64,000 nt of DNA from Kiloniellales bacterium (lineage in GTDB: Bacteria; Pseudomonadota; Alphaproteobacteria; Kiloniellales; JAKSDN01): contig JANQLT010000211.1 in NCBI GenBank assembly GCA_028280455.1, positions 1-64,000 of the forward strand. Reading direction: 5' to 3'. This document shows, one piece after another, positions 1 to 64,000 of this stretch (within the stretch, counting starts at the first letter, position 1; the number at the start of each line of letters is the position of its first letter). The notes below the pieces were generated by a model that worked only from the letters and a program-made list of their open reading frames with translations, had not been told where the DNA came from and did no database searches. The position numbers and the translations under genes are program-made.

Positions 1-225
<225 letters not shown>

Positions 226-249
226 GGCCGTGCCGCCGCCCACCCGACG

Positions 250-1566
250 ATGACTCCGGCGGCGCGGGTCCAAACGGCCATCGAGATCCTGGAGCGCGTC
301 GAGAGCGACGCGCGGCCGGCCGACCAGGTGGTCACCGGCATGCTGCGCGGCCGGCGCTACATCGGCTCGAAGGACCGTCGCGCCATCAACGCCCTGGTCT
401 ACGACACACTTCGTAGCAAGGCGCGCCTCGACTGGTGGCTGGCGCGGGCCGGCGCGCCGCCGGCCGAGGCGCCGGCCGCGCGGCCTCGGCTTCGGCTCCT
501 GGCCTTGCAGGCCCTCGGCCCGGACGGCCAGCCGGCCGAGGCGCTGTTCGACGGCAGCCCCTACGGCCCGCTGCCGCTCTCGGCCGAGGAGGCGGCGCTG
601 GCCGCCGCGCTGAGCGGTTGCGGCCTGGACCACCCCGAGCAGCCCCCCGCCGTGCGCGCCGAGCTGCCGGACTGGCTGCATGCCCGCTTCGAGGCGGCGC
701 TCGGCGCGGCCTGCGAGAGCGAGCTGGCGGCGCTGCGCCGGGAGGCGCCGCTCGACCTGCGTGTGAATACGCTGAAGGCCACGCGGGCCGAGGCCGTGGA
801 GGCCTTGCGGGCCGAGTCTATCGACGCCGTGGCGACGCCCTGGTCGCCGGTCGGCCTGCGCTTGTCGGGCCGCCGGGCGCTGCCGGCGACCCGCGCTTTC
901 CGCGACGGCCTGGTCGAGGTCCAGGACGAGGCCTCGCAACTGGCCGCCCTGCTGGTCGAGGCCGAACCCGGCATGGCCGTGGCCGATCTCTGCGCCGGCG
1001 CCGGCGGCAAGACCCTGGCCCTGGCCGCGGCCATGGCCGGCCGCGGCCGGCTGGTCGCGCTGGACCGGGACCCCGAGCGCCTGGCGCGCGCCGCGCCCCG
1101 GCTGGCGCGGGCCGGCGTCACCTGCGTCGAGCAGCGGGTCCTCTCGGACGGCGCCGACGCCTGGCTGGCCGCCGAGGCCGGTGCCTTCGACCGGGTCCTG
1201 GTCGACGCGCCCTGCAGCGGCGCCGGCGCCTGGCGCCGCAACCCCGACGCCCGCTGGCGACTCACCGAGGCCGCGTGCGACGCCATGACGACCCTGCAGG
1301 CCGAGATCCTGCAGAGTGCCGCCGGCCTGGTGCGGCCCGGCGGCCGGCTGATCTATGCCACCTGCTCGCTGCTGGCGGAGGAGAACGAACGCCAGGTCGA
1401 GGCCTTCCTGGCGGCGCAACCCGACTTTGCCCTCTTGCCCTACGGCCCGATCTGGCAAGACCGACTGGGCCAAGCGCCGCCGGATGCGGCGCCCAGCCTG
1501 ACCTTGACGCCGGCGCGCCACGGCACGGACGGCTTCTTCGTCGCGATCCTCGAGCGGCGGCCATGA
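250..1566 (+). CDS. RsmB/NOP-family rRNA (cytosine-5) methyltransferase
   Basis: A 438-residue SAM-dependent RNA m5C methyltransferase, most likely acting on 16S rRNA. The first 75 residues or so form a NusB-like helical RNA-binding region, as in RsmB. The SAM-binding motif DLCAGAGGKT is at 246-255, and the two catalytic cysteines are in DAPCSG (C322) and ATCSL (C372), the arrangement of the RsmB/NOP2 group. The ATG is 24 bases after the guaB stop, so the two may be cotranscribed. Its stop overlaps the next start (ATGA). The family is clear; which cytosine it methylates is inferred from the NusB-like domain. Confidence 0.9.
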   Translation: MTPAARVQTAIEILERVESDARPADQVVTGMLRGRRYIGSKDRRAINALVYDTLRSKARLDWWLARAGAPPAEAPAARPRLRLLALQALGPDGQPAEALFDGSPYGPLPLSAEEAALAAALSGCGLDHPEQPPAVRAELPDWLHARFEAALGAACESELAALRREAPLDLRVNTLKATRAEAVEALRAESIDAVATPWSPVGLRLSGRRALPATRAFRDGLVEVQDEASQLAALLVEAEPGMAVADLCAGAGGKTLALAAAMAGRGRLVALDRDPERLARAAPRLARAGVTCVEQRVLSDGADAWLAAEAGAFDRVLVDAPCSGAGAWRRNPDARWRLTEAACDAMTTLQAEILQSAAGLVRPGGRLIYATCSLLAEENERQVEAFLAAQPDFALLPYGPIWQDRLGQAPPDAAPSLTLTPARHGTDGFFVAILERRP

Positions 1567-2123
1567 CCGGCGTCACCGTCAGGCCGGCCGCGCCGGGCGA
1601 TGCCGAAGCCCTGCCGGCGCTCCACGTGGCGGCCTGGGAGGCGGCCTATCGCGGCGTGATCCCCGACGCGGCGATGGCCCGCAACGACCTCGAGAACTGC
1701 CGGCTGATGTGGCGCGGCCTGCTGGTCGAGGCCGAGCGGCCGCCGATGGTCGACGTCGCGCTGCTCGCGAGCGGGTCGGCGGGCGAGGGGAGCCTCGCCG
1801 GCTTCGTCTGGTCTCGCCTGGTCGAGCAGGGCGAGGCCGCCTTCGACTCCGAGGTCGTCGCCCTCAACATCCATCCGGACCACTGGCGCCGCGGCATCGG
1901 CCGGCGCCTCATGGCGACCGCCGCCGGGCGCCTTTCTGCCCTGGGGGCGCAGAGCGTCTATCTTTGGGTCTTTCGGGAAAACTTGCCGGCCCGGGCCTTC
2001 TATGACTCGCTGGAAGGGCGTATCGTGGAACAGGACGAACATCGCTACGGAGACGTCCTGGTGCCGACGATCGCCTACGCCTGGAAACCCCTGAGCCGGC
2101 TCCTGGCCGCCGCGCGGCCGTGA
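1563..2123 (+). CDS. GNAT-family N-acetyltransferase (first of a tandem pair)
   Basis: A 186-residue acetyl-CoA-dependent acetyltransferase of unknown substrate. The start is the ATG overlapping the stop of the rRNA methyltransferase (ATGA), which indicates translational coupling. The reading frame stays open far upstream of this ATG, but that part is only the shifted reading of the preceding gene. GNAT features are the N-terminal RPAAPGDAEAL strand and helix, the LNIHPDHWRRGIGRRLM acetyl-CoA loop, and the ENLPARAFYDSLEG segment near the C-terminus. It resembles the next gene, especially in the N-terminal H-x2-W-x2-A-Y-x-G-x-I-x-D block. Confidence 0.85.
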   Translation: MTGVTVRPAAPGDAEALPALHVAAWEAAYRGVIPDAAMARNDLENCRLMWRGLLVEAERPPMVDVALLASGSAGEGSLAGFVWSRLVEQGEAAFDSEVVALNIHPDHWRRGIGRRLMATAAGRLSALGAQSVYLWVFRENLPARAFYDSLEGRIVEQDEHRYGDVLVPTIAYAWKPLSRLLAAARP

Positions 2124-2153
2124 CCCGCACGCTCTCTTGACCGGCAGCGCCCC

Positions 2154-2738
2154 ATGACGGGCAGCGCTGTTGCGATCCGCCCGGCGCGCTTGGCCGATGC
2201 CCCCGGCATCGCGGCGGTCCACGTCGAGACCTGGCGGGCCGCCTATGCCGGCATCATCGGCGACGACTATCTGGTCGGCCTCGACCCCGCCGCGCAGACC
2301 CTGACCTGGCGCCGCTGGATCCTCGCGTCGGGCTCGGGCGACGGCGTGCTGGTGGCCGAGGCCGGCGGCCGGCAGGGCGGCGAGATCGTCGGCTTCGGCA
2401 GCGTCGGGCGCCGGCGCTCGGTGACGCTGCCCTACGCCGGCGAGGTCTATACGCTCTACGTGACGGTCGACTGGCAGGGCCGCGGCCTCGGCCGACGCCT
2501 GCTCGGCGGGCTCTTCGAGCGCCTGGTCAAGGCCGGCTGCGAATCGGCCTTCCTCTGGGTGCTGAGCGAGAACCCCTCGCGCTTCTTCTACGAGGCCCAG
2601 GCCGGCCGGCCGGTGGCCAAGCGGCAGGAGCCCTTCAACGGCGTCCTGCTCGACGAGACCGCCTATGCCTGGCCCGATCTGACCGGCTGGCTGGCGGCGC
2701 AGACCCAGTCCTCCGACCCGCCGCGCAGCCCCGGCTGA
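2154..2738 (+). CDS. GNAT-family N-acetyltransferase (second of a tandem pair)
   Basis: A 194-residue GNAT acetyltransferase with the core RPARLADAPGIAAVHVETW at the N-terminus and the pyrophosphate loop VDWQGRGLGRRLL. It shares the N-terminal block and the C-terminal ENPSRFFYEAQAG segment with the preceding gene, so the two look like an old tandem duplication. The spacing of 30 bases and same direction suggest one transcript with the methyltransferase. The substrate cannot be read from the sequence. The ATG is chosen because the RPA core begins seven residues after it. Confidence 0.85.
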   Translation: MTGSAVAIRPARLADAPGIAAVHVETWRAAYAGIIGDDYLVGLDPAAQTLTWRRWILASGSGDGVLVAEAGGRQGGEIVGFGSVGRRRSVTLPYAGEVYTLYVTVDWQGRGLGRRLLGGLFERLVKAGCESAFLWVLSENPSRFFYEAQAGRPVAKRQEPFNGVLLDETAYAWPDLTGWLAAQTQSSDPPRSPG

Positions 2739-2743
2739 CCTCT

Positions 2744-3142
2744 ATGAAGATCGACGGCGGCTGCCACTGCGGGGCTCTGCGCTACGAGGCCGATATCGAG
2801 CCCGAGCGGGTGATCATCTGCCACTGCACGGACTGCCAGATCATGTCCGGCAGCGCCTACCGGACCGTGGCCTTCACCCGCCCCGACGGCTTTCGCCTGC
2901 TGAGCGGCGCGATCAAGACCTACGTCAAGACGGCCGACAGCGGCAACCGCCGCGCCATGGGCTTCTGCCCGGACTGCGGCACGCACCTTTACGCCACCAG
3001 CATCGACGAAGGGCCGAAGGTCTACGGCCTGCGAGTCGGCACCAGCAACCAGCGCGACAGGCTCGTGCCCAAGGCCCAGTGCTGGTGCGACTCGGCGCTC
3101 GACTGGTCCCAGAGCATCCGGACGATCGAGAAGGTCAGCTAG
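2744..3142 (+). CDS. GFA-family zinc protein (glutathione-dependent formaldehyde-activating enzyme-like)
   Basis: A 132-residue member of the GFA/CENP-V fold. The zinc-binding cysteines are in GGCHCGALRYEA (N-terminus), ICHCTDCQIMSG and FCPDCGTHLYA. The family is named after a proposed glutathione/formaldehyde adduct-forming enzyme, but most members have no proven activity, so the function stays open. It follows the acetyltransferase by five bases and precedes guaA by 73 bases. It probably ends the transcript that starts upstream, because a promoter-like sequence lies before guaA. Confidence 0.82.
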   Translation: MKIDGGCHCGALRYEADIEPERVIICHCTDCQIMSGSAYRTVAFTRPDGFRLLSGAIKTYVKTADSGNRRAMGFCPDCGTHLYATSIDEGPKVYGLRVGTSNQRDRLVPKAQCWCDSALDWSQSIRTIEKVS

Positions 3143-3175
3143 CGCCTGTTCCGCACGGGCGGCCGGACGAATCGG

Positions 3176-3204
3176 TTGATTTTGCCCCCGGCCCCCTCTA
3201 AGCC
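3176..3204 (+). promoter_or_regulatory. Candidate sigma-70 promoter for guaA
   Basis: TTGATT at 3176-3181 is followed by TCTAAG at 3197-3202, or TAAGCC at 3199-3204 with a 17-base spacer. It lies 12-40 bases before the guaA ATG in the 73-base gap after the GFA gene. The -10 is weak, so this is a suggestion only. Confidence 0.3.
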
Positions 3205-3215
3205 GGCGGCAACGC

Positions 3216-4763
<1,548 letters not shown>

Positions 4764-4814
4764 GCGGAACGGTCGGCGGATGGCCGGTCGGAGGCAGTCG
4801 GCACGATTGCGGCG

Positions 4815-5777
4815 CTACGCCGGTGATCGCAGCGACTCCGCGAAGCACATGACCTCCCACGCGAGCCTCTTTCGCTCGGCCGGTCCCTTCATGATCGTGT
4901 CGGCGAAGGTCACGGGCGTCGGATAGGCGCCGGCGTCGGTGCCCGAAGCGTCTCGGACATCGGCGACGAAGCCGTCGATCAGCGCGCCGTAGTGCTGCGC
5001 CACGGTGAGCGGACTCGGCGCGTGGCCGAGCTCGCGCATGATCTTGTCGGCGGGGCCCTTGATCGCCCGGCCGCCGACGATCGGCGTGACGGCCACCACC
5101 GGCGCCTCTGCCGCAGCGACGGCTTGCCTCAGATCGGGAACCGCCAGCATGGGATCGACGCTGAGGTAGGGATTCGAAGGACAGATGACGACCGCCGTCA
5201 GGGCGTCGCTCGAGAGCGCCTCCAGGACCGCCGCGGTGGGCTGAGCGGTCTCCGCGCCTTCGAAGTGCAGCCCTCGAATTCTCGGGGCGCAGCGCTCCCG
5301 GACGAAGTAGTGCTGAAAGGCCAAGCTTCCTTGGTCGCTTTCCACGACCGTTCGCACCGACGCGTCGCTCATGGGCAGGATGCGGGCGCGGACCCCGAGC
5401 TTTCGGCAGAGACCCTCGGTGACGCTGCTCAGGCTCTCGCCGGCCGCGAGGCGGCGGGTTCGCTCGATGTGGGTCGCGAGGTCGAGATCGCCAAGCTGAA
5501 ACCAGGTTTCGCCGCCGAGCTCACCGAGGGCTTCCATGAAGCGCCAGCTCTCGCCGCGCCGGCCCCAGCCGCGCTCCGGATCGTCGAGCTCGGCGAGCGC
5601 ATAGGTTACCGAGTCGATGTCCGGCGAGATGTGCAGCCCCAAATGCTCGAAATCGTCGCCGGTGTTGACGACGATCGCGAGCTCGCCGTCCGCGAGAAGG
5701 CGGCTCAGCCCATAGGCCAGCTTGGCGCCGCCGACGCCGCCGCAGAGGGCGACGACCTTGGTCGCTTGCCCGGTCAT
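4815..5777 (-). CDS. cofD: 2-phospho-L-lactate transferase, F420 biosynthesis
   Basis: A 320-residue CofD/FbiA that joins the activated phosphoenol-type or phospholactyl-type side chain to the deazaflavin FO, giving F420-0 or dehydro-F420-0. Motifs are the N-terminal GGVGGAKLAYG (13-23), NTGDDFEHLGLHISPD (38-53), CPSNPYLSVDP (199-209) and TPIVGGRAIKGPADK (231-245), all in CofD order. The ATG at 5777 overlaps the cofE stop (ATGA), so the frame upstream belongs to a shadow of cofE. It forms a minus-strand operon with cofE and an F420:NADP oxidoreductase, divergent from the hyu operon. Confidence 0.95.
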   Translation of the reverse strand: MTGQATKVVALCGGVGGAKLAYGLSRLLADGELAIVVNTGDDFEHLGLHISPDIDSVTYALAELDDPERGWGRRGESWRFMEALGELGGETWFQLGDLDLATHIERTRRLAAGESLSSVTEGLCRKLGVRARILPMSDASVRTVVESDQGSLAFQHYFVRERCAPRIRGLHFEGAETAQPTAAVLEALSSDALTAVVICPSNPYLSVDPMLAVPDLRQAVAAAEAPVVAVTPIVGGRAIKGPADKIMRELGHAPSPLTVAQHYGALIDGFVADVRDASGTDAGAYPTPVTFADTIMKGPAERKRLAWEVMCFAESLRSPA

Positions 5778-6571
5778 GGGAAGAGGTCGCTCTCCGGGGG
5801 GCGGATGCTCTTGAGCGCTCCCTGGTCGCAGGCCTCCCAATCCAGGCCGCGAAGCAGCACCAGCGGCACGCCTTCGTCGGCCTGACCCATCAAGAGGCCG
5901 GCCGCGGCCGCGATCTCGTCGGCGAAGCCGGTGTCGGTGACCGCCAGGGGGCGGCCGTGCAGGTCCGTGCGACCGCGCAGATCTCGCACGGCCGCCGGCC
6001 CCGCGACGCCGATGGCATGGCCGACGTTGCCCAGGCGCCAGGCCCGCCCGATGCTGTCGCTCATGATGACGCCGAGGCGGCAGCCGAAACGCTCTTCCAG
6101 GGCGGCCCGCAGCCGCCGGCAGGACTCGTCCGGGTTCTCGGGAAGCAACAGCGCGACATCGCCACCGTCCGGGGCGGCCACGTTCGACTGATCGATTCCC
6201 GCGTTGGCCATGACGAAACCGAGGCGATGCCGAACGATGATCAAGCCGGGCCTCTTGCGCATCACGCTCTGGGATTCGGCCAGGATCAAGGTGACCAGGC
6301 GGGCGTCCTTGTCGCACTCCGCGGCCAGGCGCCGTGCTTCGTCCGTGACCGTCACCTCGTCGAGCCGAACCAGGCGGCCTTCCGCCTTCGAGACCACCTT
6401 CTGGGCCACCACGAGGAGGTCGCCCTCTTGGAGCGTCAGATTCGACGCCGAGAGCGCCGTCGAAAAAACCTCCGCCAGGTCGTCGCCGGCCTGGATCAGG
6501 GGAATGCCCGGAACGGCATGGAGGCAGAGGCTGCCCGTGTCGCGCTGCATCGCTGCGCCTTGTCCTCGCAA
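5774..6571 (-). CDS. cofE: Coenzyme F420-0:L-glutamate ligase
   Basis: A 265-residue CofE that adds glutamates to F420-0 using GTP. Visible family motifs are the VPGIPLIQAGDDL start (20-32), GDLLVVAQKVVSKAEGR (50-66), NAGIDQSN (123-130) and the DSIGRAWRLGNVGHAIG segment from 172. The protein ends after the CofE domain; the flavin reductase (nitroreductase-fold) domain that extends mycobacterial FbiB is absent. The start could be the first ATG or the one eight codons later. Seven bases separate it from the upstream oxidoreductase gene. Confidence 0.94.
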   Translation of the reverse strand: MRGQGAAMQRDTGSLCLHAVPGIPLIQAGDDLAEVFSTALSASNLTLQEGDLLVVAQKVVSKAEGRLVRLDEVTVTDEARRLAAECDKDARLVTLILAESQSVMRKRPGLIIVRHRLGFVMANAGIDQSNVAAPDGGDVALLLPENPDESCRRLRAALEERFGCRLGVIMSDSIGRAWRLGNVGHAIGVAGPAAVRDLRGRTDLHGRPLAVTDTGFADEIAAAAGLLMGQADEGVPLVLLRGLDWEACDQGALKSIRPPESDLFP

Positions 6572-6577
6572 GCCCGG

Positions 6578-7234
6578 CTAGCCGAGCCCGGTGATCCGGA
6601 GCCCGGCGCCGCCGGGCACCTTGTAGCGCCGGTTGATGGCGATCAGCACCGAGGTCATGGCCTCCGCCGCCACCGCATTGGCGAGCGGCCCGCCGTGCAG
6701 GCCGCGGAGACCAAGGCGCGTGGTCAGGTCGATCAGGCGCTCCCGGGCGTCCTTGTCGTCGCCGAAGACGAGGATGTCGCAACCCGGATCCCCCTCCGCG
6801 CCGAGCTTTTCCGCCGACAGGTTGTGGAAGGCGGTCACCAAGGCGATCTCCTCGCCGAGGCGCTCGCGCGCGGCCAGCGCGGCGCTGCCGGCCGGCGGGA
6901 GCTGGACCCGGCCGACCTTCGGCGGCATCAGCGGGACGGTGGTGTCGACCACCAGCTTGCCGGCGAGCCGGGGCCCGATCTCGTCGAGGATCGAAGCTTG
7001 ATTGGCGAAGGGCACCGTGACGACGACGATGTCGCCGAGCGCGGCCGCGGCGCTGTTGTCCGTCCCCCGCACCGAGGCATGCGGCATGTCCGCCAGCAGC
7101 GAGGCGGCGGCTTGCTCCGCCCTGGCGCGGTCGCGCGAGCCGATGACGACCTCCAGCCCGGCCCGGGCGCAGCGCCGCGCCAGGCCGCCGCCGAGCGCGC
7201 CGCTGCCGCCGACAATGGCGATGACGTCAGGCAT
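6578..7234 (-). CDS. npdG: NADPH-dependent F420 reductase (F420:NADP+ oxidoreductase), copy 1
   Basis: A 218-residue Fno/NpdG-type enzyme that moves hydride between NADP(H) and F420, here presumably making F420H2 from NADPH. The dinucleotide motif GGSGALGGGLARRCARAG is at 9-26, followed by GSRDRARAE for the NADP phosphate, then VVDTTVPLMPPKVG and a C-terminal MTSVLIAINRRYK typical of the family. AGGAA stands before the ATG. It is the first gene of the npdG-cofE-cofD operon and is divergent from the HutC-type regulator. A second copy lies at 53954-54649. Confidence 0.92.
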   Translation of the reverse strand: MPDVIAIVGGSGALGGGLARRCARAGLEVVIGSRDRARAEQAAASLLADMPHASVRGTDNSAAAALGDIVVVTVPFANQASILDEIGPRLAGKLVVDTTVPLMPPKVGRVQLPPAGSAALAARERLGEEIALVTAFHNLSAEKLGAEGDPGCDILVFGDDKDARERLIDLTTRLGLRGLHGGPLANAVAAEAMTSVLIAINRRYKVPGGAGLRITGLG

Positions 7235-7364
7235 TTCCTTGCTCCATCCCGTGGACTCCGGGCCCCTGGGAACGGCCTGTCAACGGGCTTCAGAGTGCCT
7301 CTCGTCAAAAGTTATAACAACTAAATATTGACAAGTAGGTTAGATCATGTTGATGATAATCTGC
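7235..7364. promoter_or_regulatory. Divergent control region between npdG-cofED and the hyu operon
   Basis: This is the AT-rich spacer of an otherwise GC-rich island. GTTATAAC at 7312-7319 is a perfect 8-base palindrome resembling the GT-(N)TA(N)-AC operators of HutC-type regulators, though its centre is AT rather than TA. On the plus strand TTGACA (7328-7333) and GATGAT (7352-7357) are spaced by 18 bases. This would put transcription start close to the ATG at 7365. No ribosome binding site precedes that ATG, which fits a leaderless message. On the minus strand AGGAA lies just before npdG. Confidence 0.45.
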
Positions 7365-8105
7365 ATGGGCGTTCAGCAACCGCGTTACCTCGATGTCGCC
7401 GCCATGCTGCAGGAAGAGATCGGCACGCTCGCGCCGAATTCCCTGCTGCCCACCGAACAGCAGCTCGCCAAGCGGTTCGGCGTCAGTCGGATAACCGTGC
7501 GCGGCGCCCTGGACCTCCTGGAGCGCAACGGCAGCGTCACCAGGCTGCGCGGCCGGGGCACCGTCGTCAGCCCCGAGAAGGTGACGCGGCATTTCTCGCC
7601 CCTGACCAGCTTCGAGAAGGACATGGAAGGCCAGGGTCGGGCCTTCACCACGGAGATCCTCTTCTACGAGCCCCAAGGGGTGGCGCCCGACTACGTGCGT
7701 GAGCGCCTCGACCTGCCGAGCTCCGGGGAGGCCGGCTGCCTGTCGCTGCTGCGCCTGGTCGACCATCGCGTCGTCAGTCACGAGCTGCGCTACTATCCGC
7801 CGGCCATCGCGGCCAAGCTCGATCCGGACCGGCTGGTCGAGGAGGGCACCTCGGAAGTCCTCGAGTCGATATCCGGCCGCGTGATCACCGACGTGGACTG
7901 GGAGAGCGAGATCGCCGCCGCGCCGACGCAGGTCTCCGAGGCGCTCGGCGTCTCGCCGCGCACGCTGGTCCTGTTGAACGCCTACACCTGGCATCTCGAC
8001 GACGGCACGGCCGGGGAGTCCGGCCTGATCACCTACCGGGTCGACCGCTGCAAGTTCCGCTTCGAGACGACATTCCTCCATGAGGAGGCGAAGGGGCGGC
8101 GATGA
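7365..8105 (+). CDS. GntR-family regulator, HutC/UTRA type
   Basis: A DNA-binding regulator of about 246 residues. The N-terminal winged helix-turn-helix contains LLPTEQQLAKRFGVSRITV and RGALDLLERNGSVTRLRGRGT, the GntR signature; the C-terminal two-thirds is a UTRA ligand-binding domain. I start at the ATG at 7365 (MGVQQPRYLDV); in-frame ATGs at 7347 and 7353 are possible but overlap the likely -10. It overlaps hyuA by four bases, so it is probably the first gene of the operon it controls, with autoregulation through the palindrome upstream. The ligand is likely a pathway substrate or intermediate. Confidence 0.85.
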   Translation: MGVQQPRYLDVAAMLQEEIGTLAPNSLLPTEQQLAKRFGVSRITVRGALDLLERNGSVTRLRGRGTVVSPEKVTRHFSPLTSFEKDMEGQGRAFTTEILFYEPQGVAPDYVRERLDLPSSGEAGCLSLLRLVDHRVVSHELRYYPPAIAAKLDPDRLVEEGTSEVLESISGRVITDVDWESEIAAAPTQVSEALGVSPRTLVLLNAYTWHLDDGTAGESGLITYRVDRCKFRFETTFLHEEAKGRR

Positions 8106-10165
8106 GCGCGATCCGCATGGGAGTCGACATCGGCGGCACCTTCACGGACATCACCGTCCTGGAGGAGGAGAGCGGCCGGGTCTCCATCGCCAAGGTGCCG
8201 AGCCGACGCGGGGATCCGGCGGGCGCTCTGATCGAGGCGGTCGAGCGCGGCCTGGCTGAGGCCGGCGCCGATCGGGACTCCGTGACGCTCCTCGTCCATG
8301 GCTCGACTCTCGTCACCAACGCGGTCCTCGAGAACAAGCTGCCGCCGACCTCGCTGCTGACGACCGAAGGCTTCCGCGATGTCCTGGAGATCGGCCGGCA
8401 TTTCCGCCCCGACATGTACGACCTCTTGCAGGACGTGCCCCGGCCCGTCGTGCCGCGCGACCGGCGCTTCTGCGTCGCCGAGCGCACGGCGCCGGACGGC
8501 GAGCTCCTGCTGGAGCCGCGGCGCGAAGCGGTCGAAGCCCTGTTCGACGATCTGCGCGCCGATGGAGTCGAGGCTGTCGCGGTCTGTTTCCTCAACTCCT
8601 ACGTCAATCCGGCCAACGAGGCGGCGGTGCGCGATTGGCTGCGCCAGGGCCTGAAGGGCGTCGAGGTCTCCGCCTCCTGCGACGTTTGCCGCGAGATCCG
8701 CGAGTACGAGCGCATGAGCACCGTGGCGCTCAACGCCGCCGCCATGCCCTTGGTCGCGAAGTACCTCGAGGAGATCGCACCGCGTGTCAGCGCCGTCTTG
8801 CCGAAGGCGAAGCTCTTGCTGATGCAGTCCAGCGGCGGCTCGCTGACCGTCGCGGCGGCGCGCGACTATCCGGTCCGCATGGTCACCTCGGGCCCGGCGG
8901 GCGGCGCCTTGGCTGTCCAGCGATTGGGCCGCGCCACCGAGGTCGAGCATCTGCTCGGCGTCGACATGGGCGGCACCAGCACCGATATCTGCCTGATCAG
9001 TGGCGGCGAGTTGCGCATGACGACCGAGGGCGAGATCTCCGGCCGGCCGATCAAGCTGCCGATGATCGAGATCAACACCATCGGCGCCGGCGCCGGCTCC
9101 ATTGCCTGGCTCGACGCCGCGAACGGGCTTCATGTCGGGCCGCGAAGCGCCGGTGCCGAGCCGGGGCCCGTCGCCTACGGGCAGGGCGGCACGGAGCCGA
9201 CCGTCACCGACGCGAACCTCGTCTTGGGCCGGCTCCATCCCGAGCGCTTCGCCGCCGGCCTGAAGCACCTCGATGTCGAGGCGGCGCGCCGGGCCATCGA
9301 GGAGAAGATCGGCGCGCCGCTCGGTCACAGCCTGGAGCAGGCGGCCGCGGGGATCATTCGCATCGCCAACGCCAACATGGAGCGCGCGGTGCGGGTGAGC
9401 TCGGCCGAGAAAGGCTATGACCCGCGCGACATCACGCTTGTCGCCTTCGGTGGGGCAGGCCCGATGCACGCGGCGGCCTTGGCCAAAGCGGTCGGCATTC
9501 CGACGGTCATGGTGCCCGAGCAGCCCGGCGTGTTCTCGGCCGTCGGCTTGGTCATGGCGGACATCCGCCACGACTTCGTGCAGACCCGGGTGTTGCGCGG
9601 CGAAGAGATCACCGCCGAAGCCATCGCGCCGCTGTTCGAGGGGCTCGAAGCTCAAGCGCAAGAAGCGCTGGCGCAGGACGGCGTCGACGACGGTCGCCGA
9701 GAGATCCGGCGCCTGGCGGACTTGCGCTATCTGGGCCAGGCCTATGAGGTCAGTGTTCCTCTCGCGGCAGGCCCGCTCGACCGCTCGGCGGTCGATGCCT
9801 TGGTCGATCAGTTCCATGTCCTGCATCGGCAGCTCTACGCCCATAGCCATCCGAGCAAGCCGGTGGAGTTCGTCAGCGCGCGCGTGGCGGCCATCGGCCT
9901 GCTCGAGGCACCGAGGCCTCAGCGGCGTGCCGGCAACGGCGCCGATCCGGCGGCCATGGACAGGCGGCCCGTCTATTTCGAAGAGGCCGAGGCCTTCGTT
10001 GAGACCCCCGTGTTCAATCGGTTGGACCTCGGGCCGGGCTCTGAGCTGACCGGACCCGCCATCGTCGAGCAGGTCGATAGCACGATCGTCATTCACCCCG
10101 GTCAGAGCGCACGCTCGGACGACTACGGCAACCTGCTGATCTCCATGGCAGGAGCAAACCCATGA
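8102..10165 (+). CDS. hyuA: Hydantoinase/oxoprolinase family subunit A
   Basis: A 687-residue member of the HyuA family, the ATP-binding half of ATP-dependent cyclic-amide hydrolases and related carboxylases (N-methylhydantoinase, 5-oxoprolinase, acetophenone carboxylase). The phosphate-binding GVDIGGTFTDITVLE is at the N-terminus, VHGSTLVTNAVLE follows, and a second ATPase-like segment GVDMGGTSTDICLISGG sits mid-protein. AFGGAGPMHAAALA is the usual C-terminal marker. It overlaps both neighbours by ATGA. With HyuB next door it should form a two-subunit enzyme opening a cyclic amide or ureide, but substrate cannot be assigned within this family from sequence. Confidence 0.92.
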   Translation: MSAIRMGVDIGGTFTDITVLEEESGRVSIAKVPSRRGDPAGALIEAVERGLAEAGADRDSVTLLVHGSTLVTNAVLENKLPPTSLLTTEGFRDVLEIGRHFRPDMYDLLQDVPRPVVPRDRRFCVAERTAPDGELLLEPRREAVEALFDDLRADGVEAVAVCFLNSYVNPANEAAVRDWLRQGLKGVEVSASCDVCREIREYERMSTVALNAAAMPLVAKYLEEIAPRVSAVLPKAKLLLMQSSGGSLTVAAARDYPVRMVTSGPAGGALAVQRLGRATEVEHLLGVDMGGTSTDICLISGGELRMTTEGEISGRPIKLPMIEINTIGAGAGSIAWLDAANGLHVGPRSAGAEPGPVAYGQGGTEPTVTDANLVLGRLHPERFAAGLKHLDVEAARRAIEEKIGAPLGHSLEQAAAGIIRIANANMERAVRVSSAEKGYDPRDITLVAFGGAGPMHAAALAKAVGIPTVMVPEQPGVFSAVGLVMADIRHDFVQTRVLRGEEITAEAIAPLFEGLEAQAQEALAQDGVDDGRREIRRLADLRYLGQAYEVSVPLAAGPLDRSAVDALVDQFHVLHRQLYAHSHPSKPVEFVSARVAAIGLLEAPRPQRRAGNGADPAAMDRRPVYFEEAEAFVETPVFNRLDLGPGSELTGPAIVEQVDSTIVIHPGQSARSDDYGNLLISMAGANP

Positions 10166-11832
10166 GAGTCGATCCGATCACCTTCGAGGTGGTGAACAAC
10201 GCCCTGATCGGCGTCGCCGAGCAGATGGCGGCGACGATCCTGCGCACCTCCTATTCGACCGTGATCCGCGAGATGCTCGACTACTCGACCGCCGTCTTCG
10301 ATCGCGAAGGGCGGATCATCGCCCAGTCCTGTCGTATCCCGATCCACCTCAACTCCATGTCGCGCTCCTTGCGCACGACGCTCGACGAAGCGATCCCGAT
10401 CGAAGACTGGAATCCCGGTGACATCGTCATCACCAACGATCCCTACAAGGGGGGGCAGCACCTGCCCGACGTGCAGACCTTCCTGCCGGTCTTCAGCGAC
10501 GGCGAGCTGGTGGCGATCTGCGGCACGCTCGGCCACCACCTCGACGTCGGCGGCATGCGGCCGGGGAGCTACGCCGGCGACGCGGTGGAGATCTATCAGG
10601 AGGGCTTGCGGATATCGCCGATCAAGATCTTCGAGGGCGGCGCGCTGAACGAGCGGCTCTTCGCCTTGATCGAGGCGAACATCCGCCAGCCGGCCATGAC
10701 CATCGGCGACCTGCGCTCCCAGGTCGCGGCCCTGGAGATCGGCGCGAAGGGCGTCCTCGAGTTGGTCGAGCGCTACGGCGTCAAGAGCCTGCACGACTGC
10801 ATGGAGGACGCCATCGAGATCTCCGAGCGGCGCCTGCGCGAGAAGCTCCGCGAGCTGCCCGCCGGGGTCTACGAGGGGAGCTACTACGTCGACGACGACG
10901 GCGTTGTCGACGAGCCGATCAAGATCGTCACCAAGGTGACGATCGGCGACGGCACGATCCATGTCGATCTGACCGGCACGGACCGGCAGCGCCGCGCCCC
11001 GATCAACGCCACCATCTCCTCCTGCGAGTCCGCCATCTACTTCGCGGTCCTGGCGATCCTCGACCCCTCGATCCCGGCCAACTACGGCGTCTACAAGCCG
11101 ATCGAGATCACGGCGCCCGAGGGCTCTGTGGTCAATGCCCAGCCGCCGGCGCCCGTCGTCGGCCGCAACGCCATAACCCACACCATCGTCAACGCGCTCT
11201 TGATGGCCCTGTCCCAGGCGGTGCCGGAGCGCATCACCGCCTGCTACTACGGCATGTCGAACGTCTACATCCTCTCGGGCGACGGCGAAGGGTCGCACCC
11301 GAGCTGGATCCTCTTCGACATCGAGGTCGGCGGCGGCGGCGCGCGCCAGAGCAAGGACGGTCTCGATTGCTACTCCCAGGGCATCCACAACCTGGCGAAC
11401 ACGCCGATCGAGATGGTCGAGGCGATCTATCCCTTGCGCTTCGAGCGTTACGAGCTCCTGCCGGACAGCGGCGGTGCGGGACGGCATCGTGGCGGCCTTG
11501 GGGTGCGCCGTGACATCGCCTTCCTGGACGAGAGCGGCGCCCTGGAGACCCAATTCGACAAGTTCAAGGTGGCCCCCTTCGGCTTGTTCGGTGGAGAGGA
11601 AGGAGCGACGGGCTCTCTGGTCCTCAACCCTGACGGCGAGCGGCCGGTCAATCTCGCCTCCAAGACCATGCACCACAAGCTGCGCAAGGGCGACGTGGTG
11701 AGCATCCGAACCCAAGGCGGCGGCGGTTACGGCCCGCCCGCCGAGCGCGACGCGGAGGCGATCGCGCGGGACCTGCGCGAGGGCAAGATCAGCGCCGAGC
11801 AGGCCGAGCGCTATGGGACGACTGGGCGATGA
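10162..11832 (+). CDS. hyuB: Hydantoinase/oxoprolinase family subunit B
   Basis: A 556-residue HyuB partner of the preceding protein. Family markers are RVDPITFEVVNNALIGVAEQM at the N-terminus, the metal or substrate segment NDPYKGGQHLPDVQTFLP, and LGHHLDVGGMRPGS; the C-terminal part has ELLPDSGGAGRHRGGLGVRRD and GGGGYGPP. Length is normal for the family. It is coupled to hyuA (ATGA) and to the enolase-superfamily gene (ATGA). In characterised pairs HyuB carries the hydrolytic site while HyuA binds ATP. Confidence 0.92.
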   Translation: MRVDPITFEVVNNALIGVAEQMAATILRTSYSTVIREMLDYSTAVFDREGRIIAQSCRIPIHLNSMSRSLRTTLDEAIPIEDWNPGDIVITNDPYKGGQHLPDVQTFLPVFSDGELVAICGTLGHHLDVGGMRPGSYAGDAVEIYQEGLRISPIKIFEGGALNERLFALIEANIRQPAMTIGDLRSQVAALEIGAKGVLELVERYGVKSLHDCMEDAIEISERRLREKLRELPAGVYEGSYYVDDDGVVDEPIKIVTKVTIGDGTIHVDLTGTDRQRRAPINATISSCESAIYFAVLAILDPSIPANYGVYKPIEITAPEGSVVNAQPPAPVVGRNAITHTIVNALLMALSQAVPERITACYYGMSNVYILSGDGEGSHPSWILFDIEVGGGGARQSKDGLDCYSQGIHNLANTPIEMVEAIYPLRFERYELLPDSGGAGRHRGGLGVRRDIAFLDESGALETQFDKFKVAPFGLFGGEEGATGSLVLNPDGERPVNLASKTMHHKLRKGDVVSIRTQGGGGYGPPAERDAEAIARDLREGKISAEQAERYGTTGR

Positions 11833-12986
11833 AGATCACCGGCGTCGAGACCACGATCATCGAGCTGCCCGGGCGCTCCTCCTACACCTGGCGGTCGCTG
11901 CAGGTGCCGATCGGCCGCTACATCATCGTCGAGGTGCGGACCGACGAGGGCATCGTCGGGCTGGGCGAGGCACCGGCGATCCTGAGCTGGGGCGGTGAGC
12001 ACGGCCGCTATTTCGGCGAAGACCCGGAGATCGTCTCCTACCTCGTCGAGCGCTACTTCGCCGAGGCGCTCAAGGGTGCCGACCCCTTCGCGCTGCGCAG
12101 CATGCTGCCGCAATGGGACATCGACGTCCGCGGTTACCCCTACACCAAGGCGATGCTGGAAAGCGCGCTCTTCGACATCATGGGCCAGGCCTTGGGGGTG
12201 CCGGTCTGCCAGTTGCTCGGCGGCGCCCTGCGCGACGAGATCCGCCTCTGCCACAGCGTCGGCATCGCGCCGCCGACCGAGGCGGCCAAGGAGGCGGCGC
12301 AGGTCTTCGAGGACGGCATCACCTGGATGCAGATCAAGGTGCCGGGCGAGCCGGCCGAGGACCTCGCGATCCTCAAGGAGATCCGCCGCGTCGTCGGCGA
12401 CGAGGCGGTGATCTTTCCGGACATCAACCGCGGCTATCGGGAGGTCAAGACGGCGATCGCGTCGGTGCGCGCGATGCGGGACGAGGCCGGGATCTGCGCC
12501 GTGGAGCAGCCTGTCGAGGGCGCGGCTGCCATGGCCGCGGTCACGGCGGCGCTCGATATCCCGGTCATCGTCGACGAGGGCTGCTGGTCGCCGCAGGACG
12601 CCATGGAGATCGTCCAGCGCGGCGCCGCCGACGTGCTGTCGATCTACTTCACCAAGGCCGGCGGCCTGATCCGTTCCATGGAGATCGGCGCGATCGGGCG
12701 CGCGGCGGGGCTGGCGATGAACGTCAACGGCTCCTTGGAGGGCGGCGTCGGCAATGCCGCCAACCTCCACCTCTCCGCGGCCTTGGAGGGCACGGTTCTG
12801 CCGGGCGTGATCACCGTCAACACGCTGGCGGGGCGCGAGCAGACCAAGGTCGGCGGCGTCTTCTACACCGACGACATCATCACCGAGCCCTTCGTCTATG
12901 CCGACGGCTGCCTCAAGGTGCCGAACAAGCCGGGACTCGGCATCACGCTCGATCGCGAGAAGGTCGAGAAGTACCGCGTGAACTAA
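11829..12986 (+). CDS. Mandelate racemase/muconate lactonizing enzyme family protein
   Basis: A 385-residue enolase-superfamily enzyme, with the capping domain at about 1-130 and the barrel after it. Catalytic positions are the acid/base lysine K170 in MQIKVPG, metal ligands D198 (FPDIN), E226 (AVEQPV) and D249/E250 (VDEGCW), and the opposite lysine K276 (YFTKAGG). The lysine on the last strand places it with the muconate cycloisomerase subgroup rather than mandelate racemases, which use His there. The usual K-x-K is Q168-I-K170. In this operon it may cycloisomerise, racemise or dehydrate a ring-opened acid; the reaction is not predictable from sequence alone. Confidence 0.85.
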   Translation: MKITGVETTIIELPGRSSYTWRSLQVPIGRYIIVEVRTDEGIVGLGEAPAILSWGGEHGRYFGEDPEIVSYLVERYFAEALKGADPFALRSMLPQWDIDVRGYPYTKAMLESALFDIMGQALGVPVCQLLGGALRDEIRLCHSVGIAPPTEAAKEAAQVFEDGITWMQIKVPGEPAEDLAILKEIRRVVGDEAVIFPDINRGYREVKTAIASVRAMRDEAGICAVEQPVEGAAAMAAVTAALDIPVIVDEGCWSPQDAMEIVQRGAADVLSIYFTKAGGLIRSMEIGAIGRAAGLAMNVNGSLEGGVGNAANLHLSAALEGTVLPGVITVNTLAGREQTKVGGVFYTDDIITEPFVYADGCLKVPNKPGLGITLDREKVEKYRVN

Positions 12987-13001
12987 CAGGGGGAAGGCGC
13001 A

Positions 13002-13940
13002 GTGCCGGCGAAATTCGGAGTTACCTGCGGTGGCGACCAGTGGCAACGGGAGGACATCCGCGCGGTCGAGGAGCTCGGCTACGACTCCTTCTGGACCGGC
13101 GAGCACATCGTCTACCACCGGCCGATCCTGGAAGCCGTCACCACCCTGACCTATGCCGCGGCACTGACGTCGCGGATCAAGGTCGGCCCGGCGACCCTGC
13201 TTCTGCCGCTGCGTCACCCGACCATGGTCGCCAAGCAGTTCGCTTGTCTCGACGTGCTTTCCGCGGGCCGCGTGCTGCTGACGGTCGGCGTCGGCGGCGA
13301 CTACCCGCGCGAGTTCGCGGCCTGCGACGTGCCGATGAAGGAGCGGGGCCAGCGGTCGACCGAAGCGATTGAGATCATGAAGAGCTATTGGAGCGGCGAG
13401 CGCTTCGACTACGACGGCAAGATCTTCAAGCTCGAGGACGTCGACATGCTGCCGACGCCCGTTCAGCCGGGCGGCCCGCCGATCTGGGTCTCCGGCCGGC
13501 AGGAGGGGCCGATGAAGCGCGCCGCGCGTATCGGCGACGGCTGGCATCCCTACATGTACACGGCCGACCGCTGCCGTGAGTCCTTCTCGCAGGTCAAGGC
13601 CTTCGCCGCGGACTACGGCCGCAGGCTGCCGGACGACTATGCCTGGGCCTGTTTCATCTATGTCGCGCTCTACGACGACCTGGAGGAGGCGCGGGCCTGG
13701 GGCGTGAAGGAGCTGAGCTACCGCTACGAGCAAGACTTCTCCGAGCTGGTCGACAAGTACTGTGCCTATGGGCCGCCGGAGCGGGTGACCGAATACCTGG
13801 CGCGTTACATCGAGGCCGGTGCCAACTATCTGATCCTGGCGCCGATCATGCCGCCGGATTCGCGGCGCGCGCACTTGGAGCGCATCGCGACCGAGGTCCT
13901 GCCGCCCCTGGAGACGCTGGAGCCCGGGACCGTGACATGA
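13002..13940 (+). CDS. LLM-class, probably F420-dependent oxidoreductase (copy 1)
   Basis: A 312-residue luciferase-like barrel protein of the group that includes F420-dependent reductases and dehydrogenases. The GTG start has GGGGAAGG at good distance. Family marks are YDSFWTGEHIVYHRPILE, a conserved GPATLLLPLRHPTMVAKQ strand, GRVLLTVGVGGDYPREFAA and the GPPIWVSGRQEGPMKRAARIGDGWHPYM block. F420 rather than FMN is inferred because the same operon encodes F420 synthesis enzymes and an F420:NADP oxidoreductase faces it. The likely role is hydride transfer to or from a ring intermediate between the molybdenum hydroxylase and hydrolase steps. Confidence 0.85.
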   Translation: MPAKFGVTCGGDQWQREDIRAVEELGYDSFWTGEHIVYHRPILEAVTTLTYAAALTSRIKVGPATLLLPLRHPTMVAKQFACLDVLSAGRVLLTVGVGGDYPREFAACDVPMKERGQRSTEAIEIMKSYWSGERFDYDGKIFKLEDVDMLPTPVQPGGPPIWVSGRQEGPMKRAARIGDGWHPYMYTADRCRESFSQVKAFAADYGRRLPDDYAWACFIYVALYDDLEEARAWGVKELSYRYEQDFSELVDKYCAYGPPERVTEYLARYIEAGANYLILAPIMPPDSRRAHLERIATEVLPPLETLEPGTVT

Positions 13941-15547
13941 CCTCGCGGACCGCAGTCGACGGCCCGATCACGCAGCGCCTCGCGGCCCTGGCCGCTGCGA
14001 CGCCGGATCGCGAGCTGGTCGTCGACCCGGTCTTTGGCCGCACCAGCTACGGCGAGGCGGTGGCGCTGGTCGACCGCCTCGCGCTCGGTCTCAAGGCGCA
14101 AGGCCTCGGTCCCGGCGACATCGTCATCCTGCAGCTTCCGAACTGGGCCCCCTTCCTCTGGCTGCACTTGGCGCTGACCCGGATCGGCGCGGTCACGGCG
14201 ACCATTCCCATCGTCTATCGCGAGCGGGAGATGACCAGCCTCTTGGCGCTGACCGAGGCCAAGGCGTTGGTCGTGCCGGGCGTCTTCCACGGCTTCGACT
14301 ATGCCGCTTTGGCCGACCGACTGCGGCAGGAGGCGCCCGGCCTGGAGCGGGTCTTCGTCGTCGACCCGCAAGGGGAGGCTGCGCGGTCCGGACAGATAGC
14401 CTACGACGCGCTCTTCGAGGAGCGCGGCGCGGGTCAGGATCTCGATGGGCTGGCGCCCGGTCCTGACGACATGACGGCGCTCGGATTCACCTCGGGCACC
14501 TCCGGCGACCTCAAGGGCGTGATCTTCAGCACGCGGGTGCTGGCGGCGACCAATCGCGGCCTGGCCGAGCGCTACGGGCTGAACGAGCAGGACCGCATCT
14601 TCGGCTGCTCGCCCTTGGGTCATGCCGTTGGCTTCACCCACGCCCTGCGCATGACTCTGACGATCGGCGGCACCCTCGTCTTGCAGCAGCGCTGGGAGCC
14701 CGACCAGGCCTTGCGCCTGATCCGCGACGAGCGTTGCAGCTTCATGGCCTGCGCGACGCCCTTCCTGATGGACCTGGTCTATCACCCGGCGCTGGACGCC
14801 CATGGCAGCTTGGAGAGCCTGCGGCTGTTCCTCTGCGGCGGCGCCTCGATCCCGCGGCAGCTCATGCGTGACGCCCAGGCCGCGCTGCCGAAGACCTTCG
14901 TCACGCCGCTCTGGGGCATGACGGAGTGCGGCGGCGTCACGACCTGCCCGTTCGACGCGCCGGCGGAGAAGCGCTTCGCGAGCGACGGCATGCCCTGCGA
15001 CAACATGGAGCTGAAAGTCGTGGGCGCCGACGGCGAGACCCTGCCGCCGGGCGAGGACGGGGAGCTGATGGCGCGCGGCGAGATGCTGACCCTGGGCTAC
15101 TACCGCCAGCCGGCGCTGACCCGTGCGCACTATCGGGACGATGGCTTCTTTCGCACCGGCGACCAGGCGCGCATGGATGCGGAGGGCTATATCAAGATCA
15201 CCGGCCGCATCAAGGACCTGATCATCCGCGGCGGCGTGAACATCTCGCCGGCCGAGATCGAGAGCGTGCTCTTCGCCCATCCCCGGGTGGCAAACGCCGC
15301 CGTGGTCGGCATGCCGGACGATCGCCTGGGGGAGCGGATCTGCGCCTATGTCGTCCTGGCCGAGGGCGATAGCCTGGAGGTCGCCGAGGTGCAGGCCTGG
15401 ATGGCGGAGGCCGGTCTCGCCAAGCAGAAGTGGCCCGAGCACATCGAGCTTGTCGACGCCTTGCCGATGACTCCTTCGGGCAAGGTGCAGAAGTTCCGAC
15501 TGCGGGAGCGGCTCGGCGCGGACAGGCAAGCGGAGAGTGCCGCATGA
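13937..15547 (+). CDS. AMP-forming acyl-CoA synthetase
   Basis: A 536-residue ANL-superfamily ligase activating a carboxylic acid to its acyl-CoA via acyl-AMP. The P-loop-like LGFTSGTSGDLKGVIFST is near residue 180, the LWGMTECGG adenine motif follows, then GDQARMDAEGYIKITGRIKDLIIRGGVNISPAEIE and the catalytic C-terminal lysine in TPSGKVQK. It overlaps the LLM gene by four bases and the next synthetase by ATGA. An acid substrate produced by HyuAB and the cycloisomerase-like enzyme is a natural inference. It resembles cyclohexanecarboxylate/medium-chain type ligases, but substrate is not assignable. Confidence 0.9.
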   Translation: MTSRTAVDGPITQRLAALAAATPDRELVVDPVFGRTSYGEAVALVDRLALGLKAQGLGPGDIVILQLPNWAPFLWLHLALTRIGAVTATIPIVYREREMTSLLALTEAKALVVPGVFHGFDYAALADRLRQEAPGLERVFVVDPQGEAARSGQIAYDALFEERGAGQDLDGLAPGPDDMTALGFTSGTSGDLKGVIFSTRVLAATNRGLAERYGLNEQDRIFGCSPLGHAVGFTHALRMTLTIGGTLVLQQRWEPDQALRLIRDERCSFMACATPFLMDLVYHPALDAHGSLESLRLFLCGGASIPRQLMRDAQAALPKTFVTPLWGMTECGGVTTCPFDAPAEKRFASDGMPCDNMELKVVGADGETLPPGEDGELMARGEMLTLGYYRQPALTRAHYRDDGFFRTGDQARMDAEGYIKITGRIKDLIIRGGVNISPAEIESVLFAHPRVANAAVVGMPDDRLGERICAYVVLAEGDSLEVAEVQAWMAEAGLAKQKWPEHIELVDALPMTPSGKVQKFRLRERLGADRQAESAA

Positions 15548-17694
15548 GCCTCGTCGCCCCAGCGCCGGCCGAGGGTCACGTCCTCGACCTCTTCCTCAAG
15601 CCTCGGCATGTGGCCATCGTCGGCCTGTCGCGTTCCGCCATCGGTGGGCCGGTCAGCGTGCTGACCACGCTGCAGGACTTCGGCTATGCCGGACGGGTGA
15701 GTGTCATCAACCCGAGCATGGCCGACCAGCCCGGCGTGCGCGCCTATCCGAGCCTCGACGACCTGCCCGAGCCCGCCGACCTCGCGATCGTGTCGGTCGC
15801 CCGCGACCTGGTCCTCGACGTGCTGCGCGATTGCGTGCGGAACCGGATAGCGGCCGCCCTGGTCATCACCCAGGGCTTCGCCGATGCCGACGAGACGGGC
15901 CGGCGGCTGCAAGAGGAGATGGTTGCCTTGGCCCGCGAGACCGGCCTGCGGATTCTCGGGCCCAACACCATCGGTGTCGCCAACGCGCGCGACCGCTTCA
16001 CCTCTTCCTTCATCGAGCTGGAGCGGGACGAGACGCCGATCGGCCAGATCGCCCAGTCCGGCCTCTTCATGATGGGCCACCACATCATCAACAACGAGCC
16101 GGCCGGCTTCTCGGTCGCCATCGACCTCGGCAACGCCTGCGATGTCGATCTGGTCGATGCCCTGGAATACCTGGAGCAGGACGACGGCATCCGCGTGATC
16201 CAATGCCATCTCGAGGGCATCACCGACGGCCGCGGCTTTCTGGAGGCCGCGGGGCGCATCACGCGCGAAAAGCCGGTCGTCGCCCTCAAGGCCGGCCGAA
16301 GCCGCGGCGGCGAGAAGGCTGTCGCTTCCCATACGGGCGCGGCGGCCGGCGAGAGCGCGGTCTATCGCGCAGCCTTTCGCAAGGCCGGAGTCCTCGAGGC
16401 CGAATCGGCCGAGGAGCTGCGCCTCCTGTCCAAGGCGCTTGTCACCTACCGTCCGCCGCGTGGCCGGCGCGTCGCGGTGATGACCTTCTCCGGCGGCGGC
16501 GCCATCCTCTCGATCGACGCCATCGAGGGCGCGGGCCTCACCCTGGCGACGCTCTCCGAGGAAACCCGCGCCGCGCTGCGAGGCTTCTTCCCCGATTGGC
16601 TGGAGATCGACAATCCGGTCGACATTTGGATTCCGGTGTCGCGCGACCTGGACGGCAGCTATCCGAAGATCCTGGAGCTGCTGCTGCGCGACTCTTCGGT
16701 GGACGCGGTGATCTGCATCTACTGCTCCTACCGGCTGCCGAAGTACGAGGCCTTCGATTGCTCGGGCCATATCCGGGCGCTCGCCGCATCCTACCCGGAG
16801 AAGCCGATCCTCGGCTGGTCCTACGGCCTCGACATCAGCGGTTTTACGCAATCCGTGGAGGCCGACGGCAACGCCATGGTCTTCCCGTCGCTCGACGCGG
16901 CCGCGAAGACTCTCGATAAGCTGGCGCAGGCCGGCGGGCGGCGGACCGAGGCGCCGCATGTGACCGTGCCGCGTTTCGAGGTCGAGACGTCGGTGGCGTC
17001 TAAGGCCCTCGCTGGCGCGCGGGACGCCGGCCGCTCGGCCCTCTTCGTGGAAGGCCTTGAGATTCTCTCCGCCTATGGCTTGCCCGTGGCCGATTGGGCC
17101 TTCGCGCGGAGCGAAGAGGAAGCGGTCTTCGCTGCCGAACGGATGCGGGGGCCGTTCTGCCTCAAGGTCGTCGCCGACGCGCTCTCCCACAAGTCCGATA
17201 GCGGCGGCATCAAGCTCGGCTTGAAGGGCGAGGCCGAGCTGCGGGCTGCCTATGCCGCCCTGTGCGACGATGTCCGCCGCTACAGCGCCGAGGCCGAGAT
17301 CGCCGGCGTTCTGGTCCAGGAGATGGCACCGAAGGGACACGAGGTCATGATCGGGGCCAAGCGCGATCCGGTCTTCGGCCCCTGCATCGTCGCGGGCGCC
17401 GGCGGCATCCACACCGAATACCTCGACGATTTCGCCTTCCGGATCGCGCCCCTGAGCGAGGCGGAAGCCCGGGATATGCTGGCCGAGCTGCGGATCGCGC
17501 GGATCTTGGCCGGCGTGCGCGGCGAGGCGCCCTGCGACCTGGACAGCATCGTCGATTGTCTGTTGCGCCTGTCGCAGCTCGTTTCGACCCATGAGGAGAT
17601 CGCGGAGATCGATGTCAATCCGCTGATCGTCAACGCGGCCGGTGCGATAGCCGTCGATGCGCGAATCATGCTGACGGCCGGTGGGGAGGTATAG
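15544..17694 (+). CDS. NDP-forming acyl-CoA synthetase (acetate-CoA ligase family)
   Basis: A 716-residue single-chain NDP-forming ligase. The CoA-binding domain is at the N-terminus (RHVAIVGLSRSAIGG), followed by the flavodoxin-like ligase part with the phosphohistidine motif ASHTGAAAGE near residue 261, and the ATP-grasp domain at the C-terminus (FCLKVVADALSHKSDSGG, IGAKRDPVFGPCIVAGAGG, EIDVNPLIV). Start is the ATG overlapping the preceding stop. Having an AMP-forming and an NDP-forming CoA ligase side by side suggests two acids, or a substrate acid and a product such as acetate or a dicarboxylate, or reversible CoA-ester energy recovery. Confidence 0.9.
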   Translation: MSLVAPAPAEGHVLDLFLKPRHVAIVGLSRSAIGGPVSVLTTLQDFGYAGRVSVINPSMADQPGVRAYPSLDDLPEPADLAIVSVARDLVLDVLRDCVRNRIAAALVITQGFADADETGRRLQEEMVALARETGLRILGPNTIGVANARDRFTSSFIELERDETPIGQIAQSGLFMMGHHIINNEPAGFSVAIDLGNACDVDLVDALEYLEQDDGIRVIQCHLEGITDGRGFLEAAGRITREKPVVALKAGRSRGGEKAVASHTGAAAGESAVYRAAFRKAGVLEAESAEELRLLSKALVTYRPPRGRRVAVMTFSGGGAILSIDAIEGAGLTLATLSEETRAALRGFFPDWLEIDNPVDIWIPVSRDLDGSYPKILELLLRDSSVDAVICIYCSYRLPKYEAFDCSGHIRALAASYPEKPILGWSYGLDISGFTQSVEADGNAMVFPSLDAAAKTLDKLAQAGGRRTEAPHVTVPRFEVETSVASKALAGARDAGRSALFVEGLEILSAYGLPVADWAFARSEEEAVFAAERMRGPFCLKVVADALSHKSDSGGIKLGLKGEAELRAAYAALCDDVRRYSAEAEIAGVLVQEMAPKGHEVMIGAKRDPVFGPCIVAGAGGIHTEYLDDFAFRIAPLSEAEARDMLAELRIARILAGVRGEAPCDLDSIVDCLLRLSQLVSTHEEIAEIDVNPLIVNAAGAIAVDARIMLTAGGEV

Positions 17695-17698
17695 AGAC

Positions 17699-20125
17699 AT
17701 GCCGGGACCTTGGACGGAGCCGCCGGGCGAAAAGTTCGCTTTGGAAGATCTGGAAGCCCAGGCGCATTGGCAGCGGGAATACCACCGCATCGTCCGGGCC
17801 ATCCGCGAGGAGATGGGCGCCGATCTGCCGGAGGCGGCGGAGGGCGTCACCGGGACGGTCGGCATGCCTTTGCCCCGCAACGACGTGCTCTACAAGGTCC
17901 GCGGGCGTGCGCGCTATGCCGCCAACATCAAGATGGCGGACATGCTGCACTGTCGTTTCGTGCGCAGCGAGCAGGCTCATGCCAGGATCCTCCGCATCGA
18001 TACGACGCAAGCCGAAGCCGTGCCCGGTGTCGTCGCCGTCCTGAAGGGCGAGGAGATTCCGCCTGACCGGCGCCTGATCGGCACCCTGACCCAGGACACG
18101 CCGGTGCTGGCCGTGGACAAGGTGCGCTTCGCCGGCGAGCCGATCGTCGCCATAGCGGCCGAGACACCGGAAGCGGCGGAAGCCGCCTGTCTGCTCGTCG
18201 AAGTCGACTACGAGCCGCTGCCGGTCATCCACTCCCCCGAGGAAGCTCTGGCGGCGGATGCCGAGACGATCGACGCCGAGGGCAACGTGATCGGCGATCT
18301 GCTCCACGAGATCGGCGATCTCGAAGCCGGTCTTGCCCAAGCCGACGTCGTGCTCGAAAACGAGTATGTCGTCGAGTCGATGGACCACGCCTTCCTGGAG
18401 CCGCCGTCGGGCCTTTGCTTCCTCGATCCGGAGGGTGTGCTGACCGTCTTGGTTTGCACCCAATATCCGCACTACCACCACAAGCAGGTCGCCAGGGTGA
18501 CCGGTTTGCCGCTGGAGAAGGTGCGGGTCTCCCAGACGGTCGTAGGCGGTGCTTTCGGCGGCAAGATGGACAATGCCGTCGAGTGCGCGCTCGCGCTGCT
18601 GACCTTGCGGACCGGCCGGCCGACGACGGCGACCTTGAGCCGCGAGGAGGTCTTCACCTCGACGACCAAGCGTCACGCCATGACCATCCGCCAGAAGCTG
18701 GGCGCGACCAAGGACGGCAAGCTGACGGCGCTCGATGTCGAGGTGCTGTCGGATGGCGGGGCCTATCGCTCCTATAGCATGATCGTCGGCGGGCGCTGCG
18801 TGATCCACACCGGCATGCCCTACCGCATCCCCAACGTCCGCTCGCACTACGTCGTGGCCTTCACGAACTATCCGCCGGCCGGTGCGATGCGGAGCTTCGG
18901 CATCGTCAAGATGGCCTTCGCGATGGAATCGCAGATGAACGAGCTGGCCGAGCGCCTGGGCCTCAGCCCGATCGAGGTCCGGCGCCGCAACGCCATGGTG
19001 GACGACGACAAGACCATCATCGGTCAAAAGCTGTGGGACGTGGCCTATCACGAGACTCTGGACGCGATAGAGCCGATCTACGAGCGTCTTCGCCGGGAGA
19101 TCGCGGCGGAGCCGACACGCAACGGCCGAAAGCGCGGCATCGGCCTGGCCTCGCTCGGCTACGGCATCGGCTATAGCGGCGTGCGCAATCCCTCGACGGC
19201 CCGCATGTACGTGGATGCCGAAGGCCAAGTGCTGGCCTGCTGCGGCACGCCGGACATCGGCACCGGCTCGGACATGTCGCTCGCCATGATCGCCGCCCAA
19301 TCCGCCGGCATCAGCTTGCACCGCGTGCGCGTGATCAGCGGCGATTCCACAAAGACCGACGATTCCGGTCCGACCTCGGCGTCGCGCACCACCTACTTCT
19401 CCGGCAACGCCGCCTACATCTGCGGACAGGACTTCAAGCGACAGATCGAAGAGGCGGTAGCCAAGGCCCGAGACCTGCCCGCCGAGCGGGTTCGCTTGGA
19501 AGACGACCGCGTTCTGGTCGGCAACGACAGCATCGGCTTCGAGGAAGCCTGCGCCTTGATCGGCGAAGGGACCGAAGAGATCTGCGGCTACGGCAAGTTC
19601 GATCCCGATATCGCCATGGACATCCTGAAGTTCTCCGGCAACCCCTATGCCACCTATACCTTCGGCACGGACATGGTCGAGGTGGAGGTCGACGAGGAGC
19701 TGGGACAGATCGATGTCGTTCGGGCCTGGACCGCGCACGACGCCGGCACGGTGATCAATCCCGTCGGCACGGAAGGGCAGATCGACGGCGGCGTCGTCAT
19801 GGGCATCGGCCAGGCCCTCTGGGAGCGCTGCGTGCGCAAGGATGGCGTCATCGCCAACCCGCACTATCGGGACTATCTCATGGCCGGTGCCAAGGACGTG
19901 CCCCTGGAGATCGAGAATACCTTCGTCGAGAACAAGGATCGCACGGGACCCTATGGCGCCAAGGGCGTGGCGGAGGTCAGCCTGATCCCGATTCCCGCCG
20001 CCATCGCCTCGGCGGTCCGGCACGCTTCCGGCGTCTGGCCCAATCACCTGCCGATGGACGCGGAGTACCTCTACCGCTTGATCGCCGAGGCGCGGGGCAA
20101 GCCCGTGGCGGACGCGGCGGAATAG
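17699..20125 (+). CDS. Xanthine dehydrogenase-family molybdopterin subunit (set 1, large)
   Basis: An 808-residue molybdenum hydroxylase large subunit. The typical start of the family (V-G-x-P-x-P-R-x-D with G-R-A-R-Y-A-A) appears only at residues 54-75, so there is an extra, charged, helical N-terminal piece of about 50 residues. GGGGAGGT before the ATG at 17699 supports this start. Cofactor motifs are QTVVGGAFGGKMDNAVE and PPAGAMRSFGIVKMAFAMESQ; the catalytic glutamate lies in GAKGVAEVSLIP near the C-terminus. It lacks the AYRCSFR loop of true CO dehydrogenase, so it is a hydroxylase, most likely of an N-heterocycle or aldehyde. Confidence 0.9.
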   Translation: MPGPWTEPPGEKFALEDLEAQAHWQREYHRIVRAIREEMGADLPEAAEGVTGTVGMPLPRNDVLYKVRGRARYAANIKMADMLHCRFVRSEQAHARILRIDTTQAEAVPGVVAVLKGEEIPPDRRLIGTLTQDTPVLAVDKVRFAGEPIVAIAAETPEAAEAACLLVEVDYEPLPVIHSPEEALAADAETIDAEGNVIGDLLHEIGDLEAGLAQADVVLENEYVVESMDHAFLEPPSGLCFLDPEGVLTVLVCTQYPHYHHKQVARVTGLPLEKVRVSQTVVGGAFGGKMDNAVECALALLTLRTGRPTTATLSREEVFTSTTKRHAMTIRQKLGATKDGKLTALDVEVLSDGGAYRSYSMIVGGRCVIHTGMPYRIPNVRSHYVVAFTNYPPAGAMRSFGIVKMAFAMESQMNELAERLGLSPIEVRRRNAMVDDDKTIIGQKLWDVAYHETLDAIEPIYERLRREIAAEPTRNGRKRGIGLASLGYGIGYSGVRNPSTARMYVDAEGQVLACCGTPDIGTGSDMSLAMIAAQSAGISLHRVRVISGDSTKTDDSGPTSASRTTYFSGNAAYICGQDFKRQIEEAVAKARDLPAERVRLEDDRVLVGNDSIGFEEACALIGEGTEEICGYGKFDPDIAMDILKFSGNPYATYTFGTDMVEVEVDEELGQIDVVRAWTAHDAGTVINPVGTEGQIDGGVVMGIGQALWERCVRKDGVIANPHYRDYLMAGAKDVPLEIENTFVENKDRTGPYGAKGVAEVSLIPIPAAIASAVRHASGVWPNHLPMDAEYLYRLIAEARGKPVADAAE

Positions 20126-20130
20126 GAGAC

Positions 20131-21027
20131 GTGCTGGTGGACTGCCGTTACAGCCGACCGGAGAGCCTTGCGGAAGCCGTCGCCGTCCTCTGCGAGGCGC
20201 AAGAAGCGACCGAGGGGGAAGCGCACCTCGTGGCCGGCGGCGTGGCCCTCGGCATCTTGATGAACGAGAAGCTGCTGGCGCCTCGCTGGTTCGTCGACGT
20301 CTCGCGCCTCGCCGAGCTCAAGGGCATCGAGGCCAGCGAGGATGGCGGCCTGAGGATCGGCGCGGGCTGTCGCCACCGGGAGGTGGAGCGCTCGCCGCTG
20401 GTTGCCGAGCGCTATGCGATCCTGGCCGAGATGGCCGCGGAGATCGCCTGCGGCCGCATCAAGAACCGCGGCACGATCGGCGGCAATATCTGTCTGGCCG
20501 ACCCGCAGGGCGATCCGCCGGTGGCGGTCATCGCCCTGCGCGCGACGCTCCGGGCCTTGGGTCCGAAGGGGACGCGGGACATCCCGGCGACCGATTTCTT
20601 CAAGGGCCTCTACGAGACCGCGCTTGGCCCGGACGAGATCCTGCAGGAGATCAGGCTACCGCCGCCGCAAGCGAACGAAGGGGCCGCCTTCGGCAAGTTC
20701 TCCGCGCGTCGCGCCATGGACTACAGCTCGACGATCAGCGTGGCAGTCCGGCTGACGCGAGACCCGGCGAGCGAGCAGATCCTGGAGATCGGCTTGGGGC
20801 TCGGGGGATCCGGGGAGACACCCATTTGGGCTAAGGAAACGGAGAAGGCCTTCATCGGCAGACGGCCTGGCGACGAGTGCTTCGCCCTTATGCGCGAGAC
20901 GCTCTTCGCCGAGATCGAGCCGCTGGCCGACGACCTCTATTCCCAGGACTACAAGCGGCATGTCGCAGCCGTGATCATGAAGCGGACCGTGGAGAAGGCG
21001 TGGCAACGCTCGGGAGGGACGGCGTGA
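20131..21027 (+). CDS. Molybdenum hydroxylase FAD subunit (set 1, medium)
   Basis: A 298-residue FAD-binding subunit of the CoxM/XdhB type, passing electrons from the iron-sulfur subunit to an external acceptor. The GTG start follows TAGGAG by two or three bases more than usual for a near ideal site. FAD motifs are the N-terminal VAGGVALGILMNEK and the central CGRIKNRGTIGGNICLADPQGD. It lies directly between large and small subunit genes, giving the order L-M-S, and its stop overlaps the small subunit start (GTGA). Confidence 0.9.
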   Translation: MLVDCRYSRPESLAEAVAVLCEAQEATEGEAHLVAGGVALGILMNEKLLAPRWFVDVSRLAELKGIEASEDGGLRIGAGCRHREVERSPLVAERYAILAEMAAEIACGRIKNRGTIGGNICLADPQGDPPVAVIALRATLRALGPKGTRDIPATDFFKGLYETALGPDEILQEIRLPPPQANEGAAFGKFSARRAMDYSSTISVAVRLTRDPASEQILEIGLGLGGSGETPIWAKETEKAFIGRRPGDECFALMRETLFAEIEPLADDLYSQDYKRHVAAVIMKRTVEKAWQRSGGTA

Positions 21028-21512
21028 CGCAGCTCGATATCAGTCTCACGGTGAACGGCGCTCGCCACGAGCTCTCGGTCGGGCCGACCGAGATGTTGAC
21101 CGAGGTCCTTCGTCGGCGCCTCGACATGACCGGCACCAACCGGGACTGCGGCATGGGAATCTGCGGTGCCTGCACCGTGCTGCTGGACGGTCAGCCGGTC
21201 AGCTCATGCATCCTGCTCGCCGCTCTGGCCGACGGCTCCGAGATCACGACGGTCGAGGGCCTCGAGCGAGACGGCCGCTTGACGGCTGTTCAGGAGGCTT
21301 TTTTGCGCCACGGCGCGGTCCAGTGCGGCTACTGTACGCCGGGCTTCGTGATCACCTCGACGGCTTTGCTGGAAGAGAATCCGAGCCCGAGCCGCGAGGA
21401 GATCGTCGAGGCTCTCAAGGGCAACCTCTGTCGCTGCACGGGATACAAGAAAATCGTGGAAGCCGTGGAAGCCGTCGCGCGAGCGAAGGGCGATGGAGTT
21501 GGCGTTTCATAG
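21024..21512 (+). CDS. Molybdenum hydroxylase [2Fe-2S] subunit (set 1, small)
   Basis: A 162-residue iron-sulfur subunit with two clusters. The plant-type ferredoxin cluster is bound by C-x4-C-x2-C in CGMGICGACTVLLDG plus a cysteine at VSSC; the second by CGYC and LCRC of the C-terminal helical domain (GNLCRCTGYKKIVEA). The GTG overlaps the stop of the FAD subunit and has GGGAGGG upstream. The frame continues open upstream but that is a shadow of the FAD subunit. It completes the three-subunit hydroxylase. Confidence 0.92.
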   Translation: MTQLDISLTVNGARHELSVGPTEMLTEVLRRRLDMTGTNRDCGMGICGACTVLLDGQPVSSCILLAALADGSEITTVEGLERDGRLTAVQEAFLRHGAVQCGYCTPGFVITSTALLEENPSPSREEIVEALKGNLCRCTGYKKIVEAVEAVARAKGDGVGVS

Positions 21513-21550
21513 CGGTACAGTTTCGAGTCGATTGCGGGGAGTAAAGGGAC

Positions 21551-22777
21551 ATGACGAAAAGCAGACTAGGACGCGTTGGGAGCCGCTTGGCGATCGCCAC
21601 GTCGGCTTTGGTGCTTGCTGCTACCATGGGTGTCGCGCAGGCGGCGGATCCCATTCGGATCGGCGAGATCAACAGCTACACCGCCTTGGCGGACTTCACC
21701 CAGCCCTACAAGAAAGGCTGGGAAATGGCGGTGGAGGAGGTCAATGCCGCCGGCGGGGTCCTTGGGCGCCCGCTCGAGGTGATTCACCGGGACGATGGCG
21801 GCAAGCCTGCCAATGCGGTCAAGATCGCCGAAGAGCTGACCAGCCGGGAGAACGTCGATCTGCTCGCGGGCACCTATTTCTCGCACATCGGTGTCGCGGT
21901 CACCAACTACTCTCAGCAGCGCGAGAAGCTCTTCATCGCCACGGAGCCGATGAGCGACGACATCGTCTGGAAGCAGGGGCACCGCTACACCTTCCGGCTG
22001 CGACCTTCGACCTATCTCCAATCGGCCATGCTGGCTAGGGAAGCGGCCAAGCAGCCGGCCAAGCGCTGGGCCATCGTCGCGCCCAACTACAAGTTCGGAC
22101 AGGACGCTGTCGCGGCCTTCAAGAAGGTGCTCAAAGAGGAGCGGCCCGACGTCGAGTTCGTCGAGGAGCAATGGCCGGCGCTCTTCAAGATCGATCCCGG
22201 CGCCACGGTGCAGGCGATGCTGCAGGCCGAGCCGGAAGGCATCTACAGCGCCCTCTTCAGTCGCGACCTGACGGCTTTCGTGCGGGAGGCCGAGCTCCGC
22301 GGCCTGCTGCGGGACGACATCACCTTCGTCGGGCTGCTGACCGGCGAGCCGGAGTACCTCGAGCCGATGGGCGACGAGGCGCCGGAGAACTGGATCGTCA
22401 CGGGCTATCCCTACTACGGGATCGACAACCCGGAGCACAAGCGCTTCATCGATGACTACCAAAAGAAGTACAACGAGGCCCCGCGCATGGGCAGCCTCGT
22501 CGGCTACGTCTTCATCCAAGCCATCAAGGCGATGATCGAGGAAGCCGGGTCGACCGACCAGGAGGCCATGATCCAGGCCATGAAGGACCTGACCTTCCCG
22601 TCGATCGTCGGGCCGATCACCTTCCGCGGCCTGGACCACCAGTCCACCATGGGCACCTGGGTCGGGCGGACCGCCGTGATCGACGGCATGCCGCAGATGG
22701 TCGACTGGTACTACGCCGAGGCGGAGGCCTATTTCCCGCCGGATGAGGAAATCAAGAAGTTGCGAAGCGGCGAGTAG
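21551..22777 (+). CDS. Branched-chain-type ABC transporter substrate-binding protein
   Basis: A 408-residue periplasmic binding protein of the LivK/AmiC group. A Sec signal peptide covers about the first 31 residues (cleavage after VAQA). The mature part begins DPIRIGEINSYTALADF and has EEVNAAGGVLGRPLEVIHRDDGG, both typical. The family binds amino acids, amides, aromatic acids and ureides; the operon suggests the pathway substrate. It starts the importer block and is separated from the permease by 69 bases that hold a perfect hairpin. Confidence 0.92.
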   Translation: MTKSRLGRVGSRLAIATSALVLAATMGVAQAADPIRIGEINSYTALADFTQPYKKGWEMAVEEVNAAGGVLGRPLEVIHRDDGGKPANAVKIAEELTSRENVDLLAGTYFSHIGVAVTNYSQQREKLFIATEPMSDDIVWKQGHRYTFRLRPSTYLQSAMLAREAAKQPAKRWAIVAPNYKFGQDAVAAFKKVLKEERPDVEFVEEQWPALFKIDPGATVQAMLQAEPEGIYSALFSRDLTAFVREAELRGLLRDDITFVGLLTGEPEYLEPMGDEAPENWIVTGYPYYGIDNPEHKRFIDDYQKKYNEAPRMGSLVGYVFIQAIKAMIEEAGSTDQEAMIQAMKDLTFPSIVGPITFRGLDHQSTMGTWVGRTAVIDGMPQMVDWYYAEAEAYFPPDEEIKKLRSGE

Positions 22778-22791
22778 AAGCCGACCCTGAG

Positions 22792-22821
22792 GCGGCGCGA
22801 CCCCGACCGGGGTCGCGCCGC
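22792..22821 (+). promoter_or_regulatory. Strong intercistronic hairpin after the Liv binding protein gene
   Basis: A perfect 13-base-pair stem (22792-22804 with 22809-22821, GCGGCGCGACCCC and its complement) with loop GACC. It stands between the binding-protein stop and the permease start. No T-run follows, only TGCTCTTAG, so it is probably a message-stabilising or partial-termination element rather than a full terminator. Confidence 0.65.
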
Positions 22822-22846
22822 TGCTCTTAGCATCCGAGGCGCCCCA

Positions 22847-24697
22847 ATGAGCTTCTACTTCGCACAGTTTCTCACGGGCCTGGCCAGCGCCTCTTCACTG
22901 TTCCTCGTGGCCTCCGGGCTCTCGATCATTTTCGGCGTCACGCGAATCGTCAATTTCGCGCATGGCTCCTTCTATATGCTCGGCGCCTTCATCGCCTACA
23001 GCCTGGTCACGGCACTGCCCCATGGGCCGCTCGGCTTCTGGGGCGGCGTCATCATTTCGGCCCTTGTCGTGGGCGTCATCGGCGTGGTGATGGAGATCCT
23101 CGTGCTGCGCCGGATCTACCAGTCGCCCGAGCTGTTCCAGCTCGTCGCCACCTTCGGCGTGGTCCTCCTGATCAAGGACGTGGCTCTTTGGGTTTGGGGC
23201 CCCGAGGACAAGCTCGGCCCGCGCGCGCCGGGCTTCGACGGCGCCGTCGACATCTTCGGCTCGAAGGTGCCCGAGTACGATCTCGTGGTCATCGTGCTCG
23301 GTCTCGTGGTGTTGGCGGCCCTATGGCTGTTGTTCAATCGAACGCGCTGGGGCGCACTCGTGCGGGCGGCGACCGAGGACCGCGAGATGCTGGGCGCGCT
23401 GGGCATCAACCAGGCGCTGCTTTTCACCTCGGTGTTCTTTCTGGGCTCGGTGCTGGCCGGCCTCGGGGGTGCCCTGCAGATTCCGCGCGCCTCGGTCAGC
23501 CACCACATGGACCTGGCGATCATCGCCACGGCCTTCGTCGTTGTGGTCGTCGGCGGTATGGGCAGCATCGTCGGCGCCTTCCTGGCGTCGGTCATCATCA
23601 GCGAGCTGAACGCTTTCGGCATCCTGGTGTTCCCGGAGATCACCCTGGTCTTGATGTTCCTCGTCATGGTCGTCGTCCTGGTGATCCGGCCTTGGGGCAT
23701 CCTGGGCAAGCCGGAGGGCGAGGCGGCGGGCGAGGTCTTGGAGGGCGAGACCCTGTCGATAATGCCCGGCAGACGAATGCGTCTCGCGTTGCTCGGCGCA
23801 TTCGCGCTGCTCCTGGTGCTGCCTTCCGTCGTCGAGCCCTTCTACCTTCTGCTGCTTTCCGAGGTCTTCGTCTTCGCGCTCTTCGCCGCCAGCCTTCACT
23901 TCATCATGGGCAACGGCGGCATGGTCTCGTTCGGGCATGCCGCCTATTTCGGGCTCGGGGCCTATGGCGCGGCGATGCTGCTGATCTACGGCGATACGGG
24001 CATGGAGCTCGCCATCGCTCTGGCGCCGCTGGCCGCCGGCCTGGGAGCGCTGATCTTCGGCTACTTCTGCGTGCGGCTCTCGGGCGTCTACATGGCCATG
24101 CTGAGCCTGGCCTTCGCGCAGATCGTCTGGTCGGTGGCCTTCCAGTCGACCGAGCTGACCGGCGGCGAAGACGGCCTGGTCGGTGTCTGGCCGTCGCCCT
24201 GGGCGTCGGACCGGATCGTCTACTACTACCTGACGCTGGTCCTCTGCGCCGGCGGAATCCTCGCCCTTTGGCGCATGCTCTACGCGCCTTTCGGATACAC
24301 CCTGCGGGCCGGGCGGGATTCGCCGCTGCGCGTCGAGGCGATCGGCGTGAACCTGCGTCAGCACCGCTGGTTCGCCTTCGTCATCGCCGGCCTCTTCGCG
24401 GGTCTCGCCGGCGGTCTCTACGGCTTCCTGCACGGTATCGTCGAGCCCCAGGCCGTCGACATCCCGCGCTCGATCGATGCTCTGATGATGGTCCTGATCG
24501 GCGGCGTCCAGACGCTGATCGGTCCTTTGGCCGGCGCCTTCGCCTTCGTCTTCCTCGAGAACCGGCTTCTGGCCTTCGAGTTCTGGCGGGCGATCTTCGG
24601 TCTCATCATCATCGGCATCTGCGTGGCGATGCCGCTGGGCATCGTCGGCTCCCTGCATCGTCTGGCGCTGCGCGCCGCGGCGGCGAGGGCCTCCTGA
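22847..24697 (+). CDS. Fused LivH-LivM permease of a branched-chain-type ABC transporter
   Basis: A 616-residue inner-membrane protein joining two permeases that are usually separate. The LivH half (about 1-285) starts FYFAQFLTGLASASSLFLVASG and has FGVTRIVNFAHGSFYMLGAF. A charged linker around 286-305 (KPEGEAAGEVLEGE) leads to the LivM half with MGNGGMVSFGHAAYFGLGAYG and GLAGGLYGFLHG. The reading frame is continuous, so this is a true fusion rather than two genes. Its stop overlaps the LivG start by one base (TGATG). Confidence 0.92.
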   Translation: MSFYFAQFLTGLASASSLFLVASGLSIIFGVTRIVNFAHGSFYMLGAFIAYSLVTALPHGPLGFWGGVIISALVVGVIGVVMEILVLRRIYQSPELFQLVATFGVVLLIKDVALWVWGPEDKLGPRAPGFDGAVDIFGSKVPEYDLVVIVLGLVVLAALWLLFNRTRWGALVRAATEDREMLGALGINQALLFTSVFFLGSVLAGLGGALQIPRASVSHHMDLAIIATAFVVVVVGGMGSIVGAFLASVIISELNAFGILVFPEITLVLMFLVMVVVLVIRPWGILGKPEGEAAGEVLEGETLSIMPGRRMRLALLGAFALLLVLPSVVEPFYLLLLSEVFVFALFAASLHFIMGNGGMVSFGHAAYFGLGAYGAAMLLIYGDTGMELAIALAPLAAGLGALIFGYFCVRLSGVYMAMLSLAFAQIVWSVAFQSTELTGGEDGLVGVWPSPWASDRIVYYYLTLVLCAGGILALWRMLYAPFGYTLRAGRDSPLRVEAIGVNLRQHRWFAFVIAGLFAGLAGGLYGFLHGIVEPQAVDIPRSIDALMMVLIGGVQTLIGPLAGAFAFVFLENRLLAFEFWRAIFGLIIIGICVAMPLGIVGSLHRLALRAAAARAS

Positions 24698-25482
24698 TGG
24701 CGGTGCTCTCGGTCAGCGGCTTGAGCAAGTCCTTCGGCGGTGTCCATGCCTTGAGCGATGTCAGTTTCGACGTCGAGGCCGGCGAGCTGCTGGCCATGAT
24801 CGGCCCCAACGGTGCGGGCAAGTCGACCTGCTTCAACTGTATCAATGGCCAGCTCAAGCCGGATCTCGGCTCGGTGCGCTTCGGCGAGCATGACCTGGTG
24901 GGCCGCAGCCCGCGGCAGATCTGGCGACTCGGCGTCGGCCGCACCTTCCAGATCACCGCCACCTTCGGCTCGATGACCGTGGCCGAGAACGTGCAGATGG
25001 CCCTCATCTCGCACCACCGCCGCTCGCGCGCCCTCTGGCCGCTGGCCTCGTCGCTCTACATGGAGCGGGCGCATGAGCTGCTGTCGGCGGTCGGCATGCA
25101 GGATCAGGCCGAGCGGCGTTGCAATGTCCTGGCCTACGGCGACCTGAAGCAGGTGGAGCTGGCGGTGGCGATGGCGCATGAGCCGCGCCTCTTGCTGATG
25201 GACGAGCCGACGGCCGGCATGGCGCCGACGGAGCGCATCGAGCTGATGGAGCTGACCGCCGGGATCGTGCGCGAGAGAGGGATCTCCGTGCTCTTCACGG
25301 AGCACGACATGGATGTGGTCTTCGCCAATGCGACGCGGATCATCGTCTTGAACCGCGGCCGTATGGTCGCCGAGGGCTCGCCAGCCGACGTCCGCAATGA
25401 CTCGATGGTCCAGGAGATCTACTTGGGTGCTGGTAGCACCTTCCGGGCGCAGGCGTCGGCCCTGGAGGCCGCCGATGCTTGA
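24697..25482 (+). CDS. livG: Branched-chain-type ABC transporter ATPase (LivG)
   Basis: A 261-residue ATP-binding subunit. Walker A is IGPNGAGKST, the Q-loop region is GRTFQITATFGSMTV, the signature is LAYGDLKQVELAVAMA (a variant, as usual in LivG), and Walker B is LLLMDEPTAGMAP, followed by the switch histidine in LFTEHDMDVVF. Start is the ATG overlapping the permease stop. It powers the importer with LivF. Confidence 0.92.
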   Translation: MAVLSVSGLSKSFGGVHALSDVSFDVEAGELLAMIGPNGAGKSTCFNCINGQLKPDLGSVRFGEHDLVGRSPRQIWRLGVGRTFQITATFGSMTVAENVQMALISHHRRSRALWPLASSLYMERAHELLSAVGMQDQAERRCNVLAYGDLKQVELAVAMAHEPRLLLMDEPTAGMAPTERIELMELTAGIVRERGISVLFTEHDMDVVFANATRIIVLNRGRMVAEGSPADVRNDSMVQEIYLGAGSTFRAQASALEAADA

Positions 25483-26176
25483 GGTAAAGCGGCTCCATAC
25501 CCACTACGGCCGCGCGGAGATTCTGAGCGACGTCAGCTTCGAGGTCGGCGCCGGGGAGGTGGCGGCCCTCTTGGGGCGGAACGGTGCCGGCAAGTCCACG
25601 ACCCTCAAGAGCATCATGCGCCTCGTCCGCCCGACCAGCGGCGAGGTCGTGTTCGACGAGAGGCCTATCGGCAGACTGAGGCCGTACGAGATCTGCCGCC
25701 TGGGTCTCGGCTATGTGCCCGAGGAGCGACGCATCTTCACGTCTCTCACCGTCGGCGAGAACCTTGCCGTGGCGCGGCGGGTCAATCGCGAGGGCGCGAC
25801 GGTTTGGACTCTGGAGCGGATCTTCGAGCTGTTCCCCAATCTCGCCGAGATGCGGGAGAAATCCGCACGTGCTATGTCTGGCGGCGAGCAGCAGATGCTG
25901 ACCGTCGCGCGGACACTCATGGGCAGTCCTCGAGCGATCCTCCTGGATGAGCCGTCCGAGGGCTTGGCGCCGGTCATCGTCGAGCAGATGGCGCGCACCC
26001 TGAAGGAGCTCAAGGACGAAGGGGTGACGATCCTGCTGTCCGAGCAGAACTTGCATTTCGCCGGCCTGGTCGCCGACCGGGCGATCATCATCGAGAAGGG
26101 GCGCATTCGCTATCAGGGGAAGATGCAAGAGGCACTCGAGGACGAGCGAATTCGCGCTGCCTATCTCATGGTCTGA
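25475..26176 (+). CDS. livF: Branched-chain-type ABC transporter ATPase (LivF)
   Basis: A 233-residue ATPase. It begins MLEVKRLHTHYGRAEIL inside the end of livG (8-base overlap). Walker A is LGRNGAGKST, signature MSGGEQQMLTVARTLM, Walker B AILLDEPSEGLAP; LSEQNLHFAGLVADR is the usual LivF end. Three bases separate it from cofC, placing F420 synthesis in the same transcript as the importer. Confidence 0.92.
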   Translation: MLEVKRLHTHYGRAEILSDVSFEVGAGEVAALLGRNGAGKSTTLKSIMRLVRPTSGEVVFDERPIGRLRPYEICRLGLGYVPEERRIFTSLTVGENLAVARRVNREGATVWTLERIFELFPNLAEMREKSARAMSGGEQQMLTVARTLMGSPRAILLDEPSEGLAPVIVEQMARTLKELKDEGVTILLSEQNLHFAGLVADRAIIIEKGRIRYQGKMQEALEDERIRAAYLMV

Positions 26177-26179
26177 GCG

Positions 26180-26824
26180 ATGGCGATCGAACCAGCGAGC
26201 CGCATTCAGCCTGTCGTTCCGGTCAAGAGTCTCCGGACAGCCAAGAGCCGTCTCTCGAGCGTGTTGAGCGAATCGGAGCGCGCCAGCCTGGTTCTGGCCA
26301 TGCTGCGCTCTGTGTTGCGGTCGCTCCGGCGGGTCGAGGGCTTGCCGCCGCCGCTGGTGGTGACCTGCGATGCCGACGTCGAGGATGTGGCGCGAGCCTC
26401 TGGAGCCGGCATCTTGCGGGAGCCGAGCTCGTCGGGTTTGAACGCGGCCATGGATCTCGCGCTCGGCCATCTCGAAGCGACGGGATGCGACACCCTGCTT
26501 TACCTGCCGGCCGATATCCCTCAGGTCACGTCGAGCGAAATCGCGGCGCTCCTGGCGGCTCACGCCAGGAACAGACCGGCCGTCACCCTGGCGCCGTCCT
26601 GCGACGGCAGCGGCACGAACGCCCTGCTCGTGACGCCGCCCGGTGCCATGTCCTTTCATTTCGGCGCCCGCAGCTTCTCCGCCCATTGCGATGAAGCGCG
26701 AGCCAGGGGCCTGACCCCGCAGGTCGTCAGATTGGCGGGGATCGCCCGCGACGTCGATCGGCCGGAGCAGCTCGACGCCATAGCGGGCGTTCAGCGCCGA
26801 GGGGCTCTGGAGGCCGTTCCATGA
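26180..26824 (+). CDS. cofC: 2-phospho-L-lactate guanylyltransferase, F420 biosynthesis
   Basis: A 214-residue CofC/FbiD nucleotidyltransferase that activates a three-carbon phosphate (phospholactate, PEP or 3-phosphoglycerate, depending on the organism) with GTP for CofD. The NTP-binding start is VPVKSLRTAKSRLSSVLSESER, followed by VVTCDADVEDVA, GLNAAMDLAL and the metal-binding LYLPADIPQ. Which three-carbon precursor it prefers cannot be decided here. It overlaps fbiC by four bases (ATGA). A degenerate fragment of another cofC is at 54755-54928. Confidence 0.9.
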   Translation: MAIEPASRIQPVVPVKSLRTAKSRLSSVLSESERASLVLAMLRSVLRSLRRVEGLPPPLVVTCDADVEDVARASGAGILREPSSSGLNAAMDLALGHLEATGCDTLLYLPADIPQVTSSEIAALLAAHARNRPAVTLAPSCDGSGTNALLVTPPGAMSFHFGARSFSAHCDEARARGLTPQVVRLAGIARDVDRPEQLDAIAGVQRRGALEAVP

Positions 26825-29259
26825 CGGCCCAAACGCAGAAGATCTTGGCGAAGGCTGCAGATGGGCAAGCGCTCTCGGCCGCGGCGCTGCTTGTCCTCGC
26901 CGAGAGCGCGGAGACGGCCGAGCTGACCGAGGTGGCTGCCGCGCTCCGTGACCGGGGCCACGGCAGCATCGTCAGCTACTCGCGCAAGGTGTTCATCCCG
27001 CTGACCCAGCTCTGCCGAGATGTCTGCCACTATTGCACCTTCGCCAAGGCGCCGCGCGATCTGCGGCGGCCCTATCTGACGCCGGACGAGGCCGTCGCCA
27101 TTGCACAAGCCGGCGCCGAGGCCGGCTGCAAGGAAGCGCTCTTCACCCTGGGTGATAGACCGGAGTTGCGCTATCGGGCGGCCGCGGACGAGCTCTCGCG
27201 TCTGGGCTACGACACGACGATCGACTACCTGGCCGCCGTCGCCGAGCAGGTGCACCGCGAGACAGGCCTCTTGCCCCACCTGAATCCGGGCGTGATGAGC
27301 CGGGAGCAGTTGGCTCGATTGCGTCAGGTCTCGGTCTCCATGGGCCTGATGCTCGAATCCGCGTCCGACCGGCTCTGCGAACGCGGTGGTCCCCATTTCG
27401 GCAGCCCCGACAAGCGGCCTGCTCTGCGCCTCGACACTATCCGCCAGGCGGGAGCCCTGCGGATACCCTTCACGTCGGGAATCCTGATCGGCATCGGCGA
27501 GACCACGCGGGAACGCCTCGAAGCGCTGCTCCGACTGAGAGAGCTGCAGGACGAATTCGGGCATCTGCAAGAGATCATCATCCAGAACTTCCGTGCGAAG
27601 CCTGGCACGATCATGGCCAACGCGCCGGAGCCGAGCCTGGAGGATTTGCGCCGGACTATCGCGCTGGCCCGTCTGGTGTTCGGCCCCGAGATGACCATTC
27701 AAGCGCCGCCGAACCTCTCGCCGGGCGAGGAGGCGGCGTTGATCGCCACGGGCTTGAACGACTGGGGCGGCGTCTCGCCCGTAACGCGCGACCACGTGAA
27801 TCCGGAGCGTCCCTGGCCCCATCTCGACGCGCTGGCCCGCCGCACGGCGGCGGCAGGCAAGACGCTGACGGAGCGCCTGGCGATCTATCCCGCCTATGTG
27901 CGGGCCGCCGATGATTGGCTCGACCCGGCGATGCTCGTCGCCGTGCGGCGGGCGAGCGATGCGGCGGGCTTCACCCATGACGGTGACTGGTTTGCGGGGA
28001 CCGAGACGCCCCCGCCACGGCGGCGCGACATCGGCGGGCGAGGAGCCTTGGACGCGATTGTTGCGCGGGCGCTCGATGGCAAGGACCTCGGCGAGGACGA
28101 CGTCGTCCGGCTCTTCACGGCCCGCGGCAGCGCCGTGGAGGAGGTCTGCGAGGCTGCCGATGGGCTGCGGCGCAAGGCATGCGGCGACCGGGTCGGCTAC
28201 GTGGTCAACCGGAACATCAACTACACAAACGTCTGCACCTACAAATGCGGCTTTTGTGCCTTCTCAAAGGGACGCACGGCTGAGCATCTGCGGGGCCGGC
28301 CCTATCTGTTGGACTTGGAGGAGATCGCCCGCCGCACGGCAGAGGCCTGGGAGCGCGGTGCCACGGAGGTCTGCCTGCAGGGCGGCATCCATCCCGAATT
28401 CACGGGCGAGACCTATCTCGCCGTTTGTCGCGCGGTCAAGCAGGCCGCGCCCGATATCCACATCCACGCTTTCAGCCCTTTGGAGGTCCATCACGGATCA
28501 ACGACCCTGGGCCTGCCGGTGGCCGCATTCCTGGAGCGGCTGATGGATGTCGGCCTCGGCTCGCTGCCCGGCACCGCGGCGGAGATCCTTGACGACGAGG
28601 TGCGGGCGATCATCTGTCCCGACAAGCTCGACACCGGCACGTGGCTGCAGGTCATGGAGGCGGCCCACGGTCTTGGCTTGCGGACGACGGCGACGGTCAT
28701 GTTCGGCCATGTGGAGCGGGTGGAGCACTGGGCGCGCCATTTGCTGCGCCTGCGCGCGTTGCAGGCCCGCACCGGCGGCTTCACCGAGTTCGTGCCCTTG
28801 CCCTTCGTGCATATGGAAGCGCCGCTCTTCCTGAAGGGCCGCTGCAGGCGCGGGCCGACCTATCGCGAGGCGGTGCTCATGCACGCCGTGGCACGCCTCG
28901 CGTTGCATCCCTATCTCGACAACATCCAGACCTCCTGGGTTAAGATGGGCGGCGCGGGCGCGTCGGCCTGCTTGAGGGCGGGGGCCAACGACCTTGGCGG
29001 CACCTTGATGAACGAGATCATCACGCGGTCGGCCGGTGCGCGGCATGGCCAGGAGATGACGCCCGCGAGCATGGAGGCCACAGCCAGGACGCTGGACCGC
29101 CAGCCATTCCAACGGACAACGCTCTATGGCGAGGCCCCACAAGAGCGGCAGGACGCGGCGAAGACCGCCAAGGACCTCTTGCCGACCGGCAACAGGCCGG
29201 CGACCGGCCGGGACCGCAGCGACCTGCTCATGAAAGGGGCTGTCGGGGAGATCGCCTGA
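26821..29259 (+). CDS. fbiC: Bifunctional FO synthase (fused CofG-CofH)
   Basis: An 812-residue double radical-SAM enzyme making the deazaflavin FO from tyrosine and the riboflavin precursor 5-amino-6-ribitylamino-uracil. The CofG half has the cluster motif C65-x3-C69-x2-C72 (CRDVCHYC); the CofH half has C472-x3-C476-x2-C479 (CTYKCGFC). Both halves are full length, joined around residue 380-430. This fusion is the FbiC form. It is the last gene of the long operon and converges with the TAXI-TRAP permease 13 bases away. With cofC, cofD and cofE it completes F420 synthesis within the window. Confidence 0.95.
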   Translation: MTAQTQKILAKAADGQALSAAALLVLAESAETAELTEVAAALRDRGHGSIVSYSRKVFIPLTQLCRDVCHYCTFAKAPRDLRRPYLTPDEAVAIAQAGAEAGCKEALFTLGDRPELRYRAAADELSRLGYDTTIDYLAAVAEQVHRETGLLPHLNPGVMSREQLARLRQVSVSMGLMLESASDRLCERGGPHFGSPDKRPALRLDTIRQAGALRIPFTSGILIGIGETTRERLEALLRLRELQDEFGHLQEIIIQNFRAKPGTIMANAPEPSLEDLRRTIALARLVFGPEMTIQAPPNLSPGEEAALIATGLNDWGGVSPVTRDHVNPERPWPHLDALARRTAAAGKTLTERLAIYPAYVRAADDWLDPAMLVAVRRASDAAGFTHDGDWFAGTETPPPRRRDIGGRGALDAIVARALDGKDLGEDDVVRLFTARGSAVEEVCEAADGLRRKACGDRVGYVVNRNINYTNVCTYKCGFCAFSKGRTAEHLRGRPYLLDLEEIARRTAEAWERGATEVCLQGGIHPEFTGETYLAVCRAVKQAAPDIHIHAFSPLEVHHGSTTLGLPVAAFLERLMDVGLGSLPGTAAEILDDEVRAIICPDKLDTGTWLQVMEAAHGLGLRTTATVMFGHVERVEHWARHLLRLRALQARTGGFTEFVPLPFVHMEAPLFLKGRCRRGPTYREAVLMHAVARLALHPYLDNIQTSWVKMGGAGASACLRAGANDLGGTLMNEIITRSAGARHGQEMTPASMEATARTLDRQPFQRTTLYGEAPQERQDAAKTAKDLLPTGNRPATGRDRSDLLMKGAVGEIA

Positions 29260-29272
29260 TCCCCTGCCGGCC

Positions 29273-31153
29273 TCAGGTGGGCTGTTCGCCGCCTCTGCTC
29301 CGATAGCGCAGCATCGTCACGCCGCAGGTCACGGCCGCGATCCCGACGCCTATGGCCTGCACGCGAAGGTCCGGCCAGATGATGCAGCCGCCCGCGACGG
29401 CCGCGAGGATCCGCTCCGGCCAGGTCATACGTGACAGGGCCCAGCCTTGAATGGCCGCGATCAGGAAGAGAGAGCCGACGGCCACGGCGAGGGTGCCGAG
29501 GATGATCCCGACGGGCGTCTCGAGCAGCAGCAGGCCCGGCTCGGCCACGATCAGGAAGGGCAGGAGATAGGCGACCACCGCCATCTTCACGCCGATGAAG
29601 GCGGTTTCCCAAATGTTGGCGCCGGCCACCTGCGCGCCGGCGAAGATCGCCAGGCAGACCGGTGGCGTGATGTGCGACAGCAGCGCGAAGTAGAAGACGA
29701 ACATATTCGCGACGAAGATGTCGACCCCGTGGGCGGTGAGCGCCGGCACGCCGACCACGGAGACCAGGATGAAGGCGGCCACCGTGTTCATGCCCATCCC
29801 GAGGACCAGGCAGGCCAGGCCGACCATGACCATGGCCGCGAACAAGGAGTCGCCCGACAGGGTGATGATGGCGCTGCTGATGTTGAGGCCGAGGCCGGTG
29901 ATCAGGAATCCGCCGATGATGAAGCCGACCGCCGCGCAGGTCAGGACGATCAACACCGAGTTGCGGGCGCCGGACTCCAGCGCCTGGAAGATCTCCCGCG
30001 GCCCGAGCCGGGTCTCCTTGCGCAGCCAGGAGATCACGATGGTGAAGACGATCGCGAAGAAGGCGGCGCGGACCGGTGAGAAGCCGTAGATCAGGCAGCC
30101 GATCAGCACCAGGAGCGGCGAGAGGAGATGGCCGCCCTGGAGCATCACCTTGGTGAAGCTCGGCTTGTCGCCCCTGTCGATGCCCTTGAGCCCGGTCTTG
30201 TGCGCTTCGAGGTGGATGAACCAGATCAGGCCGCCGAAGTAGAGCGCGGCCGGGATCAGGCTGGCGATGGCGACCTGGATGTAGGGAACGCTGCTGTAGG
30301 CGGCCAGAATGAAGGCCGTGGCGCCGAGGATCGGCGGCATGATCTGGCCGCCGTTGGATGCGAGGGCCTCGACCGCGCCGGCGACGCTGGGCCGATAGCC
30401 GACCCGCTTCATCATGGGAATGGTGAACTGGCCGGTAGTGTAGACGTTGGCCACCGTCGAGCCGGTGACCGAGCCGATCAGGCCGGAGGAGAAGATCGCG
30501 ACCTTCGCCGGGCCGCCCCGCGTATGGCCGGCGATGCTATTCGCCATGTCGATGAAGAAGTCGGCGACTCCGGCGCGCTCGGCGAAGGCGCCGAAGATGA
30601 TGAAGAGAATGATGTAGGTCGCCGCCACGCCCAGCGCGACACCCCAGATGCCGTTGTCGGTCAGGTAGAGGTAGTCGAGCATGTGCTCGAAGGTGAAACC
30701 CCGGTGGCGCAGGGCATCGATCGGGATGTGCTCACCCCAATAGGTGTAGGAGAGCGCCAGGAGGGCGACGACCACCAGGGGCCAGCCGAGGACCCGCCGC
30801 GTCGCCTCGAGGATCAGCAGGGTCGCCAGGACCGCGAAGAGGACCTCCACTTCGCTCATGGCGAAGCTCGGGGTCATCGGCCAACGGTTGGCGAGATAGT
30901 CGTTGTTGATGGTGATGTAGCCGATGATCGGGATCGAGATGAGCGCGAGAGCCCAATCGTAGAGCGGCGGTGGCCCGTCCTTCGAAATGCGCCTCGAGGC
31001 GCGAATTGTCAGAAAGGCGATGACCAGGGAGAGCAGCACCGGCACGGAGCGCTGCACATAGGGATGAAAGGTGCCGAAATAGGCCGCATAGAGATGGAAG
31101 CAGGCCATCCCGACGGCGCTAATCCGGACGACCTGCTCCGCGATCTGCTTCAT
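29273..31153 (-). CDS. TRAP transporter permease, 4TM/12TM fusion (TAXI type)
   Basis: A 626-residue multi-spanning membrane protein joining the small DctQ-like and large DctM-like subunits, the form that accompanies TAXI binding proteins. I start at the ATG at 31153 (MKQIAEQVVRISAVGMA); the frame is open further upstream only as a shadow. Conserved DctM-like stretches include SGLIGSVTGSTVANVYTTGQFTIPMMKRVGY and GGQIMPPILGATAFILA, here cited as two short blocks. No clear ribosome binding site is seen. The gene for its binding protein is 61 bases upstream with a hairpin between them. Confidence 0.9.
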   Translation of the reverse strand: MKQIAEQVVRISAVGMACFHLYAAYFGTFHPYVQRSVPVLLSLVIAFLTIRASRRISKDGPPPLYDWALALISIPIIGYITINNDYLANRWPMTPSFAMSEVEVLFAVLATLLILEATRRVLGWPLVVVALLALSYTYWGEHIPIDALRHRGFTFEHMLDYLYLTDNGIWGVALGVAATYIILFIIFGAFAERAGVADFFIDMANSIAGHTRGGPAKVAIFSSGLIGSVTGSTVANVYTTGQFTIPMMKRVGYRPSVAGAVEALASNGGQIMPPILGATAFILAAYSSVPYIQVAIASLIPAALYFGGLIWFIHLEAHKTGLKGIDRGDKPSFTKVMLQGGHLLSPLLVLIGCLIYGFSPVRAAFFAIVFTIVISWLRKETRLGPREIFQALESGARNSVLIVLTCAAVGFIIGGFLITGLGLNISSAIITLSGDSLFAAMVMVGLACLVLGMGMNTVAAFILVSVVGVPALTAHGVDIFVANMFVFYFALLSHITPPVCLAIFAGAQVAGANIWETAFIGVKMAVVAYLLPFLIVAEPGLLLLETPVGIILGTLAVAVGSLFLIAAIQGWALSRMTWPERILAAVAGGCIIWPDLRVQAIGVGIAAVTCGVTMLRYRSRGGEQPT

Positions 31154-31167
31154 GATTGTTGCTGCTC

Positions 31168-31197
31168 GGCGCCCCGCACGACCGAGAGCGGGGCGCC
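31168..31197 (-). promoter_or_regulatory. Intercistronic hairpin between TAXI binding protein and permease genes
   Basis: A perfect 10-base-pair stem, GGCGCCCCGC (31168-31177) with GCGGGGCGCC (31188-31197), and a 10-base loop. It lies in the 61-base spacer. There is no T-run after it on the minus strand, so a stabilising or attenuating role is more likely than full termination. Confidence 0.6.
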
Positions 31198-31214
31198 GTT
31201 GCCAGACAGTGCGG

Positions 31215-32231
31215 TCAGGGCATGTAGCCCATTTCCTTGTAGTAGCGCTCGGCACCCGGATGCAGCGGCACGATGCCGACGTTCTTCCAGGCCACCTCCG
31301 GCTGGTAGAAGCTGTGCATCCGATGCACCTCCCAGAAGGCTTCCTTGTGATCGGCCAGGGCCTTGGTCATCTTGTAGACGAGCTCCTCGTCCATGTCGGT
31401 CCTGACGCCGAAGGTGAGGATGGTCGCCGGTGACCAATAGGCCTCGTTCTCGCCATTGTTGTCGGCATAGACGCCGGCCGGCACCTCCATCATGTCCTGG
31501 CCAAACTTCTTCGAGACGCTCTCGGCCACCTCCTTGCTGATCGGCAGCAGGCGGAAGGGCTTTCTGGAGCCGAGCTCGATGTACTTGGAGTGCGGGAAGT
31601 AGGAGCCGCCCGTGAACCACATGTCGAGCTGGCCGTCCATCATCATGCGGACGCCTTCGCCGAGCGACGTGAAGACCATCTTGCCGCCCCAGTCGCCGAC
31701 GCTGTCTTCCGTGATGCCGTAGGCTTCCAGCAAGGCAAGCGCTTGCGCGGTGGCGAGCTGGTGGCGCTCGAACATGCCGATCCGCAAGCCCGCCTTCTTC
31801 TCGACGATCTCTTCGAAGGTCTTGATCCCGGCGGACTCGACGATCACCGCCTGTGCGGCACCCGGCTCTCGGATCGCGGCCAGCATCCGGAAATCGTACT
31901 TCTTGCCGGTCGGCCCGGTGCCCGTGTAGGCCATGCTGGCCAAGGCGTTCTCGAGCACGGCCACATCGGCAAGCTTGGCGGTAGGATCCAAGCGCTCGAC
32001 GTTCGTCCAGCCGCCTCCGGGTATGACTGTCGTCGCCACGCCGGGCACGTCTGCCTTTATGTACTCGGCGAAAGCGGCGGCCGCCTTGAAGTAGCCGCCT
32101 CCGGGAGAGCCTGCCGTGAGGGTTATCGTGTCGCCGGCCCAGGCAGAACCCGACACACCGAATGCAAGTAGTGAGGCCCCAAGGAAAACTCGCCTACTGA
32201 TAGGGCCGACGCCGCGCAGCGATCGCGTCAT
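31215..32231 (-). CDS. TAXI-family TRAP transporter substrate-binding protein
   Basis: A 338-residue periplasmic binding protein. The N-terminus has the twin-arginine motif SRRVFLGAS followed by a hydrophobic stretch and SAWA cleavage near residue 32, so export may use Tat. The mature part begins ITLTAGSPGGGYFKAA, the typical TAXI start, and contains MFTGGSYFPHSKYIEL-like ligand segments around the middle. AGGGAG precedes the ATG by eight bases. The promoter region upstream carries an element shared with the FAD oxidoreductase promoter (32437-32481 and 33404-33448). Confidence 0.9.
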   Translation of the reverse strand: MTRSLRGVGPISRRVFLGASLLAFGVSGSAWAGDTITLTAGSPGGGYFKAAAAFAEYIKADVPGVATTVIPGGGWTNVERLDPTAKLADVAVLENALASMAYTGTGPTGKKYDFRMLAAIREPGAAQAVIVESAGIKTFEEIVEKKAGLRIGMFERHQLATAQALALLEAYGITEDSVGDWGGKMVFTSLGEGVRMMMDGQLDMWFTGGSYFPHSKYIELGSRKPFRLLPISKEVAESVSKKFGQDMMEVPAGVYADNNGENEAYWSPATILTFGVRTDMDEELVYKMTKALADHKEAFWEVHRMHSFYQPEVAWKNVGIVPLHPGAERYYKEMGYMP

Positions 32232-32413
32232 TGCTCGATCTCCCTGTTCTTCTGGTGTTTCTCACACCTCCGTAAACTGCGATTGCGCCTGCATGCTCTG
32301 ACACCCTCGGCGTGACCGTTCGCGGCCTTGCAACCAAAAAAGCGCTGGATCCGAAAGCGTTACGCCGTTCCCGTCTTTTGCGGGCCAAGCCGTTGGACAG
32401 GCGATAAGGACTT

Positions 32414-32481
32414 ATTGATCCAGGATTTCAGGTATCAGGCAATTTCAAAAATTGAATGGCTTTCATATAGACAATCTATGG
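32414..32481 (-). promoter_or_regulatory. TAXI operon promoter with LysR-type element (site A)
   Basis: Read on the minus strand: CCATAGATT (32473-32481), 20 bases, ATTTTTGAA (32444-32452), one base, then TTGCCT (32437-32442) as -35 and a weak ATCAAT (32414-32419) 17 bases later. Within the spacer and left box ATAGA-CAA-TCTAT (32468-32480) is an inverted repeat. Both boxes and their spacing recur exactly in front of the divergent FAD oxidoreductase. Placement just upstream of -35 fits a LysR-type activator. The rest of 32232-32510 shows no gene. Confidence 0.55.
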
Positions 32482-32510
32482 ATTGAATTCCGCCTGCTGC
32501 CCCATGCGGC

Positions 32511-33407
32511 TTAGCCTCGGCTCGGCGTTTGCAGGTCGCGCGCGACCTCGAGGAAGGCGCCGATGGACTGACTGTTCACGCGCTCCGTCAAACAGGCGAT
32601 GTCCACGCGCATGCCGCTCTTGCTGCCGGCGATGGGCAGCTTGACGACGAGCTGCTCCGGCAAGAAACCCTCGTCGCAGATCGTCCCCACGCCCACGTTC
32701 TGAGCGACGGCCGCGAGCACGCCTTCGCGGCCGCCGATTTCCATCACATCGTGGCAATAGACGCCGGCGTCTTCGAGAGCGTCTTCCAAGATCCGGCGCG
32801 CCTCGGAGCGCGGCTCGCGAATGATCAGGTTTTGCCCGGCAAGCTCCTTGAGGCGGATCGATTTCCGCCTGGCCCAGGGGTGCGCCCGGGAGACGATGAT
32901 GGCGAGCCGCGACCAACGATAGGCCTGGGTGTAGATCTCCGGCCGCTGGTCCTGGCAGCCGAAAACGGCAATGTCCAGATTGTGCTCCAGCAAGTCGGCC
33001 TGCAGCGTGGCGGAGTTGGCGAATCGCACCGAGACCTCGAGTCCGGGATAGCGTCGATTGAATTCGGCGAGGATCTCGACGACCTCGTAGGGACCGTAGG
33101 CCCCGAGCCTGAGCGAGCCGGTCTTCAAGCCCTGCACTGCTTCGAGGTACTCGATGGCCTCCTGCTGTCTGGCATACATGAGCCTCAGGTGATCGAGCAG
33201 TCTGCGGCCCGTGTCGGTCAGGGTCACCCCGCGTGCGTGGCGGTGAAACAGCTCCACGCCATAGAGCTCCTCCAAGGCTTTCACCTGTGTTGTCACGGTC
33301 GGCTGGCTGACGTTGAGCGACTTGGCGGCAGCGGTGAAGCTGCCGGCCGTCGCCACGGCGTGAAAGGCGCGGGCGTGAGTTGACGACATGGACGGCTGTT
33401 TTGCCAT
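32511..33407 (-). CDS. LysR-family transcriptional regulator
   Basis: A regulator of about 298 residues. The helix-turn-helix is ARAFHAVATAGSFTAAAKSL with NVSQPTVTTQVKALEE; the C-terminal part is the usual periplasmic-binding-like effector domain (GSLRLGAYGPYEVVEIL, then GVGTICDEGF). Start is taken at 33407 (MAKQPS), though ATGs at 33389 and 33434 are possible; none has a good ribosome site. It is transcribed toward the TAXI genes and away from the FAD oxidoreductase. The shared element on both sides makes it the likely regulator of both. Confidence 0.9.
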   Translation of the reverse strand: MAKQPSMSSTHARAFHAVATAGSFTAAAKSLNVSQPTVTTQVKALEELYGVELFHRHARGVTLTDTGRRLLDHLRLMYARQQEAIEYLEAVQGLKTGSLRLGAYGPYEVVEILAEFNRRYPGLEVSVRFANSATLQADLLEHNLDIAVFGCQDQRPEIYTQAYRWSRLAIIVSRAHPWARRKSIRLKELAGQNLIIREPRSEARRILEDALEDAGVYCHDVMEIGGREGVLAAVAQNVGVGTICDEGFLPEQLVVKLPIAGSKSGMRVDIACLTERVNSQSIGAFLEVARDLQTPSRG

Positions 33408-33448
33408 AGATTCAATGAATATCCTGAATAGCATTTTTGAATTTGATG
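33404..33448 (+). promoter_or_regulatory. LysR-type element before the FAD oxidoreductase (site B)
   Basis: On the plus strand: CCATAGATT (33404-33412), 20 bases, ATTTTTGAA (33433-33441), one base, then TTGATG (33443-33448). Boxes, spacer length and distance to the TTG hexamer equal those of site A. It also overlaps the presumed start codon of lysR, so binding would repress lysR while activating the plus-strand genes, the usual LysR pattern. No good -10 was found downstream. Confidence 0.5.
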
Positions 33449-33546
33449 TATAGCTCGGGCATGATGAGACTGCAACGCAACGGCGTTCTATCTCGACCGA
33501 TGGCGCTCGGGATGTCGCCGCGGAGGGAATTGGCTGGGGCAGCAGC

Positions 33547-35109
33547 ATGGTGCGTGTCGGCGGCAACGGGCGAGCGTTGGATACCTGGGATGCGATCTAC
33601 GACGTCGTCGTCGTCGGCTACGGCTATGCGGGTGCCATCGCGGCGATCGAGGCCAGTGATAGCGGCAGCGACGTCCTCGTCCTCGAAAAGATGCCCCAGC
33701 CGGGCGGCATCTCGATTTGCTCCGGCGGTAACGTCCGGACCGCGGAAGATGCCGAGCTCGCCTTCGCCTATTTGAAGGAAACCTGCGCCGGGACGACGCC
33801 CGACGACGTGCTCCAGGCGCTGGCCGAAGGCATGACCGAGGTCGTCGGCTACTTCGAGCGACTGGCGTCGGTCAACGGCGCCAAGCTCGACAGTCGATTG
33901 GCGGCCGGCAACTATCCTTTCCCGGGACTCGATACCTTCGGCTACGTCAGCATCGGCGAGGTGCCCGGCTTCGACGCCGCGGCCAGCTATCCTCACGTCA
34001 GCAGCTATCTGCCGGCCCACCGCGCGGCGGGTATCAGGCTTTTCAAAGTCATCGAGGACAACATCGCGCAGCGCGATATCTCCGTTTGGCTCGAATCGCC
34101 GGCCCTGCGCCTTCTCACCGGGCCGGACGAGGAGGTCTGCGGCCTGGTCGTCGGCACCAAGCACGGCGAGCTGCGGGTGAAAGCGCGGCAGGGTGTCGTC
34201 TTGGCGTCCGGCGGCTTCGAGGCGAGCGCCGAGATTCAGCATCAGCATTGGCAAGAGAAGCCGGTGCTCTTGGCCGCCTTTCGGGGCAGCACGGGCGACG
34301 GCATCCGCATGGCTCAGGAGCTGGGAGCCGATCTCTGGCACATGTGGAACTACCATGGCACCTACGGCTTCAAGCACCCGGACCCCGACTATCCCTACGG
34401 CATCCGCCTGAAACGTCTACCCGACTGGATACCCGGCCGGCCGCCGCGCAGCGACGTCAAGATGCCGTGGATCCTGGTCGATCAGAAGGGGCGGCGCTTC
34501 ATGAACGAGTATCCGCCCTATCTGCAGGACACCGCCTACCGGCCGATGGCGCTCTACGATCCGATGACGCAGAGCTATCCGCGCATTCCGGCCTATCTTC
34601 TGATCGACCAGGAGGCTCACGGCACCTTTCCGCTCTGCTCGCCGACCTTCAACGACCGCGAGCTGAGCTTCGAGTATAGCCCGGAGAGCTTGAAGGACCT
34701 GGAAGACCGGATCGTTCGTCGGGCTAACTCCCTGGCCGACTTGGCGGCGAAGCTCGGTGTCGAGGAGGCGATCCTCGGCGAGACGCTGAATCGCTGGAAT
34801 GCATCCTGCGAGGCGGCCGAGGATGTGGACTTCGGCCGGCCGCCGCCCTCCATGATGAAAGTGGCGACGCCTCCCTTCTACTACGCCGAGGTCTGGCCGA
34901 TCTGCTCGAACACGCACGGTGGGCCCGTGCACAACGCCCGGCAACAGGTCCTGAACGCCTTCAAGGAGCCGATCCCCCGTCTCTATGCGGCGGGCGAGCT
35001 CGGCGGGGTCTTCGGTCATCTCTATCTCGCCGGCGGCAACATGGCGGAGTGCTTCGTCGGCGGCTGGACCGCGGGCCGAGAGGCGGCCGGTCTGGAGCCT
35101 CTGCAATGA
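33547..35109 (+). CDS. FAD-dependent oxidoreductase, fumarate reductase/KSTD-like
   Basis: A 520-residue flavoprotein of the FAD_binding_2 group (soluble fumarate reductase, ketosteroid dehydrogenase, urocanate reductase). The N-terminal FAD motif is DVVVVGYGYAGAIAAIEA with EKMPQPGGIS following; GVVLASGGFEA and the C-terminal RLYAAGELGGVFGHLYLAGGN block close the FAD site. There is no signal peptide or heme motif, so it is cytoplasmic. The family usually transfers electrons to or from a C=C bond next to a carbonyl. It heads the plus-strand genes with the second molybdenum hydroxylase, 40 bases away. Confidence 0.88.
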   Translation: MVRVGGNGRALDTWDAIYDVVVVGYGYAGAIAAIEASDSGSDVLVLEKMPQPGGISICSGGNVRTAEDAELAFAYLKETCAGTTPDDVLQALAEGMTEVVGYFERLASVNGAKLDSRLAAGNYPFPGLDTFGYVSIGEVPGFDAAASYPHVSSYLPAHRAAGIRLFKVIEDNIAQRDISVWLESPALRLLTGPDEEVCGLVVGTKHGELRVKARQGVVLASGGFEASAEIQHQHWQEKPVLLAAFRGSTGDGIRMAQELGADLWHMWNYHGTYGFKHPDPDYPYGIRLKRLPDWIPGRPPRSDVKMPWILVDQKGRRFMNEYPPYLQDTAYRPMALYDPMTQSYPRIPAYLLIDQEAHGTFPLCSPTFNDRELSFEYSPESLKDLEDRIVRRANSLADLAAKLGVEEAILGETLNRWNASCEAAEDVDFGRPPPSMMKVATPPFYYAEVWPICSNTHGGPVHNARQQVLNAFKEPIPRLYAAGELGGVFGHLYLAGGNMAECFVGGWTAGREAAGLEPLQ

Positions 35110-35149
35110 GCGGGCGGCCGTTCGGGCAGGCAGGAGGGGTCCGGGTGCC

Positions 35150-36025
35150 GTGAAGCCACCGCCGTTCCACTATCACGACCCGCAGGACTTGGACGGAGCG
35201 CTGGATCTGCTCGCGCGGCTGGAGAATGCCAAGGTCTTGGCTGGGGGTCAGTCGCTCATGCCGATGCTCAACATGCGCTTCGCCTTGCCCGACCATGTCA
35301 TCGACATCAATGCAATCGAGTCGCTGGCCTTCGTCCGAGAGTCCGGTTCACGCCTCGAGATCGGTGCCATGACGCGGCAGCACGACCTTGAGCGCTCGGC
35401 TCCGCTTCGGCGGCTTTGTCCCTTGATGGTGGAGGCGCTGGGCCAAGTCGGCCATCGAGCGACCCGCAACCGCGGCACCCTCGGTGGCAGCCTGTGCCAT
35501 CTCGATCCGGCCGCCGAGCTGCCGGTGGTGGCCGCGGCCCTCGACGCGACGATCCAGGTCAAGAGCAAGCAGGGCGGCCGCTCGATCGCCATGGCGGATT
35601 TCCCTGCCTTCTACATGACGCCGGCGATCGAGCCGGAAGAGCTTGTTACAGCGATCGAGTTCGAGCCTTGGCCGGCGGGCCATGGCCATGCCTTCATCGA
35701 GTTTGCACGGCGCCACGGCGACTTCGCGATCGTGGCCGCCGCCGCCATGCTCGAGCTCTCACCGGAGGGGACGATCAGCCGCGCCTCCGTCACCTTGGGT
35801 GGGGTCGGCACGGCGCCACTGCGCTGCCATGGCATCGAGGAGCAACTCCTCGGACAGCATGGCAGCGCCGCGCTCTTTCGCGAGGCGGCCGAGGCAAACC
35901 GCGGAATCGACGCGATGGACGATGTCCATGCCTCGACCCTCTATCGCCAACACCTGGCGGCCGAGCTCACCGGGCGGGCTCTCGCAACGGCCTTCGAGCG
36001 TGCTCAAGAGAGGGTCCCCGCATGA
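35150..36025 (+). CDS. Molybdenum hydroxylase FAD subunit (set 2, medium)
   Basis: A 291-residue CoxM/XdhB-type FAD subunit. The GTG at 35150 (VKPPPFHYHDP) is chosen because CAGGAGGGG lies ten bases before it and the family core starts there; open frame further upstream overlaps the flavoprotein. FAD motifs are KVLAGGQSLMPMLNMRFA and HRATRNRGTLGGSLCHLDPAAELP. Order here is M-S-L, unlike the L-M-S set at 17699-21512, so the two sets are not a simple local duplication. Confidence 0.9.
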   Translation: MKPPPFHYHDPQDLDGALDLLARLENAKVLAGGQSLMPMLNMRFALPDHVIDINAIESLAFVRESGSRLEIGAMTRQHDLERSAPLRRLCPLMVEALGQVGHRATRNRGTLGGSLCHLDPAAELPVVAAALDATIQVKSKQGGRSIAMADFPAFYMTPAIEPEELVTAIEFEPWPAGHGHAFIEFARRHGDFAIVAAAAMLELSPEGTISRASVTLGGVGTAPLRCHGIEEQLLGQHGSAALFREAAEANRGIDAMDDVHASTLYRQHLAAELTGRALATAFERAQERVPA

Positions 36026-36513
36026 CCGATCGGCGGCGCATCGCCTTGACCGTCAATGGCCTTCAGCGGGACGGCGAGGTCGAGGGCCGTCTGTTGTTGG
36101 CGGATTTCCTGCGCCACCATCTCGGCCTGACCGGGACCCATCTCGGCTGCGAGCACGGCGTCTGCGGTGCCTGCACCGTGCTGGTCGACGGGCAGGCCAC
36201 GCGCTCTTGTCTGATGCTGGCGGTGCAGGCGAACGGCCGCTCGATCACGACGGTCGAAGGCCTTGCGCCCGACGGCGAGGCCAGCCATCCCCTACAGGCG
36301 GCCTTTCATGAGCGTCATGGCTTGCAGTGCGGTTTCTGCACGCCCGGCTTCCTGATGACCTTGGTCGAGTTCCTCGAGGAGAATCCGGAGCCGGACGAGG
36401 CCGCCGTGCGTGAGGCGCTTTCCGGGAATCTCTGCCGTTGCACGGGCTATCAGGGCATCGTCGATGCCGCGCTGCAGGCCTCGGCCAGCCTGCGCGAAAC
36501 GTCGGGGCAGTGA
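36022..36513 (+). CDS. Molybdenum hydroxylase [2Fe-2S] subunit (set 2, small)
   Basis: A 163-residue iron-sulfur subunit. Cluster ligands are CEHGVCGACTVLVDG plus RSC, and CGFC with LCRC near the C-terminus (SGNLCRCTGYQGIV). Start is the ATG overlapping the preceding stop (ATGA). It is followed four bases later by the large subunit. Confidence 0.92.
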   Translation: MTDRRRIALTVNGLQRDGEVEGRLLLADFLRHHLGLTGTHLGCEHGVCGACTVLVDGQATRSCLMLAVQANGRSITTVEGLAPDGEASHPLQAAFHERHGLQCGFCTPGFLMTLVEFLEENPEPDEAAVREALSGNLCRCTGYQGIVDAALQASASLRETSGQ

Positions 36514-36516
36514 CTC

Positions 36517-38853
36517 GTGGAGCATCGCTACATCGGCAAGCCGCTGCTGCGCCTGGAAGACCGGGCCCTGCTCACCGGCACCGCGCAGTTCATCGACGAC
36601 ATCAAGCTGCCGGGCCTGCTGGAGGCGGCTTTCGTCCGCAGCCCCCATCCGCATGCGCTGATTCGCGCGGTCGATTTCTCGCCGGCGCTCGCCCTGCCCG
36701 GCGTGCATGCGGTTTTCGGCTACGACGACTTGCGCCGCGTCTTGACCAGCGACATGATTCCCACGGACAAGACCGGCGGCGACAGGTTCCCGGCGACCAC
36801 CTGGCCCGTGGTCGTCCCCAAGGACGAGACCTGTTTCGCCGGCGAGCCGATTGCCATCGTCGTCGCGGAGTCGCGCTACATCGCCGAGGACGCGGTATCG
36901 CTGGTCGAGATCGACTACGAGCCCTTGCCGGCCGCCTCCGATTGCAGACAAGCGGCTGCGGCCGATGCGCCGAAGGCCCATCGTGCGGCCCCCGGCAACG
37001 TCGTCACGGAGTTCAGCACGGCCTACGGCGATGTCGATTCGGCTTTCGTGGCGGCGGAGCACGTCTTCTCCGTCGCCTTGAAGCAGCATCGCGGCGGCGC
37101 TCATTCGATCGAGGGCCGCGGTATCGTCGCGTCGTACAACGGGGCCAGCGGGGAGTTCACGGTCTGGTCGGCGACCCAAGCCCCGCACAAGATGCGCAAT
37201 GGCCTCATGGAGCTCTTCGGGCTCGATGAAGACGGCGTGCGAATCATCGTGCCGGACGTCGGCGGGGCCTTCGGCGGCAAGAATGTCGTCTATCCCGAGG
37301 ATGCAATCGTAACCGCCGCCGCGCGTTTGCTCGGCCAGCCGGTCAAGTGGGTCGAGGACCGGCGCGAGCACTTCCTGGCGGCGATCCAAGAGCGCGATCA
37401 GTACTGGGATCTCGAGATCGCCACGGACGGCGAGGGCCGGATCGCCGGTATCCGCGGCAAGATCATCCATGACCAGGGGGCCTACACGATGCTCGGCCTC
37501 CACACGTCGCACAACTGCTCGATCGGCATTCCGGGGCCCTACGTCGTGCCGCACTATCGTATCGACGTCGCCGTGGTCGAGACCAACAAGGTCGGCGCCA
37601 TTCCCGTGCGAGGCGCCGGCTATCCCGAAGCCAATTTCGCGATGGAGCGGATGCTGGATGCCGTGGCCAGGGGCCTGAAGCTGGATCGGGCCGTGCTGCG
37701 GCAGCGCAACCTGATCCCGGCCGAGCAGATGCCCTATGAGCATCCCATGAAGACCCGCGAAGGTACGCCGACCATCTACGACAGCGGCGACTTCCCCCGC
37801 TGTCAGGCGCAGGCGCTGGCGGGCGCGGACTACGAGACCTTCAACGAGCGTCGGGTGCGGGCCCGCGAGCAGGGCCGCTATCTCGGCATCGGCATCGCCA
37901 ACATGATGAAGGTTACCGGCCGCGGCCCCTTCGAATCGGCGACGGTCCGCGTCGGCCGCTCCGGCCGAATCACCGCCTTCACTGGCGCCATGGCGATGGG
38001 GCAGGGCACTGGGACGACCTTGGCGCAAATCTGCGCCGAGCACCTTGGCGTGTCACCGGAAGATGTCACGGTCGTCACCGGCGACACGAGCGTGACCCTG
38101 CATGGCTTGGGCGGCTACGGCAGCCGTCAGACCGTCACGGCCGGCAACTCGATGGACCAGGCGGCCCGCGAGGTGCGCGAGAAGGCCATCAAGGTGGCGG
38201 CGCATAGCCTGGAGGTTGCCGAGCAAGACCTCGAGCTCGCCGACGGCGAGGTGCGGGTTCGCGGGTCGGATGTCGCCATGCCGCTCTCGGCGATTGCCAA
38301 GGCCTTGTCCGGCGCCAAGGGCTATTCGCTGCCCAAGGACGTCACGCCCTGGCTACAGGCCAACGTGAACTTCCGGCCGCCCGACGTCACCTATGCCAAC
38401 GGCTGTCACGTCGTCGAGGCCGAGGTCGATATCGGCACCGGCGGCGTCAAGATCCTGCGCTACGTGATCGTCAACGATAGCGGCAAGCTGATCAATCCCT
38501 TGCTCGCCGAGGGTCAGATTCACGGCGGCACGGCCCATGGAATCGGCAATGCCCTCTTCGAGTGGATGGGCTACGACGAGAATGCCCAGCCCGTGGTGAC
38601 CAACTTCGCGGAGTACCTGCTGCCGACGGCGACCGAGGTGCCACGCTTCGAGGTGACTCACCTCGAGCATGAATCAACCTTGAATCCGCTAGGGCTGCGC
38701 GGCATCGGCGAGGCTGGAACCGTGCCGGCCGCGGCCGCGGTCATTTCTGCGGTCGAGAACGCCCTGGAGTCCTTCGGGGTGCAGATCTGCGAGGCGCCGA
38801 TTTCGCCGAAGAGGCTCGTAGAGCTGATTCTGCAAGCGAAGCAGGCACACTAG
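36517..38853 (+). CDS. Xanthine dehydrogenase-family molybdopterin subunit (set 2, large)
   Basis: A 778-residue large subunit starting with GTG; YIGKPLLRLEDRALLTGTAQFIDDI is the ordinary start of the family, so there is no extension as in set 1. Cofactor motifs are VPDVGGAFGGKNVVYPED and GAIPVRGAGYPEANFAMERM; the catalytic glutamate lies in RGIGEAGTVPAAAAV. The CO dehydrogenase AYRCSFR loop is absent, so it is a hydroxylase with unknown substrate. Its stop codon TAG overlaps the stop of the convergent coxG-like gene in the shared CTAG at 38850-38853. Confidence 0.92.
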   Translation: MEHRYIGKPLLRLEDRALLTGTAQFIDDIKLPGLLEAAFVRSPHPHALIRAVDFSPALALPGVHAVFGYDDLRRVLTSDMIPTDKTGGDRFPATTWPVVVPKDETCFAGEPIAIVVAESRYIAEDAVSLVEIDYEPLPAASDCRQAAAADAPKAHRAAPGNVVTEFSTAYGDVDSAFVAAEHVFSVALKQHRGGAHSIEGRGIVASYNGASGEFTVWSATQAPHKMRNGLMELFGLDEDGVRIIVPDVGGAFGGKNVVYPEDAIVTAAARLLGQPVKWVEDRREHFLAAIQERDQYWDLEIATDGEGRIAGIRGKIIHDQGAYTMLGLHTSHNCSIGIPGPYVVPHYRIDVAVVETNKVGAIPVRGAGYPEANFAMERMLDAVARGLKLDRAVLRQRNLIPAEQMPYEHPMKTREGTPTIYDSGDFPRCQAQALAGADYETFNERRVRAREQGRYLGIGIANMMKVTGRGPFESATVRVGRSGRITAFTGAMAMGQGTGTTLAQICAEHLGVSPEDVTVVTGDTSVTLHGLGGYGSRQTVTAGNSMDQAAREVREKAIKVAAHSLEVAEQDLELADGEVRVRGSDVAMPLSAIAKALSGAKGYSLPKDVTPWLQANVNFRPPDVTYANGCHVVEAEVDIGTGGVKILRYVIVNDSGKLINPLLAEGQIHGGTAHGIGNALFEWMGYDENAQPVVTNFAEYLLPTATEVPRFEVTHLEHESTLNPLGLRGIGEAGTVPAAAAVISAVENALESFGVQICEAPISPKRLVELILQAKQAH

Positions 38854-39449
38854 CCGTGCGCGAAAAGACGCCTCACCCCGCGCTGTATGGCCATCCAGAC
38901 CATGCGCAGGCCGAGGCGGAGGCCGGAAATCGGCGCCGCGGCCTGTGGCGGCGTCGGCGGCGCGGGTGCGGAGTCCACTGACGCCGCACCGCGCGGCAAT
39001 GTCGCCAGTTCCTGTTTCAGGCAATCGGCGAACTGGGACACGAGATGCGAAGAGAGATCGGCGATCATGCCACTGCCGCGGCCGTACTGAGCGACGGCGC
39101 CGGAGAGGGACAGGTCGGTGCTGATCAGGACCTGGGTTGCCGTCTCCTGAGGCCGAAGCTCGAAGGTGACGTCGGCCTGCGCACCGCCTCGCCCTTTGCT
39201 GTCGGTGCCCGAAGCGCGAACACGTGCCCGATGCCTTGCATCGTCGACTTCCTCGAAGCGTGCGTTGCCGTTGAAGGACAGCGCCACCGGCCCCAGGCGA
39301 ACGGCCACTTTGCCCTTGTAGCTTCGCTCGTCGATGATCTCCGTGAGCTCGGCACCCGGCATGCAGGGTGCGATGCGCTGGATGTCGGTGAGCAAAGTCC
39401 AAGCCTCTTCTACCGCTAGGGGTACTTCGAAATCGTTCTCGATCTTCAC
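38850..39449 (-). CDS. CoxG-like SRPBCC-family protein
   Basis: A 199-residue protein of the CoxG family, found beside molybdenum hydroxylases and thought to help membrane anchoring or assembly of the enzyme. The START-like domain spans about 1-150: KIENDFEVPLAVEEAWTLLT, CMPGAELTE, and LSGAVAQYGRGSGMIADLS are typical. A basic, weakly amphipathic tail ends the protein (LRMVWMAIQRGVRRLFAHG). It converges with the set 2 large subunit and is divergent from the Pht5-like gene. Confidence 0.88.
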   Translation of the reverse strand: MKIENDFEVPLAVEEAWTLLTDIQRIAPCMPGAELTEIIDERSYKGKVAVRLGPVALSFNGNARFEEVDDARHRARVRASGTDSKGRGGAQADVTFELRPQETATQVLISTDLSLSGAVAQYGRGSGMIADLSSHLVSQFADCLKQELATLPRGAASVDSAPAPPTPPQAAAPISGLRLGLRMVWMAIQRGVRRLFAHG

Positions 39450-39462
39450 GATTGCCTCGTTC

Positions 39463-39474
39463 CCATGAACATGG
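39463..39474. promoter_or_regulatory. Inverted repeat between divergent coxG-like and Pht5-like genes
   Basis: CCATG-AA-CATGG is a perfect 5-base inverted repeat in the 83-base divergent spacer. It could be an operator serving both genes. No convincing -35/-10 pair was found here. Confidence 0.25.
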
Positions 39475-39532
39475 ACGACCGGTTGGCTTGGTCGGAGAGT
39501 AGGGTAGCAGAAAAGGCGCGGGGGAGCTTCAG

Positions 39533-40519
39533 ATGACGAAGAGAAAGTTGCGGGTCGCGCTGGAGCGGCTCGACCGGCACGTGCCTTTCTTCATGGACGC
39601 GGTCGAGCCGCCGGACGGCTTCGCGTTTGAGCCTCTGGAGGTCGGCTTGGCCAATGCGCCGGACCGCCGGGACGGCACCGACCGGCACACGCGCATGTTT
39701 CGCGACCGCGAGTTCGACGTCTGCGAGCAATCGTTGGCCTCCTACATCATGTCGAAGAGCCGCGGCGGCAGCTTCACCGCGACACCGGTGTTCCCCCGCC
39801 GGCTGTTCAGCCAGAACTGCATGTTCGTCAACAAGGACTCCGGTATCGAGCAGCCGGGCGACCTCGTCGGCAAGAAGGTCGCCATCTGGTCCTTTCAGAC
39901 CACCCTCTCGGTCCTAGCGAAGGGCGACCTCAAAGCCGACTACGGCGTCCCCTGGGAGGAGGTCCATTGGCATAGGCAACACGTCGAGGAGCTGCCTTGG
40001 CAGGCCGGCGAGGGGCTGTCCATCGAAAGCCTGCCGGCCGGGCAATCGGCCGGCCGGTTGCTGGTCGAGGGCGAGCTCGATGCGATGTTCCATCCCATGC
40101 CGCCGGTCGAGTTGCCGGGTTGGCAGGATCGCGTGCGGCGCCTGTTCCCGGACCCCGAAGCTGAAGCGACGGCCTATTTCCAGCGGCACGGCTATTGTCC
40201 GATCATGCATGTCCTGGTCCTCCCGGAGGAGCTCGTCGAGCGCGAGCCCCAATTGCCGCTCGCCACGCTCGAGGTCTGGGAGGCCGCGAAGAGGAAGGCC
40301 GAGGCATTCTACGACGACCCCAGCTATTCGCTCCTGCTCTTCGCCCGCAACGCGCTCGAACGCCAGCGCTCGGTCTTCGGCGCCGACCCCTGGCCCTCCG
40401 GCCTCGCCGCGAACCGGGCGAATCTGGAGCGTTTCATAGGCTATCTGCTGGATCAGGGCCTGATCGAACAGGATATTCCGGTGGAAGCCCTGTTCCATGA
40501 TTCGATGCGGGACAGCTAG
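39533..40519 (+). CDS. Pht5-like protein (4,5-dihydroxyphthalate decarboxylase/binding-protein fold)
   Basis: A 328-residue protein with the periplasmic-binding-protein fold but no signal peptide, matching the cytoplasmic 4,5-dihydroxyphthalate decarboxylase group. Seen features are KLRVALERLDRHVPF at the start, MFRDREFDVCEQSLASYIM, then GSFTATPVFPRRLFSQNCMF and LVGKKVAIWSFQTTLSVLAKG. GGGGAG lies before the ATG. Members near catabolic operons are predicted to decarboxylate hydroxylated aromatic acids, yet some relatives may simply bind ligands. The operon position next to the molybdenum hydroxylase makes an enzymatic role on a hydroxylated ring acid plausible. Confidence 0.7.
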   Translation: MTKRKLRVALERLDRHVPFFMDAVEPPDGFAFEPLEVGLANAPDRRDGTDRHTRMFRDREFDVCEQSLASYIMSKSRGGSFTATPVFPRRLFSQNCMFVNKDSGIEQPGDLVGKKVAIWSFQTTLSVLAKGDLKADYGVPWEEVHWHRQHVEELPWQAGEGLSIESLPAGQSAGRLLVEGELDAMFHPMPPVELPGWQDRVRRLFPDPEAEATAYFQRHGYCPIMHVLVLPEELVEREPQLPLATLEVWEAAKRKAEAFYDDPSYSLLLFARNALERQRSVFGADPWPSGLAANRANLERFIGYLLDQGLIEQDIPVEALFHDSMRDS

Positions 40520-40726
40520 AGGCTCTCTGAGGTCAAGGCGTCGAGCTTGGCCGCAAGGGCCGTCGGCTCGCGATTTTATGGGACATTATAACCCTTACAA
40601 TTAGATGATGTCATTGGGCTGCGTTGCCATTGTGTCCTTTTGAGCTACACTCCATCCGCATCGGGTGCCGCCTATGGTCGACGCGCCGTCCGCCGTCCAT
40701 AGAGCATGCGAGCTGGGGAGGACGCG
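40520..40726 (+). promoter_or_regulatory. Control region and promoter of the formamidase gene
   Basis: The 207-base gap holds no gene. TTGCCA (40624-40629) and TACACT (40646-40651), 16 bases apart, form a good sigma-70 promoter candidate. Downstream, in the leader, CTATGG (40672-40677) and CCATAG (40697-40702) make an inverted repeat with a 19-base spacer. AT-rich sequence with TTATAA lies near 40590. GGGGAG at 40715-40720 serves the ATG at 40727. Confidence 0.45.
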
Positions 40727-41953
40727 ATGCCGAGAACCGCCTTCGAAGTCGATTTGACCAGGGCGCCGGAAGAGCTGGCGGTCAAGGGGCACAACCGCTG
40801 GCACCCCGACATTCCGATGGTGGAGACCTTCAAGGCCGGCGATAGCTTTCGTGTCGAGTGTTACGACTGCGTGGGCGGTCAGGTCGCCAACGACGATTGC
40901 GCCAACGACATTCGTGACGCCGACCTGACCAGGAGCCACTACCTGAGCGGGCCCTTCGGCGTCGACGGGGCCGAGCCCGGCGATCTCCTCGTCGTCGACA
41001 TTCTCGACATCGGGCCCTTGCCGGGATCGGCGTGGGGCTTCAACGGAATCTTCGCCAAGGAGAACGGCGGCGGCTTCCTCACCGAGCATTTCCCCGAGGC
41101 GCGCAAGTCGTGCTGGGACCTGCGCGGCATCCACGCGTCCTCGCGCCATATTCCCGGCGTGCGCTATCCCGGCATCGCGCACCCGGGCCTGATCGGCTGC
41201 CTGCCGTCCCGCGCGCTGCTGGACGAGGCGAACCGCCGCGAGGCTGAGCTGCTCGCCACCGACCCGAGCCGCGTGCCGCCGCTGGTGACGCCGCCCTATG
41301 CCGAGACGGCGCTGATGGGCCAGATGACCGGGCCCGCGGCGGAAGCGGCGGCGAGGGAAGCCTGGCGCACGGTCTCGCCGCGTGAGCACGGCGGCAACTG
41401 CGACATAAAGAACCTATCCCGGGGCGCGCGCGTCTACTTGCCGGTCTACGTCAAGGATGGCGGCCTTTCCCTGGGTGACCTCCACTTCTCGCAGGGAGAC
41501 GGCGAAATCACCTTCTGCGGTGCCATCGAAATGGCGGGCTACATCGATCTCGGTGTCGATGTGATCAAGGACGGCATGGCGAAGTACGGCGTTATCAACC
41601 CCTTCTTCCAGTCGAGCCCGATCGACCCGCAGTTCTCCGACTACCTGGTCTTTCAGGGCATCTCGGTCGACGAGCACAGCGGCGAGCAGTATTACCTGGA
41701 CACGCAGGTCGCCTATCGCCGGGCCTGTCTCAACGCCATCGAGTACCTGAAAAAGTTCGGCTACAGCGGCGAGCAAGCCTACATGATCCTGAGCACGGCT
41801 CCGGTGGAAGGCCGGATCGGCAGCATCGTCGACATCCCGAACGCCTGCGCGACCGTTGCCGTTCCGACGGAGATCTTCGACTTCGATGTCCGGCCCACCG
41901 CCGAGGGCCCGACGCGCCAGGTCTCCGGCGCCGGCCTGGCGAAGACGAGATGA
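40727..41953 (+). CDS. fmdA: Formamidase (acetamidase/formamidase family)
   Basis: A 408-residue FmdA-type amidase hydrolysing formamide (or a short amide) to the acid and ammonia. The ATG at 40727 has GGGGAG six bases upstream, better than the in-frame ATG at 40706. Family segments include KGHNRWHPDIPMVETFKAG, DFLVVDILDIGP-like GDLLVVDILDIGPLPG, HPGLIGCLPS, GNCDIKNLSRGARVYLPVYV and the LGDLHFSQGDGEI motif. fmdB follows with a small spacer, the usual pair. Formamide could be a late product of a ring-cleavage pathway. Confidence 0.93.
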   Translation: MPRTAFEVDLTRAPEELAVKGHNRWHPDIPMVETFKAGDSFRVECYDCVGGQVANDDCANDIRDADLTRSHYLSGPFGVDGAEPGDLLVVDILDIGPLPGSAWGFNGIFAKENGGGFLTEHFPEARKSCWDLRGIHASSRHIPGVRYPGIAHPGLIGCLPSRALLDEANRREAELLATDPSRVPPLVTPPYAETALMGQMTGPAAEAAAREAWRTVSPREHGGNCDIKNLSRGARVYLPVYVKDGGLSLGDLHFSQGDGEITFCGAIEMAGYIDLGVDVIKDGMAKYGVINPFFQSSPIDPQFSDYLVFQGISVDEHSGEQYYLDTQVAYRRACLNAIEYLKKFGYSGEQAYMILSTAPVEGRIGSIVDIPNACATVAVPTEIFDFDVRPTAEGPTRQVSGAGLAKTR

Positions 41954-42000
41954 GGCAAGGAGCCGTCGCTGTTTCCCTCTGCATGACGAAGGAGCCATCG

Positions 42001-42291
42001 ATGCCCCTCTACGACTATGAGTGCGAGCGATGCGGACCCTTTCGGAGCTGGCAGTCGATTGACCAGGCGACGAGCCCGGCGGCCTGCAGCGAATGCGGCA
42101 AGGCGAGCCTGCGCTCGGTCTCGGCGCCGAACCTGAGCCGCATGGAGGAGGGCGCGCGCAGGGCCCGTCAGCGCTGCGACAAGACCGCGGACAGCCCCGC
42201 CGTCGTCCGGCGCAATCTCGGCCGCTGCCAGCACGACCGCCCTGCGCATGGCCGCCCTTCTCCGAGCCGTCGATGGATGATCGGGCACTGA
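42001..42291 (+). CDS. fmdB: FmdB-type zinc-ribbon protein
   Basis: A 96-residue protein with the FmdB start MPLYDYECERCG and second pair CSEC, giving a C4 zinc ribbon, followed by a basic tail. AAGGAG ten bases before the ATG at 42001 decides this start over an ATG at 41950 that overlaps the fmdA stop. FmdB was named as a putative regulator of formamidase; direct evidence in the family is thin. Confidence 0.85.
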   Translation: MPLYDYECERCGPFRSWQSIDQATSPAACSECGKASLRSVSAPNLSRMEEGARRARQRCDKTADSPAVVRRNLGRCQHDRPAHGRPSPSRRWMIGH

Positions 42292-42483
42292 TTCCAGGGA
42301 CATGGCCGACGTTCTAGGCGATTGCCCAAGGTTGCAATAGATGCCACATAGTGCCATGGCCTAAGGGCAAGCCATCCTGCGGCCGTTGCACATCTGGCCG
42401 CTGCTGCCGGATCGCGCCGTTGGCCGAACCCGGTCGGGGACCCTCCATCAGCGTCCGCAAAGCCAAATCGTGAGGTCATCACA

Positions 42484-43854
42484 ATGTGGGATCCCAGCCC
42501 CTCGAAAGCCCGGCCTTTCTACCGAAGCATCGTGGCTGCTTTGGAGCGCGACATAGAAAGCGGATTGCTCGTGAGCGGCGAAAGGCTGCCATCCCAAAGA
42601 GAGCTCGCCAGGCGCCTGCAGGTCACGGTCGGAACCGTGACCAAAGCCTTCACCGAAGCCGAGCGACGCGGGCTGGTCGTCAGCCGCGTGGGGCGCGGCT
42701 CCTTTGTCCACCAGTTCCCGGAGAACGTCAGCGCCGTTGAAAGCAGCGACAAGGGCGTCATCGATCTGAGCGTCAACACCGTGACGATCGAGCCCTTCAA
42801 CACGGCGCTCAACCGGGTCCTCGGCGCCCTCTCGCGCCGGAAATCGCTGTACAACCTTCTAGAGTACCATCCGATTCCCGGCCTCGAGCGGCACCGGGCG
42901 GCCGGAGCGAGGTGGCTGCGCCTGCGTGGGGTCGATGCCGTCTCAGACCGAGTGATCGTCTGCAACGGCTCCCAGGAAGCCTTGATCGCCGTATTGGCCG
43001 TGATCACCAAGCCGGGGGACTCCGTCCTGACCGAGAGCTTGAACTATGCCGGCATCAAGCGCCTCGCCGACCTCTTCCCGCTGGACATCAGGGGCGTGCC
43101 GACCGATGAGCAAGGCTTGCGTCCGGACCTGCTCGCCGAAGCCGCCAAGGGTACCCAGGTCGGGGCGATTCTCTGCTCGCCGACCCTGCACAATCCAACA
43201 AACGCGATGATGATGCTCGAGCGTCGGCGCGAGATCATCCGGGTCGCGGCGGAGCTGGGCGCCTATGTGATAGAGGACGACAGCTACGGCCATCTCTCAG
43301 GCGATCGCACCCCGACGATCGCCTCCCTGGCGCCCGATCGCTGCATCTATCTGTGCGGGACGTCGAAGAGCGTCGCGCCCGGCCTGCGCATCGGCTTCAT
43401 GTTCGCGCCCGGCGAGATCATGGAGCGCCTGTGCGAGGGCATACACGCCACCTCATGGACAGCGCCAAGCCTCATGGGCGAGATCGCCACCGTCCTGATC
43501 GAAGAGGGCATCGCCGAGGAATTCGTTGGCTGGCATCGCAAGGAAGCTTCGAAGCGGCTGGACATTGCGAGAGAGGTCCTCGGGCGGCCGTCGCTCTTGC
43601 CGAACTGCCCATCCTATCATCTCTGGCTACCGCTGCCCCCGCCATGGCGCGCGAGCGAGTTCGTCGCGCATCTCCGGCTCAGAGGCGTGCTTGTTTCGCC
43701 GGCCGACAGCTTCGCCGTGGACCGCAGCCCGTCCCCCCATGCGGTCCGGGTCAGCTTGGGAAGCACCAGCGATCGCAAGCGCCTGAAGCAGGGCCTGGAG
43801 GTGATCACCGACGCGCTGGTCGATCGCCCCACGGCCGGGACATCGGTCGCCTGA
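42484..43854 (+). CDS. MocR-family regulator (GntR domain fused to aminotransferase domain)
   Basis: A 456-residue MocR/PdxR-type protein. The winged helix is at about 10-75 (LPSQRELARRLQVTVGTVTKAF, GLVVSRVGRGSFV), followed by a fold type I aminotransferase-like domain with HNPTNAMM, IEDDSYGHLSG and the PLP lysine in GTSKSVAPGLRIG. Such proteins sense PLP-amino-acid adducts and control nearby genes. GTGAGG stands before the ATG. The 192-base gap before it (42292-42483) shows no gene and no clear promoter. The adjacent aminotransferase gene at 44121 is a likely target. It could also be a true aminotransferase, which is less likely with this HTH. Confidence 0.88.
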   Translation: MWDPSPSKARPFYRSIVAALERDIESGLLVSGERLPSQRELARRLQVTVGTVTKAFTEAERRGLVVSRVGRGSFVHQFPENVSAVESSDKGVIDLSVNTVTIEPFNTALNRVLGALSRRKSLYNLLEYHPIPGLERHRAAGARWLRLRGVDAVSDRVIVCNGSQEALIAVLAVITKPGDSVLTESLNYAGIKRLADLFPLDIRGVPTDEQGLRPDLLAEAAKGTQVGAILCSPTLHNPTNAMMMLERRREIIRVAAELGAYVIEDDSYGHLSGDRTPTIASLAPDRCIYLCGTSKSVAPGLRIGFMFAPGEIMERLCEGIHATSWTAPSLMGEIATVLIEEGIAEEFVGWHRKEASKRLDIAREVLGRPSLLPNCPSYHLWLPLPPPWRASEFVAHLRLRGVLVSPADSFAVDRSPSPHAVRVSLGSTSDRKRLKQGLEVITDALVDRPTAGTSVA

Positions 43855-43900
43855 CTCCACGGTCCGCCCAGGGAGACCTCGGGCGCTCCTCTGTCTGTCT

Positions 43901-43936
43901 CTCTCCCTCTCCCTCTCCCTCTCCCTCTCCCTCTCT
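43901..43936 (+). repeat. Hexanucleotide tandem repeat (CTCTCC)5 CTCTCT
   Basis: Five perfect CTCTCC units and one CTCTCT unit, preceded by a CTGTCTGTCT stretch. It lies in the 266-base gap between the MocR stop and the aminotransferase start, upstream of the latter's likely promoter. It is a pure pyrimidine tract of the kind that changes length by slippage. Confidence 0.9.
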
Positions 43937-44025
43937 AGGGTCTTGAGCAGGGCCAAAGAGGGCGGCCGCGGCTGCGTCTTGGCTACGCTTGACGGCCCGA
44001 AACGGAGTGGAACTACCATCAATTC

Positions 44026-44051
44026 GTACCAGTACAATACTCACGTTGAGC
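44026..44051 (+). promoter_or_regulatory. Candidate promoter/operator for the HisC-like aminotransferase
   Basis: TACAAT at 44033-44038 is a good -10, with no strong -35 at 17 bases. GTAC-CA-GTAC (44026-44035) overlaps it and may be a regulator site, for instance for the MocR protein. Weak evidence. Confidence 0.25.
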
Positions 44052-44120
44052 TGAATGATTGTCTATGATTGGATGTATTAGCTCTTCCGCTCGGTCAACC
44101 GCGGTCCACAGGAGGCGTTG

Positions 44121-45227
44121 ATGTTTCTCGGCAATCCCGAGCTCGGATCGAAGGAGGCTTATGTCCCGGGTCTGACCAAGGAGCATGTCGCCAAGACCTT
44201 TGGCATCCCGCTCGAGGACGTTGCCAAGCTCGGCTCCGCGGAGAATCCCTTCGGCCCTTCGCCGCGGGCCGACGAGGCGGTCAAGGCGGCCTTGAACCTC
44301 AGCATCTACCCTGATTGGACGGCAGCCTCGCTGCGCGAGAAGATCGCAACGAAGTACGGCTTTCCGCCCGAGCACGTGATCTGCGGCGCCGGCGAGACGG
44401 AGATCATCTCCTGGATCATTCGTGCCTTCGCGGCGCCCGGCGATCGGGTGCTGATGTTCGTGCCCGCCTTCCCGATCTATCACATGACGGCGGAAAGCGA
44501 GGCTCGCATTCCGGTCTACGTCGGAATGGGCAGCGAGCTCGATTTCCAGTGGGACGACTACATCGCCGCCATCGAGGGCAATGTTCGAATCCTCTTCCTG
44601 ACCAATCCGCACAGCCCGACGGCCCGCCTGATTCCCGAGGAGCGCATCCGCCAAGTCTGCGAGGCGGCCGAGGGGCGGCTGGTCGTGCTCGACGAGGCCT
44701 ACATTCATTTCACGCAGACAAACGGCGGGATGCACCTGCTCCACGACTATCCGAACCTCATCGTGCTGCGGACCTTCTCGAAGGCGTTCGGCTTGGCAGG
44801 GCTTCGCCTCGGCTTCGGCATAGCGGCGCCCGACATCATCGCGCCCATGAGGCACCTGAAGCCGACCTGGAACATGGGCCAGTTGCAGATCGCGGGCGGC
44901 ATCGCGGCGCTCGACGATGACGAGCATGTCAACAAGACGGTCGACGCGATCGTCGAGATGCGCGCCTACGTCACGGAGAAGCTGAGGAAGCTCAACCGCT
45001 TTTCCGTCGTCGGCGAGCCGCGGGCGAACTTCTTCCTGCTTCGGATCGAGGACAAGGCGCTCGACTCCACGACCGTGTTCGAGGAGCTGCTCAAGCGTGG
45101 GGTGATCGTCAAGGACGGCTCCGTGTCTTTCGTCGATCTCGGCAAGCGCTATCTGCGCATCGACGTGAGCTTGAAGAAGGAGATGGATCGACTGGTTTGG
45201 GCGCTGTCCGATATCAGCAACTCTTAG
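44121..45227 (+). CDS. Histidinol-phosphate-aminotransferase-like PLP enzyme
   Basis: A 368-residue fold type I aminotransferase close to HisC in layout: LGSAENPFGPSPRADEA at the start, ICGAGETEIISWIIRAF, FLTNPHSPTARL, VVLDEAYIHF, PLP lysine in RTFSKAFGLAGLRLGFG and the C-terminal RIDVSLKKEMD. AGGAGG five bases before the ATG is the best ribosome site in the window. No other histidine genes are near, so a role in the catabolic island, such as transamination of a released amino acid, is more likely than histidine synthesis. A 56-base gap separates it from the HyuC-type gene. Confidence 0.85.
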   Translation: MFLGNPELGSKEAYVPGLTKEHVAKTFGIPLEDVAKLGSAENPFGPSPRADEAVKAALNLSIYPDWTAASLREKIATKYGFPPEHVICGAGETEIISWIIRAFAAPGDRVLMFVPAFPIYHMTAESEARIPVYVGMGSELDFQWDDYIAAIEGNVRILFLTNPHSPTARLIPEERIRQVCEAAEGRLVVLDEAYIHFTQTNGGMHLLHDYPNLIVLRTFSKAFGLAGLRLGFGIAAPDIIAPMRHLKPTWNMGQLQIAGGIAALDDDEHVNKTVDAIVEMRAYVTEKLRKLNRFSVVGEPRANFFLLRIEDKALDSTTVFEELLKRGVIVKDGSVSFVDLGKRYLRIDVSLKKEMDRLVWALSDISNS

Positions 45228-45283
45228 GCGGCGCAGGCTTGTCCGGCGGTCATGTCGGGAGGGCAATAGGGGAACGGCGGCTG

Positions 45284-46540
45284 ATGGGCTTGGCCGGCAA
45301 GACTATCGCAAGCCATGTGTCCGGCGATCGGCTTTGGGATCGCCTCATGGCGCTCGCCCGCTTCGGCGCCACCGACGCGGGCGGCGTCTGCCGGCTGGCC
45401 CTCTCGAGCGAAGAGATCGAGGCCCGAGCGGAGCTGGTCAAATGGGCGCGGGACATCGGTCTCGAGCCCTCCGTCGACGCGGCCGCGAACCTGTTTCTGA
45501 CGCTCCCTGGCACCGAGCCGGAGCTTCCGCCGATCCTGACCGGCTCCCACATCGATACGCAGCCGACCGGCGGCAAGTTCGACGGCGCCTACGGTGTCAT
45601 CGCGGCCTTGGAGAGCCTCGATGCCATCGTGCGATCCGGGCGTCGGCCCCGTCGCTCCATCGAGGCCGTGGCTTGGATGAACGAGGAGGGCTCGCGCTTC
45701 GCGCCTGGGATGATGGGCTCGGCCGTTTTCGCCGGCGTAAGGCCGATGGCGGAGATAGAGGCCGTAACGGATGCGTCCGGCTGCAGCGTTGGCGAGGCGC
45801 TTGGCCAAGTGCTGGCTGCCGAAGAGGCGCTCCCGCGTCGGCCCCTCGGCTTCCCGGTTGCCGGCTACCTGGAGGCGCATATCGAGCAAGGCGTGGTCCT
45901 GGAACGGGAGGCTACGACGATCGGCGTGGTCATCGGCATCCAGGGCAAGCGGACTTTCCGCGTCGAGATCGATGGCGAGGAGAGCCACGCGGGAACGACG
46001 CCCCGCGGTGCACGGCGCGATGCCCTCGTGAGCGCCGTGCACGTCGTGCAAGCGCTTCAGGACGCCATCTGGGACGAGGCGGACGAGGTCCGCTTCACGA
46101 TCGGCAGGTTCACGGTGACGCCGAACGCACCCTCCGTCGTTCCCGGGAAGGTCGTCTTCTCCATCGACCTCAGGCACGGCGATGCCGAGACCGTGGAGGC
46201 TCTTGGCGACATGATCCCCGGCATCTGCGAGGCGGCGGCCGGCAAATGCACGGCTGCGGTGCAGAAGCTGCTCCACGACGAGCCGCTGGTCTTTCCGGAA
46301 TCGATGCGCGGCCGGATCGGCAAGGCGGCGGACAGGCTCGGCCTCTCCCACATGGAGCTTCCCTCGCCGGCGGGACACGATGCCCGCTATCTGCACAAGG
46401 TCTGCCCGAGCGGCATGATCTTCATCCCCTGCAAGGAGGGGATCAGTCACAACGAGGCAGAGAGCGTGACCATTGCGGACGCGACTGCGGGGACGCAGGC
46501 GCTGGCCGAGGTGGTTTTCGAGCTCGCCGAGCAAGGGTGA
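45284..46540 (+). CDS. HyuC/allantoate amidohydrolase-type Zn hydrolase (M20 family)
   Basis: A 418-residue metal-dependent amidohydrolase of the N-carbamoyl-L-amino acid hydrolase, beta-ureidopropionase and allantoate amidohydrolase group. Metal and active-site segments are GSHIDTQPTGGKFDGAYGV, NEEGSRFAPGMMGS, EAHIEQGVVLE, and GHDARYLHKVCPSGMIF with CKEGISHNEAE. The ATG at 45284 is preceded by AGGGGA. It lies directly before a dihydropyrimidinase-type gene; such pairs open cyclic ureides and then remove the carbamoyl group. Confidence 0.92.
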   Translation: MGLAGKTIASHVSGDRLWDRLMALARFGATDAGGVCRLALSSEEIEARAELVKWARDIGLEPSVDAAANLFLTLPGTEPELPPILTGSHIDTQPTGGKFDGAYGVIAALESLDAIVRSGRRPRRSIEAVAWMNEEGSRFAPGMMGSAVFAGVRPMAEIEAVTDASGCSVGEALGQVLAAEEALPRRPLGFPVAGYLEAHIEQGVVLEREATTIGVVIGIQGKRTFRVEIDGEESHAGTTPRGARRDALVSAVHVVQALQDAIWDEADEVRFTIGRFTVTPNAPSVVPGKVVFSIDLRHGDAETVEALGDMIPGICEAAAGKCTAAVQKLLHDEPLVFPESMRGRIGKAADRLGLSHMELPSPAGHDARYLHKVCPSGMIFIPCKEGISHNEAESVTIADATAGTQALAEVVFELAEQG

Positions 46541-46550
46541 GGCTTGCAGC

Positions 46551-47927
46551 ATGTTGGACCTGTTGATTCGAGGCGGCACCGTCGTCGACGGACAGGGATC
46601 CATGCGCGGCAGCATTGCCGTGGCGGGATCGCGGATCGTTGCGCGCTACGCGGATGGAGCGGAACTGCCCGCTGCGAAAGAGGTGATCGACGCGGGAGAC
46701 CTGCTCGTGCTGCCGGGCATCATCGATCCCCACGTGCATTTCTATGGCGAGGGGATCGGAGAGTACTCGCGGCTGGCGGTCATGGGCGGGGTGACGACCT
46801 TCATCGGCATGATCCGCGGGGCACCGGATGAGCCGCTTTCCGAGGTGGTGGCCCGGCACGAAAGCGAGGCCGCGTCGGTATCGCTCGCCGATTTCTCTTT
46901 CCACGTGGTGCTCTACGACCGGGAAGACTCCATCGGCCAGATTGCCGGGATCGCCGCTCAGGGGCTCCGCTCCTTCAAGATGTTCATGGCCTACAAGCGC
47001 CGCGGCATGATGGTGAGCGAGCGCTTCCTGATCGAGGCGATGGACGAGATCGTGCGCAACGGCGGCATCGCGCTGATCCATGCCGAAGACGGCGAGGTCA
47101 TCGATCGCCTGGAGCGGGGCGCCCTGGCGGAAGGGCGCAGGGCGCCGAAAGACTACGAGCCGACCCGGCCCGACGAGACCGAGGCGGCGGCGATCGAGAT
47201 CGTCGCGCTCTGTTCGCAGGCCACGAGCTGCCCGGCATACATCGTGCACCTGTCGTCGGCGGCCGGGCTGGCGGCGATCGAGCGCGCGCGCCGTCGCGGC
47301 ATCCCGCTTTGGATCGAGAGCTGCCCGCAGTACATCCTGATGGACAATGCGACGCTCTGCAGCCATGGGGCGTCGGCGAAGATCGCTCCGCCTCTGCGGG
47401 CGCCGGCCGACCGGCGGGCCCTGGCGACGGCCCTGGTCAGCGGCGTGATCAATACCATGGGCAGCGACCATGCGAGCCACCGCCCGCCGGACGTCGACGA
47501 GTCGCAAGACGACATCTTCGCGGCGCCTTTCGGCATGCCGGGCGCGCCGACGCTTTGGCCCGCGATGTTCACCTGGGCGGTCGACAACGACATTCCCCTG
47601 CCGATCCTGGCCCGCGCGATGTCCGAGATGCCGGCCAGGCTCTTCGGCTTGGCCCACCGCAAGGGGACACTCCTGCCCGGCGCCGACGCCGACATCATCC
47701 TGATCGATCCGGGCGCGCGGCAGGTCGTCGACGCGGAGAAAATCTGGCCGGAGGTGAGCCCGAGCCCGCTTGTCGGTCAGTCGCTGGGCGGGTGGCCCGA
47801 AGTGACGATCGGGCGCGGCGAAGTGATCTGGCGCGACGGCGCGCCGGCCGCGGCGGGTGGGCGCGGCGAGCTGATCCGCCAGGGCGAGGCGGGGCGGGGC
47901 GATTCGGTGAGGCAAGGCTCGACGTGA
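46551..47927 (+). CDS. Dihydropyrimidinase/hydantoinase-type cyclic amidohydrolase
   Basis: A 458-residue amidohydrolase-superfamily enzyme hydrolysing a cyclic amide or ureide. Metal ligands are H-x-H in DPHVHFYGEG, the carboxylated lysine in SFKMFMAYK, histidines in ALIHAEDGEV and YIVHLSSAAG, and the aspartate in NTMGSDHASH. The length and motif spacing fit D-hydantoinase/dihydropyrimidinase and allantoinase relatives. Ten bases after the HyuC-type stop; its own stop overlaps the start of the MmgE/PrpD gene (GTGA). Confidence 0.92.
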   Translation: MLDLLIRGGTVVDGQGSMRGSIAVAGSRIVARYADGAELPAAKEVIDAGDLLVLPGIIDPHVHFYGEGIGEYSRLAVMGGVTTFIGMIRGAPDEPLSEVVARHESEAASVSLADFSFHVVLYDREDSIGQIAGIAAQGLRSFKMFMAYKRRGMMVSERFLIEAMDEIVRNGGIALIHAEDGEVIDRLERGALAEGRRAPKDYEPTRPDETEAAAIEIVALCSQATSCPAYIVHLSSAAGLAAIERARRRGIPLWIESCPQYILMDNATLCSHGASAKIAPPLRAPADRRALATALVSGVINTMGSDHASHRPPDVDESQDDIFAAPFGMPGAPTLWPAMFTWAVDNDIPLPILARAMSEMPARLFGLAHRKGTLLPGADADIILIDPGARQVVDAEKIWPEVSPSPLVGQSLGGWPEVTIGRGEVIWRDGAPAAAGGRGELIRQGEAGRGDSVRQGST

Positions 47928-49354
47928 AAACGATAGCGCAAAGCCTCGCCGAGTTCGCGTGCAGCCCGCTGAGCGAGGCTGGACTGGAGTCGGCACGTCG
48001 AATGCGAACCTATGCCCTCGACACACTGGCCGTGACGCTCGCGGGGACCCTGGCGCCCTCGAGCGCGCCGATGACGCGGGTGCTTCTCTCGGCCCACGGC
48101 ACGCCCGAGGCCACGATCCTGGCCGTCGGCAAGGTCACCTCCGCCTGGGATGCGGCGCTCGCCAACGGCACCTTCGCCCATGCCCTGGAGCTGGACGACG
48201 ATCATCGGGTCGGCGTGCTGCACCCGGGCGCGGTCGTGGTTCCGGCTGCGCTGGCGGCCGCCGAGGCCTCGAACGCATCGGGCCGGCGGTTCCTTCACGC
48301 GCTTCTCATCGGCTACGAGGTGGCCTGCCGCCTCGGCGAGGTCTTTCGAGGATCCCAGTTCGGTCACGGCGTTCACCCGACCGCCTTGTGTGGCGTGTTC
48401 GGCGCGGCGGCGGCGGCGGCCGTCGCCATGGCGCTGGATGAGGATGCCACTGTCCGTTCCTTGGGGATCGCCGGAACGCAGGCCTCCGGGCTGACCGAAT
48501 GGCGCGCGGACGGCTCCTGGATCAAGCGATTGCATCCCGGGCGCGCCGCGCAGAGCGGTGTGCTTGCCGCGCGGCTGGCGCGCGAGGGCTTCACCGGGCC
48601 GGCATCGGTCTTCGAGGGTCCCGGCGGCTTCTTCAATGCCTTCTCGTTCGGCGAGACCATCGACGTCGGTTCCATGACCCGACGCCTCGGCGAGGACTAC
48701 CGAGCCCTGGCGACGGCGATCAAGCCCTATCCCTGTTGTCGCTTCGAGCACGGGGCCATCGACCTGGCGATCGAAGCTTCGAACAGCGAGATCGCCCTCG
48801 ACGACGTGACGGCCGTGCGCGTGCGGCTCTATCGCACGGACGTGCTCTCCTATCACCAGCAGCCCAAGAACGTGGTCGATGCCCAGTTCAACGTTCCCTA
48901 CGCCGTCGCCGTTGCGCTGCTGCGCGGAGGGGTGAGCCTCGCCGACTTCACCGAAGAGGCGATAAGGGACGAAGAGGTCCTGGCTTTGTGCCGGCTGGTC
49001 GAGGTCGTCGAGGATCCGGACTACACGGCGCGCTATCCCGAGGACTACTGCGTCGAGTTGTGCCTGCGGCTCGAAGACGGCAGCGAGCATCGCTTCTTCA
49101 GCGAGTGCCCGAGCGGCGATCCGGAGGCGGCCCAGTACCGGTCCAACGGGACGCTCTTGCACGAGGAGGTCGAGCGGAAGGCCTTCTCCGTGCTCGGCGA
49201 CTGCGGGTTCGGCGACCACGCGGAGCCGCTTGCGGCCTGCGTTGCGGACTTGGACGACGCTCCGGACCTGCACTCTCTTTGCGCCATCGTCGGCGCTCCG
49301 GCGCAGGCAACCTGCCAAAGCCGTCGGCAGTCCACCTGGGAGACCGGAACATGA
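47924..49354 (+). CDS. MmgE/PrpD-family protein
   Basis: A 476-residue protein of the 2-methylcitrate dehydratase/cis-aconitate decarboxylase/iminodisuccinate epimerase family. The GTG overlaps the preceding stop. Typical segments are ANGTFAHALELDDDH, HGVHPTALCGVFGAAAA, and IKPYPCCRFEHGAIDLA. Family members do dehydration, decarboxylation or epimerisation on substituted di- and tricarboxylates; which applies here is unknown. Its stop overlaps the LLM gene (ATGA). Confidence 0.9.
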   Translation: MKTIAQSLAEFACSPLSEAGLESARRMRTYALDTLAVTLAGTLAPSSAPMTRVLLSAHGTPEATILAVGKVTSAWDAALANGTFAHALELDDDHRVGVLHPGAVVVPAALAAAEASNASGRRFLHALLIGYEVACRLGEVFRGSQFGHGVHPTALCGVFGAAAAAAVAMALDEDATVRSLGIAGTQASGLTEWRADGSWIKRLHPGRAAQSGVLAARLAREGFTGPASVFEGPGGFFNAFSFGETIDVGSMTRRLGEDYRALATAIKPYPCCRFEHGAIDLAIEASNSEIALDDVTAVRVRLYRTDVLSYHQQPKNVVDAQFNVPYAVAVALLRGGVSLADFTEEAIRDEEVLALCRLVEVVEDPDYTARYPEDYCVELCLRLEDGSEHRFFSECPSGDPEAAQYRSNGTLLHEEVERKAFSVLGDCGFGDHAEPLAACVADLDDAPDLHSLCAIVGAPAQATCQSRRQSTWETGT

Positions 49355-50343
49355 AGGTTGGCCTCTACATCACGACGCAATTCACGCCCGAAGTCGATGT
49401 CGCGGCGAGCCGATCCGACATGATCGAGCAGGTGAGGCTGGCGCGGCAGAGCGGCTTCTCGTCCCTCTGGGTGCCGCATCACTACCTGACACAGCCGATG
49501 CAGATGCTGGCACCGATTCCCATGCTCGCCTATCTCGCCCGCGAGGCGGAGGGCATGACGATCGGGCCGAACATTCTCGTCATGCCCCTGCTCAATCCGG
49601 TCCACGTCGCCGAGGACGCCATCACGCTCGACCTGTTGTCGGGCGGGCGCTACGTGCTGGGTATCGGAATCGGCTATCGCGAGGCGGAGTTCAACACCTT
49701 CAACGTGCCGCTCAAGGAGCGCGTCCAGCGCTTTACCGAGAGCATCGAGATCATGCGTCGGCTCTGGAGCGAGGACCGCGTCACGTACCACGGCAAGATC
49801 TTCAACATCGAGGACCTCGGAATCGGCTTGAAGCCGACTCGCCCGGGCGGGCCGCCCATCTGGGTCGCGGCGGTCGTCGACGCGGCGGTCAAGCGCGCGG
49901 CAAGGATCGGCGATGCCTGGCTGATCACCAACTTCGCGCATCTGAAGGCCCTCGAGCCGCAGATGAAGCTCTATCGGGATACGCTCCGAGAGGCGGACAA
50001 GCCGCTCCCGGCGGAGATCCCGATCACGCGCGAATGCTACATCGGGCCGACGCGCGCCAAGGCGATGGAGGAGTGCAAGGCCGCGCTCGAATACAAATAC
50101 GGCGCCTACTCGTCATGGGGGCTCGACAAGCAGTCCAAGGGCGCGGAGTCGTTCGACCAGACCTTCGAGGATTTCGCCAAGGACCGCTTCATCATCGGCG
50201 ACAAGTCCTATGTCGCCGAGGAGATCCAACGCTACAGCGAGACCCTTGGCGTCAACCACTTCCTGATGCGCGTCCAATGGCCCGGCTTGGAGCAGGACAA
50301 AGTCCTGCGGACGATTTCTACGCTCGGCGAGATATTCGCATAG
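49351..50343 (+). CDS. LLM-class, probably F420-dependent oxidoreductase (copy 2)
   Basis: A 330-residue luciferase-like protein. Segments: KVGLYITTQFTPEVDVA, SLWVPHHYLTQPMQMLAP, GGRYVLGIGIGYREAEFNTF, and KPTRPGGPPIWVAAVVDAAV with ARIGDAWLI. It differs clearly from copy 1 (13002) in length and sequence, so it should act on a different step or substrate. The operon includes an F420:NADP oxidoreductase downstream, supporting F420 as cofactor; FMN cannot be excluded. Confidence 0.85.
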   Translation: MKVGLYITTQFTPEVDVAASRSDMIEQVRLARQSGFSSLWVPHHYLTQPMQMLAPIPMLAYLAREAEGMTIGPNILVMPLLNPVHVAEDAITLDLLSGGRYVLGIGIGYREAEFNTFNVPLKERVQRFTESIEIMRRLWSEDRVTYHGKIFNIEDLGIGLKPTRPGGPPIWVAAVVDAAVKRAARIGDAWLITNFAHLKALEPQMKLYRDTLREADKPLPAEIPITRECYIGPTRAKAMEECKAALEYKYGAYSSWGLDKQSKGAESFDQTFEDFAKDRFIIGDKSYVAEEIQRYSETLGVNHFLMRVQWPGLEQDKVLRTISTLGEIFA

Positions 50344-50401
50344 CTTCGGCAATGAAACTCAGCAAGTGATCGTCACCAACAACAGAGGAGGAGCAAGGGT
50401 T

Positions 50402-51436
50402 ATGTTTTGGAAATCGAAACGCTTTGGCATGAAAGCAGGGCTCGTGGGCGTCGCGGCTCTGCTCTTGACCGCTTCGACCAGCATTCCGGTTTTTGCGGCG
50501 GATCTCACGGCGGCTTCGCTTCGACTGAAGTGGCTGCCACAGGCGCAGTTCATCGGCTACTACGTCGCCAAGGAGAAAGGCTGGTACGAGGAGGAAGGGA
50601 TCGATCTCACGATCAATCCCGGCGGCCCGAACATCATTGCGGAGAACATGGTGGGCTCCGGGGCCGATACCTTCGGTCACGGCGGCGGTGCCGCTTCCCT
50701 GCTTCGGGCCCGCGCCAAGGGGCTGCCGATTCTGGGCATCGGCATGATGTTCCAGGAGACGCCCTACCGCTTGGTCGCTCTCGAGGAATCCGGGATCAAG
50801 AAGTTCTCGGACCTGAAGGGCAAGACCGTCTCGACCTGGTTCTCCGGCCCGCAGTTCATCGTCCAGGGTATGTTGAAGAGGAACGGCATCCCGCTCGATG
50901 AAGTCAAGGTGGAGGCGCAGGCGAACAGCATGGTCCCCTTTCTCGAGGGCAAGGTCGACGTGGCGACGGTCACCGTCTACAACGAAGCCCTGGTCTTGAA
51001 GCGGAAGGGCGTCGAGCCCGCCACTGTCTTCAACCCGTCCGAGCTGGGTGTGAACCTTCCGAACGAATCGCTCATCGTCGGCGAACAGGTCGTGAAGGAC
51101 AATCCTAAGCTCATCGAGGGTTTCCTGAACGCGAGCTTGCGTGGCTGGAGCTACGCGCTGACCAATCCGGATGAAGCGGTCGACATCTTGCTCAGCGTCG
51201 TCCCGACCGCCGACCGGACCGAGCAGAAGGAGCAGCTCGAGCAGCTTGGGCCCCTGATCACCTATGGCGTGGCGGGGCAGAAGGGAATCGGCTACATCGA
51301 CACCAAGCAACTGGACTTCACAAACGAGCTGCTCGTCGAGTCCGGTGTCCTCGATGCGCCGGTCGATATCCCGAGCTCCATCGTCCCTCGCTTCTGGGAA
51401 GCCGTTCCGGAGGAGTACAAAGTCATAAGCAACTAG
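50402..51436 (+). CDS. NMT1/THI5-type ABC transporter substrate-binding protein
   Basis: A 344-residue binding protein with a Sec signal peptide (hydrophobic stretch 12-27, cleavage after PVFA at 32). The mature N-terminus LRLKWLPQAQFIGYYVAKEKG is the hallmark of the group that includes thiamine-pyrimidine, nitrate/taurine and riboflavin-type binders. GAGGAGGAG precedes the ATG at 50402. Relatives beside dihydropyrimidinase genes are often predicted pyrimidine or hydantoin binders. It is followed by a hairpin and then its ATPase and two permeases. Confidence 0.9.
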   Translation: MFWKSKRFGMKAGLVGVAALLLTASTSIPVFAADLTAASLRLKWLPQAQFIGYYVAKEKGWYEEEGIDLTINPGGPNIIAENMVGSGADTFGHGGGAASLLRARAKGLPILGIGMMFQETPYRLVALEESGIKKFSDLKGKTVSTWFSGPQFIVQGMLKRNGIPLDEVKVEAQANSMVPFLEGKVDVATVTVYNEALVLKRKGVEPATVFNPSELGVNLPNESLIVGEQVVKDNPKLIEGFLNASLRGWSYALTNPDEAVDILLSVVPTADRTEQKEQLEQLGPLITYGVAGQKGIGYIDTKQLDFTNELLVESGVLDAPVDIPSSIVPRFWEAVPEEYKVISN

Positions 51437-51449
51437 AATGACGGAGACG

Positions 51450-51490
51450 GGCGCGTGTTCCCGCCACCATCGGTGGCAGGAGCACGCGCC
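51450..51490 (+). promoter_or_regulatory. Long intercistronic hairpin after the NMT1-type binding protein gene
   Basis: A 19-position stem (51450-51468 with 51472-51490) with a three-base loop ATC: 17 Watson-Crick pairs, one T-G wobble and one mismatch. It begins 13 bases after the binding-protein stop. No T-run follows. This also argues against translation of the ATPase starting upstream at 51438 inside the hairpin. Confidence 0.7.
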
Positions 51491-51515
51491 GACGGCAGCG
51501 GAGGACGGATGCGTT

Positions 51516-52340
51516 GTGACCCCGAAAATCTGTGTGAAGAACCTCTCCAAGCACTTCACGGCCGGAGTCTCGACGGTTCAGACTCTGGACAACGTGAATT
51601 TGCGGGTGAACGACGGCGAATTCGTCACCTTGGTCGGCCCAAGCGGCTGCGGAAAGAGCACGCTCTTCAACATCATCGTCGGTCTGCTGCCACCGGACGA
51701 GGGCCTGCTCCTGATCGATGGAGAGCAGCAGCCGCATGATCATCTCCTGGGGCAGGTCGCGTTCATGCCTCAGCGGGACATGCTGCTGCCCTGGCGCACG
51801 GTTCTAGACAACGCGATCCTCGCGGCCGAGATCGACGGCGTAGCGAGGGCTACGGCCCGGCAACGGGCCATGGACTCGCTCGACCGCTTTGGCCTTGGCG
51901 GCTTCGAGAGTCACTACCCGAGTCAGCTTTCCGGGGGAATGCGCCAGCGCGTGGCGCTCATGCGGACCTTCATGTTCGACCGCGAGATCATGCTGCTCGA
52001 CGAGCCCTTCGGGGCCTTGGACGCCTTGACTCGCGCCCTGATGCAGCGCTGGCTGTTGGAAGTGTGGGAAGGCGAGAAGCGCACGGTCCTGTTCATAACG
52101 CATGACATCGACGAGGCGATCTATCTCGGGGACCGCGTGCTCGTCATGTCGGCTCGGCCGGGCCACATCAAGCTCGACAAGGAGGTCGCCTTGGCGCGCC
52201 CGCGGGCACCGGACATCATCACGCGACCGGAGTTCGTCGAGCTGAAGCGGGAGCTTCTGGCGACGATCGAGGATGAGAGCCTCAAGGCCTTCGCGGCGAT
52301 GAACAGATCGGTCTCGGACAAGGAGGCGGGCGGGCGATGA
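51516..52340 (+). CDS. ABC transporter ATPase, nitrate/taurine type
   Basis: A 274-residue ATPase. The GTG at 51516 (VTPKICVKNLSKHF) is preferred since GGAGGA lies upstream and the domain starts there; an ATG at 51438 would run through the hairpin. Walker A is VGPSGCGKST, the Q-loop is AFMPQRDMLLPW, signature [15 protein letters not shown], Walker B IMLLDEPFGALDALT, switch ITHDIDEAIYL: all typical of TauB/SsuB/NrtD. Its stop overlaps the first permease start (ATGA). Confidence 0.92.
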   Translation: MTPKICVKNLSKHFTAGVSTVQTLDNVNLRVNDGEFVTLVGPSGCGKSTLFNIIVGLLPPDEGLLLIDGEQQPHDHLLGQVAFMPQRDMLLPWRTVLDNAILAAEIDGVARATARQRAMDSLDRFGLGGFESHYPSQLSGGMRQRVALMRTFMFDREIMLLDEPFGALDALTRALMQRWLLEVWEGEKRTVLFITHDIDEAIYLGDRVLVMSARPGHIKLDKEVALARPRAPDIITRPEFVELKRELLATIEDESLKAFAAMNRSVSDKEAGGR

Positions 52341-53098
52341 GCCGGCGCAGTTCGATCGGGCGCTTCACCGCGCAGCTCTTCGCCTTGCTGGCCATCTTCG
52401 TCGCTTGGGAGTGGTCAGTCTGGCTGTTCGAGATATCGCACGACAAGCTGCCGCCGCTGAGTGTCGTCTTGTCGACCATGTGGTTCGATCGCGCGCCTCT
52501 TGCGGCTGCCGTCGGGACAACCCTTCTCGAAGCCGTGCTCGGGCTCATGGCCGGCACGGCCACGGGCGTCGTGAGCGGGATCGCCTTCTCGCGCTCTCGG
52601 CTTCTCGAGCGGATGTTCCTGCCCTATTTCGTGGCGTCCCAAGCCATCCCCATCATCGCGTTCGGCGCCATAATCATCATGTGGTTCGGAAACGGGATCG
52701 CCTCGAAGGTGATCATCGCCCTCTACCTGAGCTTCTTTCCGGTCGCGGTGAACACGCTGCGCGGCATCCGCTCGGTGGGCGAGGGCGAGATCGGCCTGCT
52801 ACGCAGTTTCGGTGCGAGCCCGACGGCAATCCTGTTCAAGCTGCAATTGCCCGCCGCCCTGCCGTCGATCATGACGGCCGTGCGCCTCGGGGCGAGCCTA
52901 GCCTTGGTCGGCGCCATTGTCGGCGAGTGGTTCGGCGCGAGTCAGGGGCTCGGCGTCGTGCTTCTCATGGCCATGTTCGACTACCGGATTCCGCAGCTCT
53001 GGGCCGGCATTCTGCTTACCGGACTGACCGGCGTCAGCCTCTATGCGGCGATCGTCTTCCTGCACAAGAGAATCGCTTGGTGGCAGGTGGAGGCTTGA
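52337..53098 (+). CDS. ABC transporter permease (first)
   Basis: A 253-residue inner-membrane permease with about six membrane segments. The EAA-type cytoplasmic loop is LLRSFGASPTAILFKLQLPAALPSI; PIIAFGAIIIMWFGNGIASK is also usual in TauC/SsuC relatives. Coupled to the ATPase by ATGA, and followed six bases later by a second permease, suggesting a heterodimeric channel. Confidence 0.9.
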   Translation: MSRRSSIGRFTAQLFALLAIFVAWEWSVWLFEISHDKLPPLSVVLSTMWFDRAPLAAAVGTTLLEAVLGLMAGTATGVVSGIAFSRSRLLERMFLPYFVASQAIPIIAFGAIIIMWFGNGIASKVIIALYLSFFPVAVNTLRGIRSVGEGEIGLLRSFGASPTAILFKLQLPAALPSIMTAVRLGASLALVGAIVGEWFGASQGLGVVLLMAMFDYRIPQLWAGILLTGLTGVSLYAAIVFLHKRIAWWQVEA

Positions 53099-53104
53099 GA
53101 TCCC

Positions 53105-53908
53105 ATGTCGGCTCGGCCCTTGCCTAGATCTCTGCCCGAAGGCGCGCCGAATGGCATCGGCCGGGTCGGCCGCCTGCTCTTGCTCTACTGGCCGCCCATC
53201 TTGGCCGCCGTGCTGCTCATTGCCGTCTGGGAGCTGGCGGTCTGGTGGTTCCAGCTACCGAACTTTGTCCTGCCGACGCCGCGAGAGATCATCCTCGTCA
53301 GTCTGGAGGATCCGCGGACCTTGCTGCAGGACACCGCGACGACGGTGGGCGAGGCGGTCAGCGGCTACATCGCCGGCTCCCTGTTCGGTCTGCTCCTGGC
53401 GATCCTGTTCGTCACTTGGCCGAGCGTCGAGCGTTGTCTGCTGCCGTTCTATGTCACGATCAACTCCGTGCCGATGATTGCCTATGGCCCGCTCGCCATC
53501 ATCTGGTTCGGGGTCGGGCCCGCATCGAAGGTCGTGCTGATCTTCTTGGCGGTCAGCTATACCGTTCTCATCAATGCGGTAGCGGGCTTGAGAAGCTGCG
53601 ATCCCGTGGCCATCGATCTGCTGCGCAGCTTTGGCGCGAGCAACCGAACCATCCTGGTCAAGCTTCGGATGCCGGCTTCTTTGCCCTGGATCTTCTCCGG
53701 CCTCCGGGTCGCGGTGGTTCACGCCATGATCCTGGCGGTCGTTCTTGAGATGCTCGGGGCGAACTCCGGCCTGGGATGGAGCATCTACAAGGCGACCCAA
53801 ATGATGAGCTTCGTGGAAGCCTGGGTCGCGGTGGGCGCGTCCGTCGTGGTCAGCCTGATCATCTACACGATCGTGACGCGCATAGGGAAACGCGTGGCCT
53901 GGTGGTAG
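53105..53908 (+). CDS. ABC transporter permease (second)
   Basis: A 267-residue paralogue of the first permease, with the loop LLRSFGASNRTILVKLRMPASLPWI and IAYGPLAIIWFGVGPASKVV. The two likely pair. Most TauC-type systems use one permease as a homodimer; two permease genes are typical of the predicted pyrimidine/riboflavin-precursor subgroup. Confidence 0.9.
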   Translation: MSARPLPRSLPEGAPNGIGRVGRLLLLYWPPILAAVLLIAVWELAVWWFQLPNFVLPTPREIILVSLEDPRTLLQDTATTVGEAVSGYIAGSLFGLLLAILFVTWPSVERCLLPFYVTINSVPMIAYGPLAIIWFGVGPASKVVLIFLAVSYTVLINAVAGLRSCDPVAIDLLRSFGASNRTILVKLRMPASLPWIFSGLRVAVVHAMILAVVLEMLGANSGLGWSIYKATQMMSFVEAWVAVGASVVVSLIIYTIVTRIGKRVAWW

Positions 53909-53953
53909 GCCATCGGCCCCTTTGAGTGACGCATCTGGTCAGAAGGCAGAGAC

Positions 53954-54649
53954 ATGACACGGCCGACTGAGAGGCGACTGAAGATTGCCGTCATCGGCGG
54001 GACCGGTGACTTGGGACGTGGCCTTGCCATGCGGTGGGCGCGTGCCGGCCACGATATCACGATTGGGTCCCGCGACGGCGCACGGGCGGCAGAGGTCGCG
54101 AATCGCCTCAATGCCTTGGCTGACACGACGACCATCGGTGGCATGGCAAATACCGACGCAGCCGGGGCCGCGGAGCTCGTTGCCTTGACGGTCCCCTACG
54201 CCAGTCACGGCGCTATGCTCGACGATATCGCGCCGCATCTGCAGGGCAAGATCCTGATCGACGTCACCGTGCCGCTCGTGCCGCCCAAGGTTCGCACGGT
54301 CATCTTGCCGCCGGAAGGCTCAGCCGCGAAAGCCGCGCAGGAGCGCTTGGGTGACGGCGTCAAGGTCGTCTCCGCCTTCCAGAACATCGCCGCCGCGCAC
54401 TTGAGCGACCTGGATCACGCGATCGACTGCGACGTGTTGGTTTGCGGCAACGACAAGGCGGCCCGTGAGCTGGTCATCGCTCTGGCGTCGGACGCGGGCA
54501 TGAAAGGATGGCATGCCGGGCGGATCGCCAATTCGGCCGTTGCCGAAGCGATGACGTCGGCCCTGATCTTCATCAATGGGCACTACAAGATCAACGGCGC
54601 CGGTGTGCGGATTACCGGCAGCGTGGGTGAAGCCGAGACCGCGGATTGA
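53954..54649 (+). CDS. npdG: NADPH-dependent F420 reductase (F420:NADP+ oxidoreductase), copy 2
   Basis: A 231-residue enzyme with the dinucleotide motif VIGGTGDLGRGLAMRWARAG and GSRDGARAAE, VTVPLVPPKVRTV, and a C-terminal MTSALIFINGHYK-type block, parallel to copy 1. It lies 45 bases after the permease and would supply F420H2 to the second LLM enzyme. The two copies share motif order throughout but differ at many positions, so they are not a recent duplication. Confidence 0.92.
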   Translation: MTRPTERRLKIAVIGGTGDLGRGLAMRWARAGHDITIGSRDGARAAEVANRLNALADTTTIGGMANTDAAGAAELVALTVPYASHGAMLDDIAPHLQGKILIDVTVPLVPPKVRTVILPPEGSAAKAAQERLGDGVKVVSAFQNIAAAHLSDLDHAIDCDVLVCGNDKAARELVIALASDAGMKGWHAGRIANSAVAEAMTSALIFINGHYKINGAGVRITGSVGEAETAD

Positions 54650-54754
54650 CGCATAAAGGGCGATTTCGGGAATGACCGGCGGATGGCTTGCCGAGCATGC
54701 CGGGGCCGGCTTTGCGTTCGGGATTTTGGGCCAAGCTAGGGCCGTGCCGCTATC

Positions 54755-54928
54755 GTGATTGCCGCCATCATCCCCTTCAAGAACGCCATGCGGGCCAAAG
54801 GTCGATTGGCCCCGCTGTTGGAGGGCTCGGAGCGGGCCGGCCCCGTGCACGCGATGCTTGGTGACGTGCTCGACGCTCTCACCGGCCGAACACCCTGTCA
54901 GCGGCGGGGACCTATCGACGATGGGTGA
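54755..54928 (+). pseudogene. Truncated cofC remnant
   Basis: From the GTG at 54755 a 57-codon frame reads VIAAIIPFKNAMRAKGRLAPLL then EGSERAGPVHAMLGDVLDALTGR, the N-terminal nucleotide-binding part of CofC/FbiD (P-x-K-x6-K-x-R-L-x-x-L, then E-R). It then loses similarity and stops at 54926-54928. The NTP-site continuation, the later motifs and the LPxD metal motif are missing, and no rest of the gene is visible before leuD. It does not closely match the intact cofC at 26180. It looks like the leftover of a second F420 gene set. The preceding 105 bases show no gene. Confidence 0.65.
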
Positions 54929-55007
54929 GGCAGTTCAGGGGGCAGCGCCTAGTCAGGACTCTGCGGTTCAGTCTTCCAACGGGCGGCAGGCCACGGCCTC
55001 GATGCCC

Positions 55008-55661
55008 TCAGCTCTGCCGGCCGTCCGCCGCCGCATTGCCGGCTAGGGCCGGCCGGAGAGTCCAGGGCAGCTTCGAGCCGTGGGCGTCCTCGAAGGCTTC
55101 GATCTCCTCGATGGCCTTCAAGGTCATCTCGATCTCCGAGGCGCCCTCGAGCAGTGCCTGCTGCCGGTAGGGGTCGATGGTGAAGGACCAGCGGCGGCCG
55201 TCTTCCGACCTGATGCTCTGCTCGGCGAGGTCGATGGTCGCCGTCGCGCCGGCCCGGCGCTGCGCTTCGTCGCTCAGCGCCGCCAACAGAGCCTCGTCGG
55301 CGACGATGGCGAGCAGGCCGTTCTTGCTGCAGTTGTTGTAGAAGATGTCACCGAAGCTCGGCGCCATGACGGCGCGGAAGCCGTAGTCGGCGAGGGCCCA
55401 AACGGCGTGCTCGCGCGAGGAGCCGCAGCCGAAGTTCGGGCCCGCGAGCAGGATCGTTCCTTGCCGATAGGAGTCCCGGTTGAGGATGAAGGCGGGCCGC
55501 TCCTTGCCCGCGTCGTCGTATCGTAGGTCGTGGAACAGGAGGCTGCCGTAGCCCTGCTTGCGGGCTCGATGCAGGAAGCGCGCGGGGATGATCTGGTCCG
55601 TGTCGACGTTGGCGGCGACGTAGGGCACCAGGAGGCCCTGATGGCGTCGAAAAGCTCGCAT
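55008..55661 (-). CDS. leuD: 3-isopropylmalate dehydratase small subunit-like
   Basis: A 217-residue aconitase-family swivel subunit. The start at 55661 (MRAFRRHQGLLVPYVAANVDTDQIIP region) fits the usual LeuD N-terminus; ATGs at 55673 and 55691 overlap leuC. Conserved are NVDTDQIIPARFL, GPNFGCGSSREHAVWAL, and FGDIFYNNCSKNGLL. It follows leuC with one base between. No leuB, leuA or regulator is close by. Confidence 0.92.
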   Translation of the reverse strand: MRAFRRHQGLLVPYVAANVDTDQIIPARFLHRARKQGYGSLLFHDLRYDDAGKERPAFILNRDSYRQGTILLAGPNFGCGSSREHAVWALADYGFRAVMAPSFGDIFYNNCSKNGLLAIVADEALLAALSDEAQRRAGATATIDLAEQSIRSEDGRRWSFTIDPYRQQALLEGASEIEMTLKAIEEIEAFEDAHGSKLPWTLRPALAGNAAADGRQS

Positions 55662-55662
55662 G

Positions 55663-57060
55663 TCACGCCCCATAGCCGAGCTTGCGGACATCCGTCAGCC
55701 GCCCGGTGATGGCGGCCGCTGCGGCCATCGGCGGGCTCACGAGGTGCGTGCGGGCCTCGGGCCCCTGCCGGCCGGCGAAGTTCCGGTTGGAGGTCGAGGC
55801 GCAGCGCTCTCCCGGCGGCACGCGATCGCCGTTCATCGCCACGCACATGGAGCAGCCCGGCTGCCGCCACTCGAACCCGGCCGCGCGGAAGATCCGGTCC
55901 AGGCCTTCGGCCTCGGCCTGCCGCTTCACCTCCCCGGATCCGGGGACGACGATCGCCGGCACGCTGGCCCGGCGTCCCTTGGCGATCTCGGCGGCGGCGC
56001 GCAGGTCCTCGATGCGGCTGTTGGTGCAGGAGCCGATGAAGACGCGGTCGATGGCCAGCTCGCTCACCGCCGCGCCGGCCCGCAAGCCCATGTAGGCAAG
56101 GGCCTTTTCGGCCGCCTGCCGGCGCACGGGGTCGGCTTCCAGCCGCGGTTCGGGTATCGCCTGGGAGATCGGCATGGCCTGCTCCGGCGAGGTGCCCCAG
56201 GTCACGATCGGCTCGATCGTCCCGCCGTCGAGGGCGACCTCGCGGTCGAAAACGGCGTCGGGGTCGCTGCGCAGCGCCCGCCAATCTTCGACGGCCTGCG
56301 CCCAGCTCTCGCCCGACGGTGCCAGCGGCCGGCCCTCGAGATAGGCGAAGGTCTTGTCGTCCGGCGCGACGAGCCCGCTCCGGGCCCCGGCCTCGATGGT
56401 CATGTTGCAGATCGTCAGCCGCCCTTCGATGGACAGCGCGGCGAGGACGTCGCCGCCGTATTCGATGGCATAGCCGGTCCCGCCCTCCGTGCCGATCCGC
56501 CGGATGACCTCGAGCACGACGTCCTTGGCCGTGACGCCCGGCCCCAGCGCGCCGTCGATGGTGATCCGCATCTGCTTGGGCTTGGCCTGCCAGATGGTCT
56601 GGGTGGCCAGCACGTGGGCGACTTCGGAGGTGCCGATGCCGAAGGCGAGCGCCCCCAGCGCGCCGTGGGACGCGGTGTGGCTGTCGCCGCAGACCAGGAC
56701 CGTGCCGGGCAGGGTGAAGCCCAGCTCCGGCCCGATGACGTGCACGATGCCCTGCCGAGGGTCGCCGAAGCCGTAGGCGGCGAAGTCCGACTTGCGCGCG
56801 TTGTCGAGCAGCCGATGGGTCATCTCGGCCAAGGTGGGGTCCTGCGCCGACAGGGCGCCGACCGTGTTCACGTAGTGGTCGGCGCTGCCCAGGGTGAGGT
56901 CCGGTCTGCGGACCTTGAGGCCGAGCTCTTCGATGGCATCGAAGGCTTGGGCCGTGGCGTCGTGCACCAGGTGCCTGTCGACAAAGAGCAGCGTGTGCCC
57001 GTCGGGCCGCGTCGTGATGCTATGGGCGCTCCAGATCTTGTCGAACAGGGTGGCCGGCAT
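55663..57060 (-). CDS. leuC: 3-isopropylmalate dehydratase large subunit-like
   Basis: A 465-residue [4Fe-4S] dehydratase of the bacterial LeuC length class. Motifs: GIVHVIGPELGFTLPGTVLV, CGDSHTASHGALGALAFGIG, cluster cysteines in FIGSCTNSRIEDL and PGCSMCVAMN, and SNRNFAGRQG. AGGAGA precedes the ATG. With LeuD it isomerises 2- to 3-isopropylmalate in leucine synthesis, but the setting at the end of a Dpp transporter operon leaves open that this pair hydrates another alkylmalate in catabolism. Confidence 0.92.
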   Translation of the reverse strand: MPATLFDKIWSAHSITTRPDGHTLLFVDRHLVHDATAQAFDAIEELGLKVRRPDLTLGSADHYVNTVGALSAQDPTLAEMTHRLLDNARKSDFAAYGFGDPRQGIVHVIGPELGFTLPGTVLVCGDSHTASHGALGALAFGIGTSEVAHVLATQTIWQAKPKQMRITIDGALGPGVTAKDVVLEVIRRIGTEGGTGYAIEYGGDVLAALSIEGRLTICNMTIEAGARSGLVAPDDKTFAYLEGRPLAPSGESWAQAVEDWRALRSDPDAVFDREVALDGGTIEPIVTWGTSPEQAMPISQAIPEPRLEADPVRRQAAEKALAYMGLRAGAAVSELAIDRVFIGSCTNSRIEDLRAAAEIAKGRRASVPAIVVPGSGEVKRQAEAEGLDRIFRAAGFEWRQPGCSMCVAMNGDRVPPGERCASTSNRNFAGRQGPEARTHLVSPPMAAAAAITGRLTDVRKLGYGA

Positions 57061-57100
57061 CTCGTCTCCTCGTCCTGGAAGAGCGTCCTCGGTGTTCGCC

Positions 57101-57898
57101 TCACGCCGCGTCGCTCTCGCTGTCCCAAACCTTCTCCGGCATCGGCAGGCCCTCGAAGGTCTCCGCTCCGAGCGGTCCGTCCGGGGCGATGTCCATGCGC
57201 TCGAGCGTCCACATGAGCTGGCGGGCGTGCTGGCCGCTGTGCCAGGCCGTGCGCTCCAGGAACTGGTGGAGGCTCTGCTTGCCGTAGTAGACCTGCGCGG
57301 TCCTCGACCAATCGGCCTCGCGCCCCGGGCCCTCGAACCAGTCGTTGAGGCGCCTCGCGACATGGCCGCCGTAGCCCGCCAGCCCAGCGATGGACTGCAT
57401 CTCCGGGGGCGGCAGCCGGTAGTAGGCCTCGTAGACCAGCGGGATGCCCTCCTCGTGCTCAACGAAGGCGTCGATGATGTTGTAGATGTGGTAGACGAGG
57501 TCGGCGTAGCTGCGCGGCCGGTTCGGCAAGTGGGTCTGCAGGCTGTCCGGCGGAAGCTGGCGCAGGAAGCGGTCGCTGCCCGCCATGATCGCCTCGAGGC
57601 GGCGGTGCAGCTCTTCGGGAGGCAGGATGTTCGCCTTGCCCCACGCGATGCCGACGAGCTTGGCCACGTCGCCGGGTATCTGGCCGTTCGCCCAGGCGTC
57701 GCCGCGCACGACGATCGGCACCTGGCGCAGCCCGAAGCGGGCCAGCTCGTCGAGCGCCGTCTCGTCCTCGAGCACGTTGCGCGAGACGAAGGCGATGCCG
57801 TGCTCGGTGAGGAACTCCTTGGTCCGGAGACAGCTCGTGCAGCCGGTCTGCCAATAGACGTAGATCTCGTCCGCGCTGTCCGGGGCTTGTAGGGTCAT
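57101..57898 (-). CDS. Glutaredoxin-like domain fused to a DinB-family domain
   Basis: A 265-residue two-domain protein. Residues 1-80 are a glutaredoxin fold with active site TGCTSCLRTKEFL and the cis-proline in RQVPIVV. Residues about 100-250 form a four-helix DinB/YfiT-like domain with the metal-type histidines in YADLVYHIYNIIDAF and LERTAWHSGQHARQLMW. The DinB superfamily includes thiol-dependent transferases and isomerases (mycothiol, bacillithiol, maleylpyruvate isomerase), so a thiol cofactor role is suggested. GGAGGAGG precedes the ATG. Operon partners are an amidase and leuCD. Confidence 0.8.
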   Translation of the reverse strand: MTLQAPDSADEIYVYWQTGCTSCLRTKEFLTEHGIAFVSRNVLEDETALDELARFGLRQVPIVVRGDAWANGQIPGDVAKLVGIAWGKANILPPEELHRRLEAIMAGSDRFLRQLPPDSLQTHLPNRPRSYADLVYHIYNIIDAFVEHEEGIPLVYEAYYRLPPPEMQSIAGLAGYGGHVARRLNDWFEGPGREADWSRTAQVYYGKQSLHQFLERTAWHSGQHARQLMWTLERMDIAPDGPLGAETFEGLPMPEKVWDSESDAA

Positions 57899-57937
57899 CG
57901 GCTTTCCTCCTCCTTCGCTTGACGGCTTCGCGGCGCG

Positions 57938-58582
57938 CTAGGCCGCCGCCCGCGCGGCGATCGCGTCGAACTGCGCGATGACCTCCGCCTTGCCCACCAC
58001 GTCGCCGTACTTGGCGTTGATGTCGAAGAGATTGGCGTCGTGCGGGTCGGCGTGGCGGTCGCCGACGCATTCGCGCGGCACGATCACATGGTAGCCGTAC
58101 TGCAGGCCGTCGACCGCGGTGGCGCGCACGCAGCCGCTCGTCGAGCAGCCGATCAGGACCAGGGTGTCGGCGTTCATTGCCTTGAGCGTCGCGACCAGGG
58201 AGGTGCCGAAGAAGCAGCTCGGGTAGCTCTTGACGATCACCAGCTCGCTTTCCAGCGGCGTCAGCGCCTCGTCGATCTCGGTCAGCGGCTCGCCCGGCAC
58301 CAGCTTGCGCAGGGACGGGACCTTCTTGAGGAAGAGCCCGCCGTCGATGCCGGAGGGGTGGTAGATCACCTTCGTGTAGATTACCGGGACCTGCGCCCGG
58401 CGGGCGGCGGACAAGAGCTCGACGCTCTCCGAGACCGCTGAGACCACGCCATCGGCGTAGAACGGCGAGCCCTCCGTCGTGTAGGCCTTCATGAAATCGA
58501 TCACGACGACGGCCGGCCGCTCGCCGAAGCCGACCTTGCCGTCGAACACGCCGGCATAGTTGCTCTCGAGGTTTTCGCTCAC
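57938..58582 (-). CDS. Isochorismatase-fold cysteine hydrolase, N-carbamoylsarcosine-amidase-like
   Basis: A 214-residue hydrolase. The GTG at 58582 ([11 protein letters not shown]) has AAGGAGG nicely spaced and overlaps the ATPase stop by four bases (GTGA). The catalytic triad of the fold appears as Asp in VVVIDFMKAY, Lys in VIVKSYPSCFFGTSL, and Cys in GCSTSGCVRATAVD; the KSYPSCFFGT segment is typical of N-carbamoylsarcosine amidase relatives. It would release ammonia and CO2 from an N-carbamoyl compound, linking to the ureide theme, but other amides are possible. Confidence 0.85.
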   Translation of the reverse strand: MSENLESNYAGVFDGKVGFGERPAVVVIDFMKAYTTEGSPFYADGVVSAVSESVELLSAARRAQVPVIYTKVIYHPSGIDGGLFLKKVPSLRKLVPGEPLTEIDEALTPLESELVIVKSYPSCFFGTSLVATLKAMNADTLVLIGCSTSGCVRATAVDGLQYGYHVIVPRECVGDRHADPHDANLFDINAKYGDVVGKAEVIAQFDAIAARAAA

Positions 58583-59703
58583 GAGTGCCTCCTTGACTGT
58601 CCGGCCGCGAAGGGCGCGCTGTCCCGAGCCTCCGCGCCGTTCGGATCCAGTGGGAAATGACAGGCCGCGAAGTGGCCGTTGCCGTCGTCGGCCAGCGGCG
58701 GCTCGCTGTCGGTGCAGCGGCTCGGCACGACCACGTCCTTGGACAGGGCCGTTGTCGCGACCCCGCCGGCGGCGGCGACCAGCCGCGCCTTGAAACAGCG
58801 CGGGTGGAAGCGGCAACCGCCGGGCAGGGCGGTCGCCGAGCCGATCTCGCCGTAGAGCGCAATGCGCTTGCGCTGCCGCTCCGCGCGCAGGTTGGGCAGT
58901 GGCACCGCCGACAGCAGCGAGGCGCTGTAGGGGTGCCGCGGCGCGGCATAGAGACGCTCGCGCGGCGCCGTCTCGACGATCTTGCCGAGGTACATCACGG
59001 CCACGCGCTCGGAGATGTGCCGCACGACGGCGAGGTCGTGGGCGATGAAGATGTAGGTGACGCCGGACTGGCGCTGCAGGTCGCGCAGCAGGTTGAGGAT
59101 CTGCGCCTGGATCGAGACGTCGAGCGCGGAGACCGGCTCGTCGAGGATCAGCAGCTTGGGATCGAGGGCCATCGCGCGGGCGATGCCGATGCGCTGGCGC
59201 TGGCCGCCGGAGAACTCGTGCGGGTAGCGCTCGGCCATGGCCGGGGAGAGGCCGACCCATTCGAGGATCTCGGCGGTGCGGCGGGCGATGCCGGAGCGCT
59301 CCGCGCCGTGGACCAGCATCGGCTCGGCGACGATGGCGCCGACCTTCATGCGCGGGTCGAGCGAGCCGTAGGGGTCCTGGAAGACCATCTGCATCTCGTG
59401 GCGCAGCTTGCGCATCCGTCCCTGGGCCAGGCCGGTGATGTCGCGGCCGTCGAAGACGATGCGTCCGGCGGAGGGGTCCAGCAGGCGGATCAAGAGACGG
59501 CCCAGCGTGCTCTTGCCGGATCCCGTCTCGCCGACGATGCCCAGCGTCTCGCCGCGGCGGACCGAGAAGCTGACCTTGTCGACGGCGCGCACCTCGGGCC
59601 GGCTGCGCCGGAACAGCAGGCCGCGCCCGCCGAAGACCTTGCTGAGGTCGTCGGCCTGCAACAGGGTCTCGTGCTCGCCCGTGCTCCGCAGGTCCGCGTT
59701 CAT
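58579..59703 (-). CDS. Oligopeptide-type ABC transporter ATPase (DppF-like)
   Basis: A 374-residue ATPase. Walker A is [15 protein letters not shown], signature [15 protein letters not shown], Walker [16 protein letters not shown]. The C-terminal oligopeptide-transport extension has the cysteine-containing [12 protein letters not shown] and a second Cys before HFPLDPNG. It overlaps DppD by ATGA and the amidase by GTGA. Substrates of the family include peptides, opines, nickel complexes and small amides. Confidence 0.9.
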
Positions 59704-60755
59704 GCCCGCGCCCTCGTCGCGGTCAGCTCGGCGCTATGCAGGCAGGCCGTCTGGTGCTCCGTGCCGAGCGTCGGCTGCAAGCCGGGACGGGTGGCCTGGC
59801 AGCTCGCGCGCCCCTGGCCGAGGAAGCAGCGCGGCTCGAAGGCGCAACCGGGCGGCAGGAACGCCGGGTCCGGCGGCTGCCCTTCGATCTCGATCAGGTC
59901 CTGCGCGGTATCCGTATCGAGGCTGGGGACGCCGCGGAACAGGGACAGCGTGTAGGGGTGCGCCGTCTGCTCGAAGACGGCTTTGGCGCTGCCCTGCTCG
60001 ACGACGCGGCCGGCGTACATCACCGCCACCCTGTCGGCGTGGCGCGCGACGAGGCCGAGGTCGTGGGTGATCAGCACCATGGCCATGCCGGACTCTTCCC
60101 GCAGCTCGGCCAGCAGCTCGAGGACCTGCGCCTGGACCGTCACGTCGAGCGCGGTGGTCGGCTCGTCGGCGATCAGCACGCTGGGATCGAGCGAGATCGC
60201 CATGGCGATGAGGACGCGCTGGCGCATGCCGCCGGAGAGCTGATGGGGATAGTCGTCGACCCGCCGGCCCGGATCGGGAATCTGGACCCGCTCCAGGAGT
60301 TCGATCGCCTTCTTGCGGGCCTCGGCGCGCGACAGCTTGCGGTGCGCGCGCAGCACCTCGACGATCTGCTCGCCGATGGTGAAGACCGGATTGAGCCCGG
60401 TCAGAGGGTCCTGGAAGACCATCGAGATCCGCTCGCCCCGCACCGCACGGAGCTGTTCCGGCGTGTGGGTCAGGAGATCCGTGCCCTCGAGCAGGACCTG
60501 CCCGCTCGTGACCCGCCCCGGCGGCGGGATCAGGCCGATGGCGGAGAGGAAGGTCATGGTCTTGCCCGAGCCGGACTCGCCGACGACCGCGAGGGTCTCG
60601 CCGGAAGCGACCGAGAGGCTGACGCCGTCGACGATGCTCAGGGGGCCGTCGTCTCCGGGAAAGCGCGTCACCAGGTCGCGCAGCTCCAGGACCGGGCCGC
60701 GCGGGCCGGCCTTGGCGGCGCTGGGATCGCTTGAGGGTGGGCTCGAGCGTTGCAT
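59700..60755 (-). CDS. Oligopeptide-type ABC transporter ATPase (DppD-like)
   Basis: A 351-residue ATPase with Walker [15 protein letters not shown], signature [15 protein letters not shown], Walker [15 protein letters not shown] and the C-terminal [17 protein letters not shown] extension. It pairs with the DppF-like subunit to power the importer. Ten bases separate it from the DppC-like permease gene upstream. Confidence 0.9.
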
Positions 60756-60765
60756 CGCGGCCCCG

Positions 60766-61701
60766 TCAGAGCATCTTGGCGCCGGTTTGGCGGCGCATTT
60801 GCGGGTCGAGCGTGTCGCGCAGCCCGTCGCCGAGCAGGTTCAGGCCGATGACCGCGACGGCGATGCTCAACCCGGCGGAGAGGGAGATCAGGGGCCGCGT
60901 GGTGATCACCGCCTGTCCGTTGGCGATGACGCTGCCCCAGGTCGCCGTCGGCGGCTGGACGCCGAGGCCGAGGAAGCTCAGCCCGGCTTCCGCCAGGATC
61001 GCCGTCGCCGCGCTCACCGTCGCCACCACGATGACCGGCGGCATGGCGTTGGGGATGACGTGGCGCAGCAGGATCCGCAGCTTGGTCAAGCCGATGGCAT
61101 GGGAGGCCTCGATGAAGGGCCGCGGCCGGATGGTCAGCACCACCGACCGCATCACGGTGGCGACCCGCGGCGTGTAGGCGATCGAGACGGCCGTGATCAC
61201 CGACGTCAGCGAAGACCCCTGGGCGGCGACGAGCGCGAGCGCGAGCAGGAAGCCCGGGAAGGCCAGCATGATGTCGATCAGCGCGACGATGGCGCGCTCG
61301 ATCCAGCCGCCGAGGAAGCCCGCCAGCGCGCCGATCAGGGTGCCGCAGGTGAGGGAGATCAGGACCACCCAGAAGCCGACCTGGAGCGAGATCTGCGCGC
61401 CGTAGATCAGGCGCGACAGGACGCAGCGGCCGAACTGGTCGGTGCCCAGCGGATAGGCCCAGGAGGGCTCGGCGAGGACCAGCGACATCTCGGTCTTGAG
61501 CGGCGAGTTCGGGGCGATCCAGGGGGCGAGGATCGCGAGCAGCGCCAGGAGCAGGATGATCGTGGCGCCGACCATGAAGCCGGGGTGGCGCGTATAGCGG
61601 CGCAGGGCCGCCTGGCGCCGGCGCCGGGCCGCCTCGGGATCGTCGGGCCCGGCCGGCTGACGTGGGATCGCGCTGTCCCGGGCCATCTCGCCGGATGCCA
61701 T
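60766..61701 (-). CDS. Oligopeptide-type ABC transporter permease (DppC-like)
   Basis: A 311-residue permease. A basic cytoplasmic N-terminus is followed by a long first membrane segment (GATIILLLALLAILAPW), then YPLGTDQFGRCVLSRLIYGAQ, the typical DppC block, and the EAA loop GLTKLRILLRHVIPNAMPP. Its start overlaps the end of the DppB-like gene by one base. Confidence 0.92.
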   Translation of the reverse strand: MASGEMARDSAIPRQPAGPDDPEAARRRRQAALRRYTRHPGFMVGATIILLLALLAILAPWIAPNSPLKTEMSLVLAEPSWAYPLGTDQFGRCVLSRLIYGAQISLQVGFWVVLISLTCGTLIGALAGFLGGWIERAIVALIDIMLAFPGFLLALALVAAQGSSLTSVITAVSIAYTPRVATVMRSVVLTIRPRPFIEASHAIGLTKLRILLRHVIPNAMPPVIVVATVSAATAILAEAGLSFLGLGVQPPTATWGSVIANGQAVITTRPLISLSAGLSIAVAVIGLNLLGDGLRDTLDPQMRRQTGAKML

Positions 61702-62642
61702 CAGTCGCTCCGCATGCGCGGGTCGATGACCCCGTAGAGGACGTTCAGGGTCGCGTTGATCAGCACCACGCCGGTGGCGAGGACCAGCACGCCCGCTTGC
61801 ACGAGCTGATAGTCGCGTGCCAGGACCGCTTTCAGGACGGTCGAGCCCAGGCCGGGGCGGCTGAACACCACCTCGACCAGGATCGCATTGCCCAGGGCCC
61901 AGGCGAAGGTCACCCCGATCACGGCGAGGATCGGGATGAAGGCGTTGCGCAGCGCCAGGCGGAAGAAGATCCGTGGCTCGGGCACGCCCATCGCATGGGC
62001 GACGCGGATGTAGTCCTGTCCCAGCACCTCGAGCATCGCGCTCCGGGTCAGGCGCGCGATGTAGGCCGCTACCGAAAGGCCGAGGACCAGCGCGGGCAGG
62101 GTCAGGTGGTGGATCTGCGTCCAGAAGCCGCCGCCGGTCGCGGCACCGAGGGCGGGAAACAGCCCGGCGTGGTGAGACAAGAAGAGAACCGCGACCAAGC
62201 CGACCCAGAAGACCGGAAAGGAGATGCCCATCAGCGCGACGAGCATGATGGTCATGTCGACCCAGGTCCCTTGCTTGATGGCGGAGAGGATGCCGAGCGG
62301 CACGCCCAGGATCACCGCGACGGCCAGGCCCGCGACGGCGAGCGACAGGGACCAGGGCAGGGCGCTCAGCATCTCGGCCAGCGCCGGCTGGCCGGTGACC
62401 ACGGAGCGTCCGAGGTCGCCGGTCAAGGCGCGCTCCATGAAGACCAGGTATTGCTGATAGACCGGCAGATCGAGCCCGAGCCGGCTTCTCAGAGCCGCGA
62501 CGGCTTCCTCGGTCGCGAAGTCGCCGAGCATATAGAGAGCGGGATCGCCCGGTATCGCCCTCATGAGGAAGAAGGCGACCGTGACGATCCCGACCAGCGT
62601 GGCGACCAGCTGGACTAGCGTGCGGCCGAGGTAGCCGGCCAA
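61701..62642 (-). CDS. Oligopeptide-type ABC transporter permease (DppB-like)
   Basis: A 313-residue permease beginning AGYLGRTLVQLVATLVGIVTVAFF and RAIPGDPALYMLG, typical of DppB/GsiC. The start codon is TTG at 62642, four bases after the binding-protein stop; no ATG gives the complete first membrane segment. The EAA loop is AHAMGVPEPRIFFRLALRNAF. Unlike the other three transporters here, there is no spacer or hairpin between binding protein and permease. Confidence 0.9.
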   Translation of the reverse strand: MAGYLGRTLVQLVATLVGIVTVAFFLMRAIPGDPALYMLGDFATEEAVAALRSRLGLDLPVYQQYLVFMERALTGDLGRSVVTGQPALAEMLSALPWSLSLAVAGLAVAVILGVPLGILSAIKQGTWVDMTIMLVALMGISFPVFWVGLVAVLFLSHHAGLFPALGAATGGGFWTQIHHLTLPALVLGLSVAAYIARLTRSAMLEVLGQDYIRVAHAMGVPEPRIFFRLALRNAFIPILAVIGVTFAWALGNAILVEVVFSRPGLGSTVLKAVLARDYQLVQAGVLVLATGVVLINATLNVLYGVIDPRMRSD

Positions 62643-62646
62643 GGCG

Positions 62647-64000
62647 CTAGGCCTTCAGGGACACGGGATAGGTGTAGACGGTGAACAGCGAGTTCTGCAC
62701 CAGACCTTCCACGTTGTCGTTGTGGGCGAGGAAGAGTCGCTCGCCGAAGATCGGCACCACCGGAACGTCCTCCATCGTCCGCTGCTGGATTTCCTCGTAG
62801 ATCGCCTTGCGCTTCGCCGCGTCGAGCTCTTTGGCGGCCGCGGCCAGCAGGTCGTCGACCTTGTCGTAGCGTGACGTATTGAGCCCCGGCGGGAAGGATG
62901 CCGTCGAGAACAAAGTGACTAGGGGGGAATCCGGATCGGGCGGCCCCACGACCGCCGTGATGCAGCTCTGCACCCGGCCGCTGGCCCGCGCCTGCACGTA
63001 GGCGCCGCGCTCGACGACCTTGATCGTCGCGTTGATACCGACCGCGCTCAGGTCGTCGGCCATCGGCACGGGGAAACGGTCGTAGGGGCTGAGGGCGACG
63101 GTCGTGATCTCGAAGTCGAAACCGACCGCGCCGGCCTCCTCCAGCAGCTTGCGGGCCTTTTCCGGGTCGTAGTCGTATTTCGGCACGTTCTCGCTGTATT
63201 CCTGGAAGGTCGCGGTCAGGACGCTGTGGGCGAAGGTCTTGGTGCCGCGGAAGAAGCCGTCGATCAGGCCCTGACGGTTGAGGGCATGGATGATGGCCCG
63301 GCGCACGCGCACGTCGTCGAGCGGCTTCACCGTGGTGTTCAGCACCAGGTTGACCGTGTTGCTGGCGGCTCGGCTGAGCACCGTGACGCCCTTCGCGGCC
63401 TCCAGCCGGTCCAGCACTTCGGGCTGCTGGAGGCCGAAGAAGATGTCGATCTCGCCGTTCTCCAGCGCGATGGCGGCCGCGGTCTCGTCGCGGATGATGC
63501 GGAAGATGGCCTCGTTGAGCTGGGGCCGGCCTTCGAAGTAGTCGTCGTTGGCGACGAGGCGCACCGAGTTGCCGGCGATCCAGCTATCGAACACGAAGGG
63601 CCCGGTGCCGATCGGGTCGAGCTTGTAGGCCTCGCCCTTCTCCTCGACGGCCTTGCGCGAGACGATCCAGCCCTGGTTGAAGGCGCAGACCTTGTGGAGA
63701 AAGCCGGCGTTCGCCTGGGCCAGGCGGAACACGACGGTCGTCGCGTCGGGCGCCTCGACGGCTTCGAGGCCGGCGAGCTGGCCGCGGTAGCGGCTGCCGG
63801 TGGTTTCGTCGAGCACGCGCTCGAAGCTGAACTTGACGTCCTCGGCCGTCAACTCGCCGTAGCCCTTGTGCCATTTCACGCCGCCGTGCAGCGCGAAGCT
63901 GTAGGTCGTTCCGTCAGGCGACACTTCCCAGGACTTGGCGAGGTCGGGGACGATCTCGTTGGTGGCCTGATCGTACTTGACCAGGCCGTTGTAGACATGG
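62647..64000 (-). CDS. Oligopeptide-type ABC transporter substrate-binding protein (partial)
   Basis: The 3' part (about 450 codons) of a DppA/OppA-family (SBP_bac_5) protein; the N-terminus with the signal peptide lies beyond the right edge. The frame is open to the end of the window. Family features are VSPDGTTYSFALHGGVKWHKG, LTAEDVKFSFERVLDE, IGTGPFVFDSWIAGNSVRLV, VRRAIIHALNRQGLIDGFF and YDPEKARKLLEEAG. It is the first gene in the window of the minus-strand operon leading to leuD. Ligand unknown. Confidence 0.92.
   Translation of the reverse strand, partial: HVYNGLVKYDQATNEIVPDLAKSWEVSPDGTTYSFALHGGVKWHKGYGELTAEDVKFSFERVLDETTGSRYRGQLAGLEAVEAPDATTVVFRLAQANAGFLHKVCAFNQGWIVSRKAVEEKGEAYKLDPIGTGPFVFDSWIAGNSVRLVANDDYFEGRPQLNEAIFRIIRDETAAAIALENGEIDIFFGLQQPEVLDRLEAAKGVTVLSRAASNTVNLVLNTTVKPLDDVRVRRAIIHALNRQGLIDGFFRGTKTFAHSVLTATFQEYSENVPKYDYDPEKARKLLEEAGAVGFDFEITTVALSPYDRFPVPMADDLSAVGINATIKVVERGAYVQARASGRVQSCITAVVGPPDPDSPLVTLFSTASFPPGLNTSRYDKVDDLLAAAAKELDAAKRKAIYEEIQQRTMEDVPVVPIFGERLFLAHNDNVEGLVQNSLFTVYTYPVSLKA

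Follow-up and report, generated by a model that had tools for sequence, protein, structure and literature searches.

The window, i.e., the whole 64,000-nucleotide stretch of DNA analyzed here, carries on its plus strand a 57-codon open reading frame (54755-54928, with a GTG start at 54755 and a TGA stop at 54928) that a sequence-only reading had taken for a truncated cofC next to a second F420:NADP oxidoreductase gene. The features surrounding this frame are as follows.

49345-50343, plus strand: luciferase-like (LLM) oxidoreductase, head of the npdG2 gene run (PF00296, E 9.6e-61; the frame is longer, and the start codon within it is assumed)
50366-53908, plus strand: NMT1-type ABC transporter genes (binding protein, ATPase, and two permeases) from the LLM gene to npdG2 (PF09084 at 50366; PF00528 at 52337)
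53954-54649, plus strand: npdG2, intact NADPH-dependent F420 reductase (TIGR01915, 211.6 bits; npdG tree)
54755-54886, plus strand: cofC remnant, N-terminal 44 codons (2-phospho-L-lactate guanylyltransferase family; PF01983, TIGR03552, and 21-22 identities over 44-45 residues to the five nearest CofC proteins)
54887-55007, no strand: junction interval, with no CofC similarity in any frame among the tblastn matches listed and none by blastn to the leuD side of genome G021
55008-55691, minus strand: leuD-like gene, first of an unrelated block across the junction (PF00694, E 1.6e-30; 77% identical to G021 C345)

The score of npdG2 lies well over the TIGR01915 equivalog cut-off of 149.8 bits, which places the gene among NpdG/Fno proteins, and npdG2 is the last intact gene of a same-strand run consisting of the LLM oxidoreductase, the NMT1-type binding protein, the ABC ATPase, and the two permeases. 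The ATPase at 51438 and the permease at 53105 were named from their own sequences, and the best NCBIfam model for the LLM gene (49441-50340) was TIGR03619 (F420-dependent LLM) with 150.3 bits, which is below its cut-off of 166.9. An npdG gene also stands beside an NMT1-type ABC transporter in an Anaerolineae MAG (L067), whose ATPase, binding protein, and permease are 44%, 32%, and 34% identical, respectively, to the neighbors of npdG2. The GTG codon of the 57-codon frame follows the npdG2 stop by 105 bp. To the right of the junction, the opposite strand encodes leuD, leuC, a glutaredoxin-DinB protein, an isochorismatase, and an oligopeptide-type transporter.

Profile searches bore out the assignment of the frame to cofC. 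PF01983 aligned residues 3 to 44 with profile positions 2 to 43 of 217 (E 4.2e-7; 29.8 bits against a gathering cut-off of 22), and TIGR03552 aligned residues 4 to 44 with positions 2 to 42 of 196 (E 9.3e-9). The frame thus belongs to the N-terminal nucleotide-binding region of CofC as these two models describe it, whereas its TIGR03552 score of 35.2 bits is far from the 105 bits set for a full-length (equivalog) member. The same site was recovered from six-frame searches of the whole 5.94-Mb genome, at E 1.9e-5 with PF01983 and at E 1.2e-7 with a profile built from seven CofC proteins. Besides, our own HMM, run on all six-frame reading frames of at least 25 amino acids in the window, matched only cofC1 and the fragment at E 1e-3. 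The similarity extends past the motif that had been noticed by eye, through a helix ending in GDVLDAL, and stops at about 54886-54889, so that the final ~13 codons of the frame have no CofC similarity.

The likeness to CofC/FbiD, the 2-phospho-L-lactate (PEP, 3PG) guanylyltransferase, is confined to these N-terminal 44 residues (PxK...AKxRL...R...AMLxDVLxAL), whereas the remaining ~150 residues, including the invariant acidic ones, are absent. Indeed, when 19 CofC proteins were compared by tblastn with 54601-55100, the matches listed contained only chance-level pieces of anything after the first 44 to 46 residues, in any frame. The claim that the frame breaks off before the metal site was correct as well: D107, D186, and D188 (L046 numbering), which are acidic and invariant in all seven aligned intact CofC proteins and which, as in FbiD, would bind the metal, are all missing. 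We infer from the loss of these invariant residues that the fragment cannot be a working guanylyltransferase. A review gives two catalytic Mg2+ ions for CofC/FbiD (PMC8498797). What survives here is the first fifth of a cofC gene, an ordinary gene remnant.

We compared the fragment with intact CofC proteins with respect to kinship and decay. The five proteins most identical to it are those of L046 (22/44), L065 (22/45), and L072, L045, and L039 (21/44 each), all from the phylogenetic group of npdG2 described below, followed by L005 from the host's own order (21/45) and by cofC1 of the window, L047, and L043 (19/44 each). The fragment therefore appears closest to the CofC proteins of the npdG2 group, by small margins over a short piece of 44 codons that cannot carry a firm tree; given these small differences, a shared origin of the fragment and npdG2 is suggested mainly by their position. 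In a leave-one-out HMM comparison of the start regions of 23 intact CofC proteins, the fragment scored 48.6 bits, versus 60.9 to 71.8 for the nine group members with cofC, and three distant intact proteins scored as low or lower (L068, 48.4; L066, 42.0; L070, 30.2). Of 14 columns invariant among the nine group CofC proteins, 12 are kept in the fragment, and one that is lost is an L-to-P change inside a helix. The lower score and this change would fit mild decay, although the score may instead reflect plain divergence.

The other F420 genes of the window lie in two places.

4815-5744, minus strand: cofD, one match in its own genome (TIGR01819, 280.8 bits)
5774-6571, minus strand: cofE, one match in its own genome (TIGR01916, 266 bits)
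6578-7234, minus strand: npdG1, intact, same type as in other genomes of the order (TIGR01915, 174.5 bits; npdG tree)
26180-26824, plus strand: cofC1, intact (TIGR03552, 155.5 bits; cut-off 105)
26821-29259, plus strand: cofGH (FO synthase) (NF006687, 1152.7 bits; cut-off 1018)

As had been stated from the letters alone, cofC1, 28 kb from the fragment, is intact and clearly different from it, the two having fewer than half of the 44 residues in common (see the identities above). The rest of the second cofC was not found elsewhere in the assembly, either by the six-frame PF01983 search or with the seven-row CofC profile. Other CofC matches in the genome were C152 and C127 (E 0.01) with PF01983, and C152 and C24 (E 0.0019) with the seven-row profile; those of C127 and C24 are weak, and C152 was rejected as a second CofC, being a MocA-like cytidylyltransferase (named by eye). 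Judging from this gene inventory, F420 synthesis in the genome would rest on cofC1, cofGH, cofD, and cofE. Between npdG1-cofE-cofD (4815-7234, minus strand) and cofC1-cofGH (26180-29259, plus strand) lie 19 kb, the split falling between cofD and cofC. Neither cofC1 nor cofGH of the window took a firm position in the trees of CofC and cofGH.

A scan of genome contigs with npdG2 yielded 34 loci, and the npdG tree comprised 40 rows. npdG2 was classified, with moderate support (86/88), into a group of 12 rows from Rhodobacteraceae, Rhodospirillaceae, Tepidamorphus, other Alphaproteobacteria, and some Gammaproteobacteria, and npdG1 clustered, at a good support of 96/95, with genomes from the host's order. 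The AU test rejected a clade uniting npdG1 and npdG2 (p-AU 0.00086). From this separate placement and the AU rejection, npdG1 and npdG2 are judged to be of different origins and not recent duplicates of each other, so that the proposal of different donors for the two islands stands as to npdG. A homologue of npdG2 at E 1e-40 or better occurs in 4 of 60 other genomes of the order, none above 55% identity, and no mobile source was found among plasmids, where the 33 records with relatives all showed less than 60% identity.

The gene order of these relatives agrees with the expectation that an npdG-cofC pair should be found at this place. Among the 11 other rows of the npdG2 group, nine have a same-strand cofC downstream of npdG, in two cases directly (L043 and L046) and in seven after cofE and cofD; of the remaining two, L040 has its cofC upstream and L042 ends inside cofE. 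cofGH follows cofC at eight of the nine loci, the ninth (L041) ending before cofGH. In the two direct cases, 37 and 241 bp separate the npdG stop from the start of CofC homology, compared with 115 bp in the window. These two npdG-cofC-cofGH loci, from Rhodospirillaceae bacterium BH24 (L043) and Rhodobacteraceae bacterium SJ247 (L046), carry an npdG 68 to 70% identical to npdG2, but they differ from the window in that cofC is of full length (TIGR03552, 130.4 and 146.9 bits) and is followed by cofGH. The same gene families also form npdG-cofE-cofD-cofC-cofGH operons (L039, L065, and the order-mates G040, G034, G015, and G027). The order-mates, whose npdG is of the npdG1 type, have the five F420 genes in one row, whereas the window has them in three places, i.e., at 4.8 to 7.2 kb (minus strand), at 26.2 to 29.3 kb (plus strand), and, as npdG2 with the cut cofC, at 54 kb (plus strand).

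The leuD side of the junction was delimited by G021, a genome of the same order. A G021 contig is collinear by blastn with 55007-59115 of the window at 84.8% DNA identity, up to its own end at 59115, and the match stops at 55007, the end of leuD. Beyond that point, the G021 contig encodes an iron-type ABC transporter (named from sequence) and other genes that have no close copy in the genome of the window, in which the G021 DNA left of leuD matched only pieces of 66 to 73%. The G021 contig may come from another organism, G021 being listed as 10% contaminated, and this does not affect the position of the break. Since CofC similarity ends at 54886 and synteny with G021 ends at 55007, the joint of the two blocks lies in the 120 bases between them. 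Third-position GC was 0.797 in npdG2, 0.841 in the fragment, 0.890 in leuD, and 0.908 to 0.958 in seven genes from 57101 rightwards (the gene at 15537 and leuC were left out of the comparison). The joint showed no useful repeat, no tRNA, and no other scar, and deletion and illegitimate recombination are therefore indistinguishable. The joint DNA gave two kinds of match in its own genome, both taken as chance: one of 82% on C169, inside an ftsY-like frame (named by eye), and 25-base matches on other contigs, which in the cases inspected fall within a dispersed palindromic repeat. This repeat is up to ~130 bp long, with copies ~84 to 97% alike on several contigs (L144, L145, L146, L147, and L148).

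The fragment is very probably the dead 5' remnant of a second cofC, belonging to a separately acquired operon, whose remainder was lost by a deletion or recombination joint to the leuD/leuC/opp block. A second operon of the type npdG-(cofE-cofD-)cofC-cofGH would have been acquired separately from the first set, and the DNA with npdG2 would then have been joined to the leuD/leuC/opp block between 54886 and 55007, removing ~150 codons of cofC and whatever followed. npdG2 would have been left intact behind the LLM oxidoreductase and the ABC transporter, with a cofC remnant that makes no working enzyme. This reading is supported directly by the homology of the fragment, its truncation, the absence of the remainder from the assembly, the distinct origins of the npdG genes, and the synteny break at 55007; what the operon formerly contained, what kind of event it was, and when it took place are inferred. 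The second island would, as suggested earlier, once have had F420 genes of its own, of which only npdG2 and 44 cofC codons remain; that it had a whole set may be surmised.

That suggestion further held that the genes were lost after the first set had become available. Such a course, in which two F420 sets functioned side by side for a time until the second eroded because one sufficed, is a variant of the main explanation in cause and timing, and we regard it as possible but doubtful. A complete set of cofC1, cofGH, cofD, and cofE is indeed present, and npdG2 is the sole intact gene of the second, as redundancy would have it; however, a single cut at the synteny break accounts for the loss without selection, and no decayed second cofD or cofE was found in the genome. 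Truncation of cofC is supported; as the cut falls at the synteny break, loss at a recombination or deletion joint explains it just as well as redundancy does.

The coincidence of the joint with the synteny break and with a change in base composition is also what would be seen if two contigs had been falsely joined inside cofC while the organism itself retained, after npdG2, a second cofC that is intact and perhaps also a cofGH. The assembly is in draft form (241 contigs, contamination 4.93%), and the same joint was found in no other genome, npdG2 homologues being as few and as distant in the order as given above. A false join, however, would usually leave the missing 3' part of cofC on another contig, and it was not found on any other contig of the assembly, so we hold an assembly artefact to be improbable. 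It is hardly conceivable that the similarity is due to chance or that the frame encodes a functional small protein of 57 residues: it does have a GTG start and no internal stops, but the E values of 1e-7 to 1e-9 in single-protein scans speak against chance, and the same short form occurs at none of the loci searched. A dead remnant left by the joint to the leuD block remains our preferred explanation.

If so, one lineage would have received two F420 operons of different ancestry. It is conceivable, although we propose this only tentatively, that the second was stripped to npdG2, kept as a dedicated reductase for the adjoining LLM oxidoreductase and ABC transporter while the biosynthetic genes were shed, and that the other was split between cofD and cofC. 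The Rhodospirillaceae MAG BH24 has two F420 loci (L040 and L043), arranged as cofD-cofE-cofC-cofGH-npdG and npdG-cofC-cofGH with cofC of full length in both, and it is the natural comparison for the window. A review describes, in general terms, how F420 genes have spread horizontally in bacteria (PMC8498797). In the literature on F420, cofC, transfer, loss, and pseudogenes, no report of such a cofC remnant was found among the papers listed, as is to be expected for a minor annotation detail; a further search retrieved only general works. The locus adds one more trace of how F420 genes were passed horizontally and lost among Proteobacteria; a single genome here carries two npdG genes that differ in origin, and annotators are warned that no second cofC should be counted.

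The DNA between guaA (3216-4763) and leuD (55008), i.e., 4815-54928, looks accessory. Neither its guaA side nor its leuD side gave a clean empty site, and none of the window's accessory genes had a close copy downstream of guaA in five relatives (one of them, L133, covering only 2.9 kb), the only matches there being of the generic ABC ATPase kind (26 to 33%, in L132). Two further leuD-like genes occur in the genome (G000:C233 and G000:C169), 48% and 44% identical to the leuD at 55008, so that the leuD/leuC pair at 55008-57000, next to the fragment, probably does not serve as the housekeeping copy. The region 4815-54928 contains F420 genes, LLM oxidoreductases, molybdenum hydroxylases, hydantoinases, a formamidase-like gene, and several transporters, and its third-position GC is mostly below that of the flanks.
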